From: Parvularculaceae bacterium
Lineage (GTDB): Bacteria > Pseudomonadota > Alphaproteobacteria > Caulobacterales > Parvularculaceae
NCBI GenBank assembly: GCA_021776435.1
Contig: JAJFFW010000084.1
Location: forward strand, 1-51,032
Direction: 5' to 3'
Length of the DNA: 51,032 nucleotides
The translations under genes were made by a program, and so were the position numbers. Of this stretch, positions 1-51,032 are shown piece by piece (within the stretch, counting starts at the first letter, position 1; every line of letters starts with the position of its first letter). The notes beneath the pieces are model-generated. The model made no database searches, was not told the DNA's origin, and saw only the letters and a program-made list of their open reading frames with translations.

Positions 1-159
1 CGTTTTTTCGTAACCACGCCCAGCAAGTTCGGTGCGCGCGTCATCCAGTGACATGCCGAGTTCGATGCCCTGCACATTAAGTGTCTCAGGATCGGCAGCC
101 TGCGCCGTTTGGCTCAGGACAAATGCGGCGGCGGCGAATGAATGAGCAAGCAAGCGCAT
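1..159 (-). CDS. Secreted hypothetical protein, N-terminal part only
   Basis: The reading frame opens at an ATG (complement of 157-159) and runs off the left edge after 53 codons. It begins with a Sec-type signal peptide: MRLL, then an alanine-rich hydrophobic core, then a likely cleavage after TAQA near residue 21. The mature part starts with a segment containing GIELGMSLDDARTEL, which resembles small periplasmic proteins that begin with a short conserved strand-helix unit, but I cannot name the family. It is divergent from the conjugation operon, so the shared spacer 160-442 may hold both promoters. Whether it belongs to the mobile element or to the chromosome cannot be told from here. Confidence 0.6.
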   Translation of the reverse strand, partial: MRLLAHSFAAAAFVLSQTAQAADPETLNVQGIELGMSLDDARTELAGRGYEKT

Positions 160-442
160 GGCTATGTTTCCCTGGGCTTGATTCGGCGGGCGATTCACGA
201 GTTTTGTTCAATGAATGATGCAGCAATCGCGCCGATCCAATGTGATCCAATACACTATCAAATAAAAGTCACAAAAATAACCGGTAACGTTTCTGGATAA
301 AACTTCATCTTGTTGGCTCACACTTCCTGGCAATTGATCTTATGGATCATGTTGGAAGTCCAAGCATTGAATAAATTCAGTATTCGTCGCGATCTGGTGT
401 CGATTTTAAGCGGGATCAACCCCCTCAACCGACAGCAGAGCC
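160..442. promoter_or_regulatory. Divergent intergenic region upstream of traG, with a short direct repeat
   Basis: No credible gene lies in these 283 bases, which are more AT-rich than the flanking genes. An 8-bp direct repeat, gatccaat, occurs at 234-241 and 244-251. The copies start 10 bases apart, about one helical turn, so they lie on the same DNA face and could be an operator for the transfer operon. I see no confident -35/-10 pair and no tRNA fragment that would mark an element boundary. Confidence 0.3.
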
Positions 443-2485
443 ATGACGCCCACCAAACTCCTTTACGGCCAGATCGTTCTCACATTTGCCATCGTTATCG
501 GCACGGTGTGGGGCGCGACGCAATGGGCGGCCGGGCAGCTTGGGTATCAGCCGGGTCTTGGACCGGCCTGGATCACATTCGCCGATTATCCGATCTACCC
601 GCCATGGCGGCTGTTTGAATGGTGGTACGCCTATGAGGCCTACGCGCCTTCTGTTTTCAACAAGGCTGGCGCGATGGCTGCGGGCGGCGGGATCATCGGC
701 GTCATTGTCGCGATTGCCGGCTCGCTGTGGCGCGCGCGGCAAAACCAGTTGGTCACGACTTATGGCTCGTCACGCTGGGCTGCCAAAGACGAAATCTCCA
801 AATCCAGATTGTTTGATCCAAAGGGCGTCTTTCTTGGGCGGCTGAACGGCAATTATCTGCGCCATGACGGACCGGAGCATGTCATGTGCTTTGCGCCGAC
901 GCGCTCGGGCAAAGGGGTCGGGCTGGTTATCCCGACACTGCTCACCTGGACAGAATCCGCCGTCATTCACGACATCAAGGGCGAGAATTGGCAATTGACC
1001 AGCGCGTGGCGGGCGCAGTTCTCCCATTGTCTGCTATTCAACCCGACCGATCCGGCGAGCGCCAAATACAATCCACTTCTGGAAGTGCGCAAAGGCCGTC
1101 ACGAGGTCCGTGACGTTCAGAACATCGCCGACATTCTGGTCGATCCCGAAGGTGCGCTGGAACGGCGGAACCATTGGGAGAAGACATCGCATTCATTGCT
1201 CGTCGGCGTGATCCTCCATGTGCTCTATGCCGAGGAAGAGAAAACGCTCTCCCGCGTCGCTGCCTTTCTTTCCGACCCGTCACGCTCCTTTGAGCGAACG
1301 TTGCGGGTGATGATGAGCACCGATCATCTTGGCACGGAGGGGAAACCGCAAGTTCACCCCGTCGTCGCTCAAGCTGCGCGCGAGCTTCTCAACAAATCCG
1401 AAAACGAGCGCTCCGGTGTTCTTTCGACCGCCATGTCATTCCTTGGGCTCTATCGTGACCCCACGGTGGCGGAGACGACGAGCGCCTGCGAATGGCGGAT
1501 CGCCGATCTGATGGACGCTAAGCGCCCGGTCTCACTATATCTCGTCATTCCACCCTCGGACATCTCACGCACAAAGCCGTTGGTGCGTCTGATCCTCAAC
1601 CAGATCGGCCGCCGTCTAACCGAGAAACTTGAGGGACAGACAGGCAAGCGCCATCGGCATCAACTCTTGATGATGCTTGATGAGTTTCCGGCGCTCGGGC
1701 GGCTGGACTTTTTCGAAAGCGCGCTTGCCTTCATGGCTGGATACGGCATCCGCGCCTTTCTGATCGCGCAGTCGCTTAATCAAATCTCCAAGGCCTATGG
1801 CGAGAACAACGCGATCCTCGACAATTGCCATGTGCGGATTGCCTTCGCCACCAACGACGAGCGGACGGCGAAGCGTATTAGCGACAGCCTTGGAACGGCG
1901 ACGGAACTCCGGGCCCAGCGAAACTATGCCGGTCATCGCCTCGCGCCGTGGCTGGCCCACGTCATGGTTTCGCGTCAGGAAACTGCCCGGCCCCTGCTGA
2001 CCCCCGGTGAGGTTATGCAGCTTCCGGCGGACGAAGAGATCGTCATGATCTCTGGCCAGCCACCGATCCGCGCAAAAAAACTTCGCTATTTTCAGGACGC
2101 CAATTTTTCGGGCCGGGTGTGCCCCCCGCCGGGCCTGTCGGCGGATGGTCTCTATGCAGATCATCCGCCATCACGGCCGGATGACTGGGGGAGCCGTGTG
2201 CGCGTGTCCCATACCGACCTGAATAAGCCCTGGTCCGAACTTGTCTCGGGTGGTGAGGACGATGAGGGCGGCCTGAAGCGCCATCCAGCACTCCCTGAAG
2301 AGGCGCCGAAAAAGCCAGAACCCGATCAGGCGCCTGACGCCGGGCTTCTCGACGACGAATTCGACCCCAGTGACGCCAAGCGCATGGAGCAACTGACCCG
2401 GAACGCTTCGCTGGTCCAGCGTGCCCACGCAATGAACACCGGTGTTGGTGACCAGGCCGACGACGACCTGCTGCCGAGTTTTTAG
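443..2485 (+). CDS. traG: Type IV secretion coupling ATPase TraG/VirD4
   Basis: TraG/VirD4 is the inner-membrane hexameric ATPase that hands the relaxase-DNA substrate to the conjugation channel. The 680-residue protein has two N-terminal membrane segments (about residues 8-28 and 75-95). A Walker A motif, PTRSGKGVG, follows near residue 152, and a Walker B, LLMMLDEFPALG, near 410. The C-terminal tail is acidic and charged. The length fits the 620-700 usual for the family. It is the first gene of the operon; the next gene starts 11 bases after its stop, preceded by GAGGAA. The TraG-then-TrbB order is that of IncP/Ti-type and alphaproteobacterial integrative elements. The relaxase that should supply its substrate is not in the window. 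Confidence 0.95.
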   Translation: MTPTKLLYGQIVLTFAIVIGTVWGATQWAAGQLGYQPGLGPAWITFADYPIYPPWRLFEWWYAYEAYAPSVFNKAGAMAAGGGIIGVIVAIAGSLWRARQNQLVTTYGSSRWAAKDEISKSRLFDPKGVFLGRLNGNYLRHDGPEHVMCFAPTRSGKGVGLVIPTLLTWTESAVIHDIKGENWQLTSAWRAQFSHCLLFNPTDPASAKYNPLLEVRKGRHEVRDVQNIADILVDPEGALERRNHWEKTSHSLLVGVILHVLYAEEEKTLSRVAAFLSDPSRSFERTLRVMMSTDHLGTEGKPQVHPVVAQAARELLNKSENERSGVLSTAMSFLGLYRDPTVAETTSACEWRIADLMDAKRPVSLYLVIPPSDISRTKPLVRLILNQIGRRLTEKLEGQTGKRHRHQLLMMLDEFPALGRLDFFESALAFMAGYGIRAFLIAQSLNQISKAYGENNAILDNCHVRIAFATNDERTAKRISDSLGTATELRAQRNYAGHRLAPWLAHVMVSRQETARPLLTPGEVMQLPADEEIVMISGQPPIRAKKLRYFQDANFSGRVCPPPGLSADGLYADHPPSRPDDWGSRVRVSHTDLNKPWSELVSGGEDDEGGLKRHPALPEEAPKKPEPDQAPDAGLLDDEFDPSDAKRMEQLTRNASLVQRAHAMNTGVGDQADDDLLPSF

Positions 2486-2495
2486 AGGAACGCCC

Positions 2496-3005
2496 ATGAA
2501 ACCCCGTCTCAATGTCCATGTCGCTCACGAGCTCTTCGAGAAGGTGGAGATCGCCGCTAAGCGGCCCGACGTTACCAAAGCGGCTGTCGTCGAGGCCGCG
2601 CTCATGGGCTTTTTCTCCAAGGAGTTCGACGATCAGCGCGACGGCGCGTTGATCCGGCGGCTCGATCGCATGACCCGGCAATATGACCGGCTGGAGCGCA
2701 ATCTTTCGATCGCGACCGAGACGCTCGCGCTCTTCATTCGCTTTTTCCTGACCGTAACGCCCCCCTTACCAAATACGGATCAGGACGCCGCCCGCGCGCT
2801 CGGCAAGGAGCGTTTCGACTATTTCATCAGCCAGCTCGGACGCCGACTGGCGGGCGGCAAGAACATGATCCGCGATGTGCTCGAAGAGACCAGCGCGGAC
2901 GAGAGTGACTTCTTCACACAAGAAGAAATCAACGCCTTGAAGGAGGCGAAGAAGGCGACCTCTCCAGACCAGCAAACCGACAATGCAGGAGAGGCAGATG
3001 CGTGA
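2496..3005 (+). CDS. Small RHH/CopG-like protein of the trb operon
   Basis: A 169-residue protein encoded between traG and trbB. I chose the ATG at 2496, after GAGGAACGCCC, over an upstream in-frame start inside traG. The N-terminus (KPRLNVHVAHELFEKVEI... then TKAAVVEAAL) has the strand-helix-helix pattern of ribbon-helix-helix DNA-binding proteins. The rest is charged and predicted helical, with a hydrophobic stretch at about residues 82-92 (LALFIRFFLTV) that could be a helix or a membrane dip. Genes at this position are commonly annotated as CopG-family regulators, so it may regulate the operon or act at the relaxosome. Its stop overlaps trbB by 8 bases, which suggests translational coupling. 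The exact role is unknown. Confidence 0.75.
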   Translation: MKPRLNVHVAHELFEKVEIAAKRPDVTKAAVVEAALMGFFSKEFDDQRDGALIRRLDRMTRQYDRLERNLSIATETLALFIRFFLTVTPPLPNTDQDAARALGKERFDYFISQLGRRLAGGKNMIRDVLEETSADESDFFTQEEINALKEAKKATSPDQQTDNAGEADA

Positions 3006-3978
3006 TCGTTTCAATCCAACGACGCTCGATCGCCAGCGCACCATGCTGCGCACGGCCATGGGACCGGCGATCGCTACGGCGCTCGCCGATCCAGCGGTGA
3101 TCGAGGTGATGGTCAATCCCGATGGCCGATTATGGATCGACCGCCATGGTGACGGGCGCATCGACACCGGGGAAGAGCTTGGCGCGATGGAAGCTGAGCG
3201 GATTATCCGGCTCGTCGCGAGCTATATCGGCCAGGACTGCCATGGCGAGCGGCCAGTGGTTTCGGCGGAACTGCCTGAAACCGGAGAACGCTTCGAGGGT
3301 CTTTTACCGCCGGTATCTCCAGCGCCGTGCTTCGCGATCCGCAAGCCCGCGAAGGTACTCTATCGGCTCTCGGACTATGTCGAGGCGTGCATCATGACGC
3401 CGCCTCAGGCCAAGGCGCTTGCCGAAGCAGTGGCGTCGGCAAGAAACATCGTTGTCGTCGGCGGCACCAGCTCAGGCAAGACGACGCTCGTCAATGCGCT
3501 TCTTGCCGAAGTCGCGACAGGCGGCGACAGGGTGATCCTGATCGAGGATACGCGCGAACTTCACTGCGCAGCGGAAGATTGCGTCAGTCTACGGACGAAA
3601 CCCGGCGTCGCTTCGCTTTCCGATCTGGTGCGCTCGACGCTCCGTCTGCGACCAGACCGGATTATCGTTGGCGAAGTTCGTGGGCCAGAAGCCCTCGACA
3701 TGCTGAAGGCCTGGAATACTGGCCATCCTGGCGGGATCACCACGCTGCACGCCAATTCCGCTCATGCCGGGCTCTATCGGCTCGAACAACTCATTCAGGA
3801 AGCGGTCGTTACCGTTCCGCGCCGTCTCATTGCCGAAGCGATTGACGTGGTGGTGTTCCTCAAAGGTCGCGGGGCTGGCCGCCGTGTCGAGACTATCGCG
3901 GCGCTCGAAGGTCTGACCGCTGACCATGATTACCGCCTGACCTCGCTCACCCCCATCCGTCTTGTTCCAAACGTCTGA
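2998..3978 (+). CDS. trbB: Conjugal transfer ATPase TrbB (VirB11 family)
   Basis: VirB11-type traffic ATPase, a cytoplasmic hexamer that powers pilus assembly and DNA transfer. Walker [11 protein letters not shown] lies near residue 155. It is followed by the Asp box (LIEDTREL), a Walker B region with [19 protein letters not shown], and the His box [12 protein letters not shown], all hallmarks of the secretion ATPase GspE/VirB11 group. I chose ATG 2998 (RBS AGGAGAGG) over ATG 2983, giving 326 residues, typical for TrbB. It overlaps the previous gene by 8 bases, and trbC starts 15 bases after its stop behind GAGGAGA. Confidence 0.95.
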
Positions 3979-3993
3979 CATGAGGAGACTGCC

Positions 3994-4344
3994 ATGAACC
4001 CACTTTCACCCGATCTTTGTTCCCGCTTTCCGTATCGGCACGCTGTTCTTCTAGGATTGGCCGCCGGGATTGCGCTTACCTGGCCTGACGCAGCGCACGC
4101 CGCCGGCTCGGGCATGCCGTGGGAAGCGCCGCTCACCCAAATCTTACAATCCATCGAAGGGCCGGTCGCGCGGATCATTGCTGTCATTGTCATCGTCATC
4201 ACCGGCCTGTCGCTCGCCTTTGGGGAGTCGAGCGGAGGTTTTCGCCGATTGATCCAGATCGTCTTCGGACTTTCCATCGCCTTCGCGGCGACGAGTTTCT
4301 TTCTGTCGTTCTTCTCCTTCGGCGGCGGAGCGCTGATCTCATGA
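3994..4344 (+). CDS. trbC: Conjugative pilin TrbC (VirB2 family)
   Basis: Prepilin subunit of the transfer pilus, 116 residues. A long signal peptide ends near residue 36 (DAAHA then AGSG). Two hydrophobic helices follow, at about residues 58-77 and 88-110, separated by the short polar loop GESSGGFRR, which is the classic VirB2/TrbC hairpin. Pilins of this class may be cyclised or N-acetylated after cleavage; the sequence alone does not show which. Its stop overlaps the trbD start as ATGA. Confidence 0.93.
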   Translation: MNPLSPDLCSRFPYRHAVLLGLAAGIALTWPDAAHAAGSGMPWEAPLTQILQSIEGPVARIIAVIVIVITGLSLAFGESSGGFRRLIQIVFGLSIAFAATSFFLSFFSFGGGALIS

Positions 4345-4613
4345 GCGGATTAGTAACCAGCATTGGTGGCTTTGAGATTCCGGTACATCGCGCACTCACC
4401 GAGCCGATCCTGATGGGTGGTGCGCCGCGCAACGTAGCGATCATCAATGGGACACTCGCCGCCGCATTGGGGCTTGGCCTCCAGCTCTGGCTCGCCGGGC
4501 TCGTCGTCTGGCTCGTCGGTCATGGCGCTGCCGTCTATGCGGCGCGCAAGGACCCGGCCTTCATGGAAGTGCTTGTCCGTCACGTTCGCCACAAGGCTAT
4601 TCTCTCATGTTGA
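4341..4613 (+). CDS. trbD: Conjugal transfer protein TrbD (VirB3 family)
   Basis: A 90-residue inner-membrane component. It opens with the family pattern of a short cytosolic segment (GFEIPVHRALTEPILMGGAPR), then one long hydrophobic region (about residues 34-65), then the conserved tail containing DPAFMEVLVRHVRHK. VirB3/TrbD works with the VirB4/TrbE ATPase at the base of the channel, which fits its place directly before trbE. I start it at 4341, overlapping trbC by 4 bases; a longer in-frame reading would run through trbC and is not needed. It overlaps trbE by 7 bases. Confidence 0.92.
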   Translation: MSGLVTSIGGFEIPVHRALTEPILMGGAPRNVAIINGTLAAALGLGLQLWLAGLVVWLVGHGAAVYAARKDPAFMEVLVRHVRHKAILSC

Positions 4614-7072
4614 ATCTCAAAGAATACAGCGCCAAACCGGCGCTTCTTGCTGATTATCTGCCCTGGGCCTGTCTTGTCGCGCCCGGCGTGGTTCTTAACA
4701 AGGACGGCAGCTTTCAGCGCTCGGCGCGTTTTCGCGGTCCGGACCTCGAAAGTGCAACTGAAGCCGAACTCATCGGCTCATGCGCACGGATCAACAACGT
4801 GCTGCGCCGCTTCGGTTCCGGCTGGGCGCTGTTTTTCGAAGCCGAACGCCACCCGGCAGGCGACTATCCACATTCGGATTTCCCCGACCCGGTATCGCAT
4901 CTTGTCGATGAAGAACGCCGGGCCGCCTTCGAGCAATCAGGTGTGCTCTTTGACAGCAGTTACGTTCTCACCTTTGTCTATCTTCCACCGGTCGAGAATG
5001 TTGGCCGCGCCGAACAGTTTCTGATCGAGAGCACTGGCGACAAACGCGGTCTCGATTACCGTGATCATCTGGATGCTTTCATTCAACAGACTGATCGGGC
5101 GCTCGATCTGCTTGGCCAACTCATGCCGGAGGTCGAGAGGCTCACTGACGAAGAAACCCTCGCTTATTTACACGCATGCATTTCGACCAAACGGCACCCG
5201 ATCGCCGTGCCCGAAGTGCCCGCTTATCTTGACGCTGCGTTGGTCGATACGCCGTTCACAGGCGGCCTCGAACCCATGCTGGGCGATACTCATTTGCGCG
5301 CACTTACGGTACTTGGTTTTCCGGGATCGACAACGCCGGGGCTTCTTGATGCGCTCAATCATCTGGGCTTCGCCTATCGCTGGGTGACGCGCTATATCCC
5401 GCTCGACAAGGCGGCGGCTGAAAAGGTCATTCGCCGCTATCGCCGGCAATGGTTCGCGAAGCGCAAGTCAATCGCCGCCATCATCAAAGAGGTGATGACC
5501 AACGAACAGTCGGTGCTCGTTGATACGGATGCCGACAACAAGGCGGCGGACGCCGATGCGGCGTTGCAGGAGCTGGGCGCCGATCTCGTTTCTTACGGTT
5601 ACATCACCACGACTTTTATCGTTTGGGACGAGGATTCTACGATTGTTCGTGAGAAGGTCCACGCTGCGCAGCGGATCATCGACGGATGCAGCTTCGCCAC
5701 CATTGAAGAAAGCGCTAACGCGGTCGAGGCATGGCTTTCGTCATTGCCCGGTCATGTCTACGCCAATGTCCGGCAGGCGCCAGTCAACACGCTGAACCTT
5801 TCCCATATGATGCCTCTTTCGGCTATCTGGGCCGGACCGGAGCGGAACGCGCATCTCGACGGACCGCCGCTCCTCACGGTGCGGACCAACGGCACGACAC
5901 CTTTCCGGCTCGTCACCCATATCGGTGATGTAGGACACACGCTTGTTGTGGGGCCGACAGGCGCGGGTAAGTCGGTGTTACTCGCTCTGATCGCGCTGCA
6001 ATTCCGGCGCTACGCGCAAGCGCAGATCACGATTTTCGACAAGGGCGGTTCGGCGCGCGCTGCCGTCCTCGGTATGGGCGGGGACTGGTTCGATTTAGGA
6101 GCAGCCAAGGAAGGCATAAAGAACGCTCTCGCTTTCCAGCCGCTCGCCAATATCGATCTGGTCGCCAAACGGTCCTTTGCGCAGGAATGGGTAATCGGTT
6201 TGCTGAGCCACGAAGGAGTTACCGTCACACCAGAGGTCAAGGATGCAGTTTGGTCGGCGCTTTCAAACCTCGCTGCCGCGCCGCGAGGCCAACGGACCCT
6301 GACCGGCCTTACGACACTTCTACAACGACACGAACTGCGCCAGGCGCTTCAACCCTACACGCTGGAAGGACCTTACGGCCGATTGCTCGACGCCGATGAC
6401 GACCGCCTGACGCTTGGCGACGTCCAGTGTTTCGAGATGGAAGAGCTGATGCACGAGACCGGGGCGGTTCTTCCGGTATTGACTTATCTTTTCCATCGGC
6501 TCGAAGAACGCTTCGACGGGCGCCCCTCGCTTCTCATTCTCGATGAAGCCTGGCTGTTTCTCGATAATCTGGCCTTCGCCGCCCGCATCCGGGAATGGTT
6601 GAAGACACTCCGCAAGCAGAATGTCTCTGTCATCTTTGCTACCCAGGGCCTGTCGGATATTGCCGGGAGTTCCATCGCACCGGCGATCATCGAAAGCTGC
6701 CCGAGCCGCATCTTTCTGCCCAATGACCGCGCGATTGAGCCGCAGGCGAAGGTAATCTATGAGGCCTTCGGACTGAACGATCGGCAGATCGAAATCATCG
6801 CGCGGGCAGTGCCCAAGCGCGACTATTACTACCAATCGCGTCTGGGTAACCGGCTGTTCGAGCTTGGTCTCGGTTCAGTCGCGCTCGCCTTCACCGGCGC
6901 CACCACCGAGCAGGATCACGCTCTCATGGACTCGGCTCTAGCCGCTCACGGCGAAGACGAGTTCGCCGATAGCTGGCTGCGCGCCAAGGGCCTCGGTTGG
7001 GCGGCGGATCTCATCGCAACAGAAAACCAAACCCTTAACCATCACGATACGGAGAAAAATCATGAAACGTAA
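4607..7072 (+). CDS. trbE: Conjugal transfer ATPase TrbE (VirB4 family)
   Basis: The largest channel ATPase, 821 residues, the usual size for TrbE. The N-terminal CagE/TrbE/VirB domain covers roughly residues 1-400. The C-terminal P-loop domain has Walker A VVGPTGAGKSVLLAL near 449, Walker B LLILDEAWLFLDN near 644, and a following FATQGLSDI segment typical of VirB4 sensors. It acts at the inner-membrane base and is essential for pilus biogenesis and substrate passage. The start lies inside the end of trbD and the stop lies 11 bases inside trbJ, so the genes are translationally coupled. Confidence 0.96.
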   Translation: MLNLKEYSAKPALLADYLPWACLVAPGVVLNKDGSFQRSARFRGPDLESATEAELIGSCARINNVLRRFGSGWALFFEAERHPAGDYPHSDFPDPVSHLVDEERRAAFEQSGVLFDSSYVLTFVYLPPVENVGRAEQFLIESTGDKRGLDYRDHLDAFIQQTDRALDLLGQLMPEVERLTDEETLAYLHACISTKRHPIAVPEVPAYLDAALVDTPFTGGLEPMLGDTHLRALTVLGFPGSTTPGLLDALNHLGFAYRWVTRYIPLDKAAAEKVIRRYRRQWFAKRKSIAAIIKEVMTNEQSVLVDTDADNKAADADAALQELGADLVSYGYITTTFIVWDEDSTIVREKVHAAQRIIDGCSFATIEESANAVEAWLSSLPGHVYANVRQAPVNTLNLSHMMPLSAIWAGPERNAHLDGPPLLTVRTNGTTPFRLVTHIGDVGHTLVVGPTGAGKSVLLALIALQFRRYAQAQITIFDKGGSARAAVLGMGGDWFDLGAAKEGIKNALAFQPLANIDLVAKRSFAQEWVIGLLSHEGVTVTPEVKDAVWSALSNLAAAPRGQRTLTGLTTLLQRHELRQALQPYTLEGPYGRLLDADDDRLTLGDVQCFEMEELMHETGAVLPVLTYLFHRLEERFDGRPSLLILDEAWLFLDNLAFAARIREWLKTLRKQNVSVIFATQGLSDIAGSSIAPAIIESCPSRIFLPNDRAIEPQAKVIYEAFGLNDRQIEIIARAVPKRDYYYQSRLGNRLFELGLGSVALAFTGATTEQDHALMDSALAAHGEDEFADSWLRAKGLGWAADLIATENQTLNHHDTEKNHET

Positions 7073-7787
7073 GCTCTTGGCGGCGGTTGCCGCAGCGACT
7101 CTGGCCTTGGCGCCCATACAGAACGCTCACGCCATTTTCGGCATCGGCGACATCGTCTACGACCCGGCGAACCATGCTGAAAATATTCTGACCGCCGCGC
7201 GCACGCTCATCCAGATCAACAATCAGGTTCGGCAACTTACCAACGAAGCGCAGATGCTGATCAATCAGACCCAGAATCTGGCGAACCTGCCGTTATCGAT
7301 TGCGACAGACCTGCAAACTTCACTTCGGCAAGTCGATTCATTGATCCAGAACGCGCAGGGGCTCGCTTATCAGGTCACGGCGATCGATAGCGAATATCGT
7401 CGCCTCTTCCCCGAACAATATGCGTCCGCCGTCTCTACGTCGCGGATCATTCAGGACGCGCAGGAAGCCTGGGTGTTGGCGCGCAAAGGCTTCAAACACA
7501 GCCTCGAAGTCCAGGCCGAAGTCGTCGGGCAGGTCCGCACCGATGCGGTGGTGCTCAATCGGCTGGTTGCTGAAAGCCAGGGCGCGGTCGGCAATCTTCA
7601 GGTCGCTCAGGCTGGCAATCAACTGACGGCGCTTGCCGCCAAGCAATCAATGCAACTCCAAACATTGGTCGCCGCTTCCGCTCGCGCCGATGCGCTGGAG
7701 AGCGCACGCGGCATCGCGGCCCGTGAACAGGGACGCGCGCGCTTCACGCGTTTCCTCGGGGATCGATCCGCTTACACACGGCGTTAG
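7062..7787 (+). CDS. trbJ: Conjugal transfer protein TrbJ (VirB5 family)
   Basis: A periplasmic minor pilus component, 241 residues, with a cleavable signal peptide (MKRKLLAAVAAATLALAP, cleaved after NAHA). The mature start contains DIVYDPANHAENILTA and INNQVRQLTNEAQMLINQ, the recognisable TrbJ signature. The rest is largely alpha-helical and rich in Gln and Ala. The RBS GGAGAAAAATC precedes ATG 7062. In IncP and Ti systems trbJ is followed by the entry-exclusion lipoprotein gene trbK. Here only 15 bases separate trbJ from trbL, so trbK is absent at that position. Confidence 0.94.
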   Translation: MKRKLLAAVAAATLALAPIQNAHAIFGIGDIVYDPANHAENILTAARTLIQINNQVRQLTNEAQMLINQTQNLANLPLSIATDLQTSLRQVDSLIQNAQGLAYQVTAIDSEYRRLFPEQYASAVSTSRIIQDAQEAWVLARKGFKHSLEVQAEVVGQVRTDAVVLNRLVAESQGAVGNLQVAQAGNQLTALAAKQSMQLQTLVAASARADALESARGIAAREQGRARFTRFLGDRSAYTRR

Positions 7788-7802
7788 AGGGAGAGGAAGG
7801 CG

Positions 7803-9137
7803 ATGAACGATCTCAACATCATCGATCAGTTCACGGCTACTTTCGTGACCTATATCGATTCCGGCTTCGGATTACTCGGGCCGGACGTCGCCTTTCTGAC
7901 CACCATTCTGATCGGGATAGACATCACCCTTGCGGGTCTTTTCTGGGCGCTGTCCGAGGATAAATCGGTCATCCCGGCGCTGATCCGGAAAGTGCTTTAT
8001 GTAGGCGCCTTCGCGTTCATCCTCAATAATTTCTCGGCTCTGGCGACGATCATATTCGACAGCTTCGCCGGTCTCGGCCTGCGGGCGACCGGCTCACCGA
8101 TCACAGCCGCCGATTTGATGCGGCCCGGCTTTGTCGCGGCAACAGGCTATGACGCCGCCGAGCCGCTGTTGAGCGAAGTCTCGAACCTCATCGGGCCAAT
8201 CGCGTTTTTCGAAAACTTCGTGACCATCGCCGTACTGATGTTTGCCTGGATCGTGGTGCTGCTCGCCTTTTTCATCCTTGCGATACAGCTCTTTATCACC
8301 ATCCTGGAATTCAAGCTTACGACGCTCGCTGGCTTTATCCTCGTTCCTTTCGCACTATGGAACAAGACGGCTTTTCTCGCTGAACGCGTTCTTGGCAATG
8401 TGATTGCAGCGGGCATCAAGCTCATGGTGCTCGCCGTCATCGTCGGTATCGGATCGACTCTCTTCGGTTCATTCGCTGCGTCCTTTTCTGGTGGCGATAT
8501 CACATTGGAGCAAGCAGCTTCGACAGTACTCGGCGCTCTCTCGATCTTCATGCTCGGCATCTTCGGCCCCGGCATCGCGGCCGGTCTTGTTTCAGGCGCA
8601 CCGCAACTAGGCGCGGGCGCCGTCGTCGGATCGGCCGCCGGTCTCGCTATCGGAGGCGCAGCCGCCGCTGGTGCGGCTGTTGGCGGCGCGCGGGCTCTTG
8701 GCGCAGGCGCCAGTTCTGCGACCCGTGCTGCTTCATCCATGGCCGGCGGGGCGAGCAGCGCTTACGGGTTTGCCCGCGCCACATCCGGCACATCAGGAGC
8801 GGCGGGCGTTGTAGCCGGTGTTGCAGGCGTCGCGCGCGCAGGCGTCGGTGCTGTCGGCCAGGGCGTTCGAAGTTTTGCCAACCGCGCGACCGCAGGCGTC
8901 CGCCAGTCCTTTTCAGACGGTGAGCGCAGCGCCTTCTCCGCCACGGGAGGCGCGCCTTCCAGCGGTGCAAAAACGTCCTCCGCATCTACTGGCGCCGCGA
9001 GCGGCGTACCAGATTGGGCGCAACAACTGCATCGCAAGCAACGCATGCGCGAGGGGATAACCGTTGCCGCCCATACCATCCGTGAGGGCGACCGTCCGGC
9101 CTCTGGCGAAAACCCAAGATTGAGGGATGACGAATAA
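7803..9137 (+). CDS. trbL: Conjugal transfer membrane protein TrbL (VirB6 family)
   Basis: A polytopic inner-membrane channel protein, 444 residues, with RBS GGGAGAGGAAGGCG. About six hydrophobic segments lie between residues 15 and 265. A Gly/Ala/Ser-rich, low-complexity region then runs from about 265 to 390, ending in a polar cytoplasmic tail (WAQQLHRKQRMREG). This is the TrbL/VirB6 architecture. VirB6-type proteins contact DNA during passage through the inner membrane. The low-complexity segment gives several long antisense open frames that are not genes. Its stop overlaps the trbF start by one base. Confidence 0.94.
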   Translation: MNDLNIIDQFTATFVTYIDSGFGLLGPDVAFLTTILIGIDITLAGLFWALSEDKSVIPALIRKVLYVGAFAFILNNFSALATIIFDSFAGLGLRATGSPITAADLMRPGFVAATGYDAAEPLLSEVSNLIGPIAFFENFVTIAVLMFAWIVVLLAFFILAIQLFITILEFKLTTLAGFILVPFALWNKTAFLAERVLGNVIAAGIKLMVLAVIVGIGSTLFGSFAASFSGGDITLEQAASTVLGALSIFMLGIFGPGIAAGLVSGAPQLGAGAVVGSAAGLAIGGAAAAGAAVGGARALGAGASSATRAASSMAGGASSAYGFARATSGTSGAAGVVAGVAGVARAGVGAVGQGVRSFANRATAGVRQSFSDGERSAFSATGGAPSSGAKTSSASTGAASGVPDWAQQLHRKQRMREGITVAAHTIREGDRPASGENPRLRDDE

Positions 9138-9832
9138 TGTTCAAACGCTCGACGACTTCATATGGACAAACGCCTAAGCCCTTGACGCCATATCAAAAGG
9201 CGGCGCAGGTCTGGGACGAGCGCATCGGCGCTGCCCGCGTTCAGGCCCGCAACTGGCGCATCATGGCGCTCGGGTGTCTCACTCTAGCCATAGGCTTGTC
9301 GGGCGGCGTCATCTGGCAGGCGGGGCGCAGCACCATCACGCCCTATGTGGTCGAGATCGACGCGCTTGGGCAGACTCGCGCTATCGGACCCGCAATCGAA
9401 GCCTATGAGCCGACCGACGCCCAGATCGCCCATCATCTGGCGCGCTTTATCGAAAACGTCCGCTCCCTGTCGATAGACCCGATCATCGTGCGCCAGAACT
9501 GGTTGCGCGCCTACGACTACGCGACGGCCAGCGCGGCGAACACGCTCAATGAATATGCCAAGGTGAACGACCCATTTTCCAAGGTCGGCAAACGCACGGT
9601 CACCGTCGAGGTGACGAGCGTCGTGCGATCCTCCGGCGATAGTTTCGACGTGCGCTGGCGAGAGCAGGCCTTTGAGAACGGCGCGCTCGCCGAGACCACC
9701 CGCTACAGCGCGGTTCTTTCCATCGTCATTCAACGCCCCCGTACCGAAGCCGCGCTCAGGGAAAACCCCCTCGGCATCTATATCCACGCGCTCAACTGGA
9801 GCCGCGATCTCATTTCAGGAGACAATAAATGA
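9137..9832 (+). CDS. trbF: Conjugal transfer protein TrbF (VirB8 family)
   Basis: A bitopic inner-membrane protein, 231 residues. It has a cytosolic N-terminus with the family motif NPYQKAAQVWDERIG-like (here TPYQKAAQVWDERIGAA), one membrane helix at about residues 46-67, and a periplasmic NTF2-like VirB8 domain to the C-terminus (PLGIYIHALNWSRDL). VirB8 proteins nucleate assembly between the inner-membrane complex and the VirB9/10 core. Length and position before trbG are standard for the J-L-F-G-I order. Confidence 0.95.
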   Translation: MFKRSTTSYGQTPKPLTPYQKAAQVWDERIGAARVQARNWRIMALGCLTLAIGLSGGVIWQAGRSTITPYVVEIDALGQTRAIGPAIEAYEPTDAQIAHHLARFIENVRSLSIDPIIVRQNWLRAYDYATASAANTLNEYAKVNDPFSKVGKRTVTVEVTSVVRSSGDSFDVRWREQAFENGALAETTRYSAVLSIVIQRPRTEAALRENPLGIYIHALNWSRDLISGDNK

Positions 9833-10875
9833 CATATTCAAGAACCATTCGATTGATCGCATTGCTCGCGGCCAGTGCTGCACTCAGTGCCTGCGCCACC
9901 AAAAACCCGCCGCCCGAAATCAGTTTCGATACTGGCGACTTCATCCCGGCGGTTCAGGCCGCCGAGTCTCCAAGGCCCGTGGAGATTGTCGAGCTGCCAA
10001 AACCGTTGCCGCTGCCCGGCCAGCTAAAACTTGCGCCGAGGGAAACACGGCCAAGGGAACCTGACAACCGCCCCCCGGAAGAGCGGGTGACATCGGCCAA
10101 CGCGGCGGCCACGGTCGAGCCGACCAAAGATGGCTATATCAACGCCATTCAAGTCTATCCCTACACGGAAGGCGCCCTCTATCAGCTTTACACCGCGCCG
10201 AGCCAGGTGAGCGACATCGCGCTCCAGCCGGGCGAGAAGATCGTTGCTGTCTCCGCCGGTGACACGGTGCGCTGGGTGATCGGCGATACGGTTAGCGGGA
10301 CAGGGGACAAAGCCCGCGCCCATGTGCTGGTGAAGCCTATTGCTGAGGGTCTGAAGAGCAATCTCGTCATTATTTCTGATCGGCGCGCCTACCATTTGGA
10401 GCTCACAAGCACGCCGGAGACCTATATGGCCTCGGTCTCCTGGGCTTATCCACATGATGAATTGATCGCCTTACGGCAGCGCAACGCATCCGCTGAGCAA
10501 TCGACGGAGCAGGTCGTCGCGCGCGGTTTCGAAATTGACAAGTTGCAGTTTCGTTACCGGGTCAGCGGCGACAACCCGCCCTGGCGTCCCGTGCGCGTCT
10601 TTGACGACACAAAGAAGGTCTACATCCAGTTCCCGGCCCGGCTCGACCAGGGCGATGCGCCGCCGCTCTTCATCGTCGGACCGGACGGTGAGAACCAGCT
10701 CGTCAACTACCGCGTTCGTGGCCGCTATTACATCGTCGACCGATTGTTCGCTGCGGCCGAATTGCGGCTTGGCAAAGACCCACAACAGGTGGTGCGCATC
10801 ACCCGCACCGATGGCCGGCCCGCCCGATCGTTCAGCGCCGGGAACACAACAAACTTCGAGCCCGAGGGACGCTGA
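9829..10875 (+). CDS. trbG: Conjugal transfer lipoprotein TrbG (VirB9 family)
   Basis: An outer-membrane core complex subunit, 348 residues. The N-terminus is a lipoprotein signal with lipobox LSAC (Cys at about residue 22), so it is probably lipid-anchored. A proline-rich linker (residues 45-90) follows, and then the VirB9/TrbG beta domain with VYPYTEGALYQLY and PAYHLELTSTPETYMASVSW-type signatures. It would form the outer-membrane ring with TrbI. It overlaps trbF by 4 bases and trbI by 1. A separate trbH lipoprotein gene, seen in IncP, is not present; the lipobox in TrbG may make it dispensable (inference). Confidence 0.95.
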   Translation: MTYSRTIRLIALLAASAALSACATKNPPPEISFDTGDFIPAVQAAESPRPVEIVELPKPLPLPGQLKLAPRETRPREPDNRPPEERVTSANAAATVEPTKDGYINAIQVYPYTEGALYQLYTAPSQVSDIALQPGEKIVAVSAGDTVRWVIGDTVSGTGDKARAHVLVKPIAEGLKSNLVIISDRRAYHLELTSTPETYMASVSWAYPHDELIALRQRNASAEQSTEQVVARGFEIDKLQFRYRVSGDNPPWRPVRVFDDTKKVYIQFPARLDQGDAPPLFIVGPDGENQLVNYRVRGRYYIVDRLFAAAELRLGKDPQQVVRITRTDGRPARSFSAGNTTNFEPEGR

Positions 10876-12209
10876 TGGCCTCGATGCGTAACGATGACCG
10901 TTCGGTTTCCGATCCGCCTGACGTCAACGCGCCGAAGATCGATCCGGAAGAGTTGACCCTGCGCGCCAAACCGCGCCCTGTCACGCGGATCAACCGCCGT
11001 GTGCTGATGTTGCTATCCGGTACCGGACTTCTTCTGATATTCGGCGCCACTATCTTTGCGCTCGACCCACCGAACCTGTTCGATCGCGATAGGGCCGGGA
11101 CAGAACTTTACAATGTCGACAACAAACCAACGCCTGAAGGACTGGAAAGCCTGCCGCGCCGATATAGCGACCTGCCCAAGCCCGTTCCAGAACTTGGGGC
11201 CCCGCTGCCAGGTGACCTTGGTGGCGCCGTTCTCGATGTGGAACGCGATCTCGGCATTGCCGCTCCGCCGAACCTGCCGTTCCGTCCGAACCCGGAAGAA
11301 GACGCCGCCCGCGCCGAACGCATCCGGCAAGCGCGCATCGCGAGCCAAGCAAATGAATCGGGTGTTTTCTTTCCGCTCACCACAAAAAATGCCGCTGCAC
11401 CAAGCCCCGGCGTTGGTCCTGGCGGACAGAGCCAGAAGCCGGTGAATTCATCTCTTAACTCCAGTGAGATCAACCGAAACCCCTTCGATGTGACACGCGC
11501 CGGTGATGCGAATGGGCCGTTGGAGCTTGATCTTCAGAACGATCAAAACCTGCAAGGGCGCAAGCTCGACTTCCTGAACTCATCTGTCGATGACAAAATC
11601 TACAGTCCGCACAAACTGCAAGACCCGGCCTCACCCTATCAGATGATGGCGGGCACGATCATTTCCGCAAGCCTTGTCACCGGCATCAATTCCGATCTGC
11701 CGGGCTGGATCATCGCTCAGGTTACGGAGAATATCTACGACACCGTCACCGGGCGGTATCTGTTGATCCCCCAAGGCGCCCGGATGATCGGCACCTATGA
11801 CAGCCTTGTCGCCTTCGGACAGGAACGCGCACTTGTCGTCTGGCAGCGGATCATCATGCCCGATGGCTCGTCGGTCGTGATTGACAATCTGCCGGCGACC
11901 GATACCGCTGGATATGCCGGACTCGAAGATCAGGTAAATTTCCACACCTGGCGGCTTTTGAAGGGCATCGCGCTCTCGACACTTCTTGGGGTTTCCACCG
12001 AACTGACCTTCAGCGGCCAGGAAAGCGATCTCGTCAAGGCGATCCGCGAGTCGACGCAAAACAGCGTCAATCAGGTCGGCCAACGCCTTACCGAACGCAA
12101 CCTCAACATCCAGCCCACCATCACCATTCGCCCCGGATGGCCGCTGCGCATCATCGTCCATTCAGACCTGGTTTTGCGGCCCTATGGCGGACAAGGAGAT
12201 AGACCATGA
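10875..12209 (+). CDS. trbI: Conjugal transfer protein TrbI (VirB10 family)
   Basis: The core channel protein that spans inner membrane to outer membrane, 444 residues. A short cytosolic tail leads into one membrane helix (about residues 38-58, VLMLLSGTGLLLIFGATIF). A long proline-rich periplasmic linker follows to about 240, and then the conserved VirB10/TrbI beta-barrel domain with MMAGTIISASLVTGINSDLPG, LLIPQGARMIGTYDS and the C-terminal IRPGWPLRIIVHSDLVL. These blocks are diagnostic. It is the last structural gene of the transfer apparatus. Confidence 0.96.
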   Translation: MASMRNDDRSVSDPPDVNAPKIDPEELTLRAKPRPVTRINRRVLMLLSGTGLLLIFGATIFALDPPNLFDRDRAGTELYNVDNKPTPEGLESLPRRYSDLPKPVPELGAPLPGDLGGAVLDVERDLGIAAPPNLPFRPNPEEDAARAERIRQARIASQANESGVFFPLTTKNAAAPSPGVGPGGQSQKPVNSSLNSSEINRNPFDVTRAGDANGPLELDLQNDQNLQGRKLDFLNSSVDDKIYSPHKLQDPASPYQMMAGTIISASLVTGINSDLPGWIIAQVTENIYDTVTGRYLLIPQGARMIGTYDSLVAFGQERALVVWQRIIMPDGSSVVIDNLPATDTAGYAGLEDQVNFHTWRLLKGIALSTLLGVSTELTFSGQESDLVKAIRESTQNSVNQVGQRLTERNLNIQPTITIRPGWPLRIIVHSDLVLRPYGGQGDRP

Positions 12210-12463
12210 CCCTCAAACTTGGGCAACTTCCAGACCGTAACGCCGTGAAGATCAGCTTCACAGCCAGCCCTGAACTCAAATCGGCCCTTGGCGATTACGC
12301 TGAAATCTATTCGCGCACCTACGGTCAAAAGGAAGGCGTCGCCGAACTTATTCCGTTCATGCTGGAAGCGTTCCTCGACGCCGATCACGGCTTCAAGCGC
12401 GCGCGAAAGAAACTCGAAGAAACGCGTACACCGATATCATCAACCCAAACGAAGGAGACCTGA
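12206..12463 (+). CDS. DUF2274 protein of the trb operon
   Basis: A small cytosolic protein of 85 residues, overlapping trbI by 4 bases. The sequence (LKLGQLPDRNAVKISFTAS, then ALGDYAEIYSRTYGQKEGVAELIPFMLEAFLDAD) matches the DUF2274 family as I know it, which sits directly after trbI in many alpha- and gammaproteobacterial integrative elements. The predicted strand-helix-helix layout resembles a ribbon-helix-helix DNA-binding fold. A regulator or partitioning helper is possible, but no function is established. Confidence 0.85.
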   Translation: MTLKLGQLPDRNAVKISFTASPELKSALGDYAEIYSRTYGQKEGVAELIPFMLEAFLDADHGFKRARKKLEETRTPISSTQTKET

Positions 12464-12466
12464 ATT

Positions 12467-12775
12467 ATGGCCACGATTGGAAGTTTCACTGCCGGAAAAG
12501 ATGGATATATCGGAACGATCCGGACCCTGACGGTTAACGTCAAAGCGAAGATTGTCGCCAATGACAACAAGAAAAGCGAGGCCGCGCCGGATTTTCGCAT
12601 CTACGCCGGACGCGCCGAACTCGGAGCCGCCTGGAAAGCGCAAACCAATGGCGACGAGCCGCGAGACTATCTCAGCGTCCTGCTCGACGACCCGAGTTTC
12701 CCCGAACCCATCCGCGCGGCCCTGTTTGAAGAGGATGGAGCCGCGTATCTGGTCTGGAACCGGCGGGAGACCTAA
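12467..12775 (+). CDS. DUF736 protein
   Basis: A small cytosolic protein, 102 residues, starting 3 bases after the DUF2274 stop. Motifs ATIGSFT, GYIGTIRTLT, APDFRIYAG, ELGAAWK and YLSVLLDDPSFPEPI are the DUF736 signature. DUF736 genes are common cargo or accessory genes on alphaproteobacterial plasmids and ICEs, often near transfer or replication genes. The biochemical role is unknown. It is likely the last gene of the transfer operon, because the spacing and codon texture change after it. Confidence 0.9.
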   Translation: MATIGSFTAGKDGYIGTIRTLTVNVKAKIVANDNKKSEAAPDFRIYAGRAELGAAWKAQTNGDEPRDYLSVLLDDPSFPEPIRAALFEEDGAAYLVWNRRET

Positions 12776-12781
12776 TCACCC

Positions 12782-13030
12782 ATGTTGCGTGATCGTTCGA
12801 GTTCTTGTTCGCAGAGTAGCAATGGTAGTGAACCTGCTGCTAAGCGGAAATACTCGAACGAGTTGATCGTTGAAACACGGAAGGTTTGGGAAGGAAGGCT
12901 CGGGCGCTGTCTAACGGATGAAGAAGCGCAAGAGTTGATCGAAAATATCACCGGTTTCTTCCGGACTCTCCATGGCTGGAAACGAAGGGAAATACGCGAT
13001 AAAGGCGGAAACAGCCGTGAAAATGATTGA
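12782..13030 (+). CDS. Small hypothetical protein of the element
   Basis: An open frame of 82 residues. The first 20 residues are Ser-rich and low complexity. The core (SNELIVETRKVWEGRLGRCLTD... EEAQELIENITGFF) resembles a small conserved protein often found beside recombinases and transfer genes in Alphaproteobacteria, with an acidic helix followed by a terminal basic stretch. The true start is uncertain. I cannot assign a function. It lies between the transfer operon and the toxin-antitoxin pair. Confidence 0.55.
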   Translation: MLRDRSSSCSQSSNGSEPAAKRKYSNELIVETRKVWEGRLGRCLTDEEAQELIENITGFFRTLHGWKRREIRDKGGNSREND

Positions 13031-13084
13031 AAAGTGGAGAAGAATATGAGATCATTGAGATCATATATCTCGATGGAGCGGCCT

Positions 13085-13324
13085 ATGTCCGGAAATTTGC
13101 ATGTACGAAATCTCGATGACGACCTCATCATCCGCCTGAAACGGCGCGCTGCTCAGCATGGGAGATCGACAGAGGCGGAACACCGGGAAATTTTGCGGCA
13201 GGCGCTTTCCGCCGAGGTCGAACCTGCGTTCCAGGAACTTGCCGCAAAACTTCGCCAATTGACCAAAGAGCGCAAGCACACACCCTCGGAAGAGCTTATG
13301 CGCGAAGGGCGGAGCGAGCGGTGA
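13085..13324 (+). CDS. FitA-type ribbon-helix-helix antitoxin
   Basis: A 79-residue antitoxin. I start it at ATG 13085 because GGAGCGG lies just upstream, and because this puts the conserved strand (GNLHVRNLDDDLIIRLKRR) at the N-terminus; an upstream frame at 13034 would add an unrelated extension. The RHH fold (strand, then helices including RSTEAEHREILRQAL) is that of FitA/Phd-like VapB antitoxins. The C-terminal half should wrap the toxin. It overlaps the toxin gene by 4 bases, and such pairs usually repress their own promoter. Confidence 0.85.
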   Translation: MSGNLHVRNLDDDLIIRLKRRAAQHGRSTEAEHREILRQALSAEVEPAFQELAAKLRQLTKERKHTPSEELMREGRSER

Positions 13325-13773
13325 GCCATTTTGTCATTGATGCAAGCGTTGCTATCAAATGGATAGTGGAAGAAGAGGGCACGGTTGAAGCCCTCGCCAT
13401 TCTCGAAAAAGCTAAATTATCCGCACCAGACCTTTTGATTGCGGAATGCGCCAATATCCTCTGGAAAAAAGTGCGGCGGGAAGAACTATCAGAAGACGAA
13501 GCCCAGATCGGTGCGCGCCTTCTCGAACAGGCCGACATCGAAATTCTTCCGACACGGCACTTGCTTGGTTCGGCAACCAGTCTCGCAGTTGAACTGGATC
13601 ATCCTGCCTATGACTGCATCTACCTGGCGCTTACTATAGAGCGCGATTGGCAATTTGCGACCGCCGACGAGCGCTTTCAACGCAGAGTCCGGGAAGATCA
13701 AACCAGACAATATTCGAGTATTGTGCTAACTCTACCGGAGGCTGCGGCTGCGCTGAGCAAAGGTGGGTCGTAA
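13321..13773 (+). CDS. vapC: VapC/FitB-type PIN-domain toxin
   Basis: A PIN-domain endoribonuclease toxin of 150 residues with a GTG start overlapping the antitoxin. The acidic active-site framework is visible: VIDASVAIKW (Asp near 7), LIAECANILWK (Glu near 42), DHPAYDCIYLALTIE (Asp near 97) and TADERF (Asp near 116). These residues coordinate Mg2+ in VapC toxins, which cut tRNA or rRNA. Its position at the border of the transfer region suggests a stabilising role for the element (inference). The start codon and coupling imply low, antitoxin-dependent translation. Confidence 0.88.
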   Translation: MSHFVIDASVAIKWIVEEEGTVEALAILEKAKLSAPDLLIAECANILWKKVRREELSEDEAQIGARLLEQADIEILPTRHLLGSATSLAVELDHPAYDCIYLALTIERDWQFATADERFQRRVREDQTRQYSSIVLTLPEAAAALSKGGS

Positions 13774-13806
13774 GTTCAAAACCGCTAAAACTTAGGAGCA
13801 GCAATC

Positions 13807-15390
13807 ATGGCCCGGCGCGACTCTTCAAGAGCAATAAAAATAGCGAATGAAGTGCGGCGTGGTGTCTTATATGCGCGCGTTTCTTCCAAAGAGCAGGAGC
13901 GTGAAGGGTTTTCAATTCCTGCCCAATTGAAATTGCTGCGCGATTATGCGGCGGCACAAAATGTCACGATTGTCGAAGAATATGTCGACGTGGAGACGGC
14001 GAAGCAAAGCGGTCGCGTCAATTTCGAAAAGATGGTCAAGTATCTCCGCCGTCATTCGACGGTGCGCATACTTCTCGTCGAAAAAACGGATCGCCTCTAT
14101 CGAAACCTGAAAGATTGGGTGACGGTTGATGAACTTGATGCGGAAATTCATTTCGCGAAGGAAGGCACAGTTCTGTCTCGGAACTCGCGTTCATCTGAAA
14201 AATTCATGCACGGCATTAAGGTGCTGATGGCGAAGAATTATATCGACAATCTCTCGGAAGAAACGCGCAAGGGAATGCTTGAGAAAGCCGAGCAGGGCAT
14301 TTGGCCGACAGTGGCTCCCCTTGGCTACTTGAACGTCATGGGACCGAACGGCAAAAAGATCATAGAAGCCGACTCTGAATTGGGGCCGATCATCACTCAA
14401 ATGTTCGAGTGGTATGCGTCAGGACGATATTCGCTAAAGGAGTTGGGGCGAAAAGCCAAAGGCGCCGGGCTCGTGTTTCGGAAAAGCCGGCAGGCCGTCC
14501 CAATCAGCACAATTCACAAGATCCTTCGCAACCGTCTCTACACGGGTAATTTCGAGTGGCTGGGTAAGCGTTACAAGGGGAGCCATGATCCGCTGACTTC
14601 ACCGGAGTTATGGGAGCGCGTCCAGGGCGTGATGGACGGGCGTCATACCAGCAAGCTTCGCGGATCGACCCATAATTTCGCTTTTTCCGGCCTTATCAAA
14701 TGCGGGCATTGCGGCTGTGCAGTTGTCGGTGAAGTCAAAAAACAGAAATATATCTACTATCACTGCACCGGATTTAAGGGGAAGTGCGGCGAGCCTTACG
14801 CCCGTGAAGAGGTGGTTGAAGAGCAGTTTGCCCATTTATTGAAACAGCTTCGCTTTGACGACGACGTGTTCAACTGGATTCGTAAGGCGCTGAGAGAGAG
14901 CTTTGATGACGAGAGGCAGGAGAACGCCGAAGCGATAAAACGGCTGATCAAGGAGCGGGATCGGCTCCAGCAACGCATCGAGGCCATCTATATCGACAAG
15001 GTCGACGGCAAGATCGACGACGAGTTCCATGATCGAATGCGTGACGAATGGCGCGACGAGCAGGAGCGGTGTCTGAGGGGCATTGAACGTTGTCAGACCG
15101 CAGACGATTCATACATGGATGAAGGTGTCGGTTTACTCGAACTCGCGAAGGATGCGCACCGGCTTTTCGAAAAACAGTCGGCTGGAGAGAAGTCAAGACT
15201 GCTCAATTTCGTACTTTCGAACTGCTCTTGGAAGCATGGAAAACTAACCGCAGAATTCAAACAACCCTTTGATTTATTAGCGGAAACAACTGCCATCGCG
15301 GCGCAAGCAAAAACGGCCGGAATGCATGATTCCGACCGTTTTGAAAAATGGCTCCCCGGGCCGGACTCGAACCAGCGACAAAGCGGTTAA
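13807..15390 (+). CDS. Large serine recombinase with tRNA-derived C-terminus
   Basis: A site-specific serine recombinase of 527 residues. The N-terminal resolvase domain has YARVSSKEQ with catalytic Ser26. The recombinase domain follows (IDNLSEETRKGMLEKAEQGIWP), then a zinc ribbon (CGHCGC ... CTGFKGKCGE) and a charged coiled-coil region at about residues 345-440. RBS AGGAGCAGC precedes ATG 13807. The last 14 codons (WLPGPDSNQRQSG and stop) are the antisense of a tRNA-Asn 3' end, and the codons before them cover a rho-independent terminator facing the other way. The native end has therefore been replaced or fused at the insertion point. It may be the integrase of the upstream ICE. Activity is uncertain because the tail lies beyond the known domains. 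Confidence 0.88.
   Translation: MARRDSSRAIKIANEVRRGVLYARVSSKEQEREGFSIPAQLKLLRDYAAAQNVTIVEEYVDVETAKQSGRVNFEKMVKYLRRHSTVRILLVEKTDRLYRNLKDWVTVDELDAEIHFAKEGTVLSRNSRSSEKFMHGIKVLMAKNYIDNLSEETRKGMLEKAEQGIWPTVAPLGYLNVMGPNGKKIIEADSELGPIITQMFEWYASGRYSLKELGRKAKGAGLVFRKSRQAVPISTIHKILRNRLYTGNFEWLGKRYKGSHDPLTSPELWERVQGVMDGRHTSKLRGSTHNFAFSGLIKCGHCGCAVVGEVKKQKYIYYHCTGFKGKCGEPYAREEVVEEQFAHLLKQLRFDDDVFNWIRKALRESFDDERQENAEAIKRLIKERDRLQQRIEAIYIDKVDGKIDDEFHDRMRDEWRDEQERCLRGIERCQTADDSYMDEGVGLLELAKDAHRLFEKQSAGEKSRLLNFVLSNCSWKHGKLTAEFKQPFDLLAETTAIAAQAKTAGMHDSDRFEKWLPGPDSNQRQSG
15308..15341 (-). terminator. Former tRNA-Asn terminator, now inside the recombinase 3' end
   Basis: An 11-bp stem (15313-15323 with 15329-15339) has a 5-base loop. 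Read on the minus strand it has one G-U pair and is followed by TTTTT. It sits 8 bases past the tRNA-Asn 3' remnant at 15349-15393, the right place for the tRNA terminator before the island inserted. It overlaps coding sequence of the serine recombinase. Confidence 0.7.
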
Positions 15391-15393
15391 CAG
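15349..15393. repeat. Left attachment site of the island (tRNA-Asn 3' fragment)
   Basis: 45 bases identical to 24092-24136. It covers the CCA end, acceptor strand, T arm and variable loop to the anticodon loop of tRNA-Asn in antisense. It lacks the 5' half, so it is not a functional tRNA. The stop codon of the serine recombinase (TAA, 15388-15390) lies within it, in the anticodon-loop sequence. Confidence 0.93.
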
Positions 15394-15449
15394 GCTGAAA
15401 TTGACGAAAATCTATGAATTTTTGTGAAACGCTGTGAAGTCATAAATCA

Positions 15450-15479
15450 TTGACCTATAGGGGAAATTAAGACTAATGT
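15450..15479 (+). promoter_or_regulatory. Candidate integrase promoter
   Basis: TTGACC at 15450-15455 and TAATGT at 15474-15479 are separated by 18 bases, a plausible sigma70-type pair about 100 bases upstream of the integrase start. It lies between the attachment core and the arm-type repeat, so integrase binding at the arm could repress it (inference). Confidence 0.35.
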
Positions 15480-15514
15480 TCCTTTCATAAGATTGCTCGA
15501 TGGTGCATCAAGTT

Positions 15515-15542
15515 TCGTTTTTGGGGTACCCCGGCGGTACCT
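15515..15542. repeat. Left 28-bp direct repeat, likely integrase arm site
   Basis: 28 bases identical to 24006-24033. It contains the palindrome ggggtacccc and a second ggtacc half. It lies 121 bases inside the left core repeat. Paired identical repeats just inside both ends are what arm-type integrase or excisionase binding sites look like; function is inferred. Confidence 0.75.
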
Positions 15543-15581
15543 TTGGGCGAATGAGCGAGCAAGCGGGAAAAGGAAAGAATC

Positions 15582-16886
15582 ATGCCGAAGGCGTCTTTGA
15601 CCGCGCGATTTGTCGAGTCAATCCGGCCGGGTGAGGGGCGTACGGATTATTGGGATTCGGACACGCTCGGCCTGTGCCTGCGGGTGACGCGCAACGGCGT
15701 TAAAACTTGGTGGATCAAATATCGTGTGGGAGGCGGGCGCGGCGGGCGCCAGCGCGTCTTTCGGTTGGGGCGGTTTCCGGACCTTGCCCTTGCCGACGCC
15801 CGCATGCGCGCGCGCCGGCTGTTTGTGGAAATTGGCGACGGCGGCGATCCGGCCGCCGACCGCGACGCCAGGCGCTCAGGCGACGACGTGACGGCGTTCG
15901 CGGGCCGGTGGATCGCCAGCTTGCGCGACAAGGGCCGGAAATCGGCCGATGCGTGGGAGGTTATGCTAAAGCGTGACGTGCTGCCCCAGATAGGCCGGAT
16001 GAAGCCGGCGGAGGTGAAGCGCGCGCATATCCGCGAGATTGTGGATCGCATGAAGAAGCGCGGCGCGACGATTCAGGTGAACAGGGTTTTTGAGGTAGTG
16101 CGGGCGCTTTTTCGCTGGATTGGCCGAGAATATGATGACGTGATTACGGCTGATCCCAGTTTTGGGATGCAAAAGCCATTCGACGAATGCCCGCGTGAGC
16201 GGCTGATAACGGACGCGGAATTGCGGACGTTGTGGACGGCGCTGGAATCGGTTCGGGAGGTCAATGGCCGCTCGCGCGGCGGCAAGGCTTTCGCTGCGAT
16301 GAAGCCGTTGGTGACGGAGCCTGTGCGGCTGGTGATCGGGCTATTGATGTTGACCGGCCAGCGATCAAGTGAGGTTGGCGAGGCGCGCGTTGCGGAGTTC
16401 GATCTTGAGGAGGGCGTTTGGCGCATCCCGGCCGGCCGGACAAAAGCCAAGCGCGGGCAAGAGGTCCCATTATCCGCCCCCGCAAGCGCTCTTGTCGAAA
16501 AGGCAATAGAGCTTGGCGGCGGCTCGGAGTGGCTTTTCCCGGCCGCGTTCAAGACCAAAGGCGGCAAGGGCGGGCCGATTTTTCACACGGCGGCCAACCA
16601 CGCATTCAAGCGCGCGGCGGCGGCGGCCGGCGTTAAAGACGTACGCATTCACGATCTTCGCCGGCTTGTCGCTTCGGGCGTCGCCCGGCTCGGCTTCGGC
16701 GATGATGTGATTGCAGCGATCCTCAACCATGCGCCGCGCGGCGTCACGGCGCGGCATTACAACCGGCATCGATACCAAGTTGAGAAGCGCCGGGCGCTCG
16801 ACGCCTGGGCGGCGCATGTCGAAGCCGTGATTGAAGGCCGGGCGGCGTCCGGGAACGTTGTTTCATTGCATTCTGGAGGGGCGTGA
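15582..16886 (+). CDS. int: P4-type tyrosine integrase (DUF4102 N-terminus)
   Basis: The 434-residue integrase inserts and excises the island at tRNA-Asn. The N-terminal arm-binding domain is of the DUF4102 type (about residues 1-95, with DTLGLCLRVTRNGVKTWW and FRLGRFPDLALADARMRA). A SAM-like core-binding domain (about 100-190) and the catalytic domain follow. Catalytic residues visible are Arg261 (TGQRSSEV), a Lys in GRTKAKRGQEVPL, His357 and Arg360 (HDLRR), His383 (NHAPRG) and Tyr393 (ARHYNRH). All are present, so it should be active. It lies 188 bases from the left core. RBS GGAAAAGGAAAG precedes ATG 15582. Confidence 0.96.
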   Translation: MPKASLTARFVESIRPGEGRTDYWDSDTLGLCLRVTRNGVKTWWIKYRVGGGRGGRQRVFRLGRFPDLALADARMRARRLFVEIGDGGDPAADRDARRSGDDVTAFAGRWIASLRDKGRKSADAWEVMLKRDVLPQIGRMKPAEVKRAHIREIVDRMKKRGATIQVNRVFEVVRALFRWIGREYDDVITADPSFGMQKPFDECPRERLITDAELRTLWTALESVREVNGRSRGGKAFAAMKPLVTEPVRLVIGLLMLTGQRSSEVGEARVAEFDLEEGVWRIPAGRTKAKRGQEVPLSAPASALVEKAIELGGGSEWLFPAAFKTKGGKGGPIFHTAANHAFKRAAAAAGVKDVRIHDLRRLVASGVARLGFGDDVIAAILNHAPRGVTARHYNRHRYQVEKRRALDAWAAHVEAVIEGRAASGNVVSLHSGGA

Positions 16887-17509
16887 TGGCGAAGTGGGAA
16901 AGACACACGGCGCTGGCTGAGCGAATCAAGCTTGCATGCGAAGGCTCTCTTTCGGATGATGAGGACGCGCGCTTGTTGGCGGCTTTTTACGCAATATGCC
17001 CGGCGGTCGGACATTTTGAGTCTGTGGACTGTCTTATTGGCGTTTTAAGGCGCGGCGAGCTTGTGCCTCGTTTGCAAAAGGTGCTGGCCGAAGCGCTCGA
17101 TCCGAACGGCAAGTCGCATATGTATTTTAAGCGACAGTATCGGCAGAGAGGCGGCGCAAAAAAAATTGCATCTTTGTGTCCCGATACATCGATTGATCAA
17201 TTTGTAGAAAACGAGCTCGCTGAGCACCCTGAATCCGTTGAAGCTGCGGTCATGGCGGCGATGCAAGAGTTTGGCGTCAGCCGCTCAACAGTAATGGCGG
17301 CGCGTAAACACTCGCCCAGTATACAGAAGATTGTTCGGAACCTCGCTATATCGATAGCCGCACGGGCGCCCATATTGCAAGATGAGCTGGCGCAGCCCGA
17401 GTGGGCCAGCGAGACATTGAAAAAACTCACGCTTGGCGACCTAGCGCGCGTCGAAGCCGGGGAAATCAGCCGGGACGAATTAATAAAAGAACTCAAGCGT
17501 AGAGGCTGA
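16886..17509 (+). CDS. Unknown protein downstream of the integrase
   Basis: A 207-residue protein I do not recognise. ATG 16886 overlaps the integrase stop by one base and has RBS GGAGGGG, so it is coupled to int; the in-frame GTG one codon upstream is less likely. No signal peptide or membrane segment is seen. It is mostly helical, with SDDEDARLLAAFYAICPAVGHF near the N-terminus and VSRSTVMAARKHSPS near residue 130, which looks like a helix-turn-helix-like or helical pair. The C-terminus (LGDLARVEAGEISRDELIKELKRRG) is charged. A role in excision, immunity or regulation is possible by position only. Confidence 0.8.
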   Translation: MAKWERHTALAERIKLACEGSLSDDEDARLLAAFYAICPAVGHFESVDCLIGVLRRGELVPRLQKVLAEALDPNGKSHMYFKRQYRQRGGAKKIASLCPDTSIDQFVENELAEHPESVEAAVMAAMQEFGVSRSTVMAARKHSPSIQKIVRNLAISIAARAPILQDELAQPEWASETLKKLTLGDLARVEAGEISRDELIKELKRRG

Positions 17510-17568
17510 GTCCAGCTATAACGCGCTTATTACTGGACCCGTTTCTGTTTGATTTGATTGAAAACATG

Positions 17569-17608
17569 TGAATATTCATGCGTCACCGAAGCTTTTCAAA
17601 AGGTGACG
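17569..17608 (+). promoter_or_regulatory. Palindrome and SD-covering inverted repeat before alpA
   Basis: A perfect 10-bp palindrome, tgaatattca, lies at 17569-17578. A 7-bp inverted repeat, cgtcacc (17581-17587) and ggtgacg (17602-17608), follows with a 14-base loop. The right arm contains the Shine-Dalgarno sequence of alpA. In RNA this hairpin could hide the RBS; in DNA either repeat could be an operator for AlpA. Confidence 0.4.
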
Positions 17609-17609
17609 T

Positions 17610-17810
17610 ATGAACACGAATATCAGCCCGGCGCCGATCATCAACCGTCGCGAGGTGTGCGGATTTTTGAACGTCAGTGACACCACGCTTTGGCGCATGG
17701 TCCGCGCTGGACGCTTCCCGAAACCAGTCAAAATTTCAGAGCGCAGAATCGGCTGGCCGAAAGACCAGATTGAGGCTTGGCTTGAAGTAAAGCGCGCGGA
17801 GGCGGCGTGA
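17610..17810 (+). CDS. alpA: AlpA-family excisionase/transcription regulator
   Basis: A 66-residue winged helix-turn-helix protein of the AlpA/MerR-like phage regulator group. The pattern INRREVCGFLNVSDTTLWRMVRAG then FPKPVKISERRIGWPKDQIEAWL is diagnostic. In P4-like elements and PICIs, AlpA homologues activate element genes or promote excision. The RBS AGGTGACG precedes ATG 17610 and is part of an inverted repeat. It probably starts the replication/morphogenesis transcription unit of the island; which promoter it controls is not shown by the sequence. Confidence 0.92.
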   Translation: MNTNISPAPIINRREVCGFLNVSDTTLWRMVRAGRFPKPVKISERRIGWPKDQIEAWLEVKRAEAA

Positions 17811-17813
17811 ATC

Positions 17814-18212
17814 ATGCAAGTACAAACAAAGGCGCCGCCGCTTGGTGAGAGCGGCGTGCGCGGTGGTTTTGCTGGCTGGCGGGATCATCAGAATAATAAT
17901 CAATTTGTAGCTGAAACGCAAGCCGCGCGTGACGGCCCGGCGGCGGAGTCGGTCACAAAAACGAAAATCAGAAATTGGTCTGAAACCGCCCGGCCCGGCG
18001 ACGCGCTGCAGGCGATTTTAAACCCGATTTTCGCGGTGCGGCCGAGCGCGGCGCCAATCGGCCCGAGGGCGCAGATATTCTTGAGCGCCTTGCTCGGCGT
18101 CGCCGACGCGGTTTTCGTGCAGTTGTTCGGCACGCGGATCGTTATAATGACAGAGCAAAACTTTTATGCGCTGCTCGGCCTTCGCGATGGGGGGCTGCAT
18201 GAAAAACGCTGA
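17814..18212 (+). CDS. Unknown protein between alpA and the DUF3631 gene
   Basis: A 132-residue open frame starting 3 bases after the alpA stop and overlapping the next gene by 14 bases. I do not recognise it. The N-terminal half is polar and rich in Gly, Ala and Asn. The C-terminal half has a hydrophobic stretch (AQIFLSALLGVADAVFVQLFG) that could be a membrane or core helix. No conserved motif is apparent. The compact placement supports a real gene, but the start could be further downstream. Confidence 0.6.
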   Translation: MQVQTKAPPLGESGVRGGFAGWRDHQNNNQFVAETQAARDGPAAESVTKTKIRNWSETARPGDALQAILNPIFAVRPSAAPIGPRAQIFLSALLGVADAVFVQLFGTRIVIMTEQNFYALLGLRDGGLHEKR

Positions 18213-19542
18213 TCCGCTGACGGATGAACGCGATCCGCTTGCGCCCGAGGCTGGCGACCCGGCGGAATTGCTCGATGATGTCAGCGATTTTCTCGGGCGG
18301 TTTATCGCCTATCCGTCACCTGAGACCAAGATTGCGCATGTGCTCTGGATCGCTCATTGCCACACGATGGACGCCTGGGAATCGACGCCACGTCTTGCTT
18401 TCCTTTCGCCTGAGCCGGCGAGCGGAAAAACGCGCGCGCTGGAAATCACTGAATTGCTGGTTCCGCGTCCGGTTGAGGCCGTCAACGTCACGCCCGCCTA
18501 TTTGTTCAGAAAGGTTGGCGGCGAGGACGGCCCGCCGACAATTTTATTTGACGAAATCGACACGGTGTTCGGCCCGAAGGCAAAAGATAACGAGGAAATC
18601 CGTGGCCTGATGAATGCCGGACACCGGCGCGGCGCCGTCGCCGGGCGATGCGTTATGCGCGGCAAGATTGTCGAGACGGAAGAAATCCCCGCCTATTGCG
18701 CGCTCGCGATTGCCGGCCTCGGAGATTTGCCGGACACGATCCTGACGCGGAGCATTATCATAAAAATGCAACGCCGCAAGCCGGGAGAATTCGTCCAACC
18801 GTACAGGCGGCGGGTTCATGCGAACGCTGGGCACGTGCTGCGCGACCGGCTCGAAGCCTGGGCGATGACCGCAGCCCCTGAATTGAAAGACGCCTGGCCG
18901 CAAATGCCTCACGGCCTTGAAGATCGTAACGCAGATGTGTGGGAGCCGCTGCTCGCGATTGCTGACTCCGCGCGCGGCGAGTGGCCGGAAAAGGCGCGTG
19001 TTGCGGCTGTTTCGCTTGTTTTGCTTTCCGCACAGGAGCCCCCAAGCCTCGGAATCCGGCTCCTCAGCGATCTAAAGAAGGTCTTTTTGGATGGTCACGC
19101 CCTATCAACTGAAGCCATACTTGACCAGCTTACCGGGTTAGACGAGTCCCCGTGGGGCGACCTTCGCGGGAAGCCCTTAACGGATCGCGGATTGGCCGCC
19201 CGGCTGCGACCTTACAAGGTTAAACCAAAAACCCTGAGAATTGGTGACAAAACGCCGCGCGGATATGAGCGCGCTGATTTTGCGGAAGCGTGGGAGCGCT
19301 ACACCCCCACACCCTCCGCAGAAAGCAAAACAACTAAAACAAGCGAAACAAACAGCGCGCTTCCTAGCCAGAATGTTTCGCTTCGCTCCGCTGCCGATCC
19401 AAAACATCAACACCTATCCGAAACATCAATCCCGCACAATTCCTCGCCTGTTTCGGATGTTTTAGATGTTTTGCCTTTCACAGCGAGGCAGGGCGCTTGC
19501 CCAAGCTGCGCCGGCGAAGGCTGCCGTTGGTGCTCGTCATGA
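18199..19542 (+). CDS. DUF3631 P-loop ATPase with C-terminal zinc knuckle
   Basis: A 447-residue protein. Walker A (PEPASGKTRAL) lies at residues 71-79 and Walker B (TILFDEIDTVFG) near 114-124. Motifs NEEIRGLMNAGHRRGA and RSIIIKMQRRKPGE follow; these are the DUF3631 blocks seen in primase/helicase-associated proteins of phages and satellites. A Ser/Thr-rich linker from about residue 380 leads to a terminal Cys cluster (Cys434, 437, 442, 445), likely binding zinc. It is probably the replication ATPase/helicase-like protein of the island, as no other replication gene is present (inference). I start it at ATG 18199 with a G-rich RBS; ATG 18187 or 18166 are alternatives. Confidence 0.85.
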   Translation: MKNADPLTDERDPLAPEAGDPAELLDDVSDFLGRFIAYPSPETKIAHVLWIAHCHTMDAWESTPRLAFLSPEPASGKTRALEITELLVPRPVEAVNVTPAYLFRKVGGEDGPPTILFDEIDTVFGPKAKDNEEIRGLMNAGHRRGAVAGRCVMRGKIVETEEIPAYCALAIAGLGDLPDTILTRSIIIKMQRRKPGEFVQPYRRRVHANAGHVLRDRLEAWAMTAAPELKDAWPQMPHGLEDRNADVWEPLLAIADSARGEWPEKARVAAVSLVLLSAQEPPSLGIRLLSDLKKVFLDGHALSTEAILDQLTGLDESPWGDLRGKPLTDRGLAARLRPYKVKPKTLRIGDKTPRGYERADFAEAWERYTPTPSAESKTTKTSETNSALPSQNVSLRSAADPKHQHLSETSIPHNSSPVSDVLDVLPFTARQGACPSCAGEGCRWCSS

Positions 19543-19802
19543 CCGATAACGATCAAAACGGCCGGCCCGCAAGCCTCGAAGAGCAAAAAGCCAAGGTTCG
19601 GACAATCCTGGAGCGCAATGTCGCCCGCTTGCTCGATCATCGCCTGCACCCCGCGGCGATAGGCGATGCGCATCTAGCCGTCGGGATCGTCATGGCGCTG
19701 ATCACTGTTTCGCGGGCCGATGTCGCGCGAAGCTTGCGATCGATTGCGGATGAGCTCGAAAACGAGTCCGGCCCGTTCGCGCCCAAAGGCGGGATCAATT
19801 AA
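19539..19802 (+). CDS. Small hypothetical protein of the island
   Basis: An 87-residue protein with an ATGA overlap to the previous gene. It is predicted helical, with an acidic/Gln N-terminus and a central HPAAIGDAHLAVGIVMALITV hydrophobic helix, then SRADVARSLRSIADELENE. Family not recognised. Tight coupling at both ends (one-base overlap with the next gene) supports it as real. A partner of the DUF3631 ATPase or a regulator is possible by position only. Confidence 0.65.
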   Translation: MTDNDQNGRPASLEEQKAKVRTILERNVARLLDHRLHPAAIGDAHLAVGIVMALITVSRADVARSLRSIADELENESGPFAPKGGIN

Positions 19803-20077
19803 TGTCGAGCGAGGCAAAATGCTCTTTTTGCGGGCTGAGTTTTCGTGCGTTGACGAATAAGCTCTATTGCACGCCCGCCTGCAAGAAGGCAGCGGAGCGC
19901 GAGCGCGCAAAACTGCGGAAGCTCACCAGACGCCAGCCGCAGCTCCGGCGCTTCGAGGACGCCGCATTGGCGCGCGGAAACTGGCCGCTGGTGCGCTGGT
20001 GCCGCGCCAGGCAAGAACGCGACCGCGCCGAGATAGAGGCTATTTCCCTAAAATATCTTGCAAAATCAGTAGGCTGA
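19802..20077 (+). CDS. Small zinc-ribbon protein
   Basis: A 91-residue basic protein starting in the stop of the previous gene (TAATG). Cys7, Cys10, Cys23 and Cys27 form a CxxC-x12-CxxxC zinc-binding site (CSFCGLSF ... YCTPACKKAAERERA), followed by an Arg/Lys-rich helix. The arrangement resembles small treble-clef or zinc-ribbon DNA-binding proteins common in phages. It could bind the 12-bp repeats immediately downstream, but that is speculation. The stop lies at the first base of that repeat array. Confidence 0.75.
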   Translation: MSSEAKCSFCGLSFRALTNKLYCTPACKKAAERERAKLRKLTRRQPQLRRFEDAALARGNWPLVRWCRARQERDRAEIEAISLKYLAKSVG

Positions 20078-20112
20078 ACGCCCCGCAAAGCGTCCTGCAA
20101 AACGCCCCGCAA
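20077..20112 (+). repeat. Three tandem 12-bp repeats before the capsid gene
   Basis: Three head-to-tail units: aacgccccgcaa (20077-20088), agcgtcctgcaa (20089-20100, three mismatches) and aacgccccgcaa (20101-20112). The outer two are identical. They fill the start of the gap between the zinc-ribbon gene and the capsid gene. They resemble iterons, or a protein-binding array such as an origin, late operator or packaging site. Confidence 0.75.
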
Positions 20113-20163
20113 GTTATCCAAAGAATCGTTATGTTCGGTCCGAAATTATTGAAGGAAATCGAC

Positions 20164-21429
20164 ATGCAAAAGAAGTTAGAACGCAAAGATCAGCAGTACA
20201 CGGACGAAAATGGCGCCGGCGGTGGCGGCTTGTCGCAGGAAGCACGCGAAGCGCTCAGCGGAATCAAGGAATCATTCGACAAACTGAAATCGCGAAATCT
20301 TGAACTCGATACGATCATTCAAAAAGAAAAAGAAGAACGCGAGGGGCTTGAGTTGCGCATGAACAAGCGCGGGCTTGTTGCGCCTAGCGCCCCCGGCGAA
20401 GCCCCGGATGAATTCTTGTGCACAAAAGACGGGCGAAAACTGCCGCTTTTGAAAAAAGATCAACCCTTCGCTGCCCATGTCTCAGGCGACAGCGCGCCCG
20501 AGCATGACTTCAAATTTGGCGATTTTTGCCGAATGGCCATCGGCGGCGCGCGCAACGATCAGGAGAGAAAAGCCCTCGGCCAGCTCAGCGACCCGGGCGG
20601 CGGCTTCCTGGTTTCGCCGTTTTTGAGCGGCGAATTTATCGATTTGCTCCGTCCCCGGAGCGTTGCCTTCGAAGCGGGCGCCCGCACCCTGCCCATGCCC
20701 ACAGGCGAGGTCAATATCGCGCGGCTCGACAACGATCCCGTGGTCGCGTGGAGGCAGGAAAACGCGCTTGTCGCGACAGGCGATCCCAGCTTCGGCCAGC
20801 AACCTTTGATCGCGCGCTCTCTCGCCTGTTTAATCAAAGTGAGTCGCGAGCTTGCCGATGACGCGGCGAATGCCGGACAAATCATCCAGGACGCGCTGGC
20901 CGCCGCCATGGCCGCCGAAATCGACCGCGCGGTGATTCACGGCGACGGAATCACCGAACCGCTTGGATTGCTGAACACTGGCGGCCTCTCGGTCGTCTCG
21001 ATGGGAACGAATGGCGGGCAGATCACAAACTATGACAAATTGCTAGACGGCATTGAAAGTTTGGAAAACTCAAATGTCGGGGCGCCGACAGCCGCGATCC
21101 TGTCGCCGAGAACGAAGAGGGCCTTTAGCGGCTTGAAAGACACGACAAACCAGCCGCTCAGAAAGCCGAATGACGTTGAGGGCCTGCCATTTTTGCACAC
21201 ATCCTCAATGCCGAACAATTTGGTTCAGGGAAGCGCCAACAACGCGAGCTCAATCATCGTCGGCGACTTCTCGCGAATGATCGTCGGCGTGCGGAGCGAA
21301 GTCAGAATTGAAGTTCTGCACGAAGCCTTCGCGGACCGGTTGCAGATCGGCCTGCTCGCGCATGCCAGAATCGCGGTCACCACGACGCATGCGAAAGCCT
21401 TCGTCGCGATCAAAGGGATCACGCCATAA
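20164..21429 (+). CDS. HK97-type phage major capsid protein
   Basis: The major head protein, 421 residues from ATG 20164 (RBS GAAGGAAATC); ATG 20131 would add 11 residues. Residues 1-80 form a charged coiled coil (SFDKLKSRNLELDTIIQKEK), the delta/scaffolding domain usually removed by a phage protease. The HK97-fold body follows with DPGGGFLVSPFLSGEFIDLL, WRQENALVATGDPSFGQ, ELADDAANAGQIIQDALAAA and HGDGITEPLGLLNTGG. The C-terminal block (GVRSEVRIEVLHEAF ... AFVAIKGI) is typical. No protease, portal or scaffold gene is present, so maturation would need helper functions. The sequence looks intact. Confidence 0.94.
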   Translation: MQKKLERKDQQYTDENGAGGGGLSQEAREALSGIKESFDKLKSRNLELDTIIQKEKEEREGLELRMNKRGLVAPSAPGEAPDEFLCTKDGRKLPLLKKDQPFAAHVSGDSAPEHDFKFGDFCRMAIGGARNDQERKALGQLSDPGGGFLVSPFLSGEFIDLLRPRSVAFEAGARTLPMPTGEVNIARLDNDPVVAWRQENALVATGDPSFGQQPLIARSLACLIKVSRELADDAANAGQIIQDALAAAMAAEIDRAVIHGDGITEPLGLLNTGGLSVVSMGTNGGQITNYDKLLDGIESLENSNVGAPTAAILSPRTKRAFSGLKDTTNQPLRKPNDVEGLPFLHTSSMPNNLVQGSANNASSIIVGDFSRMIVGVRSEVRIEVLHEAFADRLQIGLLAHARIAVTTTHAKAFVAIKGITP

Positions 21430-21436
21430 AAACCAC

Positions 21437-21510
21437 GCGCGCTGCCTGCATCCCGCCAGCGCGCGAAATGGCGGCCCAGCGCGGGATTTTTAGGACGTTC
21501 CGCGCTGGGC
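21437..21510 (+). other. Two strong hairpins between capsid and tape-measure genes
   Basis: Hairpin 1 pairs 21437-21444 with 21457-21464 (8 bp, 12-base loop). Hairpin 2 pairs 21474-21484 with 21500-21510 (11 bp, GC-rich, 15-base loop). Neither is followed by a clear U-run on the plus strand, so an intrinsic terminator is not certain. They may be RNA-processing, stability or attenuation structures that set the capsid to tape-measure ratio, or a protein-binding DNA site. Confidence 0.5.
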
Positions 21511-21545
21511 TTGCCTAACTGAAAACTGAAAAAGGAATTGTGATC

Positions 21546-23363
21546 ATGGCGAAAAACCCAGTTGCGAATATCGGTGTCGATCTGACCGCGAAGATCGCCG
21601 GTTTCGAAGCAAACATGACCAAGGCGACCCGTTCGCTTTCCGCCAATCAAAAGAAAATGAACCGTTCGCTTTCGCGGATCGAGGGCGGCTTCAAGAAGCT
21701 TGGCGCATCGATTGGCGCGTTTGCTGGCGTCGCCGGCGTCGGACTCGCGGTCCGGGGGCTGAACAATATCTTCGAGCGCGCCATCGACGCCGGCGACGAA
21801 ATCGGCAAGGCAGCCAAGACCGCGGGAATCGGCGCGGAGGCCCTGCAAGAATATCGCTTCGCCGCGATGCAGGCCGGATCGTCGCAAAAAGAACTCGACG
21901 ACGCCGTGGGCCGGTTTACGCGCCGGCTGGGCGAGGCGCGGCGCGGCAATCAAGAATACGCAAAGACCTTTAAAGAGCTTGGCGTGCAAGCCAGCGACAC
22001 AACCGAGCAAGCGATTGAAAAAGCCTTCAAAGCGCTCGGGGATGTTAAAGACATCACAATCCGCACATCGCTGGCGACAAAGGTGTTCGGCGATGACGCG
22101 CGCCGCATGGCGCTTTTGGTTGCTGACGGCGCCGACGCGCTAGAGGCGACAAAAAAACAGGCTCGCGACATGGGCGCCGTGATCAATGAAAAAACCATTC
22201 CGGCGCTGGAAAAAGCAAAAGACAAAATCTCGATCATGAATGCCGCGCTTGAGACTCAACTGACAAACGCCGTCGCTGATAATATCGAAGCCTTCACGAC
22301 ATTCAAAGGAGCGATTAATAATGTGGAAATTGCGCTTGTCAAAGCCAGCGCCGCCGCAATCAATTTCTTCGACGCAAAAGATTTTACACAAACGACTGTC
22401 ATTGAAGAGCGGCTGCAGAGCGAACGGAAAAATCTTTCAGAGTTGCAGGACCTGTTAAAGCGCACTCAATCCAGTGGTGGGCTCGCAACGATTGGAAAAG
22501 ATAGCCGAACGAAAAGACTGCAAAAGGACATAGCGGAAGCTAAAGACCTCATCAATCGGCTTGAGCGAGCCCAATCAGACGTTCAGTTCAAAAACATAAA
22601 TGACTCATTAAATCGTCCGCAGCAAAGCGAGCCCATCGTGCCGCCGCCGCCTGATTTCAGCGGGATAAAGATACCAAACGCGCCGACGTTAAAACTCGAC
22701 GCCTTCGCCAAAAGAGCCGAGACGGCCGGCGAGAAAATACGCGCCGCCTTCGAACAAACCCGGACGCCGCTTGAGGCGCTTTCGATTCAGTTGAAGGAGA
22801 TCGAGGCGCTGAGGCCGTTCGCTCAAACGCCCGAAGAACTCGACGCGCTTGGCCGCGCGGCAGATGATGTACGTGATCAAATGAAAGAGCTGAACCAGGC
22901 GACCAGTGAGTGGAAGCTTGTCAGCCAGGACGCCGCGCGCGGCATATCGGACGCGTTTGCGGACGCAATCATATTCGGCGATAAGCTCGGACAAAGCCTC
23001 AAGAGGCTTGCGCAACAACTCTCATCGCGGCTGATCTCAAATCTATTGTTCAGCGCCGCGACGGATGCGTTTCCATTCCTTAACAGCAAAGCCGGCGGCG
23101 GACGCATCCAGCCCAACATTCCCACTCTTGTCGGCGAGCGAGGTCCTGAGCTTATCGTTCCCCAGAGAGCCGCGACCGTGATCAACAATGCCGACTCGCG
23201 TGGCCTTGGAAGAGCACCCACGATCAACATCAGCATAACCAACACACCGAACTTCGCCGGCAATGCGGCGACCTTCGAAGACCTCAGGTTAATGGGGCAG
23301 ATCACCAAACAGGCGGCGATTGATGGCACGATGCAAGCGCTGCGACGACCGAAGTTTGCATAA
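21546..23363 (+). CDS. Phage tail tape-measure protein
   Basis: A tail length ruler and DNA-ejection protein, 605 residues from ATG 21546 (RBS AAAGGAAT). The N-terminal coiled coil (about residues 15-55) leads to a glycine-rich hydrophobic helix (about 56-75), an ALQEYRFAAMQAGSSQ block as in phage tail-length proteins, long helical repeats to about 480, and then the diagnostic C-terminal motif VGERGPELIVPQRAATVINN. It is short for a tape measure. Using about 0.15 nm per residue, it would set a tail of roughly 90 nm. It stands alone, without tail tube, sheath, chaperone or baseplate genes. Confidence 0.9.
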   Translation: MAKNPVANIGVDLTAKIAGFEANMTKATRSLSANQKKMNRSLSRIEGGFKKLGASIGAFAGVAGVGLAVRGLNNIFERAIDAGDEIGKAAKTAGIGAEALQEYRFAAMQAGSSQKELDDAVGRFTRRLGEARRGNQEYAKTFKELGVQASDTTEQAIEKAFKALGDVKDITIRTSLATKVFGDDARRMALLVADGADALEATKKQARDMGAVINEKTIPALEKAKDKISIMNAALETQLTNAVADNIEAFTTFKGAINNVEIALVKASAAAINFFDAKDFTQTTVIEERLQSERKNLSELQDLLKRTQSSGGLATIGKDSRTKRLQKDIAEAKDLINRLERAQSDVQFKNINDSLNRPQQSEPIVPPPPDFSGIKIPNAPTLKLDAFAKRAETAGEKIRAAFEQTRTPLEALSIQLKEIEALRPFAQTPEELDALGRAADDVRDQMKELNQATSEWKLVSQDAARGISDAFADAIIFGDKLGQSLKRLAQQLSSRLISNLLFSAATDAFPFLNSKAGGGRIQPNIPTLVGERGPELIVPQRAATVINNADSRGLGRAPTINISITNTPNFAGNAATFEDLRLMGQITKQAAIDGTMQALRRPKFA

Positions 23364-23465
23364 GGGAGGGGGGGGTAAATGTCTGTGGTCGTGAATTACT
23401 AGACCGGCGTGTGACAATGAATCTTTTCCGCAGACGAATTAGAATTCTAGAAGGTTGAAATTGCT

Positions 23466-23897
23466 ATGAAACCTGGACGAAAAGCCCTTCCCGCTGAGAT
23501 AAAACGCGCCCACGGCACATGGCGGCGCGACCGGGACGGCGACAAGATAGCGCTCACGCCCGCCGATAGCCCGCCCCTGACGCCCGACGGCCTGAGCGCC
23601 CGCGCCCTGGACATTTGGGAGCAGAATTTAGGCCGCGTCATGGCGGCTGGCGTCGGCGAGGCCGATAGCGATCTGTTCGCCACCTACTGCGAACTGCAGG
23701 GCGCCGTGCGCGCCGCCTGGAGGATGGGCGAGGCCCCACCTATCTCTGCGCTCGCCGAATTGCGCCGGCTCGCAGAGCTCCTGGGCTTGGCCGGCCCGAG
23801 AAGCCGTGTTGCGCGGGCCGCGACGCATAAAGACAACCCGTTTGCGCGGCTGCATGAAAAACAAAACCAGTCCGAGAAGGACGAGACCGACCGCTGA
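23466..23897 (+). CDS. Phage terminase small subunit, P27 family
   Basis: A 143-residue protein beginning with the P27 signature (KPGRKALPAEIKRAHGTWRRDR), then SPPLTPDGLSARALDIWEQNLGRVMAAGVGEADSDLFATYC, a helical core and a charged tail. Small terminases recognise the packaging site and load the large subunit. No large subunit follows; the gene is the last of the island. A lone TerS is the classic device by which satellites redirect a helper's packaging motor. The gap of 102 bases before it contains an 8-G run and no other gene. Confidence 0.93.
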   Translation: MKPGRKALPAEIKRAHGTWRRDRDGDKIALTPADSPPLTPDGLSARALDIWEQNLGRVMAAGVGEADSDLFATYCELQGAVRAAWRMGEAPPISALAELRRLAELLGLAGPRSRVARAATHKDNPFARLHEKQNQSEKDETDR

Positions 23898-23930
23898 TCA
23901 TATCCCTAGCAGAATATGCTAATTATCACC

Positions 23931-23958
23931 TCGTTTTAGGTTCCCCGGCAGGTTCCCC
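23931..23958. repeat. Degenerate third copy of the arm-type repeat
   Basis: Starts tcgtttt like the 28-bp repeats and continues with aggttccccggcaggttcc, where they have ggggtaccccggcggtacc. It lies 47 bases left of the right perfect copy, after the TerS stop. A weaker integrase or excisionase site is the likely reading. Confidence 0.5.
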
Positions 23959-23980
23959 AAATTTGCCCACCTACGACTGT

Positions 23981-24001
23981 CCCGCCCATGCGGGGTTTTT
24001 T
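23981..24001 (+). terminator. Rho-independent terminator at the end of the island operon
   Basis: Stem cccgc (23981-23985) with gcggg (23990-23994), loop ccat, then G and six T. It lies 84 bases after the TerS stop and would end plus-strand transcription of the morphogenesis genes before the tRNA. Confidence 0.7.
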
Positions 24002-24005
24002 GTTA

Positions 24006-24033
24006 TCGTTTTTGGGGTACCCCGGCGGTACCT
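24006..24033. repeat. Right 28-bp direct repeat, likely integrase arm site
   Basis: Identical to 15515-15542. It lies 58 bases inside the right core repeat. In the circular form the order would be right arm, 58 bases, core, 121 bases, left arm, the layout of a classic attP with two arms. Confidence 0.75.
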
Positions 24034-24051
24034 CAGGCCTTTTTAAAGGAA

Positions 24052-24083
24052 AAGGGCTTAGAGATTTTTACCTCTAAGCCCTT
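24052..24083 (-). terminator. tRNA-Asn terminator supplied by the island
   Basis: A perfect 12-bp stem (24052-24063 with 24072-24083) with an 8-base loop. Read leftward from tRNA-Asn it ends in a T-rich stretch (24052 down to about 24040). It replaces the older terminator now stranded at 15308-15341, so the island restores both the tRNA 3' end and its terminator. Confidence 0.75.
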
Positions 24084-24091
24084 GTTTTAAT

Positions 24092-24136
24092 TGGCTCCCC
24101 GGGCCGGACTCGAACCAGCGACAAAGCGGTTAACAG
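24092..24136. repeat. Right attachment site of the island
   Basis: 45 bases inside the 3' half of the intact tRNA-Asn, identical to 15349-15393. Integration here rebuilds a complete tRNA, as is usual for tRNA-targeting tyrosine integrases. Confidence 0.93.
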
Positions 24137-24167
24137 CCGCTTGCTCTACCAACTGAGCTACCGGGGA
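24092..24167 (-). tRNA. tRNA-Asn (anticodon GTT)
   Basis: 76 bases including an encoded CCA (complement of 24092-24094). The acceptor stem TCCCCGG pairs with CCGGGGA, the discriminator is G, and the T arm has GGTTCGAGTCC. The anticodon loop CTGTTAA lies in stem GCGG/CCGC, giving anticodon GTT. It is the integration target of the island. A TATATC-like -10 element lies at 24188-24193 on the minus strand, with no convincing -35. Confidence 0.95.
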
Positions 24168-24454
24168 ATATCACCACGTGAGGCGCGGATATAGCAAAGC
24201 ACGCCGCATGAATCCACACCCTTTTTGCATTGGTGGGACAGTAAATGCGTAGAAACTTCCCTTAGAGGTGAGAGACCCGCTCAAACCAGTCGGGGAGGGC
24301 GCGACTACACAATGAGACGGCCGCGTTTTGGGGGAAACGCGGCCGCTACTCTCACTGTCGTGGGGTATGGTGGGTATCTTCTCGGGAGAAGACAATTTGA
24401 TTCTCGATCGAAACTCTTAACAAACCATTAATGCCGATCTTCGCCCAACGGATC
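24168..24454. other. Spacer between tRNA-Asn and the RND operon
   Basis: No gene. A strong 11-bp hairpin (24318-24328 with 24335-24345, 6-base loop) lies 110 bases past the pump stop; it lacks a T-run but may end or stabilise the RND mRNA. A TTAA-N7-TTAA sequence at 24417-24431 resembles a CtrA box but sits downstream of the pump gene, so it may be chance. The tRNA promoter should lie at the left side. Confidence 0.4.
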
Positions 24455-27400
24455 TTATTCGGCCGGCCGCCAGAGCGGGTTTTTTCGCGACCTACCGTCG
24501 CCGAATGATTGCTCGTCATCAGGCTCATCCGGGTGATCTCTTCCGAAATCGCTTTCGAGTGAGGCGCCCTGACCAATGCCTGGCTGCTTCACACCGGTCC
24601 ACGCCCAACGATAGAACCGCGCAATATCAGCGCCAACCGCATACATCGCCGGGACAAAGATAAGCGTCACAAAGGTCGCGAAGAAAACACCGAATGCGAG
24701 CGCAATGACCGTTGGTTTCAGGAACTCAGCATCTGTGGAGTTTTCGAACATGATCGGCAATAAACCGATGAAGGTCGTGATGGATGTGAGCATGATTGGA
24801 CGGAAACGTCCGACGCCCGCTTTGACCAAGGCGGAAAGAGCGCCTTCACCTTGCTCCTTACGCAGTCTATTGACGTAATCAATCAAGACCAGATTGTCGT
24901 TTACAACCACGCCCGCCGCCGCGCCAACGCCGAAGAAGGAAAACAGAGCGAAGTCCAATCCAAAAAGGAAATGCCCGAACATCGCACCCATGAATCCGAA
25001 CGGAATTGCCGTCATGATCAATAGAGGCTCGAAATAGGAACTGAACGCGATCGCCAGCAGCATATACATCGCAAAAAGAGCGATGGCGTAAAGGCCGAAG
25101 AACTCCATAAGGAACTCGGCTTGCGCTTCCGCGTCGCCGCGCTGGGCGAGCGATACGTCTGGATGGCGTTGTTCCCATTCCGGCTGAAACTCTTTCTTGA
25201 ATATTTCCATGATCGCAGCGCGATCGACATTTTCTCGCAATTCGCCCGTAATGCGCGCCGAACGCCGACGGTCACGGCGGTCAATTCGTTTGAAGCTTGG
25301 CGAGAAAGTAACATCGGCCACAGCAGACAACGGCACTTCTCGCCCATCGGCAGTGCGCACGCGCATGTCGTCGAGGCTGGTTAGCGAAGAACGCGCCGCA
25401 TAGGGATAACGCACCATGACGCGAACATCCTGTCCGTTACGCGGCAGGCGTTGAACCTCTTCGCCATAGAAGGCCTGGCGCACCTGGCGTGAGACTTCGG
25501 CAATCGTAAGACCGAAACGTTCTGCGCCCGGTTTTAAGATGATCTGGAGTTCAGGCGTCGCAGATTGCAGGTTATTTCGAACATCGAATATACCGGGAAG
25601 GGTACGCAGATAGTTTTGCACATCGAGCGTAGCGAGGCGCAAATCCTCAAGGTCATCCGCTTCGATACCGTAGGATAAATCCGGCCCGCCGGTATTGAAT
25701 GTGTAGCTGATGTTCACTTCTTCCGCGTCAGCGATTTCACCCACTTCTTCGCGGAACATTTCAGCCACTTCTTCGGACGATTCCTTGCGCTTTGAGCCAT
25801 CAATGATCGTCATATAAGACGTAACTTCGCCTTCATCCGCTCGGACGTAAATGGACTCAACGTAATCGTCGTCGCCGACCTTCCCAAGTTTTTCTTTCAT
25901 CCGATAAGCAGCAGTTTCAACGTCGTCAAAAATCTGTACACTGCGCGAAAAAGGCGCGCCCTCGGGGAGGCGAACGGTCAATTGAAGAAATGTGCTTTGA
26001 ATTTCAGGTTGAAATTTGAAGCTGACCCAGCCCTGCGCCATTAGTGCAACCGAAAACGAGAATGCAATAACGAAAATTGCCACGGTCACATACCGCGCTT
26101 TTACCGCCATAGTGACAACAGGGCGATAAAACTTGTCAGCGAACGCCAGAATGCCGTCGGCAAAAACCGCCTGTAGGCGATAATAAACGCCCTCTTTGTT
26201 CTGCGGCTTCATATGCGCAAGGTGGGAAGGCAAAATTAGGAATGATTCAATCAGTGAAAACGTCAGGGCAAAGATAATCGTTAGGGTAATATGTTTGGTG
26301 AATTGCGATACGCCGCCTGAGATAAATAACCAGGGCGCGAATGCAATCATCGTGGTTAGGACGGCAAACAGCACGGGCTTCGCAACAAGTTGTGTGCCGA
26401 CTATGGCCGCATCGACCCCTTTGCGGCCAGCTTCAACTTTATTGTGTATGGATTCACCAACGATGATGGCGTCATCAACGACGACGCCGATGACCAGAAG
26501 AAAAGCGAACAGCGACAGCATGTTCAACGTGACGCCCGTCATCGGCATGAAAATGAATGCGCCAGCGAAGGAAACCGCAATGCCCGCCGTCACCCAGAAA
26601 GCTACGGCTGGGCGCAAGAACAAGAGGAGAATGATCATGACCAGCACGAGACCAATGAGTGCGTTCGAAGAGACCAGATCCATGCGTCCGAAATAAATTT
26701 CGGCTGTGTCGAACCAGACATAGATTTCGGGAGTGCCGTCTAGCTCCTCGTTCTTGCTATCAACCCAATCATTGATGGCTTTAGAGAGTTTCACGATATT
26801 TAACTCTTCCGGCGCCGAGACCTGCAACAAAATCGCCGGCTTGCCGTTGAGCATCCGTTTTTGTTTGCGGTCTTCAAAACCGTCTATAACGTTCGCGACG
26901 TCACTGATACGGATGACGGCGCCGTCAGGGAGTTGACGAACAACGATCTGTTCGAAATCTTCCTTAGTGTCAGCAAGCGCGCGCACCGAAACCTGAACAT
27001 TGCCGCTGTCGGTACGAACCTGACCACCGGAGACGTTGATGGAAGATCCGCTGACGGCGCGAGCCACATCATCGAATGTCAAACCGTAGCGGCGTAGCGC
27101 TTCTTCGGAAACTTCAATTGAAACTTCTTCATTATTGCCACCCCACAGATTAACGAGCGGTGACCCACCGGGCACTTGAGCCAGTTCATCACGAAGCTCG
27201 CGGGCGATGCGGTTGAGTTCACGCTCATCGAGGTCGCCGTAAATACCCATAAACATGACGCCATTCTGGTTGCGCCAGAGTTGGACGATCGGAGGGAAGG
27301 CATCGGATGGTAACGTAGAAATTCCGTCGACCCGGTTCTTGATTTCATTCAGGAACATCGTTTGATCGACGCTGTCGGCGCCTTCGATATTGATTGACGC

Positions 27401-27667
27401 GACTCCTTCGCGTGCGGTCGAGTCCACATGCTTGACGCCGTCAATGTCAGAAATTGCTTCTTCAATGCGAAGAATGATCTGTTCTTCGACTTCACGCGGC
27501 GCGGCGCCAGGCCAGGCGACCGAAACTGTAGCGCCGTTGAATGTAGCGCTTGGATTGACTTCGCGTCCCATCTGGATGAACGAGAAAACGCCCACGACGA
27601 GAACGGCGATCATCATAAGGTTTGCGGCAACGCGGTTCTTAGCCCACCATGAGATCAATCCGTTCAC
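24455..27667 (-). CDS. RND efflux pump permease (AcrB/HAE family)
   Basis: A proton-driven inner-membrane exporter, 1070 residues, the expected length. The N-terminus is MNGLISWWAKNRVAANLMM. The first porter loop has ATVSVAWPGAAPREVEEQI and the TM4 region has VVDDAIIVGESIHNKVEAG, with the paired Asp residues of the proton relay. The second half repeats the architecture, with VVVNDNLVLIDYVNRLR. Twelve membrane segments and two large periplasmic loops are evident. The porter sequence resembles the multidrug/biocide-type exporters, but the substrate cannot be told. It is the last gene of a three-gene leftward operon and overlaps the adaptor by 4 bases. Confidence 0.95.
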   Translation of the reverse strand: MNGLISWWAKNRVAANLMMIAVLVVGVFSFIQMGREVNPSATFNGATVSVAWPGAAPREVEEQIILRIEEAISDIDGVKHVDSTAREGVASINIEGADSVDQTMFLNEIKNRVDGISTLPSDAFPPIVQLWRNQNGVMFMGIYGDLDERELNRIARELRDELAQVPGGSPLVNLWGGNNEEVSIEVSEEALRRYGLTFDDVARAVSGSSINVSGGQVRTDSGNVQVSVRALADTKEDFEQIVVRQLPDGAVIRISDVANVIDGFEDRKQKRMLNGKPAILLQVSAPEELNIVKLSKAINDWVDSKNEELDGTPEIYVWFDTAEIYFGRMDLVSSNALIGLVLVMIILLLFLRPAVAFWVTAGIAVSFAGAFIFMPMTGVTLNMLSLFAFLLVIGVVVDDAIIVGESIHNKVEAGRKGVDAAIVGTQLVAKPVLFAVLTTMIAFAPWLFISGGVSQFTKHITLTIIFALTFSLIESFLILPSHLAHMKPQNKEGVYYRLQAVFADGILAFADKFYRPVVTMAVKARYVTVAIFVIAFSFSVALMAQGWVSFKFQPEIQSTFLQLTVRLPEGAPFSRSVQIFDDVETAAYRMKEKLGKVGDDDYVESIYVRADEGEVTSYMTIIDGSKRKESSEEVAEMFREEVGEIADAEEVNISYTFNTGGPDLSYGIEADDLEDLRLATLDVQNYLRTLPGIFDVRNNLQSATPELQIILKPGAERFGLTIAEVSRQVRQAFYGEEVQRLPRNGQDVRVMVRYPYAARSSLTSLDDMRVRTADGREVPLSAVADVTFSPSFKRIDRRDRRRSARITGELRENVDRAAIMEIFKKEFQPEWEQRHPDVSLAQRGDAEAQAEFLMEFFGLYAIALFAMYMLLAIAFSSYFEPLLIMTAIPFGFMGAMFGHFLFGLDFALFSFFGVGAAAGVVVNDNLVLIDYVNRLRKEQGEGALSALVKAGVGRFRPIMLTSITTFIGLLPIMFENSTDAEFLKPTVIALAFGVFFATFVTLIFVPAMYAVGADIARFYRWAWTGVKQPGIGQGASLESDFGRDHPDEPDDEQSFGDGRSRKNPLWRPAE

Positions 27668-28941
27668 AGTCTGCCTCCATTTTTAATGGCTTCCGTGACT
27701 TCTGCAGCTGTTGCGGAATCATCGATCGCTTCTGCGATCGCTTCGTCCTCGAGATCATGGTCAGAGCTACTCGGCGCTATAGGTAAGCTCGGCGTGACCT
27801 CATCGCCTTCACCGGCGCCACGCAGAGGCGAAGTCACAACACGTTCGCCGGCAAGAACACCGTTGATGACCGTGATGGTATCGCGCGTACTGGCGACAAC
27901 TTCGACCTTGCGCTCTTCAAGTTTATCTTCGTTTGCAATTACGTATAGGATATCGCGACCGTGAAGCGCTGAGCTTGGCAGCACGATTGCGCTTTCGATC
28001 GGCTTACCTCTGATTTGAGCGGCGACAAAAAGACCCATCGCCAGCGGTGTGCCATGGTCAGAACCTGTCCCATACGGATCATCGACGACGGCGATCGCAG
28101 TTGTTTGGCGGGTGGTTGGGTTTATCGTGCCTTCGCCGCGGGCGATTCGACCCAGCCATTGGTGTTCGCGAGAGGCAATCGTCGCAGTCAGCGTCACAAC
28201 AGGGCCGGGGTTCGCGTCAGATTCCACAAAATCGATTGGCAGTCCGAGTTTTGCCAGATCGGCATCTGTTAGCGACAATCGGATTTCAGCCGTGTCAGTT
28301 GAGAAGATCGTGCCAAGCTCGGCGCCAGGTGAAACGAACTGCCCTTCTCCCGCGACGCGACTTCGCACCCGACCTTGAAATGGCGCGCGTATGTTCGTGC
28401 GATCTAGATTGAGTTCGGCTGAACGGTGGTCCGCTTTTGAGGCGGCGTAATTCGCCCTCGCCTGAGCAAGTTGCGGCAAACGCAATGTCAAATCAGAAGG
28501 GTCGCCTTGTTCTCCGAGATCTTCCCAATCCCGAAGGGCGAGAGTAGATTCTGCCTCTTCACGCCGTAACGCTTCTTCGGATTGAGCAACCCTCGCATGG
28601 GCGCTGGTGACCGCCAGGCGGTAATCGTCGTCTTCGATCTTGATCAACAGATCATCTTTATTGAATGCGCCGCCATTCACGAACTTCTTCGACATGCGCA
28701 CGATCTTGCCTGAGATTTGCGGCGTCAGTGTTATGTCTGTTCGCGGTCGCACCTCACCTTGCGTATAAACGTCAAGCGTAACCGAGCTTTCTTGAGCGAC
28801 GGTATAAAAGACCGTTGGCGCAATGGTTATTGGCGCTGCAGCTTCAATCTTAGGTCGAAGCGAACCCATGATGGCGATGACAGCAAATCCTCCAAAGAGA
28901 ACGCCTGCTGTAATAATCAATGTAAAAAACTTGCGTATCAT
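27664..28941 (-). CDS. RND periplasmic adaptor (membrane fusion protein)
   Basis: A 425-residue protein linking the pump to the outer-membrane channel. An uncleaved N-terminal anchor (about residues 5-27) leads to the barrel-sandwich start (TQGEVRPRTDITLTPQISGKIV). A coiled-coil hairpin at about 105-175 (RVAQSEEALRREEAE) and the lipoyl return (NIRAPFQGRVRSRVAGEGQFVSPGAELG) follow. The tail is acidic (DDSATAAEVTEAIKNGG). The start is 3 bases after the outer-membrane gene, and the stop overlaps the pump gene by 4 bases. Confidence 0.94.
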   Translation of the reverse strand: MIRKFFTLIITAGVLFGGFAVIAIMGSLRPKIEAAAPITIAPTVFYTVAQESSVTLDVYTQGEVRPRTDITLTPQISGKIVRMSKKFVNGGAFNKDDLLIKIEDDDYRLAVTSAHARVAQSEEALRREEAESTLALRDWEDLGEQGDPSDLTLRLPQLAQARANYAASKADHRSAELNLDRTNIRAPFQGRVRSRVAGEGQFVSPGAELGTIFSTDTAEIRLSLTDADLAKLGLPIDFVESDANPGPVVTLTATIASREHQWLGRIARGEGTINPTTRQTTAIAVVDDPYGTGSDHGTPLAMGLFVAAQIRGKPIESAIVLPSSALHGRDILYVIANEDKLEERKVEVVASTRDTITVINGVLAGERVVTSPLRGAGEGDEVTPSLPIAPSSSDHDLEDEAIAEAIDDSATAAEVTEAIKNGGRL

Positions 28942-28944
28942 CGC

Positions 28945-30504
28945 TTACTCTCCGCTCACAAAATTGGCGTCTGCGAGCATTTGCTCAGTCAGAAAATCGC
29001 CGCCTATTGCGAGGTATAACTGGACACGATTAGAGACCCGTTCTTGTGTTGCTTGGATATATTGACTTTCTGACGAAATACGACGGGTTTGGGCGTCTAA
29101 AAGATTAAAAATTGTCGCCGCACCGCTGGTATAGCGTCGTTCCGTCAAATCTTCGGCAGCGGCGGCTTCTTCGTATGCGAGCTGTAAAGCCTCTTCGCGG
29201 ACAGCTAAGTAGGCTTCCGCTGCGAGCGCATTTTCAGCCTCTTCATAAGCTTCGAGAGCCGTTTGGGTGTAGGCGTAGATTGCGGCTTCCGCCACAGCCC
29301 GTTGGCGCCTCGCATCGGCAAGGAGGCGTCCACCCTGAAACAGGGGCTGCAATATGCCTGATGCAAGATTGCCGGCGAGACGGGTCGGATCGACTATATC
29401 TGAAAAGTCAGGGCCACTCGCATTAATTTGGCTTGTCAGGGTGAGTTGAGGCAAGAGCTGTTTACGCGCTGCATTCGCGCGCAAACCAGCAGCTTCCATG
29501 CGCGCTTCTGCGGCGATGACGTCCGGGCGGCGTGCTAAAAGTTCACCTGGGGCGCCGGCGCCTTGTAGAGCAGGGAGTGCGGGAAGCGCCTCAACGGCCG
29601 CCAGTTCTGCGCCAGGATAGCGGCCAAGCAGAACCTCGAGGCGACGTGACGCTTCTTTTTCAAGTCGTTGGCGGAGTGCATGATTGGCTCGGCTCGTGCC
29701 GAGGGCCGAGCGAGAGAGTCGCACATCGAGACTGGATGCAACGCCGCGATCGTAGCGACGTTCGGTGACACGAAGATTGCTTTCGCGCGCGGTTACATCG
29801 CGTTCAGTGAGTTCTCTTTGCTGGCGGGCCTCGATGAGACCGAACCAGGCCTGAGCGACGCCCGCGGCTATTGAAAGCCGAGCGCCGTTGAGATCGGCAT
29901 AATTCGCTTTCGCGTCCTTATAGGCGGCTTTGGTGCCATCCGTGATGCGGCCCCAAAGGTCAATCTCCCATCGAAATTGCGCGCCTAAAGCAAAATTGTT
30001 GACGTAAAATCGTTTGTTGGGGACCAACGTTTCGGCGAAACCGTCTCCGTTCAAATCCAATCCGTCGATTTTGCCGTCTCCGTCGCGATCAACACCGAAT
30101 TGGTCGATGAGATCGGAGCGATTATTAATTTGAGAGTTGCCTGCACCGCCCGCTTGCGCCGCTGATGTTGCATCGACAACAATTGCATTGCGGCTTGAGT
30201 TGAGACTGGCCCCGAGTGTCGGCAGCAGGTCGGCGCGCGCAATTTTTGAACTCGCACGGGCAGCGTCGAGGTTTGACGCGGCCGACAGCAGATCATTATT
30301 GCGGATCATGGCTTCGCTGATCAAAGCCCGCAACGTGTTGTCGCCGAAGGCCGCGACCCAGTCGCCCGTCGGGGCGACCGTCGCCTCAGCGTTCGCGACC
30401 CAATTCTGGGGTGCGTCAGGGAGCTGAGCGTCCAGTAATTCTTTATCGACAGTCGCGCATCCCGCGATCATCAATGCGACAAGTGCTGTCCCCCCTCGAT
30501 ACAT
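28945..30504 (-). CDS. NodT/TolC-family outer-membrane efflux lipoprotein with Asp-rich insertion
   Basis: The outer-membrane channel of the RND system, 519 residues. I start it at the ATG complementary to 30502-30504 (RBS TTGGAG), which places the lipobox LMIAGC (Cys16) correctly; a GTG 7 codons upstream is weaker. Two OEP repeats are present, with TLGASLNSSR, FRWEIDLWGRITDGT, ARRPDVIAAEARMEAAGLRANAA-type blocks and GILQPLFQGGRL. Residues 139-155 carry DRDGDGKID-GLD-LNGDG, an EF-hand/dockerin-like Ca2+-binding insertion unusual in this family. It lies between the first periplasmic helix and the first beta hairpin, so it is likely surface-exposed. First gene of the operon. Confidence 0.92.
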   Translation of the reverse strand: MYRGGTALVALMIAGCATVDKELLDAQLPDAPQNWVANAEATVAPTGDWVAAFGDNTLRALISEAMIRNNDLLSAASNLDAARASSKIARADLLPTLGASLNSSRNAIVVDATSAAQAGGAGNSQINNRSDLIDQFGVDRDGDGKIDGLDLNGDGFAETLVPNKRFYVNNFALGAQFRWEIDLWGRITDGTKAAYKDAKANYADLNGARLSIAAGVAQAWFGLIEARQQRELTERDVTARESNLRVTERRYDRGVASSLDVRLSRSALGTSRANHALRQRLEKEASRRLEVLLGRYPGAELAAVEALPALPALQGAGAPGELLARRPDVIAAEARMEAAGLRANAARKQLLPQLTLTSQINASGPDFSDIVDPTRLAGNLASGILQPLFQGGRLLADARRQRAVAEAAIYAYTQTALEAYEEAENALAAEAYLAVREEALQLAYEEAAAAEDLTERRYTSGAATIFNLLDAQTRRISSESQYIQATQERVSNRVQLYLAIGGDFLTEQMLADANFVSGE

Positions 30505-30579
30505 ATTAAACTCCAATACCGTCACGATATCCGCAGAAATTGCCGCGATACCTTATTTTCTTTTTCTTTACCGCACACG

Positions 30580-30593
30580 ACGTCGCACGACGT
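30580..30593. promoter_or_regulatory. Palindromic candidate operator of the RND operon
   Basis: The 14-base sequence acgtcgcacgacgt is a perfect inverted repeat of 6 bases around a 2-base centre. It lies 76 bases upstream of the efflux start. A further acgacgt copy overlaps it on the left. TetR-type repressors that control RND pumps bind such palindromes, but no regulator gene is adjacent. The rest of 30505-30788 is AT-rich with no gene. Confidence 0.4.
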
Positions 30594-30788
30594 AATGAAT
30601 AAGCCCTCTGGTTCCATTCAGCTTGCGCATTCAATCATGTCGCCTCAAGAGGGAAGCGGCAGAGGGTTGCTGCGCTGCGATGAATAGCACTGCGTTTAGG
30701 CTAGAGCGTTATAATAACACTATAGTTAACGTTTTTGATCCGAATTTCCGGCGGTCGAAGCTCAGAAATCAACACGATTTCGAGAAGT

Positions 30789-30862
30789 TGGAGGCCACGG
30801 CCGGAATCGAACCGGCGTACACGGCTTTGCAGGCCGCTGCGTCACCACTCCGCCACGTGGCC
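30789..30862 (-). tRNA. tRNA-Cys (anticodon GCA)
   Basis: 74 bases with encoded CCA (complement of 30789-30791) and discriminator U. The acceptor stem GGCCACG pairs with CGTGGCC, the T arm has GGTTCGATTCC, and the anticodon loop contains CTGCAAA, giving GCA. There is no sign of integration at its 3' end. Confidence 0.95.
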
Positions 30863-30879
30863 GTAACTTTGGGTGGGGT

Positions 30880-30908
30880 CTCTTAGCGCGGTGTGTTCTC
30901 TGGGTCAA
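30880..30908 (-). promoter_or_regulatory. tRNA-Cys promoter
   Basis: On the minus strand, TTGACC (30908-30903), 17 bases, then TAAGAG (30885-30880), ending 17 bases before the tRNA 5' end. The -35 is near consensus; the GC-rich spacer and discriminator are typical of stable-RNA promoters. Confidence 0.6.
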
Positions 30909-30983
30909 AAGGGAAATCACGCCGTTGCACACGATCGCAGTCAAGGCTATGTGCTCACTTTATCGCAGCGCAGCGAGGAAAAG

Positions 30984-31637
30984 ATGGATTTTCAGGCGGC
31001 TCGCAAACATATGGTCGATAGTCAGGTTCGCCCTAATGACGTGACCGATTTACGATTACACCGCGCGATGGAAGAAATTCCGCGCGAGCTTTTTCTTCCG
31101 ACAGAATTGCGTGGGCAGGCCTATATCGAACGAGAACACACTTATTCACCTGGTCGCACGATGCTGACCGCGAGGGATTTTTCCAAACTTGTAGCCGCAG
31201 CAGACCCCCGACAAGGCGACCTGGTGCTCGATGTCGCGTGCGGCAGTGGGTATTCCACTGCAATTCTGGCCGTTCTTGCAGACATGGTCGTTGCAATTGA
31301 AAGCGATGAGGCTCTCGCGACAACCGCACAAGAAAACCTTACAGCGCTTGATGTCGCCAATGCCGCCGTCGTTGTCAGTGAGGCGCGTATTGGCGCCGCT
31401 GATCAGGGACCATTTGATATTATTTTCCTCGGTTCAGTCATTGAGCTGGAACCGGAGACCCTGCTCGCTCAGTTGAAAGAGGGCGGGCGTCTTGTCACGA
31501 TCCTTAGAACCGACGGTGTTTCCAAAGGCGTTGTCTACAAAAAGAGCGGGACAGCCTGTTCGCCGACCGAAGCATTCGATTCATCCGCCAGCACAATTCT
31601 ACCGGGATTCCAGGCAGTGACTGGCTTCAGGTTTTGA
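30984..31637 (+). CDS. Protein-L-isoaspartate O-methyltransferase family protein
   Basis: A 217-residue PCMT-like methyltransferase from ATG 30984 (RBS GAGGAAAAG); an upstream in-frame start at 30873 would overlap the tRNA-Cys promoter. The N-terminus (MVDSQVRPNDVTDLRLHRAMEE, FLPTELRGQAYIE) and motif I (VLDVACGSGYSTAIL, residues 81-95) are the alphaproteobacterial PCMT-like form found directly upstream of tolC. It would use SAM to repair isoaspartyl residues, or act on another acidic substrate. The usual strict PCMT substrate motif is not obvious, so true repair activity is uncertain. Confidence 0.85.
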   Translation: MDFQAARKHMVDSQVRPNDVTDLRLHRAMEEIPRELFLPTELRGQAYIEREHTYSPGRTMLTARDFSKLVAAADPRQGDLVLDVACGSGYSTAILAVLADMVVAIESDEALATTAQENLTALDVANAAVVVSEARIGAADQGPFDIIFLGSVIELEPETLLAQLKEGGRLVTILRTDGVSKGVVYKKSGTACSPTEAFDSSASTILPGFQAVTGFRF

Positions 31638-31759
31638 AACCAGCCTGATCACGCATAAAAAAATAAGAAAATGGCAGTAAAACTGCTCAAATAGCTTGAG
31701 AAAAAACCTCGGGCGCCAATGTGTGTTTTGGTCGTCGATTATTATTTTGAGTAGTTTCA

Positions 31760-33073
31760 ATGCGGATCACGAAGGCATCGATCAATCTGGTTATTGCGTT
31801 AAGCGCTATTTTCGCGCCCTCCGCGTCGGCTGAATCCTTGAAGGACGCTTTGGCCGTCGCCTATCGGACCAATCCGACAATCCAGGCCGAGCGAGCGCAA
31901 TTGCGAGCGATCCGTGAAGGCCGGGCCCAAGCATGGGCTGGCGCACTGCCTCAGATCTCCGCCCAGAGCACCTATGATAAGCTCGAGACAACACAGACTT
32001 CTGCGACCTCGTCGATATTCGACGAGTCGACCAAGCTGGACCAGATTACCGGCGGTGTCACAGCTGAACAGCCGATCTTCACCGGCTTACGGAATTTTAA
32101 TGCGATCAAACAGGCCGGGGCGCGCATCCGCGCCGGCGGCGCTCAACTCGCGGCCGTCGAACAACAGGTTATGCGCGATGCGGCGATATCATATTTTGAT
32201 GTTGTTCGCGATATGGCTGTGTACGGACTGAATAAAAACAATGTCGAAGTGCTGTTAAAGCAGCGGGAACATGCGGAATTGCGTTTTGAAGTGGGTGAGG
32301 TGACCCGCACCGATGTTGCTCAGGCTGAGGCGCGTCTGTCTGGCGCACGCTCGCAGCTGACATCAGCACAAGCCCAGCTGGCGGTCAGTCGCGCCAATTA
32401 CGCTGCTTTGATTGGCTCAATGCCCGCCACCCTGGAGCCTTCACCGCCATTGCCGGACTTACCTGAAGCACTCGAAGATGCACAATCGCTCGCGCGTTTC
32501 TATGCGCCAGCTATTATCGCTGCTCGAGAGACAGAACAGGCATCGGATCGTCAGATCAAAATTGCCAAAGGCGCTCTGTTGCCATCAGTCTCCCTGACGG
32601 GTTCGTATCAATACGCAGAAGAACCCAACACTTTCATTACTAGCGTCGAAAATTACACCTACGGTGCGCGCGCATCTGTCCCGATCTTTCTTGGAGGATT
32701 GAATTATTCCCGTATCCGGGAAGCGAAAGCGCTTAATGACAGTGATCGTAAACGTATCGAGGAAGCTGAACGGCAGACAACCGCGAGCGTCACTGGAGCC
32801 TGGTCGCAATTGATTGCCGCACGGGCGACAATCGAATCTGCGCGAGTGCAGGTCGAGGCTAACATTTTGGCTCTCGAGGGCGTTAGAAGGGAAGCTCTGG
32901 TCGGTTCCCGCACGACCCTTGATATTCTCGACGCCGAACAGGAATTTCTCAATGCCAAGGTGGCGCTGGCGACGGCGGAACGTGATGAACAATCCGCTGC
33001 GTATGGGCTTCTTGCTACCATGGGCGTTTTGACGCCTGAAGCCGTCGGGATCAGCGATGTCGTCGGGGATTAA
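31760..33073 (+). CDS. tolC: TolC-family outer-membrane channel (type I secretion/efflux)
   Basis: A 437-residue outer-membrane channel with a signal peptide (MRITKASINLVIALSAIFAPSA, cleaved near SAE). Two OEP domains are visible: LKDALAVAYRTNPTIQAERAQLRA, GGVTAEQPIFTGL, RTDVAQAEARLSGARSQL, ASVPIFLGGLNYSR and SRTTLDILDAEQEFLNAKVAL. It resembles the RsaF-like TolC of Caulobacter, encoded in the same pcm-tolC-popZ-valS order. It would serve type I exporters or RND pumps. An AT-rich spacer of 122 bases precedes it. Confidence 0.93.
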   Translation: MRITKASINLVIALSAIFAPSASAESLKDALAVAYRTNPTIQAERAQLRAIREGRAQAWAGALPQISAQSTYDKLETTQTSATSSIFDESTKLDQITGGVTAEQPIFTGLRNFNAIKQAGARIRAGGAQLAAVEQQVMRDAAISYFDVVRDMAVYGLNKNNVEVLLKQREHAELRFEVGEVTRTDVAQAEARLSGARSQLTSAQAQLAVSRANYAALIGSMPATLEPSPPLPDLPEALEDAQSLARFYAPAIIAARETEQASDRQIKIAKGALLPSVSLTGSYQYAEEPNTFITSVENYTYGARASVPIFLGGLNYSRIREAKALNDSDRKRIEEAERQTTASVTGAWSQLIAARATIESARVQVEANILALEGVRREALVGSRTTLDILDAEQEFLNAKVALATAERDEQSAAYGLLATMGVLTPEAVGISDVVGD

Positions 33074-33118
33074 CCGAATGAAGAATAGGACGGGGCTTCA
33101 TAGAGCTTGTTTCCGCCG

Positions 33119-33133
33119 TTAACGCCCTCTTAA
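33119..33133 (+). promoter_or_regulatory. CtrA-type binding site upstream of popZ
   Basis: TTAA (33119-33122), 7 bases, TTAA (33130-33133) is the CtrA half-site pair, 106 bases upstream of popZ. CtrA controls cell-cycle genes in Caulobacterales and relatives. No other strong motif is seen in the tolC-popZ gap (33074-33238). Confidence 0.5.
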
Positions 33134-33238
33134 GGCTTAAACCATCATAGGCTTGATCAATTCCGCGAAACGGCTGAAAAGAATTTAAAGCGCTGTCGCG
33201 CATACCACACATAACAAGCCCCTGAAGGGCACAGGTTC

Positions 33239-33805
33239 ATGGAAAACACACAACCCGAACCCAGTATGGAAGAAATCCTGGCTTCAATCCGCCGCATCAT
33301 CTCTGAGGATGAAGGGGAGATCGAAGCTGAATCTCAAGCGCCTGTTGCGTCCCAGCCCCCCCCATCGCAACCCTCCGAAGAAAAGGTCGAATTTGCCGAA
33401 TCTGAGGCGGTGGATGAAGAGCATTCCATCGAGGATCTTGAGCCCTCTGATACGGGTTTAACCTCGTCGGAAGGTGTTGAGTCTCAAGATAACAGTTCTG
33501 ATGATGTCGCAGAAATGCATCAAGAAATGGAAGATGATGAAATGGTTAATAAAATGACTGCTGCGGTTACAGCCGATGAGAATGAATCACTTCTCGACGA
33601 GATCACTGCGGCTGCGGCTACGCAGGCGTTTGATTCTCTCTCCCAAAACATCCAGGTTTCTAAAGGTGACGGCCGAACGCTAGAGGACATGGTCGCCCAG
33701 TTCTTGCAGCCAATGCTGAAAACATGGCTTGATGACAATCTTCCCGCCATCGTTGAAGACAAGGTTGAAGAAGAAGTCCAGCGTTTGGCGCGTCGGCGTC
33801 GCTAG
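33239..33805 (+). CDS. popZ: PopZ-like polar organizing protein (DUF2497)
   Basis: A 188-residue protein with the three-part PopZ layout. The N-terminal helix (EPSMEEILASIRRIISEDE, residues 8-26) binds client proteins. A long acidic, disordered middle (about 27-130, rich in Glu, Asp and Ser) follows. The C-terminal oligomerisation helices (TLEDMVAQFLQPMLKTWLDD then LPAIVEDKVEEEVQRLARR, about 145-187) complete it. In Caulobacter PopZ forms a polar matrix that anchors ParB-bound origins and cell-cycle kinases. The linker here is shorter in proline than the Caulobacter one. Placement next to valS supports the identification. A terminator follows. Confidence 0.88.
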   Translation: MENTQPEPSMEEILASIRRIISEDEGEIEAESQAPVASQPPPSQPSEEKVEFAESEAVDEEHSIEDLEPSDTGLTSSEGVESQDNSSDDVAEMHQEMEDDEMVNKMTAAVTADENESLLDEITAAAATQAFDSLSQNIQVSKGDGRTLEDMVAQFLQPMLKTWLDDNLPAIVEDKVEEEVQRLARRRR

Positions 33806-33828
33806 CGGGCCTTCCGATATCCGCGAAG

Positions 33829-33853
33829 AGCCGGCCTTCAGGCCGGCTTTTTT
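33829..33853 (+). terminator. Rho-independent terminator after popZ
   Basis: 7-bp stem gccggcc (33830-33836) with ggccggc (33841-33847), loop ttca, then six T. It separates popZ from valS. Confidence 0.9.
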
Positions 33854-33932
33854 GTTGCCATCGGGAAGAGACAGGTTTTGACGGCGAACGCACCCAAGCT
33901 ATAAGGCGCGAAACCAGCCACGTAAGACGATC

Positions 33933-36782
33933 ATGTTAGAGAAAAAATTCGATTTTGCAGCCGCCGAACGGCGCATCTATGAAGCTTGGGAGCAATCGGG
34001 CGCTTTCAAGCCTTCCGACCGGCCTGACGCCGAGCCCTTCACCATCGTGATCCCGCCGCCAAATGTGACGGGAAGCCTGCATATGGGGCATGCGCTCAAC
34101 AACACGCTGCAGGACGTATTGTGCCGGTTTGAGCGGATGCGCGGGCGCTCGGTTCTTTGGCAGCCGGGCTGCGATCACGCCGGCATCGCGACGCAGATGG
34201 TTGTCGAACGGCAATTGGCTGAAAAGCAGGAGCCGTCCCGGCGAGAAATGGGGCGTGAAAAATTCGTTGAACGGGTCTGGCAGTGGAAAGAAGAGTCCGG
34301 CGGCCAGATCATCCATCAACTCAAACGCCTGGGCGCCTCCTGCGACTGGTCGCGCGAGCGCTTCACCATGGATGAAGGGCTTTCGAAAGCCGTGCGCAAA
34401 GTCTTCGTTCAGCTCTATGAGGAAGGCCTCATCTATCGCGACAAGCGGCTGGTCAACTGGGATCCGAAATTCGAAACCGCAATTTCAGACCTTGAAGTTG
34501 AGAATACGGAAGTGGACGGCCATTTCTGGCATTTCAAATATCCGCTTGAAAACGGCGAGACCTATGAATTCCCGGTCGAGCATGACGAAGCGGGCAATCC
34601 CACGAAGTGGGAAACCCGCGATTATATCTCAATCGCGACGACGCGGCCCGAAACCATGCTGGGCGACGGCGCGGTTGCGGTTCACCCGTCGGACAAGCGT
34701 TACGCGCCGATTGTCGGCAAGCGCTGCCTGCTGCCGCTGGCCGACCGCTACATTCCGATCATTACGGACGATTATCCGGACCCGGACTTCGGCTCCGGCG
34801 CGGTGAAGATCACCGGCGCGCATGACTTCAACGACTATCAGGTGGCGATGCGCAACAATATCGAGATGTATGATTTGATGGATTCAAAGGCGCGCCTTGT
34901 CCATGAAGACTACGTCCCCGAGAAATATCGCGGCATGGATCGTTATGAGGCGCGAAAAGCCATCGTTGCGGACATCGATGCGCGCGGGCTGTTGATCAAG
35001 GTCGAAGACAAGAAGATCGTGCAGCCCTTTGGGGACAGGTCCGGGGTCGTCATCGAACCGATCCGCACCGACCAGTGGTATGTGGATGCCGCTGAACTCG
35101 CAAAGCCCGCCATTGAAGCAGTGGAGAACGGCGACACAAGGTTTGTCCCAAAGAACTGGGAGAAAACCTATTTCCAGTGGATGCGGAACATTGAGCCATG
35201 GTGCATCTCGCGCCAGCTCTGGTGGGGGCACCGCATCCCGGCGTGGTATGGGCCACCAATCGATGAAAATGGGAACCTTATACCTGGCCCAAGGTGGCTG
35301 TTTGTAGCTGAGAGCGCCGACGCTGCCTTGGAAAAAGCACGCTCATCCTACCCGCAAAACATCCGTGTAAAAATTGCAGAGTCGAATGAACTCGGCGGAG
35401 GAGCTGCTTGGGAAGACAAAATTTCTAGCGTTACACTTCAGCGCGACTCTGACGTTCTCGACACATGGTTCTCTTCGGCGTTGTGGCCGTTCTCGACGCT
35501 CGGCTGGCCGGAGGGAGACGCCGTGCGGCAGGATTATTCGATCCTTGCGCGCCACTACCCCACCTCCGTTCTCGTCACCGCCCATGACATCATTTTCTTC
35601 TGGGTCGCCCGGATGATGATGATGGGCCTTCATTTCATGAAGGATGAGAGCGGCGTTCCTGAAGTGCCGTTCAAAGATGTCTATATCCACGCACTGGTCC
35701 TCGACGAAAACGGCCAGAAAATGTCGAAGTCGAAGGGGAACGTGATCGATCCGCTGCTGCTGATCGACAAATACGGCGCCGATGCATTGCGTTTCACCCT
35801 TGTCGCCCAGGCCGCACAGGGCCGTAATATCCGCCTCTCCGAACAACGCGTTGAAGGGTATCGAAACTTTTGCACCAAGCTTTGGAATGCAGCGCGGTTT
35901 TGCGAGATGAACGGTTGCGTTCGCGACAATGTATTTGATCCGTCTACGGTGGAAGTTACGCTCAACAAATGGATTGTGCACGAGGCTGCAGCCTGCGCCA
36001 AGACTGTTACACGAGAGTTGGAAGCCTATCGTTTCAACGAGGCGGCGGGGGCGATTTATCGTTTTACCTGGAATGTGTTTTGCGACTGGTCGCTTGAGCT
36101 GGTTAAGCCCACATTTATGGGCGAAGAGGGCGCGCAAAAGCACGAGACTCAACAAACTTTGGCCTGGGCGCTCGACCGCATCCTGGTTTTGCTCCACCCC
36201 TTCATGCCCTTCATTACCGAAGAACTTTGGGGTGATCTTGCGAAACGCAAATCCGGACTTATTCAGAATGCCTGGCCTGACGCGGATGAGGCCCTTGATA
36301 ACCTTGAAGCAGCTAGTGAAATGGACTGGGTCGTTCGGTTGATCACTTCGATCCGATCCTTGCGGGCGGAAATGAATGTGCCGGCTGGCGCGAAAATCCC
36401 GATGGTGCTTGTCGGCGCCAATGACGTTTCAAGCGCCCGCCTATCAGCGCACAAAGTGGTGATCGCGCGCCTCGCACGCCTGACGGACGTTACGACCGAT
36501 CGCGACTCACCGAAGGGGGCTGTGCAAACCGTTCACGATGAAGCAACCGTCGCGCTCCCCATCGCTGACGTCATTGACGTTGGTGAAGAGCAGGCGCGAC
36601 TTGAGAAAGAGATCGCCAAGGTCGTAGGTGAAATTACCGGCATCGACAAAAAACTGGCCAATAAGAAATTTGTTGAACGCGCCCCAGCCAGTGTTGTTGA
36701 AGAACAAAAAACAAGACGCGTCGATTTTGAAGAGCAGTGTGAAAAATTTGAAAAGGCGCTACAGCGATTAAAAGAATTATAG
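33933..36782 (+). CDS. valS: Valyl-tRNA synthetase
   Basis: Charges tRNA-Val; class I synthetase of 949 residues. The HIGH motif is HMGH at residues 50-53 and the KMSKS loop is KMSKS at 596-600. The editing CP1 domain is present (ATTRPETMLGDGAVAVHPSD, GSGAVKITGAHDFNDY). The C-terminal anticodon domain and the coiled-coil ValRS tail (about 885-949, EEQARLEKEIAKVVGEI) are complete. A small extra loop around residues 450-490 (WLFVAESADAALEKARSSY) is a variant also known in some bacterial enzymes. Confidence 0.97.
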   Translation: MLEKKFDFAAAERRIYEAWEQSGAFKPSDRPDAEPFTIVIPPPNVTGSLHMGHALNNTLQDVLCRFERMRGRSVLWQPGCDHAGIATQMVVERQLAEKQEPSRREMGREKFVERVWQWKEESGGQIIHQLKRLGASCDWSRERFTMDEGLSKAVRKVFVQLYEEGLIYRDKRLVNWDPKFETAISDLEVENTEVDGHFWHFKYPLENGETYEFPVEHDEAGNPTKWETRDYISIATTRPETMLGDGAVAVHPSDKRYAPIVGKRCLLPLADRYIPIITDDYPDPDFGSGAVKITGAHDFNDYQVAMRNNIEMYDLMDSKARLVHEDYVPEKYRGMDRYEARKAIVADIDARGLLIKVEDKKIVQPFGDRSGVVIEPIRTDQWYVDAAELAKPAIEAVENGDTRFVPKNWEKTYFQWMRNIEPWCISRQLWWGHRIPAWYGPPIDENGNLIPGPRWLFVAESADAALEKARSSYPQNIRVKIAESNELGGGAAWEDKISSVTLQRDSDVLDTWFSSALWPFSTLGWPEGDAVRQDYSILARHYPTSVLVTAHDIIFFWVARMMMMGLHFMKDESGVPEVPFKDVYIHALVLDENGQKMSKSKGNVIDPLLLIDKYGADALRFTLVAQAAQGRNIRLSEQRVEGYRNFCTKLWNAARFCEMNGCVRDNVFDPSTVEVTLNKWIVHEAAACAKTVTRELEAYRFNEAAGAIYRFTWNVFCDWSLELVKPTFMGEEGAQKHETQQTLAWALDRILVLLHPFMPFITEELWGDLAKRKSGLIQNAWPDADEALDNLEAASEMDWVVRLITSIRSLRAEMNVPAGAKIPMVLVGANDVSSARLSAHKVVIARLARLTDVTTDRDSPKGAVQTVHDEATVALPIADVIDVGEEQARLEKEIAKVVGEITGIDKKLANKKFVERAPASVVEEQKTRRVDFEEQCEKFEKALQRLKEL

Positions 36783-36815
36783 TCGGAGTGGAATATAGTC
36801 CGACTACGGATAAAA

Positions 36816-36847
36816 CCGTCCCGAAAAATATCGGGACGGGTTTTTTT
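36816..36847 (+). terminator. Rho-independent terminator after valS
   Basis: 9-bp stem ccgtcccga (36816-36824) with tcgggacgg (36831-36839), 6-base loop, then a G and seven T. Flanking A and T runs make it weakly bidirectional. Confidence 0.9.
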
Positions 36848-36930
36848 ATTTTTAATTTAATGCTCAAGTACCTGTGAAGGCGCTGCGCGAAAAATGTTCA
36901 ACTGTTGGCGCGTTGAGTGGAGAGATTGTT

Positions 36931-37446
36931 CTAGTTGCGTGACGGATAAATTCCATACAAGCAAATAATGAAATTCATCCCCAGAGATGGTTGCATATTG
37001 TTGATCGGTTGATTGTTGTTCGCGGTGACGGCGGCCTCTGAAGTTTCATCCGACGGGACTTTCGCCGTATGAATATGATTGACCTTTTGCTCAACTGTCT
37101 GGGCGTTAGTCTCCGATCCGAATTTGGAGCCAAGCCTACGATCGGTTAACCCCGGGCCATACCCAACGCCAACAGGCGTCCGCCCGCGCAGATCAGGCAA
37201 GCCGAATGTTGTTCGGCCATCGCCGCCATAGGTGGTTCCGAGAATAGAAAAAAGTGCCGTATTTTGGGAAATTGGCAAGAGTTGTCCATCTGCAAGCGCC
37301 CAGGATCTCGGCGCAAAATTACCCGCAAACATTTTCACTTCACCAATCATGCATTCTTGCGCTGCCGCCGAACTTATCATGCCGAACATGGTGAAAGCCG
37401 TAACGGCGGCGAAGGTCGCAGTGATATTACGCTTAAAGTTCAACAT
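36931..37446 (-). CDS. Exported tail-collar domain (microcystin-dependent protein-like)
   Basis: A 171-residue protein. I use the ATG at 37446 (RBS AAGGGGAC), giving a signal peptide that ends after SSAAAQ near residue 30; a longer in-frame reading has no RBS. The mature part is the phage tail-collar fold: GEVKMFAGNFAPRSWALADGQLLPISQNTALFSILGTTYGG, DGRTTFGLPDLRGRTPVG (catalogue blocks) and the terminal GMNFIICLYGIYPSRN. Such proteins occur as chromosomal solo genes with unknown envelope or surface roles. The Sec signal makes phage-tail assembly here unlikely. Convergent with valS. Confidence 0.9.
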   Translation of the reverse strand: MLNFKRNITATFAAVTAFTMFGMISSAAAQECMIGEVKMFAGNFAPRSWALADGQLLPISQNTALFSILGTTYGGDGRTTFGLPDLRGRTPVGVGYGPGLTDRRLGSKFGSETNAQTVEQKVNHIHTAKVPSDETSEAAVTANNNQPINNMQPSLGMNFIICLYGIYPSRN

Positions 37447-37831
37447 TAAATGTCCCCTTGAGTTGGTGGCTATCTGTACGCGATAAAAAACAAGACAGTT
37501 CGTCTGTAGCGAGATAGTCAATAAACGCATTGCACGGCGGTGACTATTAATCCCCAAGCACCACACAAAGCGCAGCAGATCGGCCATTCATTCGTTTGAA
37601 GATCATGACCGCTCTTCGGATCGCGCTTCGCCCGAAACGAAATCCAAATCAAAAAATAAGCCATTATGGTCCGTTGTGCAACTTTAAAGGTTGGATAACC
37701 TTAGGCATGGAATGACCATGATCCAGTTTTAAAACGGGTTTTTCTCAGTTTTCATAATTTTGATTTTTCAATAAAAAAGCCCCGGCTCACGCCGGGGCTA
37801 TTCTTGTTGTTTTATGCGTACTCGGTATTAA
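37447..37831. other. Spacer between the M13 peptidase and the collar protein
   Basis: No gene in 385 bases. It holds the collar-gene RBS at the left, presumably its promoter, and the terminator of the M13 peptidase at 37773-37799. The remainder is AT-rich with nothing I can name. Confidence 0.4.
37773..37799 (-). terminator. Rho-independent terminator after the M13 peptidase
   Basis: 9-bp stem agccccggc (37778-37786) with gccggggct (37791-37799), loop tcac. Read on the minus strand it is followed by a T run (complement of 37773-37778). Confidence 0.9.
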
Positions 37832-39904
37832 CTACCAGATATGAACGCGCTCTTCAGGAGGCAGATAAAGTGCGTCCCCTTCGGAGATATCAAATGCCTC
37901 ATACCAGATATCCATATTGCGCACGACACCGTTCACCCGATAGCGGGCGGGTGAGTGCGGGTCGGTCGCGACCTGGTTTTTAAGGGCTTCTTCGCGCGTA
38001 ACGCGTTTCCAGACCTGCGCCCAGGCCATGAAAAAGCGCTGATCCCCTGTAAAGCCGTCGATGACCGGCGCCTCTTCACCGTTCAACGATATCTTGTAAG
38101 CGTGATAGGCCATTGCGAGCCCGCCAATATCGCCAATATTTTCGCCCATCGTCAGCAGGGGATTAACCGGGAATCCCTCAACTGGCTCATAGGTGGCGTA
38201 TTGAGCGCCAAGTCTGTCGGTGAGAACTTGGAATTTCTCGGTGTCTTCTTCCGTCCACCAATCTCTGAGTGCGCCGTCGCCATCGGACTTTCGTCCTTGA
38301 TCATCGAAACCGTGACCAATTTCGTGACCAATCACCGCGCCGATACCGCCATAGTTGACAGCCGCATCAGCACCCGGATCAAAAAATGGAGCCTGAAGAA
38401 TAGCTGCCGGGAATACGATTTCGTTACGGGTCGGGTTGTAATAAGCGTTCACCGTTTGCGGCGTCATACCCCATTCGGTCTTGTCGATTGGCCCGCCGAG
38501 TTTCGATATATTATCGTTCCACTGCCAGACATTTGAACGTTTGGCGTTGCCAAACGCATCGCCTTTTACGGCTTCGAGAGCGGAATAATCGGTCCACTTT
38601 TCGGGATAGCCGATCTTTGGCGTGAATTTATCAAGCTTTGCGTGCGCCTGAATTTTGGTCTCTTCTCCCATCCAGGACAAGTTGCTCAGACGTTCATCAA
38701 GCGCTGACCGCAGATTGGCGACGAGTGCGTCCATCTGAACTTTCGAGTCGGACGGGAAATGACGCTCTACATAAACTTGGCCAACAGCCTCGCCGAGGGC
38801 GCCGTTCACGGCTGCGACGCCACGCTTCCAGCGTTCGCGCTGCTTAGGCGTACCGCGCATTTCGGTGCCGAAAAATGCAAAATTGGCGTCGTCTAATTCC
38901 GTCGGCAACACACCCGAATTGGAGCGCAGGAGATGGAATTGCAAATAGTCGCGCCAGACTTCGACCGGCGTATCAGCAAAGATTTTTGTGAGGTTTTGTA
39001 TTGCATCGTCCTCGCGCAATACAAACTCCGTCTGGCCCGTAAGCCCGCTCTCTTCGAGAATTGCATCCCAGGGGGCTTCAGGCGCGAAGGCTTTTAGCTC
39101 ATCCAGGCTTTTGAGATTATAGGTGAGGTCGCGATTTCGCCTCTTGGCGGGCTCCCAATGGACCTCGGCCATCTTGTGTTCGAGATCGTAGATCGCCTGC
39201 GCCTTCTCGGCTGCGCCTTCAATTCCGCCGAGCGTCAGCATCTGCCTGATAAATTCCTGATATTTGACGCGCTTGTCGGCGAATTTCTCTTCGAGATAAT
39301 AATCACGGTTCGGCATGCCAAGACCCGACTGGCCCATATAGGTGATGTAGCGATCGGGTTGTTTGGAATCGATGTTGACGAATGCGCCGAAGAAGGAGTT
39401 CGCGCCGAGTGCCGGATTGGACATGGCGCGCGCCACGTCCTCATGGCTCTCAAGCCCGGAAACATAGGCAAGATCTCCCGCTATAGGCTCAAGACCTTTG
39501 GCGTTGATTGCATCGACGTCCGTATAACTTGAGAAGAAGTCGCCGATCTTTTGCTCGATGGATCCATCCGCTGCTTCACCTTCGGCGGCGTCTTCAATAA
39601 TTTTGCGCACGCGATCTTCAGAACGTTCGAAGAGTACTGTGAACGAGCCGTAGCTTGAAAACTCGTCAGGAATTTCGAACGTATCCAGCCATTTACCACC
39701 AACATGCTGGTAGAAATCATCGCCTGGCTTGACGGTTTCGTCGATATATTCGGTTGATACCCCCCATGCGCCCAGTTCAGCCTTGGCGGTTTCGACTGTC
39801 ATGACTTCGGTTCCGTCATGGTCAGCTTTGTTCGTTTCAGCGTCTTGACCGCCGCATGCAGTAAGCGCAATTGCGGCAACGCCGCCTAGTAACCATCGTT
39901 TCAC
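37832..39904 (-). CDS. M13-family (neprilysin-like) metallopeptidase lipoprotein
   Basis: A zinc endopeptidase of 690 residues. The lipoprotein signal has lipobox LTAC (Cys17), so it is membrane-anchored outside the cytoplasm. GTG start with RBS AAGGAGGATCACA. Zinc site His527-Glu528-x-x-His531 (VIGHEIGHGF), with the third ligand in GENIGDIGGLA. The substrate-binding NAYYNPTRNEIVFPAAILQ block and the terminal YRVNGVVRNMDIWYEAF are M13 hallmarks. It probably degrades oligopeptides in the periplasm or at the surface. Single-gene transcription unit. Confidence 0.95.
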   Translation of the reverse strand: MKRWLLGGVAAIALTACGGQDAETNKADHDGTEVMTVETAKAELGAWGVSTEYIDETVKPGDDFYQHVGGKWLDTFEIPDEFSSYGSFTVLFERSEDRVRKIIEDAAEGEAADGSIEQKIGDFFSSYTDVDAINAKGLEPIAGDLAYVSGLESHEDVARAMSNPALGANSFFGAFVNIDSKQPDRYITYMGQSGLGMPNRDYYLEEKFADKRVKYQEFIRQMLTLGGIEGAAEKAQAIYDLEHKMAEVHWEPAKRRNRDLTYNLKSLDELKAFAPEAPWDAILEESGLTGQTEFVLREDDAIQNLTKIFADTPVEVWRDYLQFHLLRSNSGVLPTELDDANFAFFGTEMRGTPKQRERWKRGVAAVNGALGEAVGQVYVERHFPSDSKVQMDALVANLRSALDERLSNLSWMGEETKIQAHAKLDKFTPKIGYPEKWTDYSALEAVKGDAFGNAKRSNVWQWNDNISKLGGPIDKTEWGMTPQTVNAYYNPTRNEIVFPAAILQAPFFDPGADAAVNYGGIGAVIGHEIGHGFDDQGRKSDGDGALRDWWTEEDTEKFQVLTDRLGAQYATYEPVEGFPVNPLLTMGENIGDIGGLAMAYHAYKISLNGEEAPVIDGFTGDQRFFMAWAQVWKRVTREEALKNQVATDPHSPARYRVNGVVRNMDIWYEAFDISEGDALYLPPEERVHIW

Positions 39905-40225
39905 TGTGATCCTCCTTATTGAGCCCTGATTTTCGGATTTTCTTCAGGAGCCCCCACGTAAACATCCCTATTATGCAGCCAGGCCGCAAGTTGAGCGCGT
40001 TGAGCCGCGCCTATTTAGCGATGAGGTGTTCATTGCAGATATATTCAAAAACGCCATCTATTTCTTATCAAAATCTCGTAACATTGAGCATTGAGGCCGA
40101 AATTTTGCTTCGGACTGAAGGTATTCTCGACTTTTCATTTTTTGAAAGTGAACGTTGAAAGGCTTTGCGGCGATGCAGCATTTCGTTAAGCTCTACTCGA
40201 TTCGCGTAACCGCATCGGGGGCGGC
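39905..40225. other. Divergent spacer between the M13 peptidase and apt
   Basis: 321 bases with no credible gene; AT-rich, with stop-dense frames. It holds the SD of the M13 gene at the left and presumably both promoters. I see no clear operator or hairpin. Confidence 0.4.
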
Positions 40226-40753
40226 ATGGACTTAAAAACTGTCATTCGCACAATTCCTGATTACCCTAACCCAGGGATAATGTTTCGGGATATCACAACG
40301 CTGCTCTCAGATGCGCGCGGCTTTCGTCGCGCCGTCGATGAACTGGTTCAACCGTTAGCGGGCGCCAAAATTGATAAAGTCGCCGGTATTGAGGCGAGGG
40401 GGTTCATCCTTGGCGGCGCCATCGCGCATCAATTGTCTGTGGGCTTTGTGCCTGTCCGCAAGAAGGGAAAACTACCCTTCGAAACAATCCATGAAACCTA
40501 CGAACTCGAATATGGGATCGACCAGGTAGAAATTCATATCGATGCCGTCTCTAAAGGCGAGAGAGTTCTGTTGGTCGATGATCTTATCGCAACTGGCGGG
40601 ACAGCCATGGCAGCCATTCGTTTGTTGGAAAGGCCGGGCGCCGAAGTTGTGTTGTGTTCCTTCATCGTTGATTTGCCGGAATTGGGAGGTTCTGACAAAT
40701 TGCGCGCGATTGGCAAGAAGGTCGTGTCCCTCGTGGAATTCGAAGGGGAGTGA
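40226..40753 (+). CDS. apt: Adenine phosphoribosyltransferase
   Basis: Purine salvage enzyme converting adenine and PRPP to AMP, 175 residues, cytosolic. The N-terminal [26 protein letters not shown] is diagnostic. The adenine loop region has [20 protein letters not shown] and [22 protein letters not shown], and the PRPP motif is [14 protein letters not shown]. Length is standard (170-180). It precedes nnrU by 9 bases, suggesting co-transcription. Confidence 0.97.
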
Positions 40754-40762
40754 GGGCGAGAA

Positions 40763-41323
40763 ATGACATTTTTCATTATTGGGTTGATGGTTTTTTTCGG
40801 CGCACATAGCTTCACTGCATTTTTCCGAAACGCGCGACAAGGAGTAGTAGATAAAATTGGCGCCGGCGGATATCGCGGAGTTTATTCACTATTCGCGTTG
40901 GCCGGCCTCGTTTTTATCATCCTCGGCTGGCCCAATGCTGATACCGCGCCGATTTATATCCCGCCTTACTGGCTCAAACACATCGCTTATGTGCTGATAT
41001 TATTGGCGTTCATTCTGTTGGCGGCAGCCTATGCGCCAAAGGGCAAAATCGCCGCGGCTGCAAGACATCCAATGCTTGCGGGCTTAAAATTATGGGCTTT
41101 GGCGCATTTGCTGGTGAACGGCGAAGTTCGATCGGTCCTGTTGTTCGGGGCGTTCCTTGCTTTCGGTATCGCCGATCGCATTGCGGTGAAGCGGCGCGGT
41201 GCTCCCGTTCCTGCAGTCGGCCCCTGGCGTCATGATGTCATCTCAATCGGAGTGGGGGCAGCAGCCTATGGGGCGATGGCTTTCTATTTGCATCCAATGA
41301 TCACCGGTGTGTCCGTTTTTTAG
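40763..41323 (+). CDS. NnrU-family membrane protein
   Basis: A 186-residue polytopic protein with five or so membrane segments. The NnrU signature is visible: GLMVFFGAHSFTAF near the N-terminus, GGYRGVYSLFALAGLVFIILGW, and AARHPMLAGLKLWALAHLLVNGEV. NnrU is linked to denitrification in Rhodobacter but is widespread as a conserved membrane protein related to the isoprenylcysteine methyltransferase fold. Function here is unknown. The start at 40763 lies in the apt downstream region. Confidence 0.88.
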   Translation: MTFFIIGLMVFFGAHSFTAFFRNARQGVVDKIGAGGYRGVYSLFALAGLVFIILGWPNADTAPIYIPPYWLKHIAYVLILLAFILLAAAYAPKGKIAAAARHPMLAGLKLWALAHLLVNGEVRSVLLFGAFLAFGIADRIAVKRRGAPVPAVGPWRHDVISIGVGAAAYGAMAFYLHPMITGVSVF

Positions 41324-41822
41324 ATTTATTTTAGTGACGGCTCTCATGTAATATTGAACGTAGACGTAGTCTTTACGCCTTCCACGCCTTTTGCGCCTCC
41401 GTCACCTCCTCCATTTCATTTTCTTGTCACCTTCATCATGGCTCAACACGTCTATCGCGTTGCGAAAGTTTTCTTGATTGCCGCTGCAGGGTTTTCTGGG
41501 AATTAAGGCTCATACGACGAAGAGAATACAGGCGATAATACCGTAATCTAATCCTGCGCTCGCTCTGGGGTCAGTAAGGAATTCTGCCCCTTTCCCAAAT
41601 CATAATTCTCACATCGATCGCTCGGAATGAAGGGCGCACCGCGGTCGCTTCTCACCACAAGGATGAGACGGATGATGTTCGCTAACGCTGATTTTTACGT
41701 CCTTTGCCTGCAGTTCTCCGCCCTGAAGGTCGAACCCGAAATGGTCACCGTCGCTTGGTCGTGGTAAATGGTCGTGAATGTGCTACAGCACATTGAATTC
41801 CATTCATTGGACGGGACTCGCG
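41324..41822. other. Long non-coding gap with a REP-like inverted repeat
   Basis: About 500 bases without a credible gene. An imperfect inverted repeat, ggggtcag (41567-41574) and ctgcccc (41584-41590), resembles REP/TnpA-Y1-associated palindromes. A pyrimidine-rich stretch with repeated gcct lies at about 41377-41416. The panB promoter should lie at the right end. Nothing else is recognisable. Confidence 0.4.
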
Positions 41823-42659
41823 ATGTCTGCACAAAATCACGGAAAACGGGTTACGGCGGCCAGTATATTTGCCCGTAAACGCAGCAAAGAACCGATTGTC
41901 AGTCTCACAGCTTATGATGCCCCGACCGCGGCTATTCTCGACCAGCATTGCGACCTTTTGCTGGTCGGTGATTCCGTTGGCATGGTCGTTCACGGATTAC
42001 CGTCGACGGTTGGCGTCACGATTGAAATGATGATCTTGCACGGTCAGGCGGTGATGCGGGGCGCTCACCAGGCTATGGTCGTGGTTGATATGCCTTTCGG
42101 AAGTTATGAAGAGAGTCCTGAGCAGGCATTCCGTAATGCTGCACGGATTTTGGGCGAGACGGGCGCTCAGGCGGTAAAGCTTGAAAGCGGTCGATATGCT
42201 GCGGAAACCATTCGCTTTCTGGTTGAACGCGGCGTGCCGGTCATGGGGCATGTCGGGCTCAGACCTCAGGCAGTCAATGTTACAGGCGGGTTTCGGGCGA
42301 AAGGGCGGACAACAGAAGAGCGCGCAGAAATTCTTGCGGAGGCGGAGGCCACAGCAAAGGCCGGCGCCTTTGCCTGTGTCGTTGAAGGTGTCGCGGAGGA
42401 TTTAGCCCGCGAAATAACCGAAAAAATTAACACGCCGACGATTGGCATCGGGGCGTCTTCTGCCTGCGACGGCCAGATCCTGGTCACTCAAGATATGCTA
42501 GGATTGTTCGATTGGACGCCTAAATTCGTTAAGCGGTATGCAGGATTGCGCCAAACCATTAATGATGCGGTGGAGCGCTATGCCGAAGAGGTGCGATCGC
42601 GCGCCTTTCCCGAAGCGGCGCAAGTTTATCACCTGCGGCCAGTCAAACCAGGTGGCTAG
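41823..42659 (+). CDS. panB: 3-methyl-2-oxobutanoate hydroxymethyltransferase
   Basis: First committed step of pantothenate (CoA) synthesis: adds hydroxymethyl from methylene-THF to alpha-ketoisovalerate. 278 residues from ATG 41823; an upstream in-frame ATG at 41778 gives an atypical extension. PanB blocks present: ITAYDAPTA-type [54 protein letters not shown] and [22 protein letters not shown] with Asp/Glu metal ligands. It precedes the bamB-der cluster. No panC is adjacent. Confidence 0.97.
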
Positions 42660-42868
42660 CCAGGGATGGGGAACCTTCGCATTGCGCACCGCACCAAAGA
42701 TCGGTAGAACCGGCCTCGACAAAAGTCGCTCTCTCCAGAAATGCGGATCCCGGTTTCAGGAGAGGCAGAGAATGAATACTAATACTGGAACCGTTTCCTG
42801 ATCCGTTCAGATGCGAAAAGGTTCTAGATTACGGGTCTGTATCAGCAGGCGAGAAAGGGCGTCGCGGC

Positions 42869-43738
42869 GTGGCAAACGACGAAAGCGTACTTCGCGAAGT
42901 CGATCAGGAATTGGCGCAAGAGCGCCAATGGGAGTATTTTCGCAAGAACGGTCCGCTCGTGATTGGCGCTGCAATTCTCGTTGTGGCGGCCGTCGGTGGA
43001 TGGCAGTTTTTCAATTTTAGTAAAGCTGAAACAGCAAAGCAGAGTGCGCTTGAATATAATAGCGCAATTGAAGTTCTGGAAGAAGACCCAACAGGCGGTC
43101 TAGCGGCGTTGGATGGTGTCTTTGAGGAAACCTCTGGCGGTTACCCGGTGCTTGCGCAGTTGCGCCGCGCCGCAATACTTGCGAGTGAGGATGATCGATT
43201 GGGTGCGTTAGCGGCCTATCGGTCTGTGGCTGCTGACGGGCGTACGCCAAAACATCTTCGTGACCTAGCGCGCTTGCGCGCTTCGTATTTACTCCTCGAG
43301 GATGGTCGCGATGCGGTGACAGCGGAGCTAGGGCCGATGGTCGAAGCGCAAACCCAATTTGGATATTATGCCCGCGAAATCGCTGCGCTCTCGGCTCTTG
43401 AATCCAAAGATTACGATACAGCGCTGAGGATGTTTCGTAGCGCATCAATCGATCTTTTCGCTCCTGCGCCTGTTCGGCAGCGTGCGGAAGAATTAGCAGC
43501 GCTGTCTGCCTCAGGTAAGTCGGGCGTTAATATCTTCGGTGAGTGGCGCACGGAAGATTTATTCAAAGCGATCGGTGAAGACATTGATGAAGGCGCCGCA
43601 GACGATGAAACCGTTATCGACGAACCCGGCTCAGACGACAGCCTGGATGAAAGCGGGCCTGACGAAGATGAAGCCGAAGAGTCAAGTGTTGAGCAAAATG
43701 GCGACGCGAGTAAGAGCGACGCGAGTGAAAACGGGTAA
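42869..43738 (+). CDS. YfgM-like tetratricopeptide membrane protein
   Basis: A 289-residue bitopic protein with a GTG start at 42869. A cytosolic N-terminus (EVDQELAQERQWEYFRKNGPL) leads to one membrane helix (about residues 31-50), then periplasmic TPR-like helices to about 215, and a very acidic low-complexity tail (rich in Asp, Glu and Ser). YfgM proteins assist periplasmic folding with the Sec translocon and are encoded beside bamB and der in many bacteria, as here. The acidic tail includes a duplicated gacgcgagt unit at the DNA level. Confidence 0.88.
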   Translation: MANDESVLREVDQELAQERQWEYFRKNGPLVIGAAILVVAAVGGWQFFNFSKAETAKQSALEYNSAIEVLEEDPTGGLAALDGVFEETSGGYPVLAQLRRAAILASEDDRLGALAAYRSVAADGRTPKHLRDLARLRASYLLLEDGRDAVTAELGPMVEAQTQFGYYAREIAALSALESKDYDTALRMFRSASIDLFAPAPVRQRAEELAALSASGKSGVNIFGEWRTEDLFKAIGEDIDEGAADDETVIDEPGSDDSLDESGPDEDEAEESSVEQNGDASKSDASENG

Positions 43739-43744
43739 ATCGAT

Positions 43745-45169
43745 ATGACAACGGATTACGCTTCGAACCGCTGGGGCGTGCGAGGGGCTTGTATGATTGC
43801 GGCTCTTCTCATTATGGCGGGGTGCTCAAATCCGATTTCACGCGGCATTTCCGGTATCTTTGGTGGCGGTGATGAGGATAAGGAAAGCAATGTGCCAGAA
43901 GAAGACGAGCGCATTTCAATTCTGGAGCTCGAGGAAACAATCACCGCTGATCCTCGATACGCCAGCATCATCGTCGAATTGCCGCCAGCTTACAAAAATA
44001 TCTCCTGGCCGCAGCCGGGTGGCGAAGCAGACCATACGCTCCATCATTTAAGCGCGCCGCTGGATTTAAAAATTGTATGGCGAACGGATATTGGTTCGGC
44101 GGCTTCCAGGCGTGCTCGGTTAACCTCGCCGCCTGTTATTGCTGATAAAAAGGTATTCGTGACCGACGCCAAAGCCCGCGTGTCTGCGTTCGATATTGAC
44201 ACCGGCAAACGCTTGTGGCGGACTGAATTAACGCCTGACATCAAAGAAAAATTCCGTGTGCGGGAAATTTTATCACGACCTAATCCGGCTCAGATCGGTT
44301 TCGGCGGCGGCGTGGCTTTCGATGAGGGGAAATTGTTCGTAACCTCCGGTTTTGGCTTTGTCGCTTCACTCGATGCCCAAACTGGAGAAGAGCTCTGGAG
44401 AACACAAACCAACTCCCCCGTGCGAACGCCGCCAACGGCTTATCGCGGGAGTGTCTATTTCACGACAAATACCAACCAATTCGTCGCGCTAAACGCGGAA
44501 ACTGGTGAAGAAGAATGGGATTACGATTCCTTCGAAGAAACCGCGCGTATGCTTTCCTCGGCCAGCCCAGCCGCTGCTGGAGATCTCGTTGTGGCGCCAT
44601 TTTCCTCGGGTCAACTGGTGGCATTTCTCGCGGGCAGTGGCCGGCCGGTCTGGACCGATACTTTGGCGCGCAGTAGTCGTCTTAATGCTCTTTCCATGCT
44701 CAATGACATTGCGGGCAGCCCTGTAATTGACCGGGGGCTTGTTTATGTTGTCAGCCATTCTGGGCAACTCGTTGCTATCGATATCCGCACCGGGGATCGC
44801 GTTTGGGAGACTTCGGTTGCAAGCCTTCAGATGCCTTGGGTGGCGGGCGACTATATTTATGTAGTTTCTGTCGATTCCGAGCTGGTATGTGTGTCGCGTG
44901 CGGATGGCGCCGTAGTGTGGGTTTCGCAGTTGCGGCGTCATGAAAAGGTCAAAAAGAAAAAAGGTCGCATTACCTGGTCTGGACCAGTTCTGGCGGGCGA
45001 TTATCTCGTTTTGGTGTCGAGCCTAGGTCAGGTCGCTAAAGTATCGCCGCTTGACGGCGCTGTGATCGATACCAAAAAAATCAGCGATGGATCAGTTGTC
45101 TCGCCAATCATTGCTGATGAAAAGCTCTTTATCCTGACTGAAGAGGGTAAGCTGGTAGTGATGCGATAG
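43745..45169 (+). CDS. bamB: Outer-membrane assembly lipoprotein BamB-like
   Basis: A 474-residue beta-propeller lipoprotein. Lipobox LIMAGC (Cys26). Repeated PQQ-like strands with [45 protein letters not shown] and AVVWVSQL are visible around the propeller. BamB is an accessory subunit of the beta-barrel assembly machinery. It follows the YfgM-like gene by 6 bases and precedes der by 22, so the three are probably one operon. Confidence 0.93.
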
Positions 45170-45191
45170 TGTGGGTGGAGAAATTTTGACC

Positions 45192-46559
45192 ATGACACAC
45201 AAGGTTGCGATCATCGGTCGCCCGAATGTTGGAAAATCAACGTTGTTCAACCGTCTATCGGGTAAGCGATTGGCGCTTGTCGATGACCGTCCTGGCGTTA
45301 CGCGTGACCGGCGCGAAGGTGATGCGCAGCTCGGCGATTTAAAATTTATCGCGATTGACACACCCGGCTTGGAAGAGGCGCCGGAAGCAGCCCTTGAGGG
45401 GCGCATGCGAAAACAGACCGATCGCGCGATCATGGAAGCCACTGTCTGCGTTTTCGTGATTGATGCACGGGCGGGATTGTCACCCATAGACTTCGCGTTT
45501 GCTGAGATCTTGCGCTCGTGCGACAAGCCAATTGTGCTCGTCGCGAACAAAGCCGAGAGTATTGCCGGCGAAGCGGGGGTCTATGATGCTTTCGAGTTGG
45601 GGCTTGGTGAACCGATACCGTTCTCCGCAGAACATGGCATCGGCATGAGCGAGTTGTTTACTGCACTCGAACCATATTTGACCGTGGATGAGGACTCCGA
45701 TGACGATGAAAACGAAATCGAGTGGGATGATCCGCTAAAGCCTTTACGGGTGGCTATCGTAGGACGCCCCAATGCTGGTAAGTCGACACTGATAAATAAG
45801 ATGATCGGAGACGACCGGTTGTTGACGGGACCGGAGGCGGGAATCACCCGTGATGCGATCTCGGTCGAATGGCAATGGCGCGGTCGCGATCGCGACTGGC
45901 CGGTAAAACTGTTCGATACAGCAGGGCTGAGAAAAAAAGCCAAAATTCAAGACAAACTTGAAAAACTCTCCGTCGCCGATGCCTTGAGGGCGGTGCAGTT
46001 CGCTGAAGTCGTCGTCTTGTTGCTGGACTATCAAGCACCGTTTGAAAAACAAGACCTCCAGATCGCGAACCTCGCTTTGAGGGAAGGACGTGCTTTGGTT
46101 CTTGGCGTCAATAAATGGGATCTCGCAGAAGATCGCGACGTTGCGTTTCGAAAATTGCGAGAACAGACTGCACGGTTGTTGCCTCAAGCGCCCGGAATAC
46201 CAATTGTATGCTTGTCGGCGAAATCCGGTCAGGGCGTTGACAAGTTAATGCCCGCGGTCACCAAGGTCTATGTCGACTGGAATGCGCGGGTCAAAACGTC
46301 GGATCTCAATGATTGGCTCCATGAAGCCGTTGAGCGGCATCCGCCGCCTGCTGTGTCAGGTAAGCGTGTGAAATTGCGCTACATTGCTCAAACAAAAAGT
46401 CGGCCGCCGACTTTCGTCGCCCAGTGCTCGCGCGCCGACGCCGTCCCCGAATCCTATAAGCGTTATCTCATCAACAGCATTCGTGAAGCTTTCGAAATCC
46501 CGGCTACGCCGATCAGATTGATCTTGAAGAAGCCTGCTAATCCCTACGTCTCGAGCTGA
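45192..46559 (+). CDS. der: Ribosome biogenesis GTPase Der (EngA)
   Basis: A tandem GTPase needed for 50S assembly, 455 residues from ATG 45192 (an upstream in-frame GTG adds 7 residues). First G domain: GRPNVGKST (9-17), DTPG, NKAES. An acidic linker ([15 protein letters not shown]) follows, then the second G domain: [18 protein letters not shown], and the C-terminal KH-like domain ([36 protein letters not shown]). Complete and typical. Confidence 0.97.
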
Positions 46560-46593
46560 TCAAGTCCGTGGATGAAGCGTGCGGCTTGTCTTG

Positions 46594-47334
46594 TTAGGCT
46601 TTGGGCCAATCACGGAATGCCAACCTCTCGCATTCCCCTTCATAGGTGATGGATACGGCATGATAGAGCAAATCGCCTATTTCATCAGGGCACGGGATGG
46701 TTTCAGGGTTTTCCCCTGGCATGGCCTGGGCGCGCATTTTGGTCCGCATGGGGCCGGGGTCGATGATGGAAACCCGGATGTCCGTCTTGTTTGTTTCCAA
46801 TGCATAAGTTTGAGCGAGAGTTTCAAGCGCAGCTTTTGAGGCTGCATACGCACCCCAGAAAGCGCGCGCCTCCAGCCCACCGACGCTGGAGGAAACGAAG
46901 GCGACCCGCGCAGCATCGCTCGCACGCAAAAGCGGGTCGAGCGCCCGTATTAGCCTCCAATTCGCTGTGACATTGACATCGAAAACCTGTCGCCACGCTT
47001 TTGGGTCGATGTCTTGGAGCGGCGCTAATTCACCGAGAACGGCGGCGTTGGCGATCAGGATATCGAGCTTGCTGAAACGCTCAGCCAGAACAGCGCCAAG
47101 GTGTTCGATTGATTGATCGTCAGCGAGATCGGCAGGGATCAATGACGCTTTACCGCCGGCGGCGGTAATCTCGTCATCGAGCTCTTCCAGGCCGCCAACG
47201 GTGCGCGCGAGCGCCAGCACATGCGCGCCTGCTACCGCCAACGCTTTCGCGGCTGAACGGCCGATGCCCCGTGAAGCGCCGGTCACAAGCGCGATCTTAC
47301 CGGAAAGGTCAGGAATATTTTGAGTGTTTGTCAT
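46594..47334 (-). CDS. Short-chain dehydrogenase/reductase
   Basis: A classical SDR of 246 residues. Cofactor motif TGASRGIGRSAAKAL near residue 18, NAAVLGEL, catalytic Ser (FVSSSVGG) and Tyr-x-x-x-Lys (YAASKAAL). The Arg after the first strand (ALART) suggests NADP(H) preference. Substrate not determinable. It is convergent with der, 34 bases apart, with no clear terminator between them, and divergent from the methyltransferase-like gene. Confidence 0.92.
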   Translation of the reverse strand: MTNTQNIPDLSGKIALVTGASRGIGRSAAKALAVAGAHVLALARTVGGLEELDDEITAAGGKASLIPADLADDQSIEHLGAVLAERFSKLDILIANAAVLGELAPLQDIDPKAWRQVFDVNVTANWRLIRALDPLLRASDAARVAFVSSSVGGLEARAFWGAYAASKAALETLAQTYALETNKTDIRVSIIDPGPMRTKMRAQAMPGENPETIPCPDEIGDLLYHAVSITYEGECERLAFRDWPKA

Positions 47335-47531
47335 GCTGGTTTGCTACGATGCGTGACCTTTCTATGCAAGCTACAGGCGAAACCAGGCGCCTCTTTTTAT
47401 GGTCGTTGCAATCGGCCACATTTGTCACCGTTTTATCGACTCCAAAGCCTTTCTCTCCGAGCCGTGACTTGGCTATGCGGCGCCGCCGAATTAGGGTGCC
47501 TTCAAAGATGAACGAAAACAGGATTTGCGCC

Positions 47532-48302
47532 ATGACAATGAACTTTAATCTCACTATTTCGATGATTTCCGCTCTATGCCTGGGCGCTGTTACGGGCTCA
47601 CCAGTGGCGGCGTCTGAACACGCTCCTACGCTGGAGGCGACAAAAGCGCGGCTGGCCGAGTTGATCGCCAGTGATGCTCGCCCCGCTAGGCACAAGGCGC
47701 GCGATCAATATCGCCATCCTTACGAGACACTGACTTTTTGTGGTGTTCAGTCTGATATGCATGTGGTTGAGATCTGGCCGGGCGGCCAGGGCGGCTGGTA
47801 TCGGCGCATCATTGAGCCGCTAATCGAAGAAGGCGGTGGGCTTTACTTCCCGGTCCTCGAGCGCGACGCGTTCCCTGGTAAAATGGAAGACATACCCTAT
47901 GGGCAGGTGGATATGGTTTTCGTATTTCGGTCTCATGGTTTCATGATCTACGACGAGCCCGCTCAAAAACATGTTGATGCGGTATTCGAAATGCTCGCCC
48001 CAGGTGGTGTCTTTTGTATTGTCGACCATGCTGGAGACGAATCTATTCCTCAGGACCCGGACGGAGAAAATGGCTACGTGAATGAAAGTCATTTCAGGGA
48101 GCTGGCCGATAAAGCCGGGTTCACCTTCCTCGAGTCTTCAGACATCAACCGCAATCCGAAAGACACCAAGGATTATCCGCGCGGCGTTTATTCTCTACCA
48201 CCCACGTTATCACGCAGCCTTCCCGGCATGCCTGACCGGAAAAAATATATTGAAATTGGCGAGAGTGATCGCTTCACTCATAAATACGACAAGCCTGAAT
48301 AA
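47532..48302 (+). CDS. Exported methyltransferase-like protein (COG4798 type)
   Basis: A 256-residue protein from ATG 47532 (RBS CAGGATTTG); upstream in-frame starts lack an RBS. The N-terminus (MTMNFNLTISMISALCLGAV) is a signal peptide with cleavage near VAASE. The mature part has the predicted-methyltransferase pattern seen in exported alphaproteobacterial proteins: HKARDQYRHPYETLTFCG, VVEIWPGGQGGWYRRII, LAPGGVFCIVDHAGDES. SAM is not expected outside the cytoplasm, so the activity is doubtful. Convergent with trmFO, the stops being adjacent. Confidence 0.85.
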   Translation: MTMNFNLTISMISALCLGAVTGSPVAASEHAPTLEATKARLAELIASDARPARHKARDQYRHPYETLTFCGVQSDMHVVEIWPGGQGGWYRRIIEPLIEEGGGLYFPVLERDAFPGKMEDIPYGQVDMVFVFRSHGFMIYDEPAQKHVDAVFEMLAPGGVFCIVDHAGDESIPQDPDGENGYVNESHFRELADKAGFTFLESSDINRNPKDTKDYPRGVYSLPPTLSRSLPGMPDRKKYIEIGESDRFTHKYDKPE

Positions 48303-49712
48303 TTATTCCGCTGCTTGGAGAGTATCGCTTAACCAGCTATCTATTGCGTTCAGGGCGCGGGCGCAGATGGCGGCTTTTTTTGCGCGCCCTTTTTCCTTGC
48401 CTTTCAACCGTCTGCCGGTTTCATCCGTCTTCGGAAAGTCAATCTCGGGGAATAACCCAAAATTGATGTTCATGGGCTGGAAAGTATTTTTGCCGCCAGC
48501 GCCGCCGGATAAATGTCCGCCAGTAAGGTGTAATAAGAGCGCCCCAAAGGCTGTTGTGGCGGGCGGCGCAGTGATGGCTTGCCCTTGAAGGTCAGCGGCG
48601 GCGAAGCGCCCCGCGAGCAGGCCGATGGAGGCGCTCTCCAGATATCCCTCAACCCCAGTGATCTGACCCGCGAAACGCAAAGACGGGCGCGCTTTCAGGC
48701 GCAACGTTTCGTCGATGAGGCTTGGAGAATTCAGGAACGTATTGCGGTGAATACCGCCAAGGCGGGCAAATTCTGCACCTTCAAGACCGGGGATCATCCG
48801 GAACAGGTCCATTTGTGCGCCATATTTCAACTTGGTTTGAAATCCGACCATATTATAGAGCGAGCCGAGTGCGTTATCCTGGCGTAACTGCACCACCGCA
48901 TGGGCGCGGGCGCCGGTGCGCGGGTCGGTGAGGCCAACCGGCTTCATTGGGCCGAACCGTAATGTCTCTCGTCCCCGTTCAGCCATCACTTCTACCGGCA
49001 GGCAGCCTTCAAAGTAAGGGGTTTTCTTCTCCCATTCTTTGAATTCGGATTTATCACCGGCCAAAAGGGCATCGATAAATGCGTTATACTGATCTTCATC
49101 AAGAGGGCAGTTGATATAATCGGCCCCGTCGCCGCCGGGACCTTTTTTGTCATAGCGTGACTGAAACCAGGCGATGTCGAAATTGATCGACTCTTTATGG
49201 ATAATCGGCGCGATGGCGTCGAAAAAGGCGAGCGCGTCTTCCCCCGTCAAGGCGTGAATGGATTGCGAGAGAGCAGGCGAAGTGAGCGGGCCTGTGGCGA
49301 TCACCACATTTGACCACTCTTCGGGCGGCAGACCTGCGACTTCTCCACGCTCAACTTGAATATTTTGATGGGATGTTATGGCGTCGGTCACCGCAACGGA
49401 AAACCCGTTACGATCGACTGCCAGGGCGCCGCCCGCCGGCACCTGATTGGCGTCGGCGCAGCGCATGATGAGCGACCCGGCCCGACGCATCTCCTCATGC
49501 AACAACCCGACGGCGTTTGATTGTGCATCGTCAGATCGGAACGAGTTGGAACACACCAGTTCCGCGAAATTGTCGGTTTCGTGGGCCTCCGTCATGCGGA
49601 TGGGGCGCATTTCGTGAAGGATCACCCGGGCGCCTGCATTTGCGGCGGCCCAAGCGGCTTCCGAGCCCGCAAGTCCGGCGCCGATAATGTGTATGGGGTT
49701 CTTTTCGCTCAT
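48303..49712 (-). CDS. trmFO: Methylenetetrahydrofolate-dependent tRNA (uracil-54) methyltransferase
   Basis: Folate/FAD-dependent enzyme making m5U54 in the T loop of tRNA, 469 residues from the ATG at 49712; a longer start at 49742 adds 10 residues and cannot be excluded. FAD-binding [20 protein letters not shown] is at the N-terminus. TrmFO blocks follow: [28 protein letters not shown]-type region, [41 protein letters not shown], and [14 protein letters not shown] with C-terminal [10 protein letters not shown]. Catalytic Cys in FEGCLPVE and CSNSF are present. Confidence 0.95.
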
Positions 49713-49833
49713 ATCAAAAGGCTTGTAGCGCCCACGCCGCATAAGGGAAACCTTTTAGGATACCGGTTGGCGTTCGAGCGTATTGACGCTAGCCTTGATC
49801 CAGTGGGGATGAGTGAGTGAGGGGCCAGAAATC

Positions 49834-51032
49834 ATGAAACTGCCGATTTTGTCGGTTGCAGGCGAGGCGCTCAATTTCGGCGCCAGGCGCATGGAAACCA
49901 TAATGCGCGTTGCCTGGTTGCCGATCGTGCTGCTCCTCATCGTCAACATGGTCAAAGTTTATGCCTTTCTCACTGTCATCGCCGGTGAGGTCATCACTTT
50001 TGAACAGGTGCCGAATTTTGCGCAGGCCGAGGCGCTGTTTGAATTTTATAAAGATCAAGGATGGGCCAATAACCCTCAAGCAATGTGGACCGTCACGATC
50101 AGTTTTTGGGTTGCGCAAATCATTCTTCTCTCGTCTTTTATGGCGCCGCTGATTCGATATTCTGGTTTGGGTGAACGACCGTCACGAGGGGTTGTTCATC
50201 TTCCCTTTGGTGTTGATCAGATCAGGTTGATCATTGCGGGTTTCTTCAGTTCTTTGACGACCGGAGTTCTGGCTTATGGGCCGCTTTGGGCGGCGAGTAA
50301 GTTTGTCGGGCAGTATATTGACGAAGCTCTCTCTAGAACACTCGCCTATTTTCCCAACCCTGACAGTTTGCACCAACTGGAAATCGTCACGGAGCGCGAC
50401 GCACTCACCGCCAGCGGTGATATTTGGATCTTTGATGTCGGCATTCCTTGGGTTGCAACGATACCCTTCGCAATCGTGTTATGGGTTATTTTGACCATGC
50501 ATTTCCATCCGCGTAATCGTTTGAATGGCGGGCCGCCAAATTTATTGGCGCGCGCTTTTGGATCGGGGCTGGCTGTCGCCGCCATGATCCTGGTGTCGTT
50601 TGGTTCATTGAAAATGTTGGGAGAGGCGGACACGAAGCTTTTCGCGCCGGCTGCGGCTGTTTTGCTCCTGCTATCCTATCTGGCATTGCGATTGTTCGCC
50701 TATCCGGGGGTGGCCGTTGCACGTAAATCACTGGCGCCGGGGCCGGTGTGGCGTGTTACGCGGGGCTGGAACCTGTTGCGCTTGTTGGCCGTGGGTTTGA
50801 TCGTTTCATCCCTGCTTCTTGCCGCTGTCTGGGTCGTCAATAATTTCGTTCTTCAGGGTGTCATTTTATCCACGATCCTCAGTCTCCTTCAGGTCGTCGC
50901 ATCATCAATGACGCTCATATCGAGTGGAGAATTGCCAGGGTGGGTCCTTCCTGCATTCATCTTGATCTGGGACGGTGTCAAAATCCTCATCAATGTATTT
51001 CTGATGTTCTTTAGCTATGGCGTTCTCGCGGG
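49834..51032 (+). CDS. Multi-pass membrane protein of unknown function, cut at the right edge
   Basis: The frame opens at ATG 49834 and has no stop to the window end (399 codons plus 2 bases). It begins MKLPILSVAGEALNFGARRM, then shows about seven or eight hydrophobic segments (first at about 28-48; others near 95-112, 140-160, 225-240, 265-280 and later). I do not recognise the family. The first segment is preceded by a conserved-looking GARRMETIMRVAWLP. It diverges from trmFO with a 120-base spacer. Confidence 0.75.
   Translation, partial: MKLPILSVAGEALNFGARRMETIMRVAWLPIVLLLIVNMVKVYAFLTVIAGEVITFEQVPNFAQAEALFEFYKDQGWANNPQAMWTVTISFWVAQIILLSSFMAPLIRYSGLGERPSRGVVHLPFGVDQIRLIIAGFFSSLTTGVLAYGPLWAASKFVGQYIDEALSRTLAYFPNPDSLHQLEIVTERDALTASGDIWIFDVGIPWVATIPFAIVLWVILTMHFHPRNRLNGGPPNLLARAFGSGLAVAAMILVSFGSLKMLGEADTKLFAPAAAVLLLLSYLALRLFAYPGVAVARKSLAPGPVWRVTRGWNLLRLLAVGLIVSSLLLAAVWVVNNFVLQGVILSTILSLLQVVASSMTLISSGELPGWVLPAFILIWDGVKILINVFLMFFSYGVLA

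Follow-up and report, generated by a model that had tools for sequence, protein, structure and literature searches.

A tRNA-Asn island of a Parvularculaceae bacterium with its own capsid, tape measure and terminase small subunit genes: a candidate satellite of a siphophage

What use could a small integrated element make of a shell protein, a tail ruler and a protein that chooses the DNA to be packaged, when neither a portal nor a packaging motor can be recognised beside them? The question is raised by a stretch of 51,032 nucleotides from a Parvularculaceae bacterium, hereafter the window. It holds an island of 8.74 kb bounded by 48-bp direct repeats identical at 47 of 48 positions and assigned to no strand. 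The left copy, distal to the tRNA, lies at 15346-15393; the right copy (24089-24136) overlaps the integration target, tRNA-Asn(gtt), found by ARAGORN on the minus strand at 24092-24167, of which it makes up the 3' end. Elsewhere in the window the sole match to the repeat at 28 or more of 48 positions sits inside a tRNA-Cys (28/48). A 28-bp perfect repeat, present on the plus strand at 15515-15542 and, in identical form, at 24006-24033, could possibly provide arm-type sites for the integrase; its 11-bp core motif, with one mismatch allowed, was found 3 times against 1.72 expected, with no enrichment relative to shuffled sequences.

All the genes of the island lie on the plus strand. A tyrosine integrase of 434 amino acids (15582-16886; PF00589 1e-22, PF13356 4e-17) is followed by a 208-aa protein that overlaps its stop codon (16883-17509) and has nothing above curated family cut-offs, by an AlpA-like regulator or excisionase (17610-17810; PF05930 5e-9, phrog_66 2e-13), by a doubtful gene of 132 codons without family match (17814-18212) and by a DUF3631 protein (18166-19542; PF12307 3e-59), probably a replication ATPase or helicase. 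Then come a 101-aa ORF without match (19497-19802) and a small protein of 91 aa (19802-20077; phrog_13750 5e-5), possibly HNH-like on the weak hint of phrog_1271 (3e-3). The broad traits of PICIs (integrase, AlpA-type regulator, specific attachment site, DUF3631 protein with its presumed role in replication) are thus present, the reading frames are open, and genes and attachment repeats are intact; PADLOC returned the AlpA-domain match and nothing else for the island.

The virion genes follow. The first codes for an HK97-type major capsid protein with an N-terminal delta-like region (20131-21429; PF05065 2e-39, TIGR01554 5e-45), starting at 20131 or, likelier in view of a ribosome-binding-site-like sequence, at 20164; its AlphaFold model was poor (pLDDT 53). 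The second is a tail tape measure protein (TMP) of 605-607 aa (21540-23363, with a likely start at 21546 by the same kind of signal), matching phrog_9483 (8e-25) and no Pfam tail family. The third, the weakest gene call of the island, would be a short P27-type terminase small subunit, TerS (23466-23897), matching phrog_83 (5e-7) over residues 1-78 only. A profile made without it, from four other ORFs, each immediately preceding a TerL gene (in phages L048 and L049 and in the cf-PICI-like loci L208 and L209), matches it with an E value of 4e-5, at rank 2 among 946 ORFs of six loci; since the window ORF had seeded the profile by which these four were first chosen, it is their position that is independent. 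A fold search with TerS gave no match at E<=0.001.

Portal, TerL, head protease, connector, tail tube and tip were matched by none of nine island ORFs in Pfam and PHROGs, and the tenth (19497-19802) had no match to virion families in PHROGs. NCBIfam, run on the nine ORFs other than AlpA, recognised none of these components either, and no tail chaperone family was matched in the island in any of the three collections. The first-pass annotation had described a complete tRNA island with its own capsid, TMP and TerS and with no portal, TerL or protease, and this description holds for the families in these collections.

Is this combination an accident of one genome? Five further islands (L047, L057, L011, L059, L112) pair a capsid with a TMP, and in these too neither portal nor TerL was recognised. 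Both ends were found for the first three: L047, from a Marinicaulis MAG, measures 10.0 kb and occupies a tRNA-Asn like the window island, L057 (9.6 kb) a tRNA-Ser and L011 (11.0 kb) a tRNA-Trp, while the ends of L059 were not found and L112 lies at a contig edge. TerS was recognised in two of the six islands, the second being L057 (phrog_83, 2e-12). In the six, 110-1230 nt separate capsid and TMP; in 58 of 59 other loci, several of them near-duplicates, the gap is 1871-9190 nt, and the cf-PICI-like L099, with 697 nt, is the lone short-gap locus outside the islands (64 loci had both genes by profiles, L112, with 245 nt, being added by hand). The count leaves aside loci with a long TMP where TerL, portal and integrase were not recognised (L053, L056, L063, L199, L205), those with integrase and TMP where capsid, TerL and portal were not recognised (L111, L079) and two contractile-tail-like ones (L107, L070). 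The class search fetched 22 of 39 matches outside the window, two long ones, in G543 and G455, lying outside the reading; loci were classified separately, all but the small L016-L045, L064, L065, L085-L092, L206 and L207.

The relationships of the two structural proteins are instructive when taken together. In the TMP tree the window groups with L047 (support 100/99), adjoining phages of the same host family, and L057 groups with L059 (100/100), adjoining a phage of theirs; L011 departs from this same-family pattern, the sole relative of its TMP in 299 genomes being, at 25%, a phage of another family. The window TMP is, by its sequence, a mosaic with ends like those of Marinicaulis-type phages and a middle like that of another satellite, L047: DNA matches to phages L046, L048 and L119 fall in its ends, except for one of 29 nt, and the middle matches L047 at the DNA level. 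Cultured phages are remote, the 15 listed of 93 records having 24-29% identity to the window TMP and all 93 less than 60%. Among the best 80 of 124 IMG/VR loci of a TMP-alignment scan, many short or partial by local profiles, in none did integrase, capsid and TMP occur together in the absence of TerL and portal; four (L160, L162, L179, L182) had integrase and TMP without capsid, and among the three of these that were read (L160, L162, L179) the latter two have a gene that resembles, as we take it, a contractile sheath. The capsid tells a different story. It belongs to a clade of five, starred in the tree, every member of which comes from a tRNA island, adjoining cf-PICI-like capsids and close to no phage capsid in the tree; scans of IMG/VR and of the genome collection with the single window capsid sequence confirmed no relative. 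The capsids of the six islands occupy four branches of one tree, besides a protease-fused type used by L047 and L112. On that tree the capsid-plus-TMP label requires 4 changes for 4 rows, the long branch of L057 being unsurely placed. Because the two trees disagree, the TMP looks acquired rather than left over.

We read the island, with a probability of roughly 0.6 and from its genes, as an integrated satellite related to the capsid-forming ones, which would supply its own shell, tail ruler and packaging choice while using the portal, motor and tail of a siphophage helper. Such a helper, of the Marinicaulis type (L046, L048; viral contig L119), would infect the host; AlpA and the integrase would then excise the island as a circle, to be replicated by the DUF3631 module. 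The satellite capsid would form heads on the helper portal, matured by the helper protease, TerS would steer the helper TerL to satellite DNA, and the satellite TMP, lodged within the helper's tube, terminator and tip, would complete a chimeric virion. With capsid, TMP and TerS placed in a helper framework, two size rulers and the protein of packaging choice would be replaced and the parts in between borrowed. TMP ends resembling those of local siphophages would fit compatibility with the helper's tail partners, and there is precedent in the TMPs of PLEs found in chimeric tails and in Ccm of SaPIbov5. Weighing against this reading are the helper search described below, the lack of a recognised tail chaperone beside the TMP, where PLEs have one, the recognition of TerS in two islands of six, and the departure of L011 from the same-family pattern. 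Tail shortening as a purpose was considered and is unsupported: satellite TMPs of 607 and 606 aa stand against 575-630 aa in phages L048, L046 and L119, and others of 752 and 742 aa against 658 and 629 aa in L051 and L169, so that, satellite TMPs being not clearly shorter than those of the nearest phages, a shorter tail is not an obvious benefit.

One may suppose instead that a cf-PICI or prophage has lost its portal, protease and TerL, its remaining structural genes being functionless leftovers. Losses are indeed likely somewhere, since the nearest capsid relative, L009, retains all three genes and most of the family (13 of 17 classified members) has kept portal and protease. Moreover, no helper was found in the island's own genome, an assembly of 142 contigs, with the markers used: the matches to PF04860 were confined to the GTA, and there were none to PF03354 or to the TerL and tip of L046. 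The record of selection can be read either way. Relaxed selection had been proposed as a sign of decay; in the TMP (the set comprising this gene and an RND control), dN/dS against L047 is about 0.10 at residues 76-160, close to the value for the host RND gene (about 0.08), which speaks for constraint there, but reaches 0.69 at 1-75 and 0.26 at 425-607, and against L046 it is 0.28 at 76-160 and 0.54 at 161-255, these values of 0.26-0.69 being near saturation and the remaining stretches saturated. Against decay, the same two genes are present, and the same others missing, in six islands whose capsids represent five or more branches, the trees conflict as described, and frames and attachment repeats are intact, unlike what would mark a decayed prophage. 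Gene order is also telling: in phages L048 and L049 TerS precedes TerL, portal and capsid, and a single deletion would not produce the capsid-TMP-TerS order of the window. Nor does one relative, the Marinicaulis MAG, carry a full prophage at this locus; its tRNA-Asn site is occupied by another capsid-plus-TMP island. The earlier argument against simple decay is supported, and decay seems to us an unlikely account.

About as unlikely is the idea that the capsid and TMP act as decoys, spoiling the assembly of helper virions and so shielding the host population, whether or not the island is also mobilised. Satellites do redirect capsid assembly (Ccm; PMC8569155) and block that of tails (Rta and Tai), and mixed tails could form through the phage-like TMP ends. 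The full set of attachment sites, integrase, AlpA and replication gene, with TerS, points however to mobilisation, and PLE transfer requires the TMP, Rta being a separate protein (PMC12987554). That the helper should be the host's own GTA is very improbable: a TerL, portal, protease and capsid of GTA type are present in the genome (L015), the first three on contig C46, and relatives have short TMPs (about 180 aa), of probable GTA origin, that match the C-terminal part of the window TMP, but phage TMPs share this similarity, the tree does not place the window capsid near that of the GTA, and GTA packaging is largely sequence-independent, leaving TerS with no obvious use.

Returning to a satellite dependent on a siphophage, a wider proposal, tentative and somewhat short of even odds, is that of a convergent class that replaces only the measuring parts (shell, tail ruler and sometimes TerS) and relies on the helper for portal, motor, connectors and tube, recombination of TMP ends with resident siphophages fitting the ruler to the local helper and the capsid being exchanged independently. 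If this were true, the virion parts owned by satellites would be the ones governing size and cargo rather than the ones by which modules are joined; chimeric-tail assembly would extend from the contractile-tailed helpers of Vibrio to siphophage-type elements in Alphaproteobacteria; traits of a helper could be predicted from the TMP of its satellite; and studies of assembly would gain naturally occurring exchanges of the head ruler and the tail ruler.

How, then, does the island stand among known satellites? In March 2026, TMPs of Vibrio cholerae PLEs were reported to enter chimeric tails otherwise made mostly of helper parts, and putative tmp genes were noted in PLE-like elements and some cf-PICIs (PMC12987554, the latter in the Extended Data Fig. 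10 legend). Like PLE1, PLE4 and PLE11, whose TMPs are those shown to enter tails, the island encodes a TMP. PLEs have a tail chaperone gene (tac), some with a hub gene, beside tmp, and use helper capsid proteins; the island, with no chaperone found, has its own capsid and TerS, a TMP of siphophage type and a host unrelated to theirs. With cf-PICIs it shares small size, integration, integrase, AlpA and an HK97 capsid from a neighbouring clade. Those elements are described in PMC10690885 by a full set of capsid, protease, portal, connectors, TerS, TerL and HNH, from which the island has the major capsid protein (PF05065 2e-39), TerS and a weak hint of HNH, with TerL, portal, head protease and connectors unmatched in Pfam, PHROGs and NCBIfam. 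SaPIbov5 likewise has a capsid protein of its own; Ccm, according to PMC8569155, is a homologue of the helper capsid protein that co-assembles with it, works with the portal and was found cleaved, in a satellite without TMP, whereas the island capsid is close to none of the phage capsids of our tree. Nearer at hand, the cf-PICI-like L054 (no integrase in view, gap of 4966 nt) and L099 (no attachment repeat found) share the compact head set, capsid and TMP with no recognised tube or tip, and differ by carrying TerL and portal. The ordered set of integrase, AlpA, DUF3631, capsid, TMP and TerS suggested as the mark of an undescribed class was seen only here, the other islands differing in order, integrase and replication gene. 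As for novelty, the suggestion of an undescribed class has less support, satellite TMPs having been published (PMC12987554) and the capsid adjoining a cf-PICI-like clade; what is new, within the literature searched, is the pairing of capsid and TMP, sometimes with TerS, without recognised portal or TerL, its recurrence, and a TMP whose ends resemble those of phages.

The island belongs to a real, recurrent type of satellite, which is new in its combination of genes and in its apparent convergence and not in kind; the undescribed class that the first-pass annotation considered possible is less supported. It is complete, as had been claimed, at 15346-24136 of the window: attachment repeats of 48 bp, with a single base difference, are found at 15346-15393 and at 24089-24136, where the repeat extends into the 3′ end of a tRNA-Asn. 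A perfect 28-bp repeat pair lies near the ends (15515-15542 and 24006-24033); in the excised circle the attachment core would have one copy on either side, an arrangement like that of integrase arm sites. Scans against Pfam, PHROGs and NCBIfam identify an integrase, AlpA, DUF3631, an HK97 capsid and a tail tape measure protein (TMP), together with a P27-type small terminase subunit (TerS), which is the weaker call, and they recognize no portal, large terminase subunit (TerL), protease, connector, tube or tip in the island. These scans bear out the composition read earlier from the sequence, capsid, TMP and TerS without portal, TerL or protease.

The chromosome to the right of the tRNA (RND pump, tRNA-Cys) aligns collinearly with the sequence beside this tRNA-Asn in L047, a Marinicaulis locus (genus Hyphococcus, Parvularculaceae, Alphaproteobacteria), where the site is occupied by a different island, the integrase of which gives no blastp alignment with that of the window at 1e-3. 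To the left (443-15390) stand a conjugative element, with genes for a TraG-type coupling protein, a T2SSE-type ATPase, a TraG/VirB4-type ATPase, TrbL and TrbI, then a PIN protein, then the gene of a serine recombinase, the final codons of which extend across the attachment repeat. With a conjugative element and a satellite in tandem here, and another island in L047, we can therefore understand this tRNA as a hot spot. A serine recombinase with 72% identity over 359 aa to that of the window (13807-15390) is found at L112:8379-10004, in a locus of another genome that holds a capsid fusion and a TMP; judging from this likeness, recombinases of this type may also serve satellites.

A TMP search of 299 genomes from the order to which the host belongs gave 43 matches, in 39 genomes (E ≤ 1e-5). 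Open frames of 127-220 aa account for 17 matches, and these are probably gene transfer agent (GTA) TMPs. The 26 others have frames of 450 aa or more, and their neighbourhoods were inspected via local profiles, partly gene by gene: 15 are phage- or prophage-like, with TerL or portal in view, five are unclassified, and four (window, L047, L057 and L059) are islands with capsid and TMP in which neither portal nor TerL is recognized. The last two are L054, akin to capsid-forming PICIs (cf-PICIs), with TerL, portal, protease, capsid and TMP and no integrase in view, and L055, with integrase and TMP and no recognized capsid, which stops at a contig edge. A capsid search (7 of 299 genomes matched, own included) added L011, and a TMP-profile search of 62 family genomes (matches in 34, with short frames in 28 of the 40 match rows) added L112. 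In a sample of the class, where 38 of 385 genomes matched and 22 of the 39 non-window matches were fetched, L095 and L101 are integrase-TMP islands with no capsid recognized by local profiles, and L099 is a cf-PICI-like locus with TMP. A similar-looking protein of 210-221 aa directly follows the TMP in three islands of the integrase-TMP kind (L095:9359-11826, L101:8071-10520 and L055:9624-11950); a Pfam scan of one of the three gave no match.

In all six islands capsid and TMP share a strand, at a spacing of 110-1230 nt. Both genes were seen in 64 of 167 sequences run through local profiles, window included: the gaps measure 110, 138, 150, 875 and 1230 nt in the five islands of this set, 697 nt in L099, where TerL and portal are present, and 1871-9190 nt in the 58 other loci, near-duplicates and partial contigs among them. 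The spacing in L112 is 245 nt, with a hand-assigned frame. Window, L047, L057 and L011 islands measure 8.7, 10.0, 9.6 and 11.0 kb, with end repeats at a tRNA 3′ end of 48, 17, 14 and 23 bp (47, 16, 14 and 22 identical), the 14- and 17-bp repeats alone being modest evidence of island ends. In L059 neither end repeat nor tRNA was found, and L112 is cut by a contig edge, its lack of portal and TerL covering the sequence in view. This absence was read by PHROGs in six ORFs each of L047 and L057, seven each of L011 and L112 and three of L059, and by local profiles in their other ORFs.

A 36-row capsid tree unites the window capsid, in a clade with support of 95/96, with those of four other loci: L009 (portal, protease and TerL), L010 (portal), L011 (TMP) and L012 (capsid only); all five lie in tRNA islands. 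The adjoining clade is made up of eleven cf-PICI-like capsids plus two rows from viral contigs, labelled phage though neither TerL nor portal is in view. The label capsid plus TMP takes four changes for four rows in both capsid trees, the L057 capsid being a long branch of unsure placement, and the capsids of L047 and L112 are protease-capsid fusions (phrog_4523), outside the 36-row tree. TMP without portal is a minority composition inside the window capsid family: a profile search gave 18 matches in 16 of 263 genomes and, one fragment left out, 13 have protease and portal (TerL recognized in six), one portal alone, two TMP without portal and one neither.

Capsid-only L012:1014-11108, at a tRNA-Thr with 47-bp repeats, has genes that we take to resemble a CD-NTase and an E2-like protein, and L014:6229-8664, in a cf-PICI-like island at a tRNA-Val, has genes presumably resembling a DNA methyltransferase and a Vsr endonuclease. 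Small Clostridioides difficile plasmids (NC_008226.2 and others, many of 7.7-8.3 kb) have a gene annotated as phage major capsid, the product of which is about 26% identical to the window capsid, and are possibly plasmid-form satellites.

As for TerS, a profile of four genes, each directly upstream of TerL and originally found with a profile seeded on the window ORF, matches, that ORF left out, only the window ORF and its L057 counterpart among 946 ORFs of six loci. Island TerS (window 23466-23897; L057:10577-10969; L208:5427-5828 and L209:5646-6068, in cf-PICI-like loci bearing TerS and TerL) have 130-143 aa, against 197-198 aa in two aligned phage TerS, and those of the window and L057 are missing some 30 aa from the middle.

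The TMP groupings tell a different story from the capsid tree, and the two genes therefore travel separately. The window TMP has that of L047 as its sister (100/99), and next to this pair stand four phage TMPs, L046 and L048 from Marinicaulis-type siphophages in genomes of the same family and L119 and L192 from viral contigs. A second sister pair, L057 with L059 (100/100), is placed next to L051, a phage from the host family of these two islands, and the viral contig L169. The L011 TMP is of a different kind, matching 2 of 299 genomes at E ≤ 1e-10, its own and a different-family phage at 25%, and that of L112 is outside the tree. Nucleotide matches of the island (blastn, E ≤ 0.01) to L046 and L119 are confined to the TMP ends (21546-21697 and 22748-23350), and those to L048 to 21573-21757 plus one 29-nt stretch in the TMP interior, while 21779-22135 matches L047 at 74%; this mosaic was also compared by protein alignment. 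The TMP ends are the expected contact sites with tail partners, and the mosaic thus fits selection for a match to local helpers.

The earlier argument against simple decay was followed up by dN/dS in the TMP. Residues 76-160 give about 0.10 against L047 (pN 0.17, pS 0.69), with about 0.08 for the host RND gene; the ratio is 0.69 at residues 1-75 and 0.26 at 425-607 against L047, 0.28 at 76-160 and 0.54 at 161-255 against L046, and dS is saturated in all remaining stretches. As the less helpful stretches with a ratio have 26-36% identity, near saturation, we place weight on the best-aligned one only, which argues weakly against free decay.

The helper may resemble L046 and L119, the gene sets of which include portal, protease, capsid, adaptor, tube, a TMP of 628-630 aa and tip; TerL is visible as well in L046. 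The genome that carries the island (98.58% complete, 142 contigs), where a GTA cluster is present (L015), gave no match in a search limited to PF03354 and the TerL and tip of L046; a siphophage helper of this type would therefore have to come from outside.

Among the literature matches listed, no alphaproteobacterial satellite of this composition appears. Following the precedents of the PLE satellites of Vibrio cholerae and of Ccm, the capsid would form heads on the helper portal, TerS would steer the helper TerL and the TMP would be incorporated in helper tails. Ccm, a satellite capsid homologue, is described as assembling into small heads together with the capsid protein and portal of the helper (PMC8569155), and descriptions exist of cf-PICIs (PMC10690885), of the tail-assembly blocker Tai (PMC11364771) and of a Pseudomonas satellite (PMC4936722). 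A parallel for the tail is given in PMC12987554: the PLE11 TMP enters chimeric tails, some 10 nm shorter than phage tails, deletion of tmp in PLE1, PLE4 or PLE11 lowers transfer by 96 to 99.9%, and the discussion and the legend of Extended Data Fig. 10 note putative tmp genes both among PLE-like elements and in some cf-PICIs.
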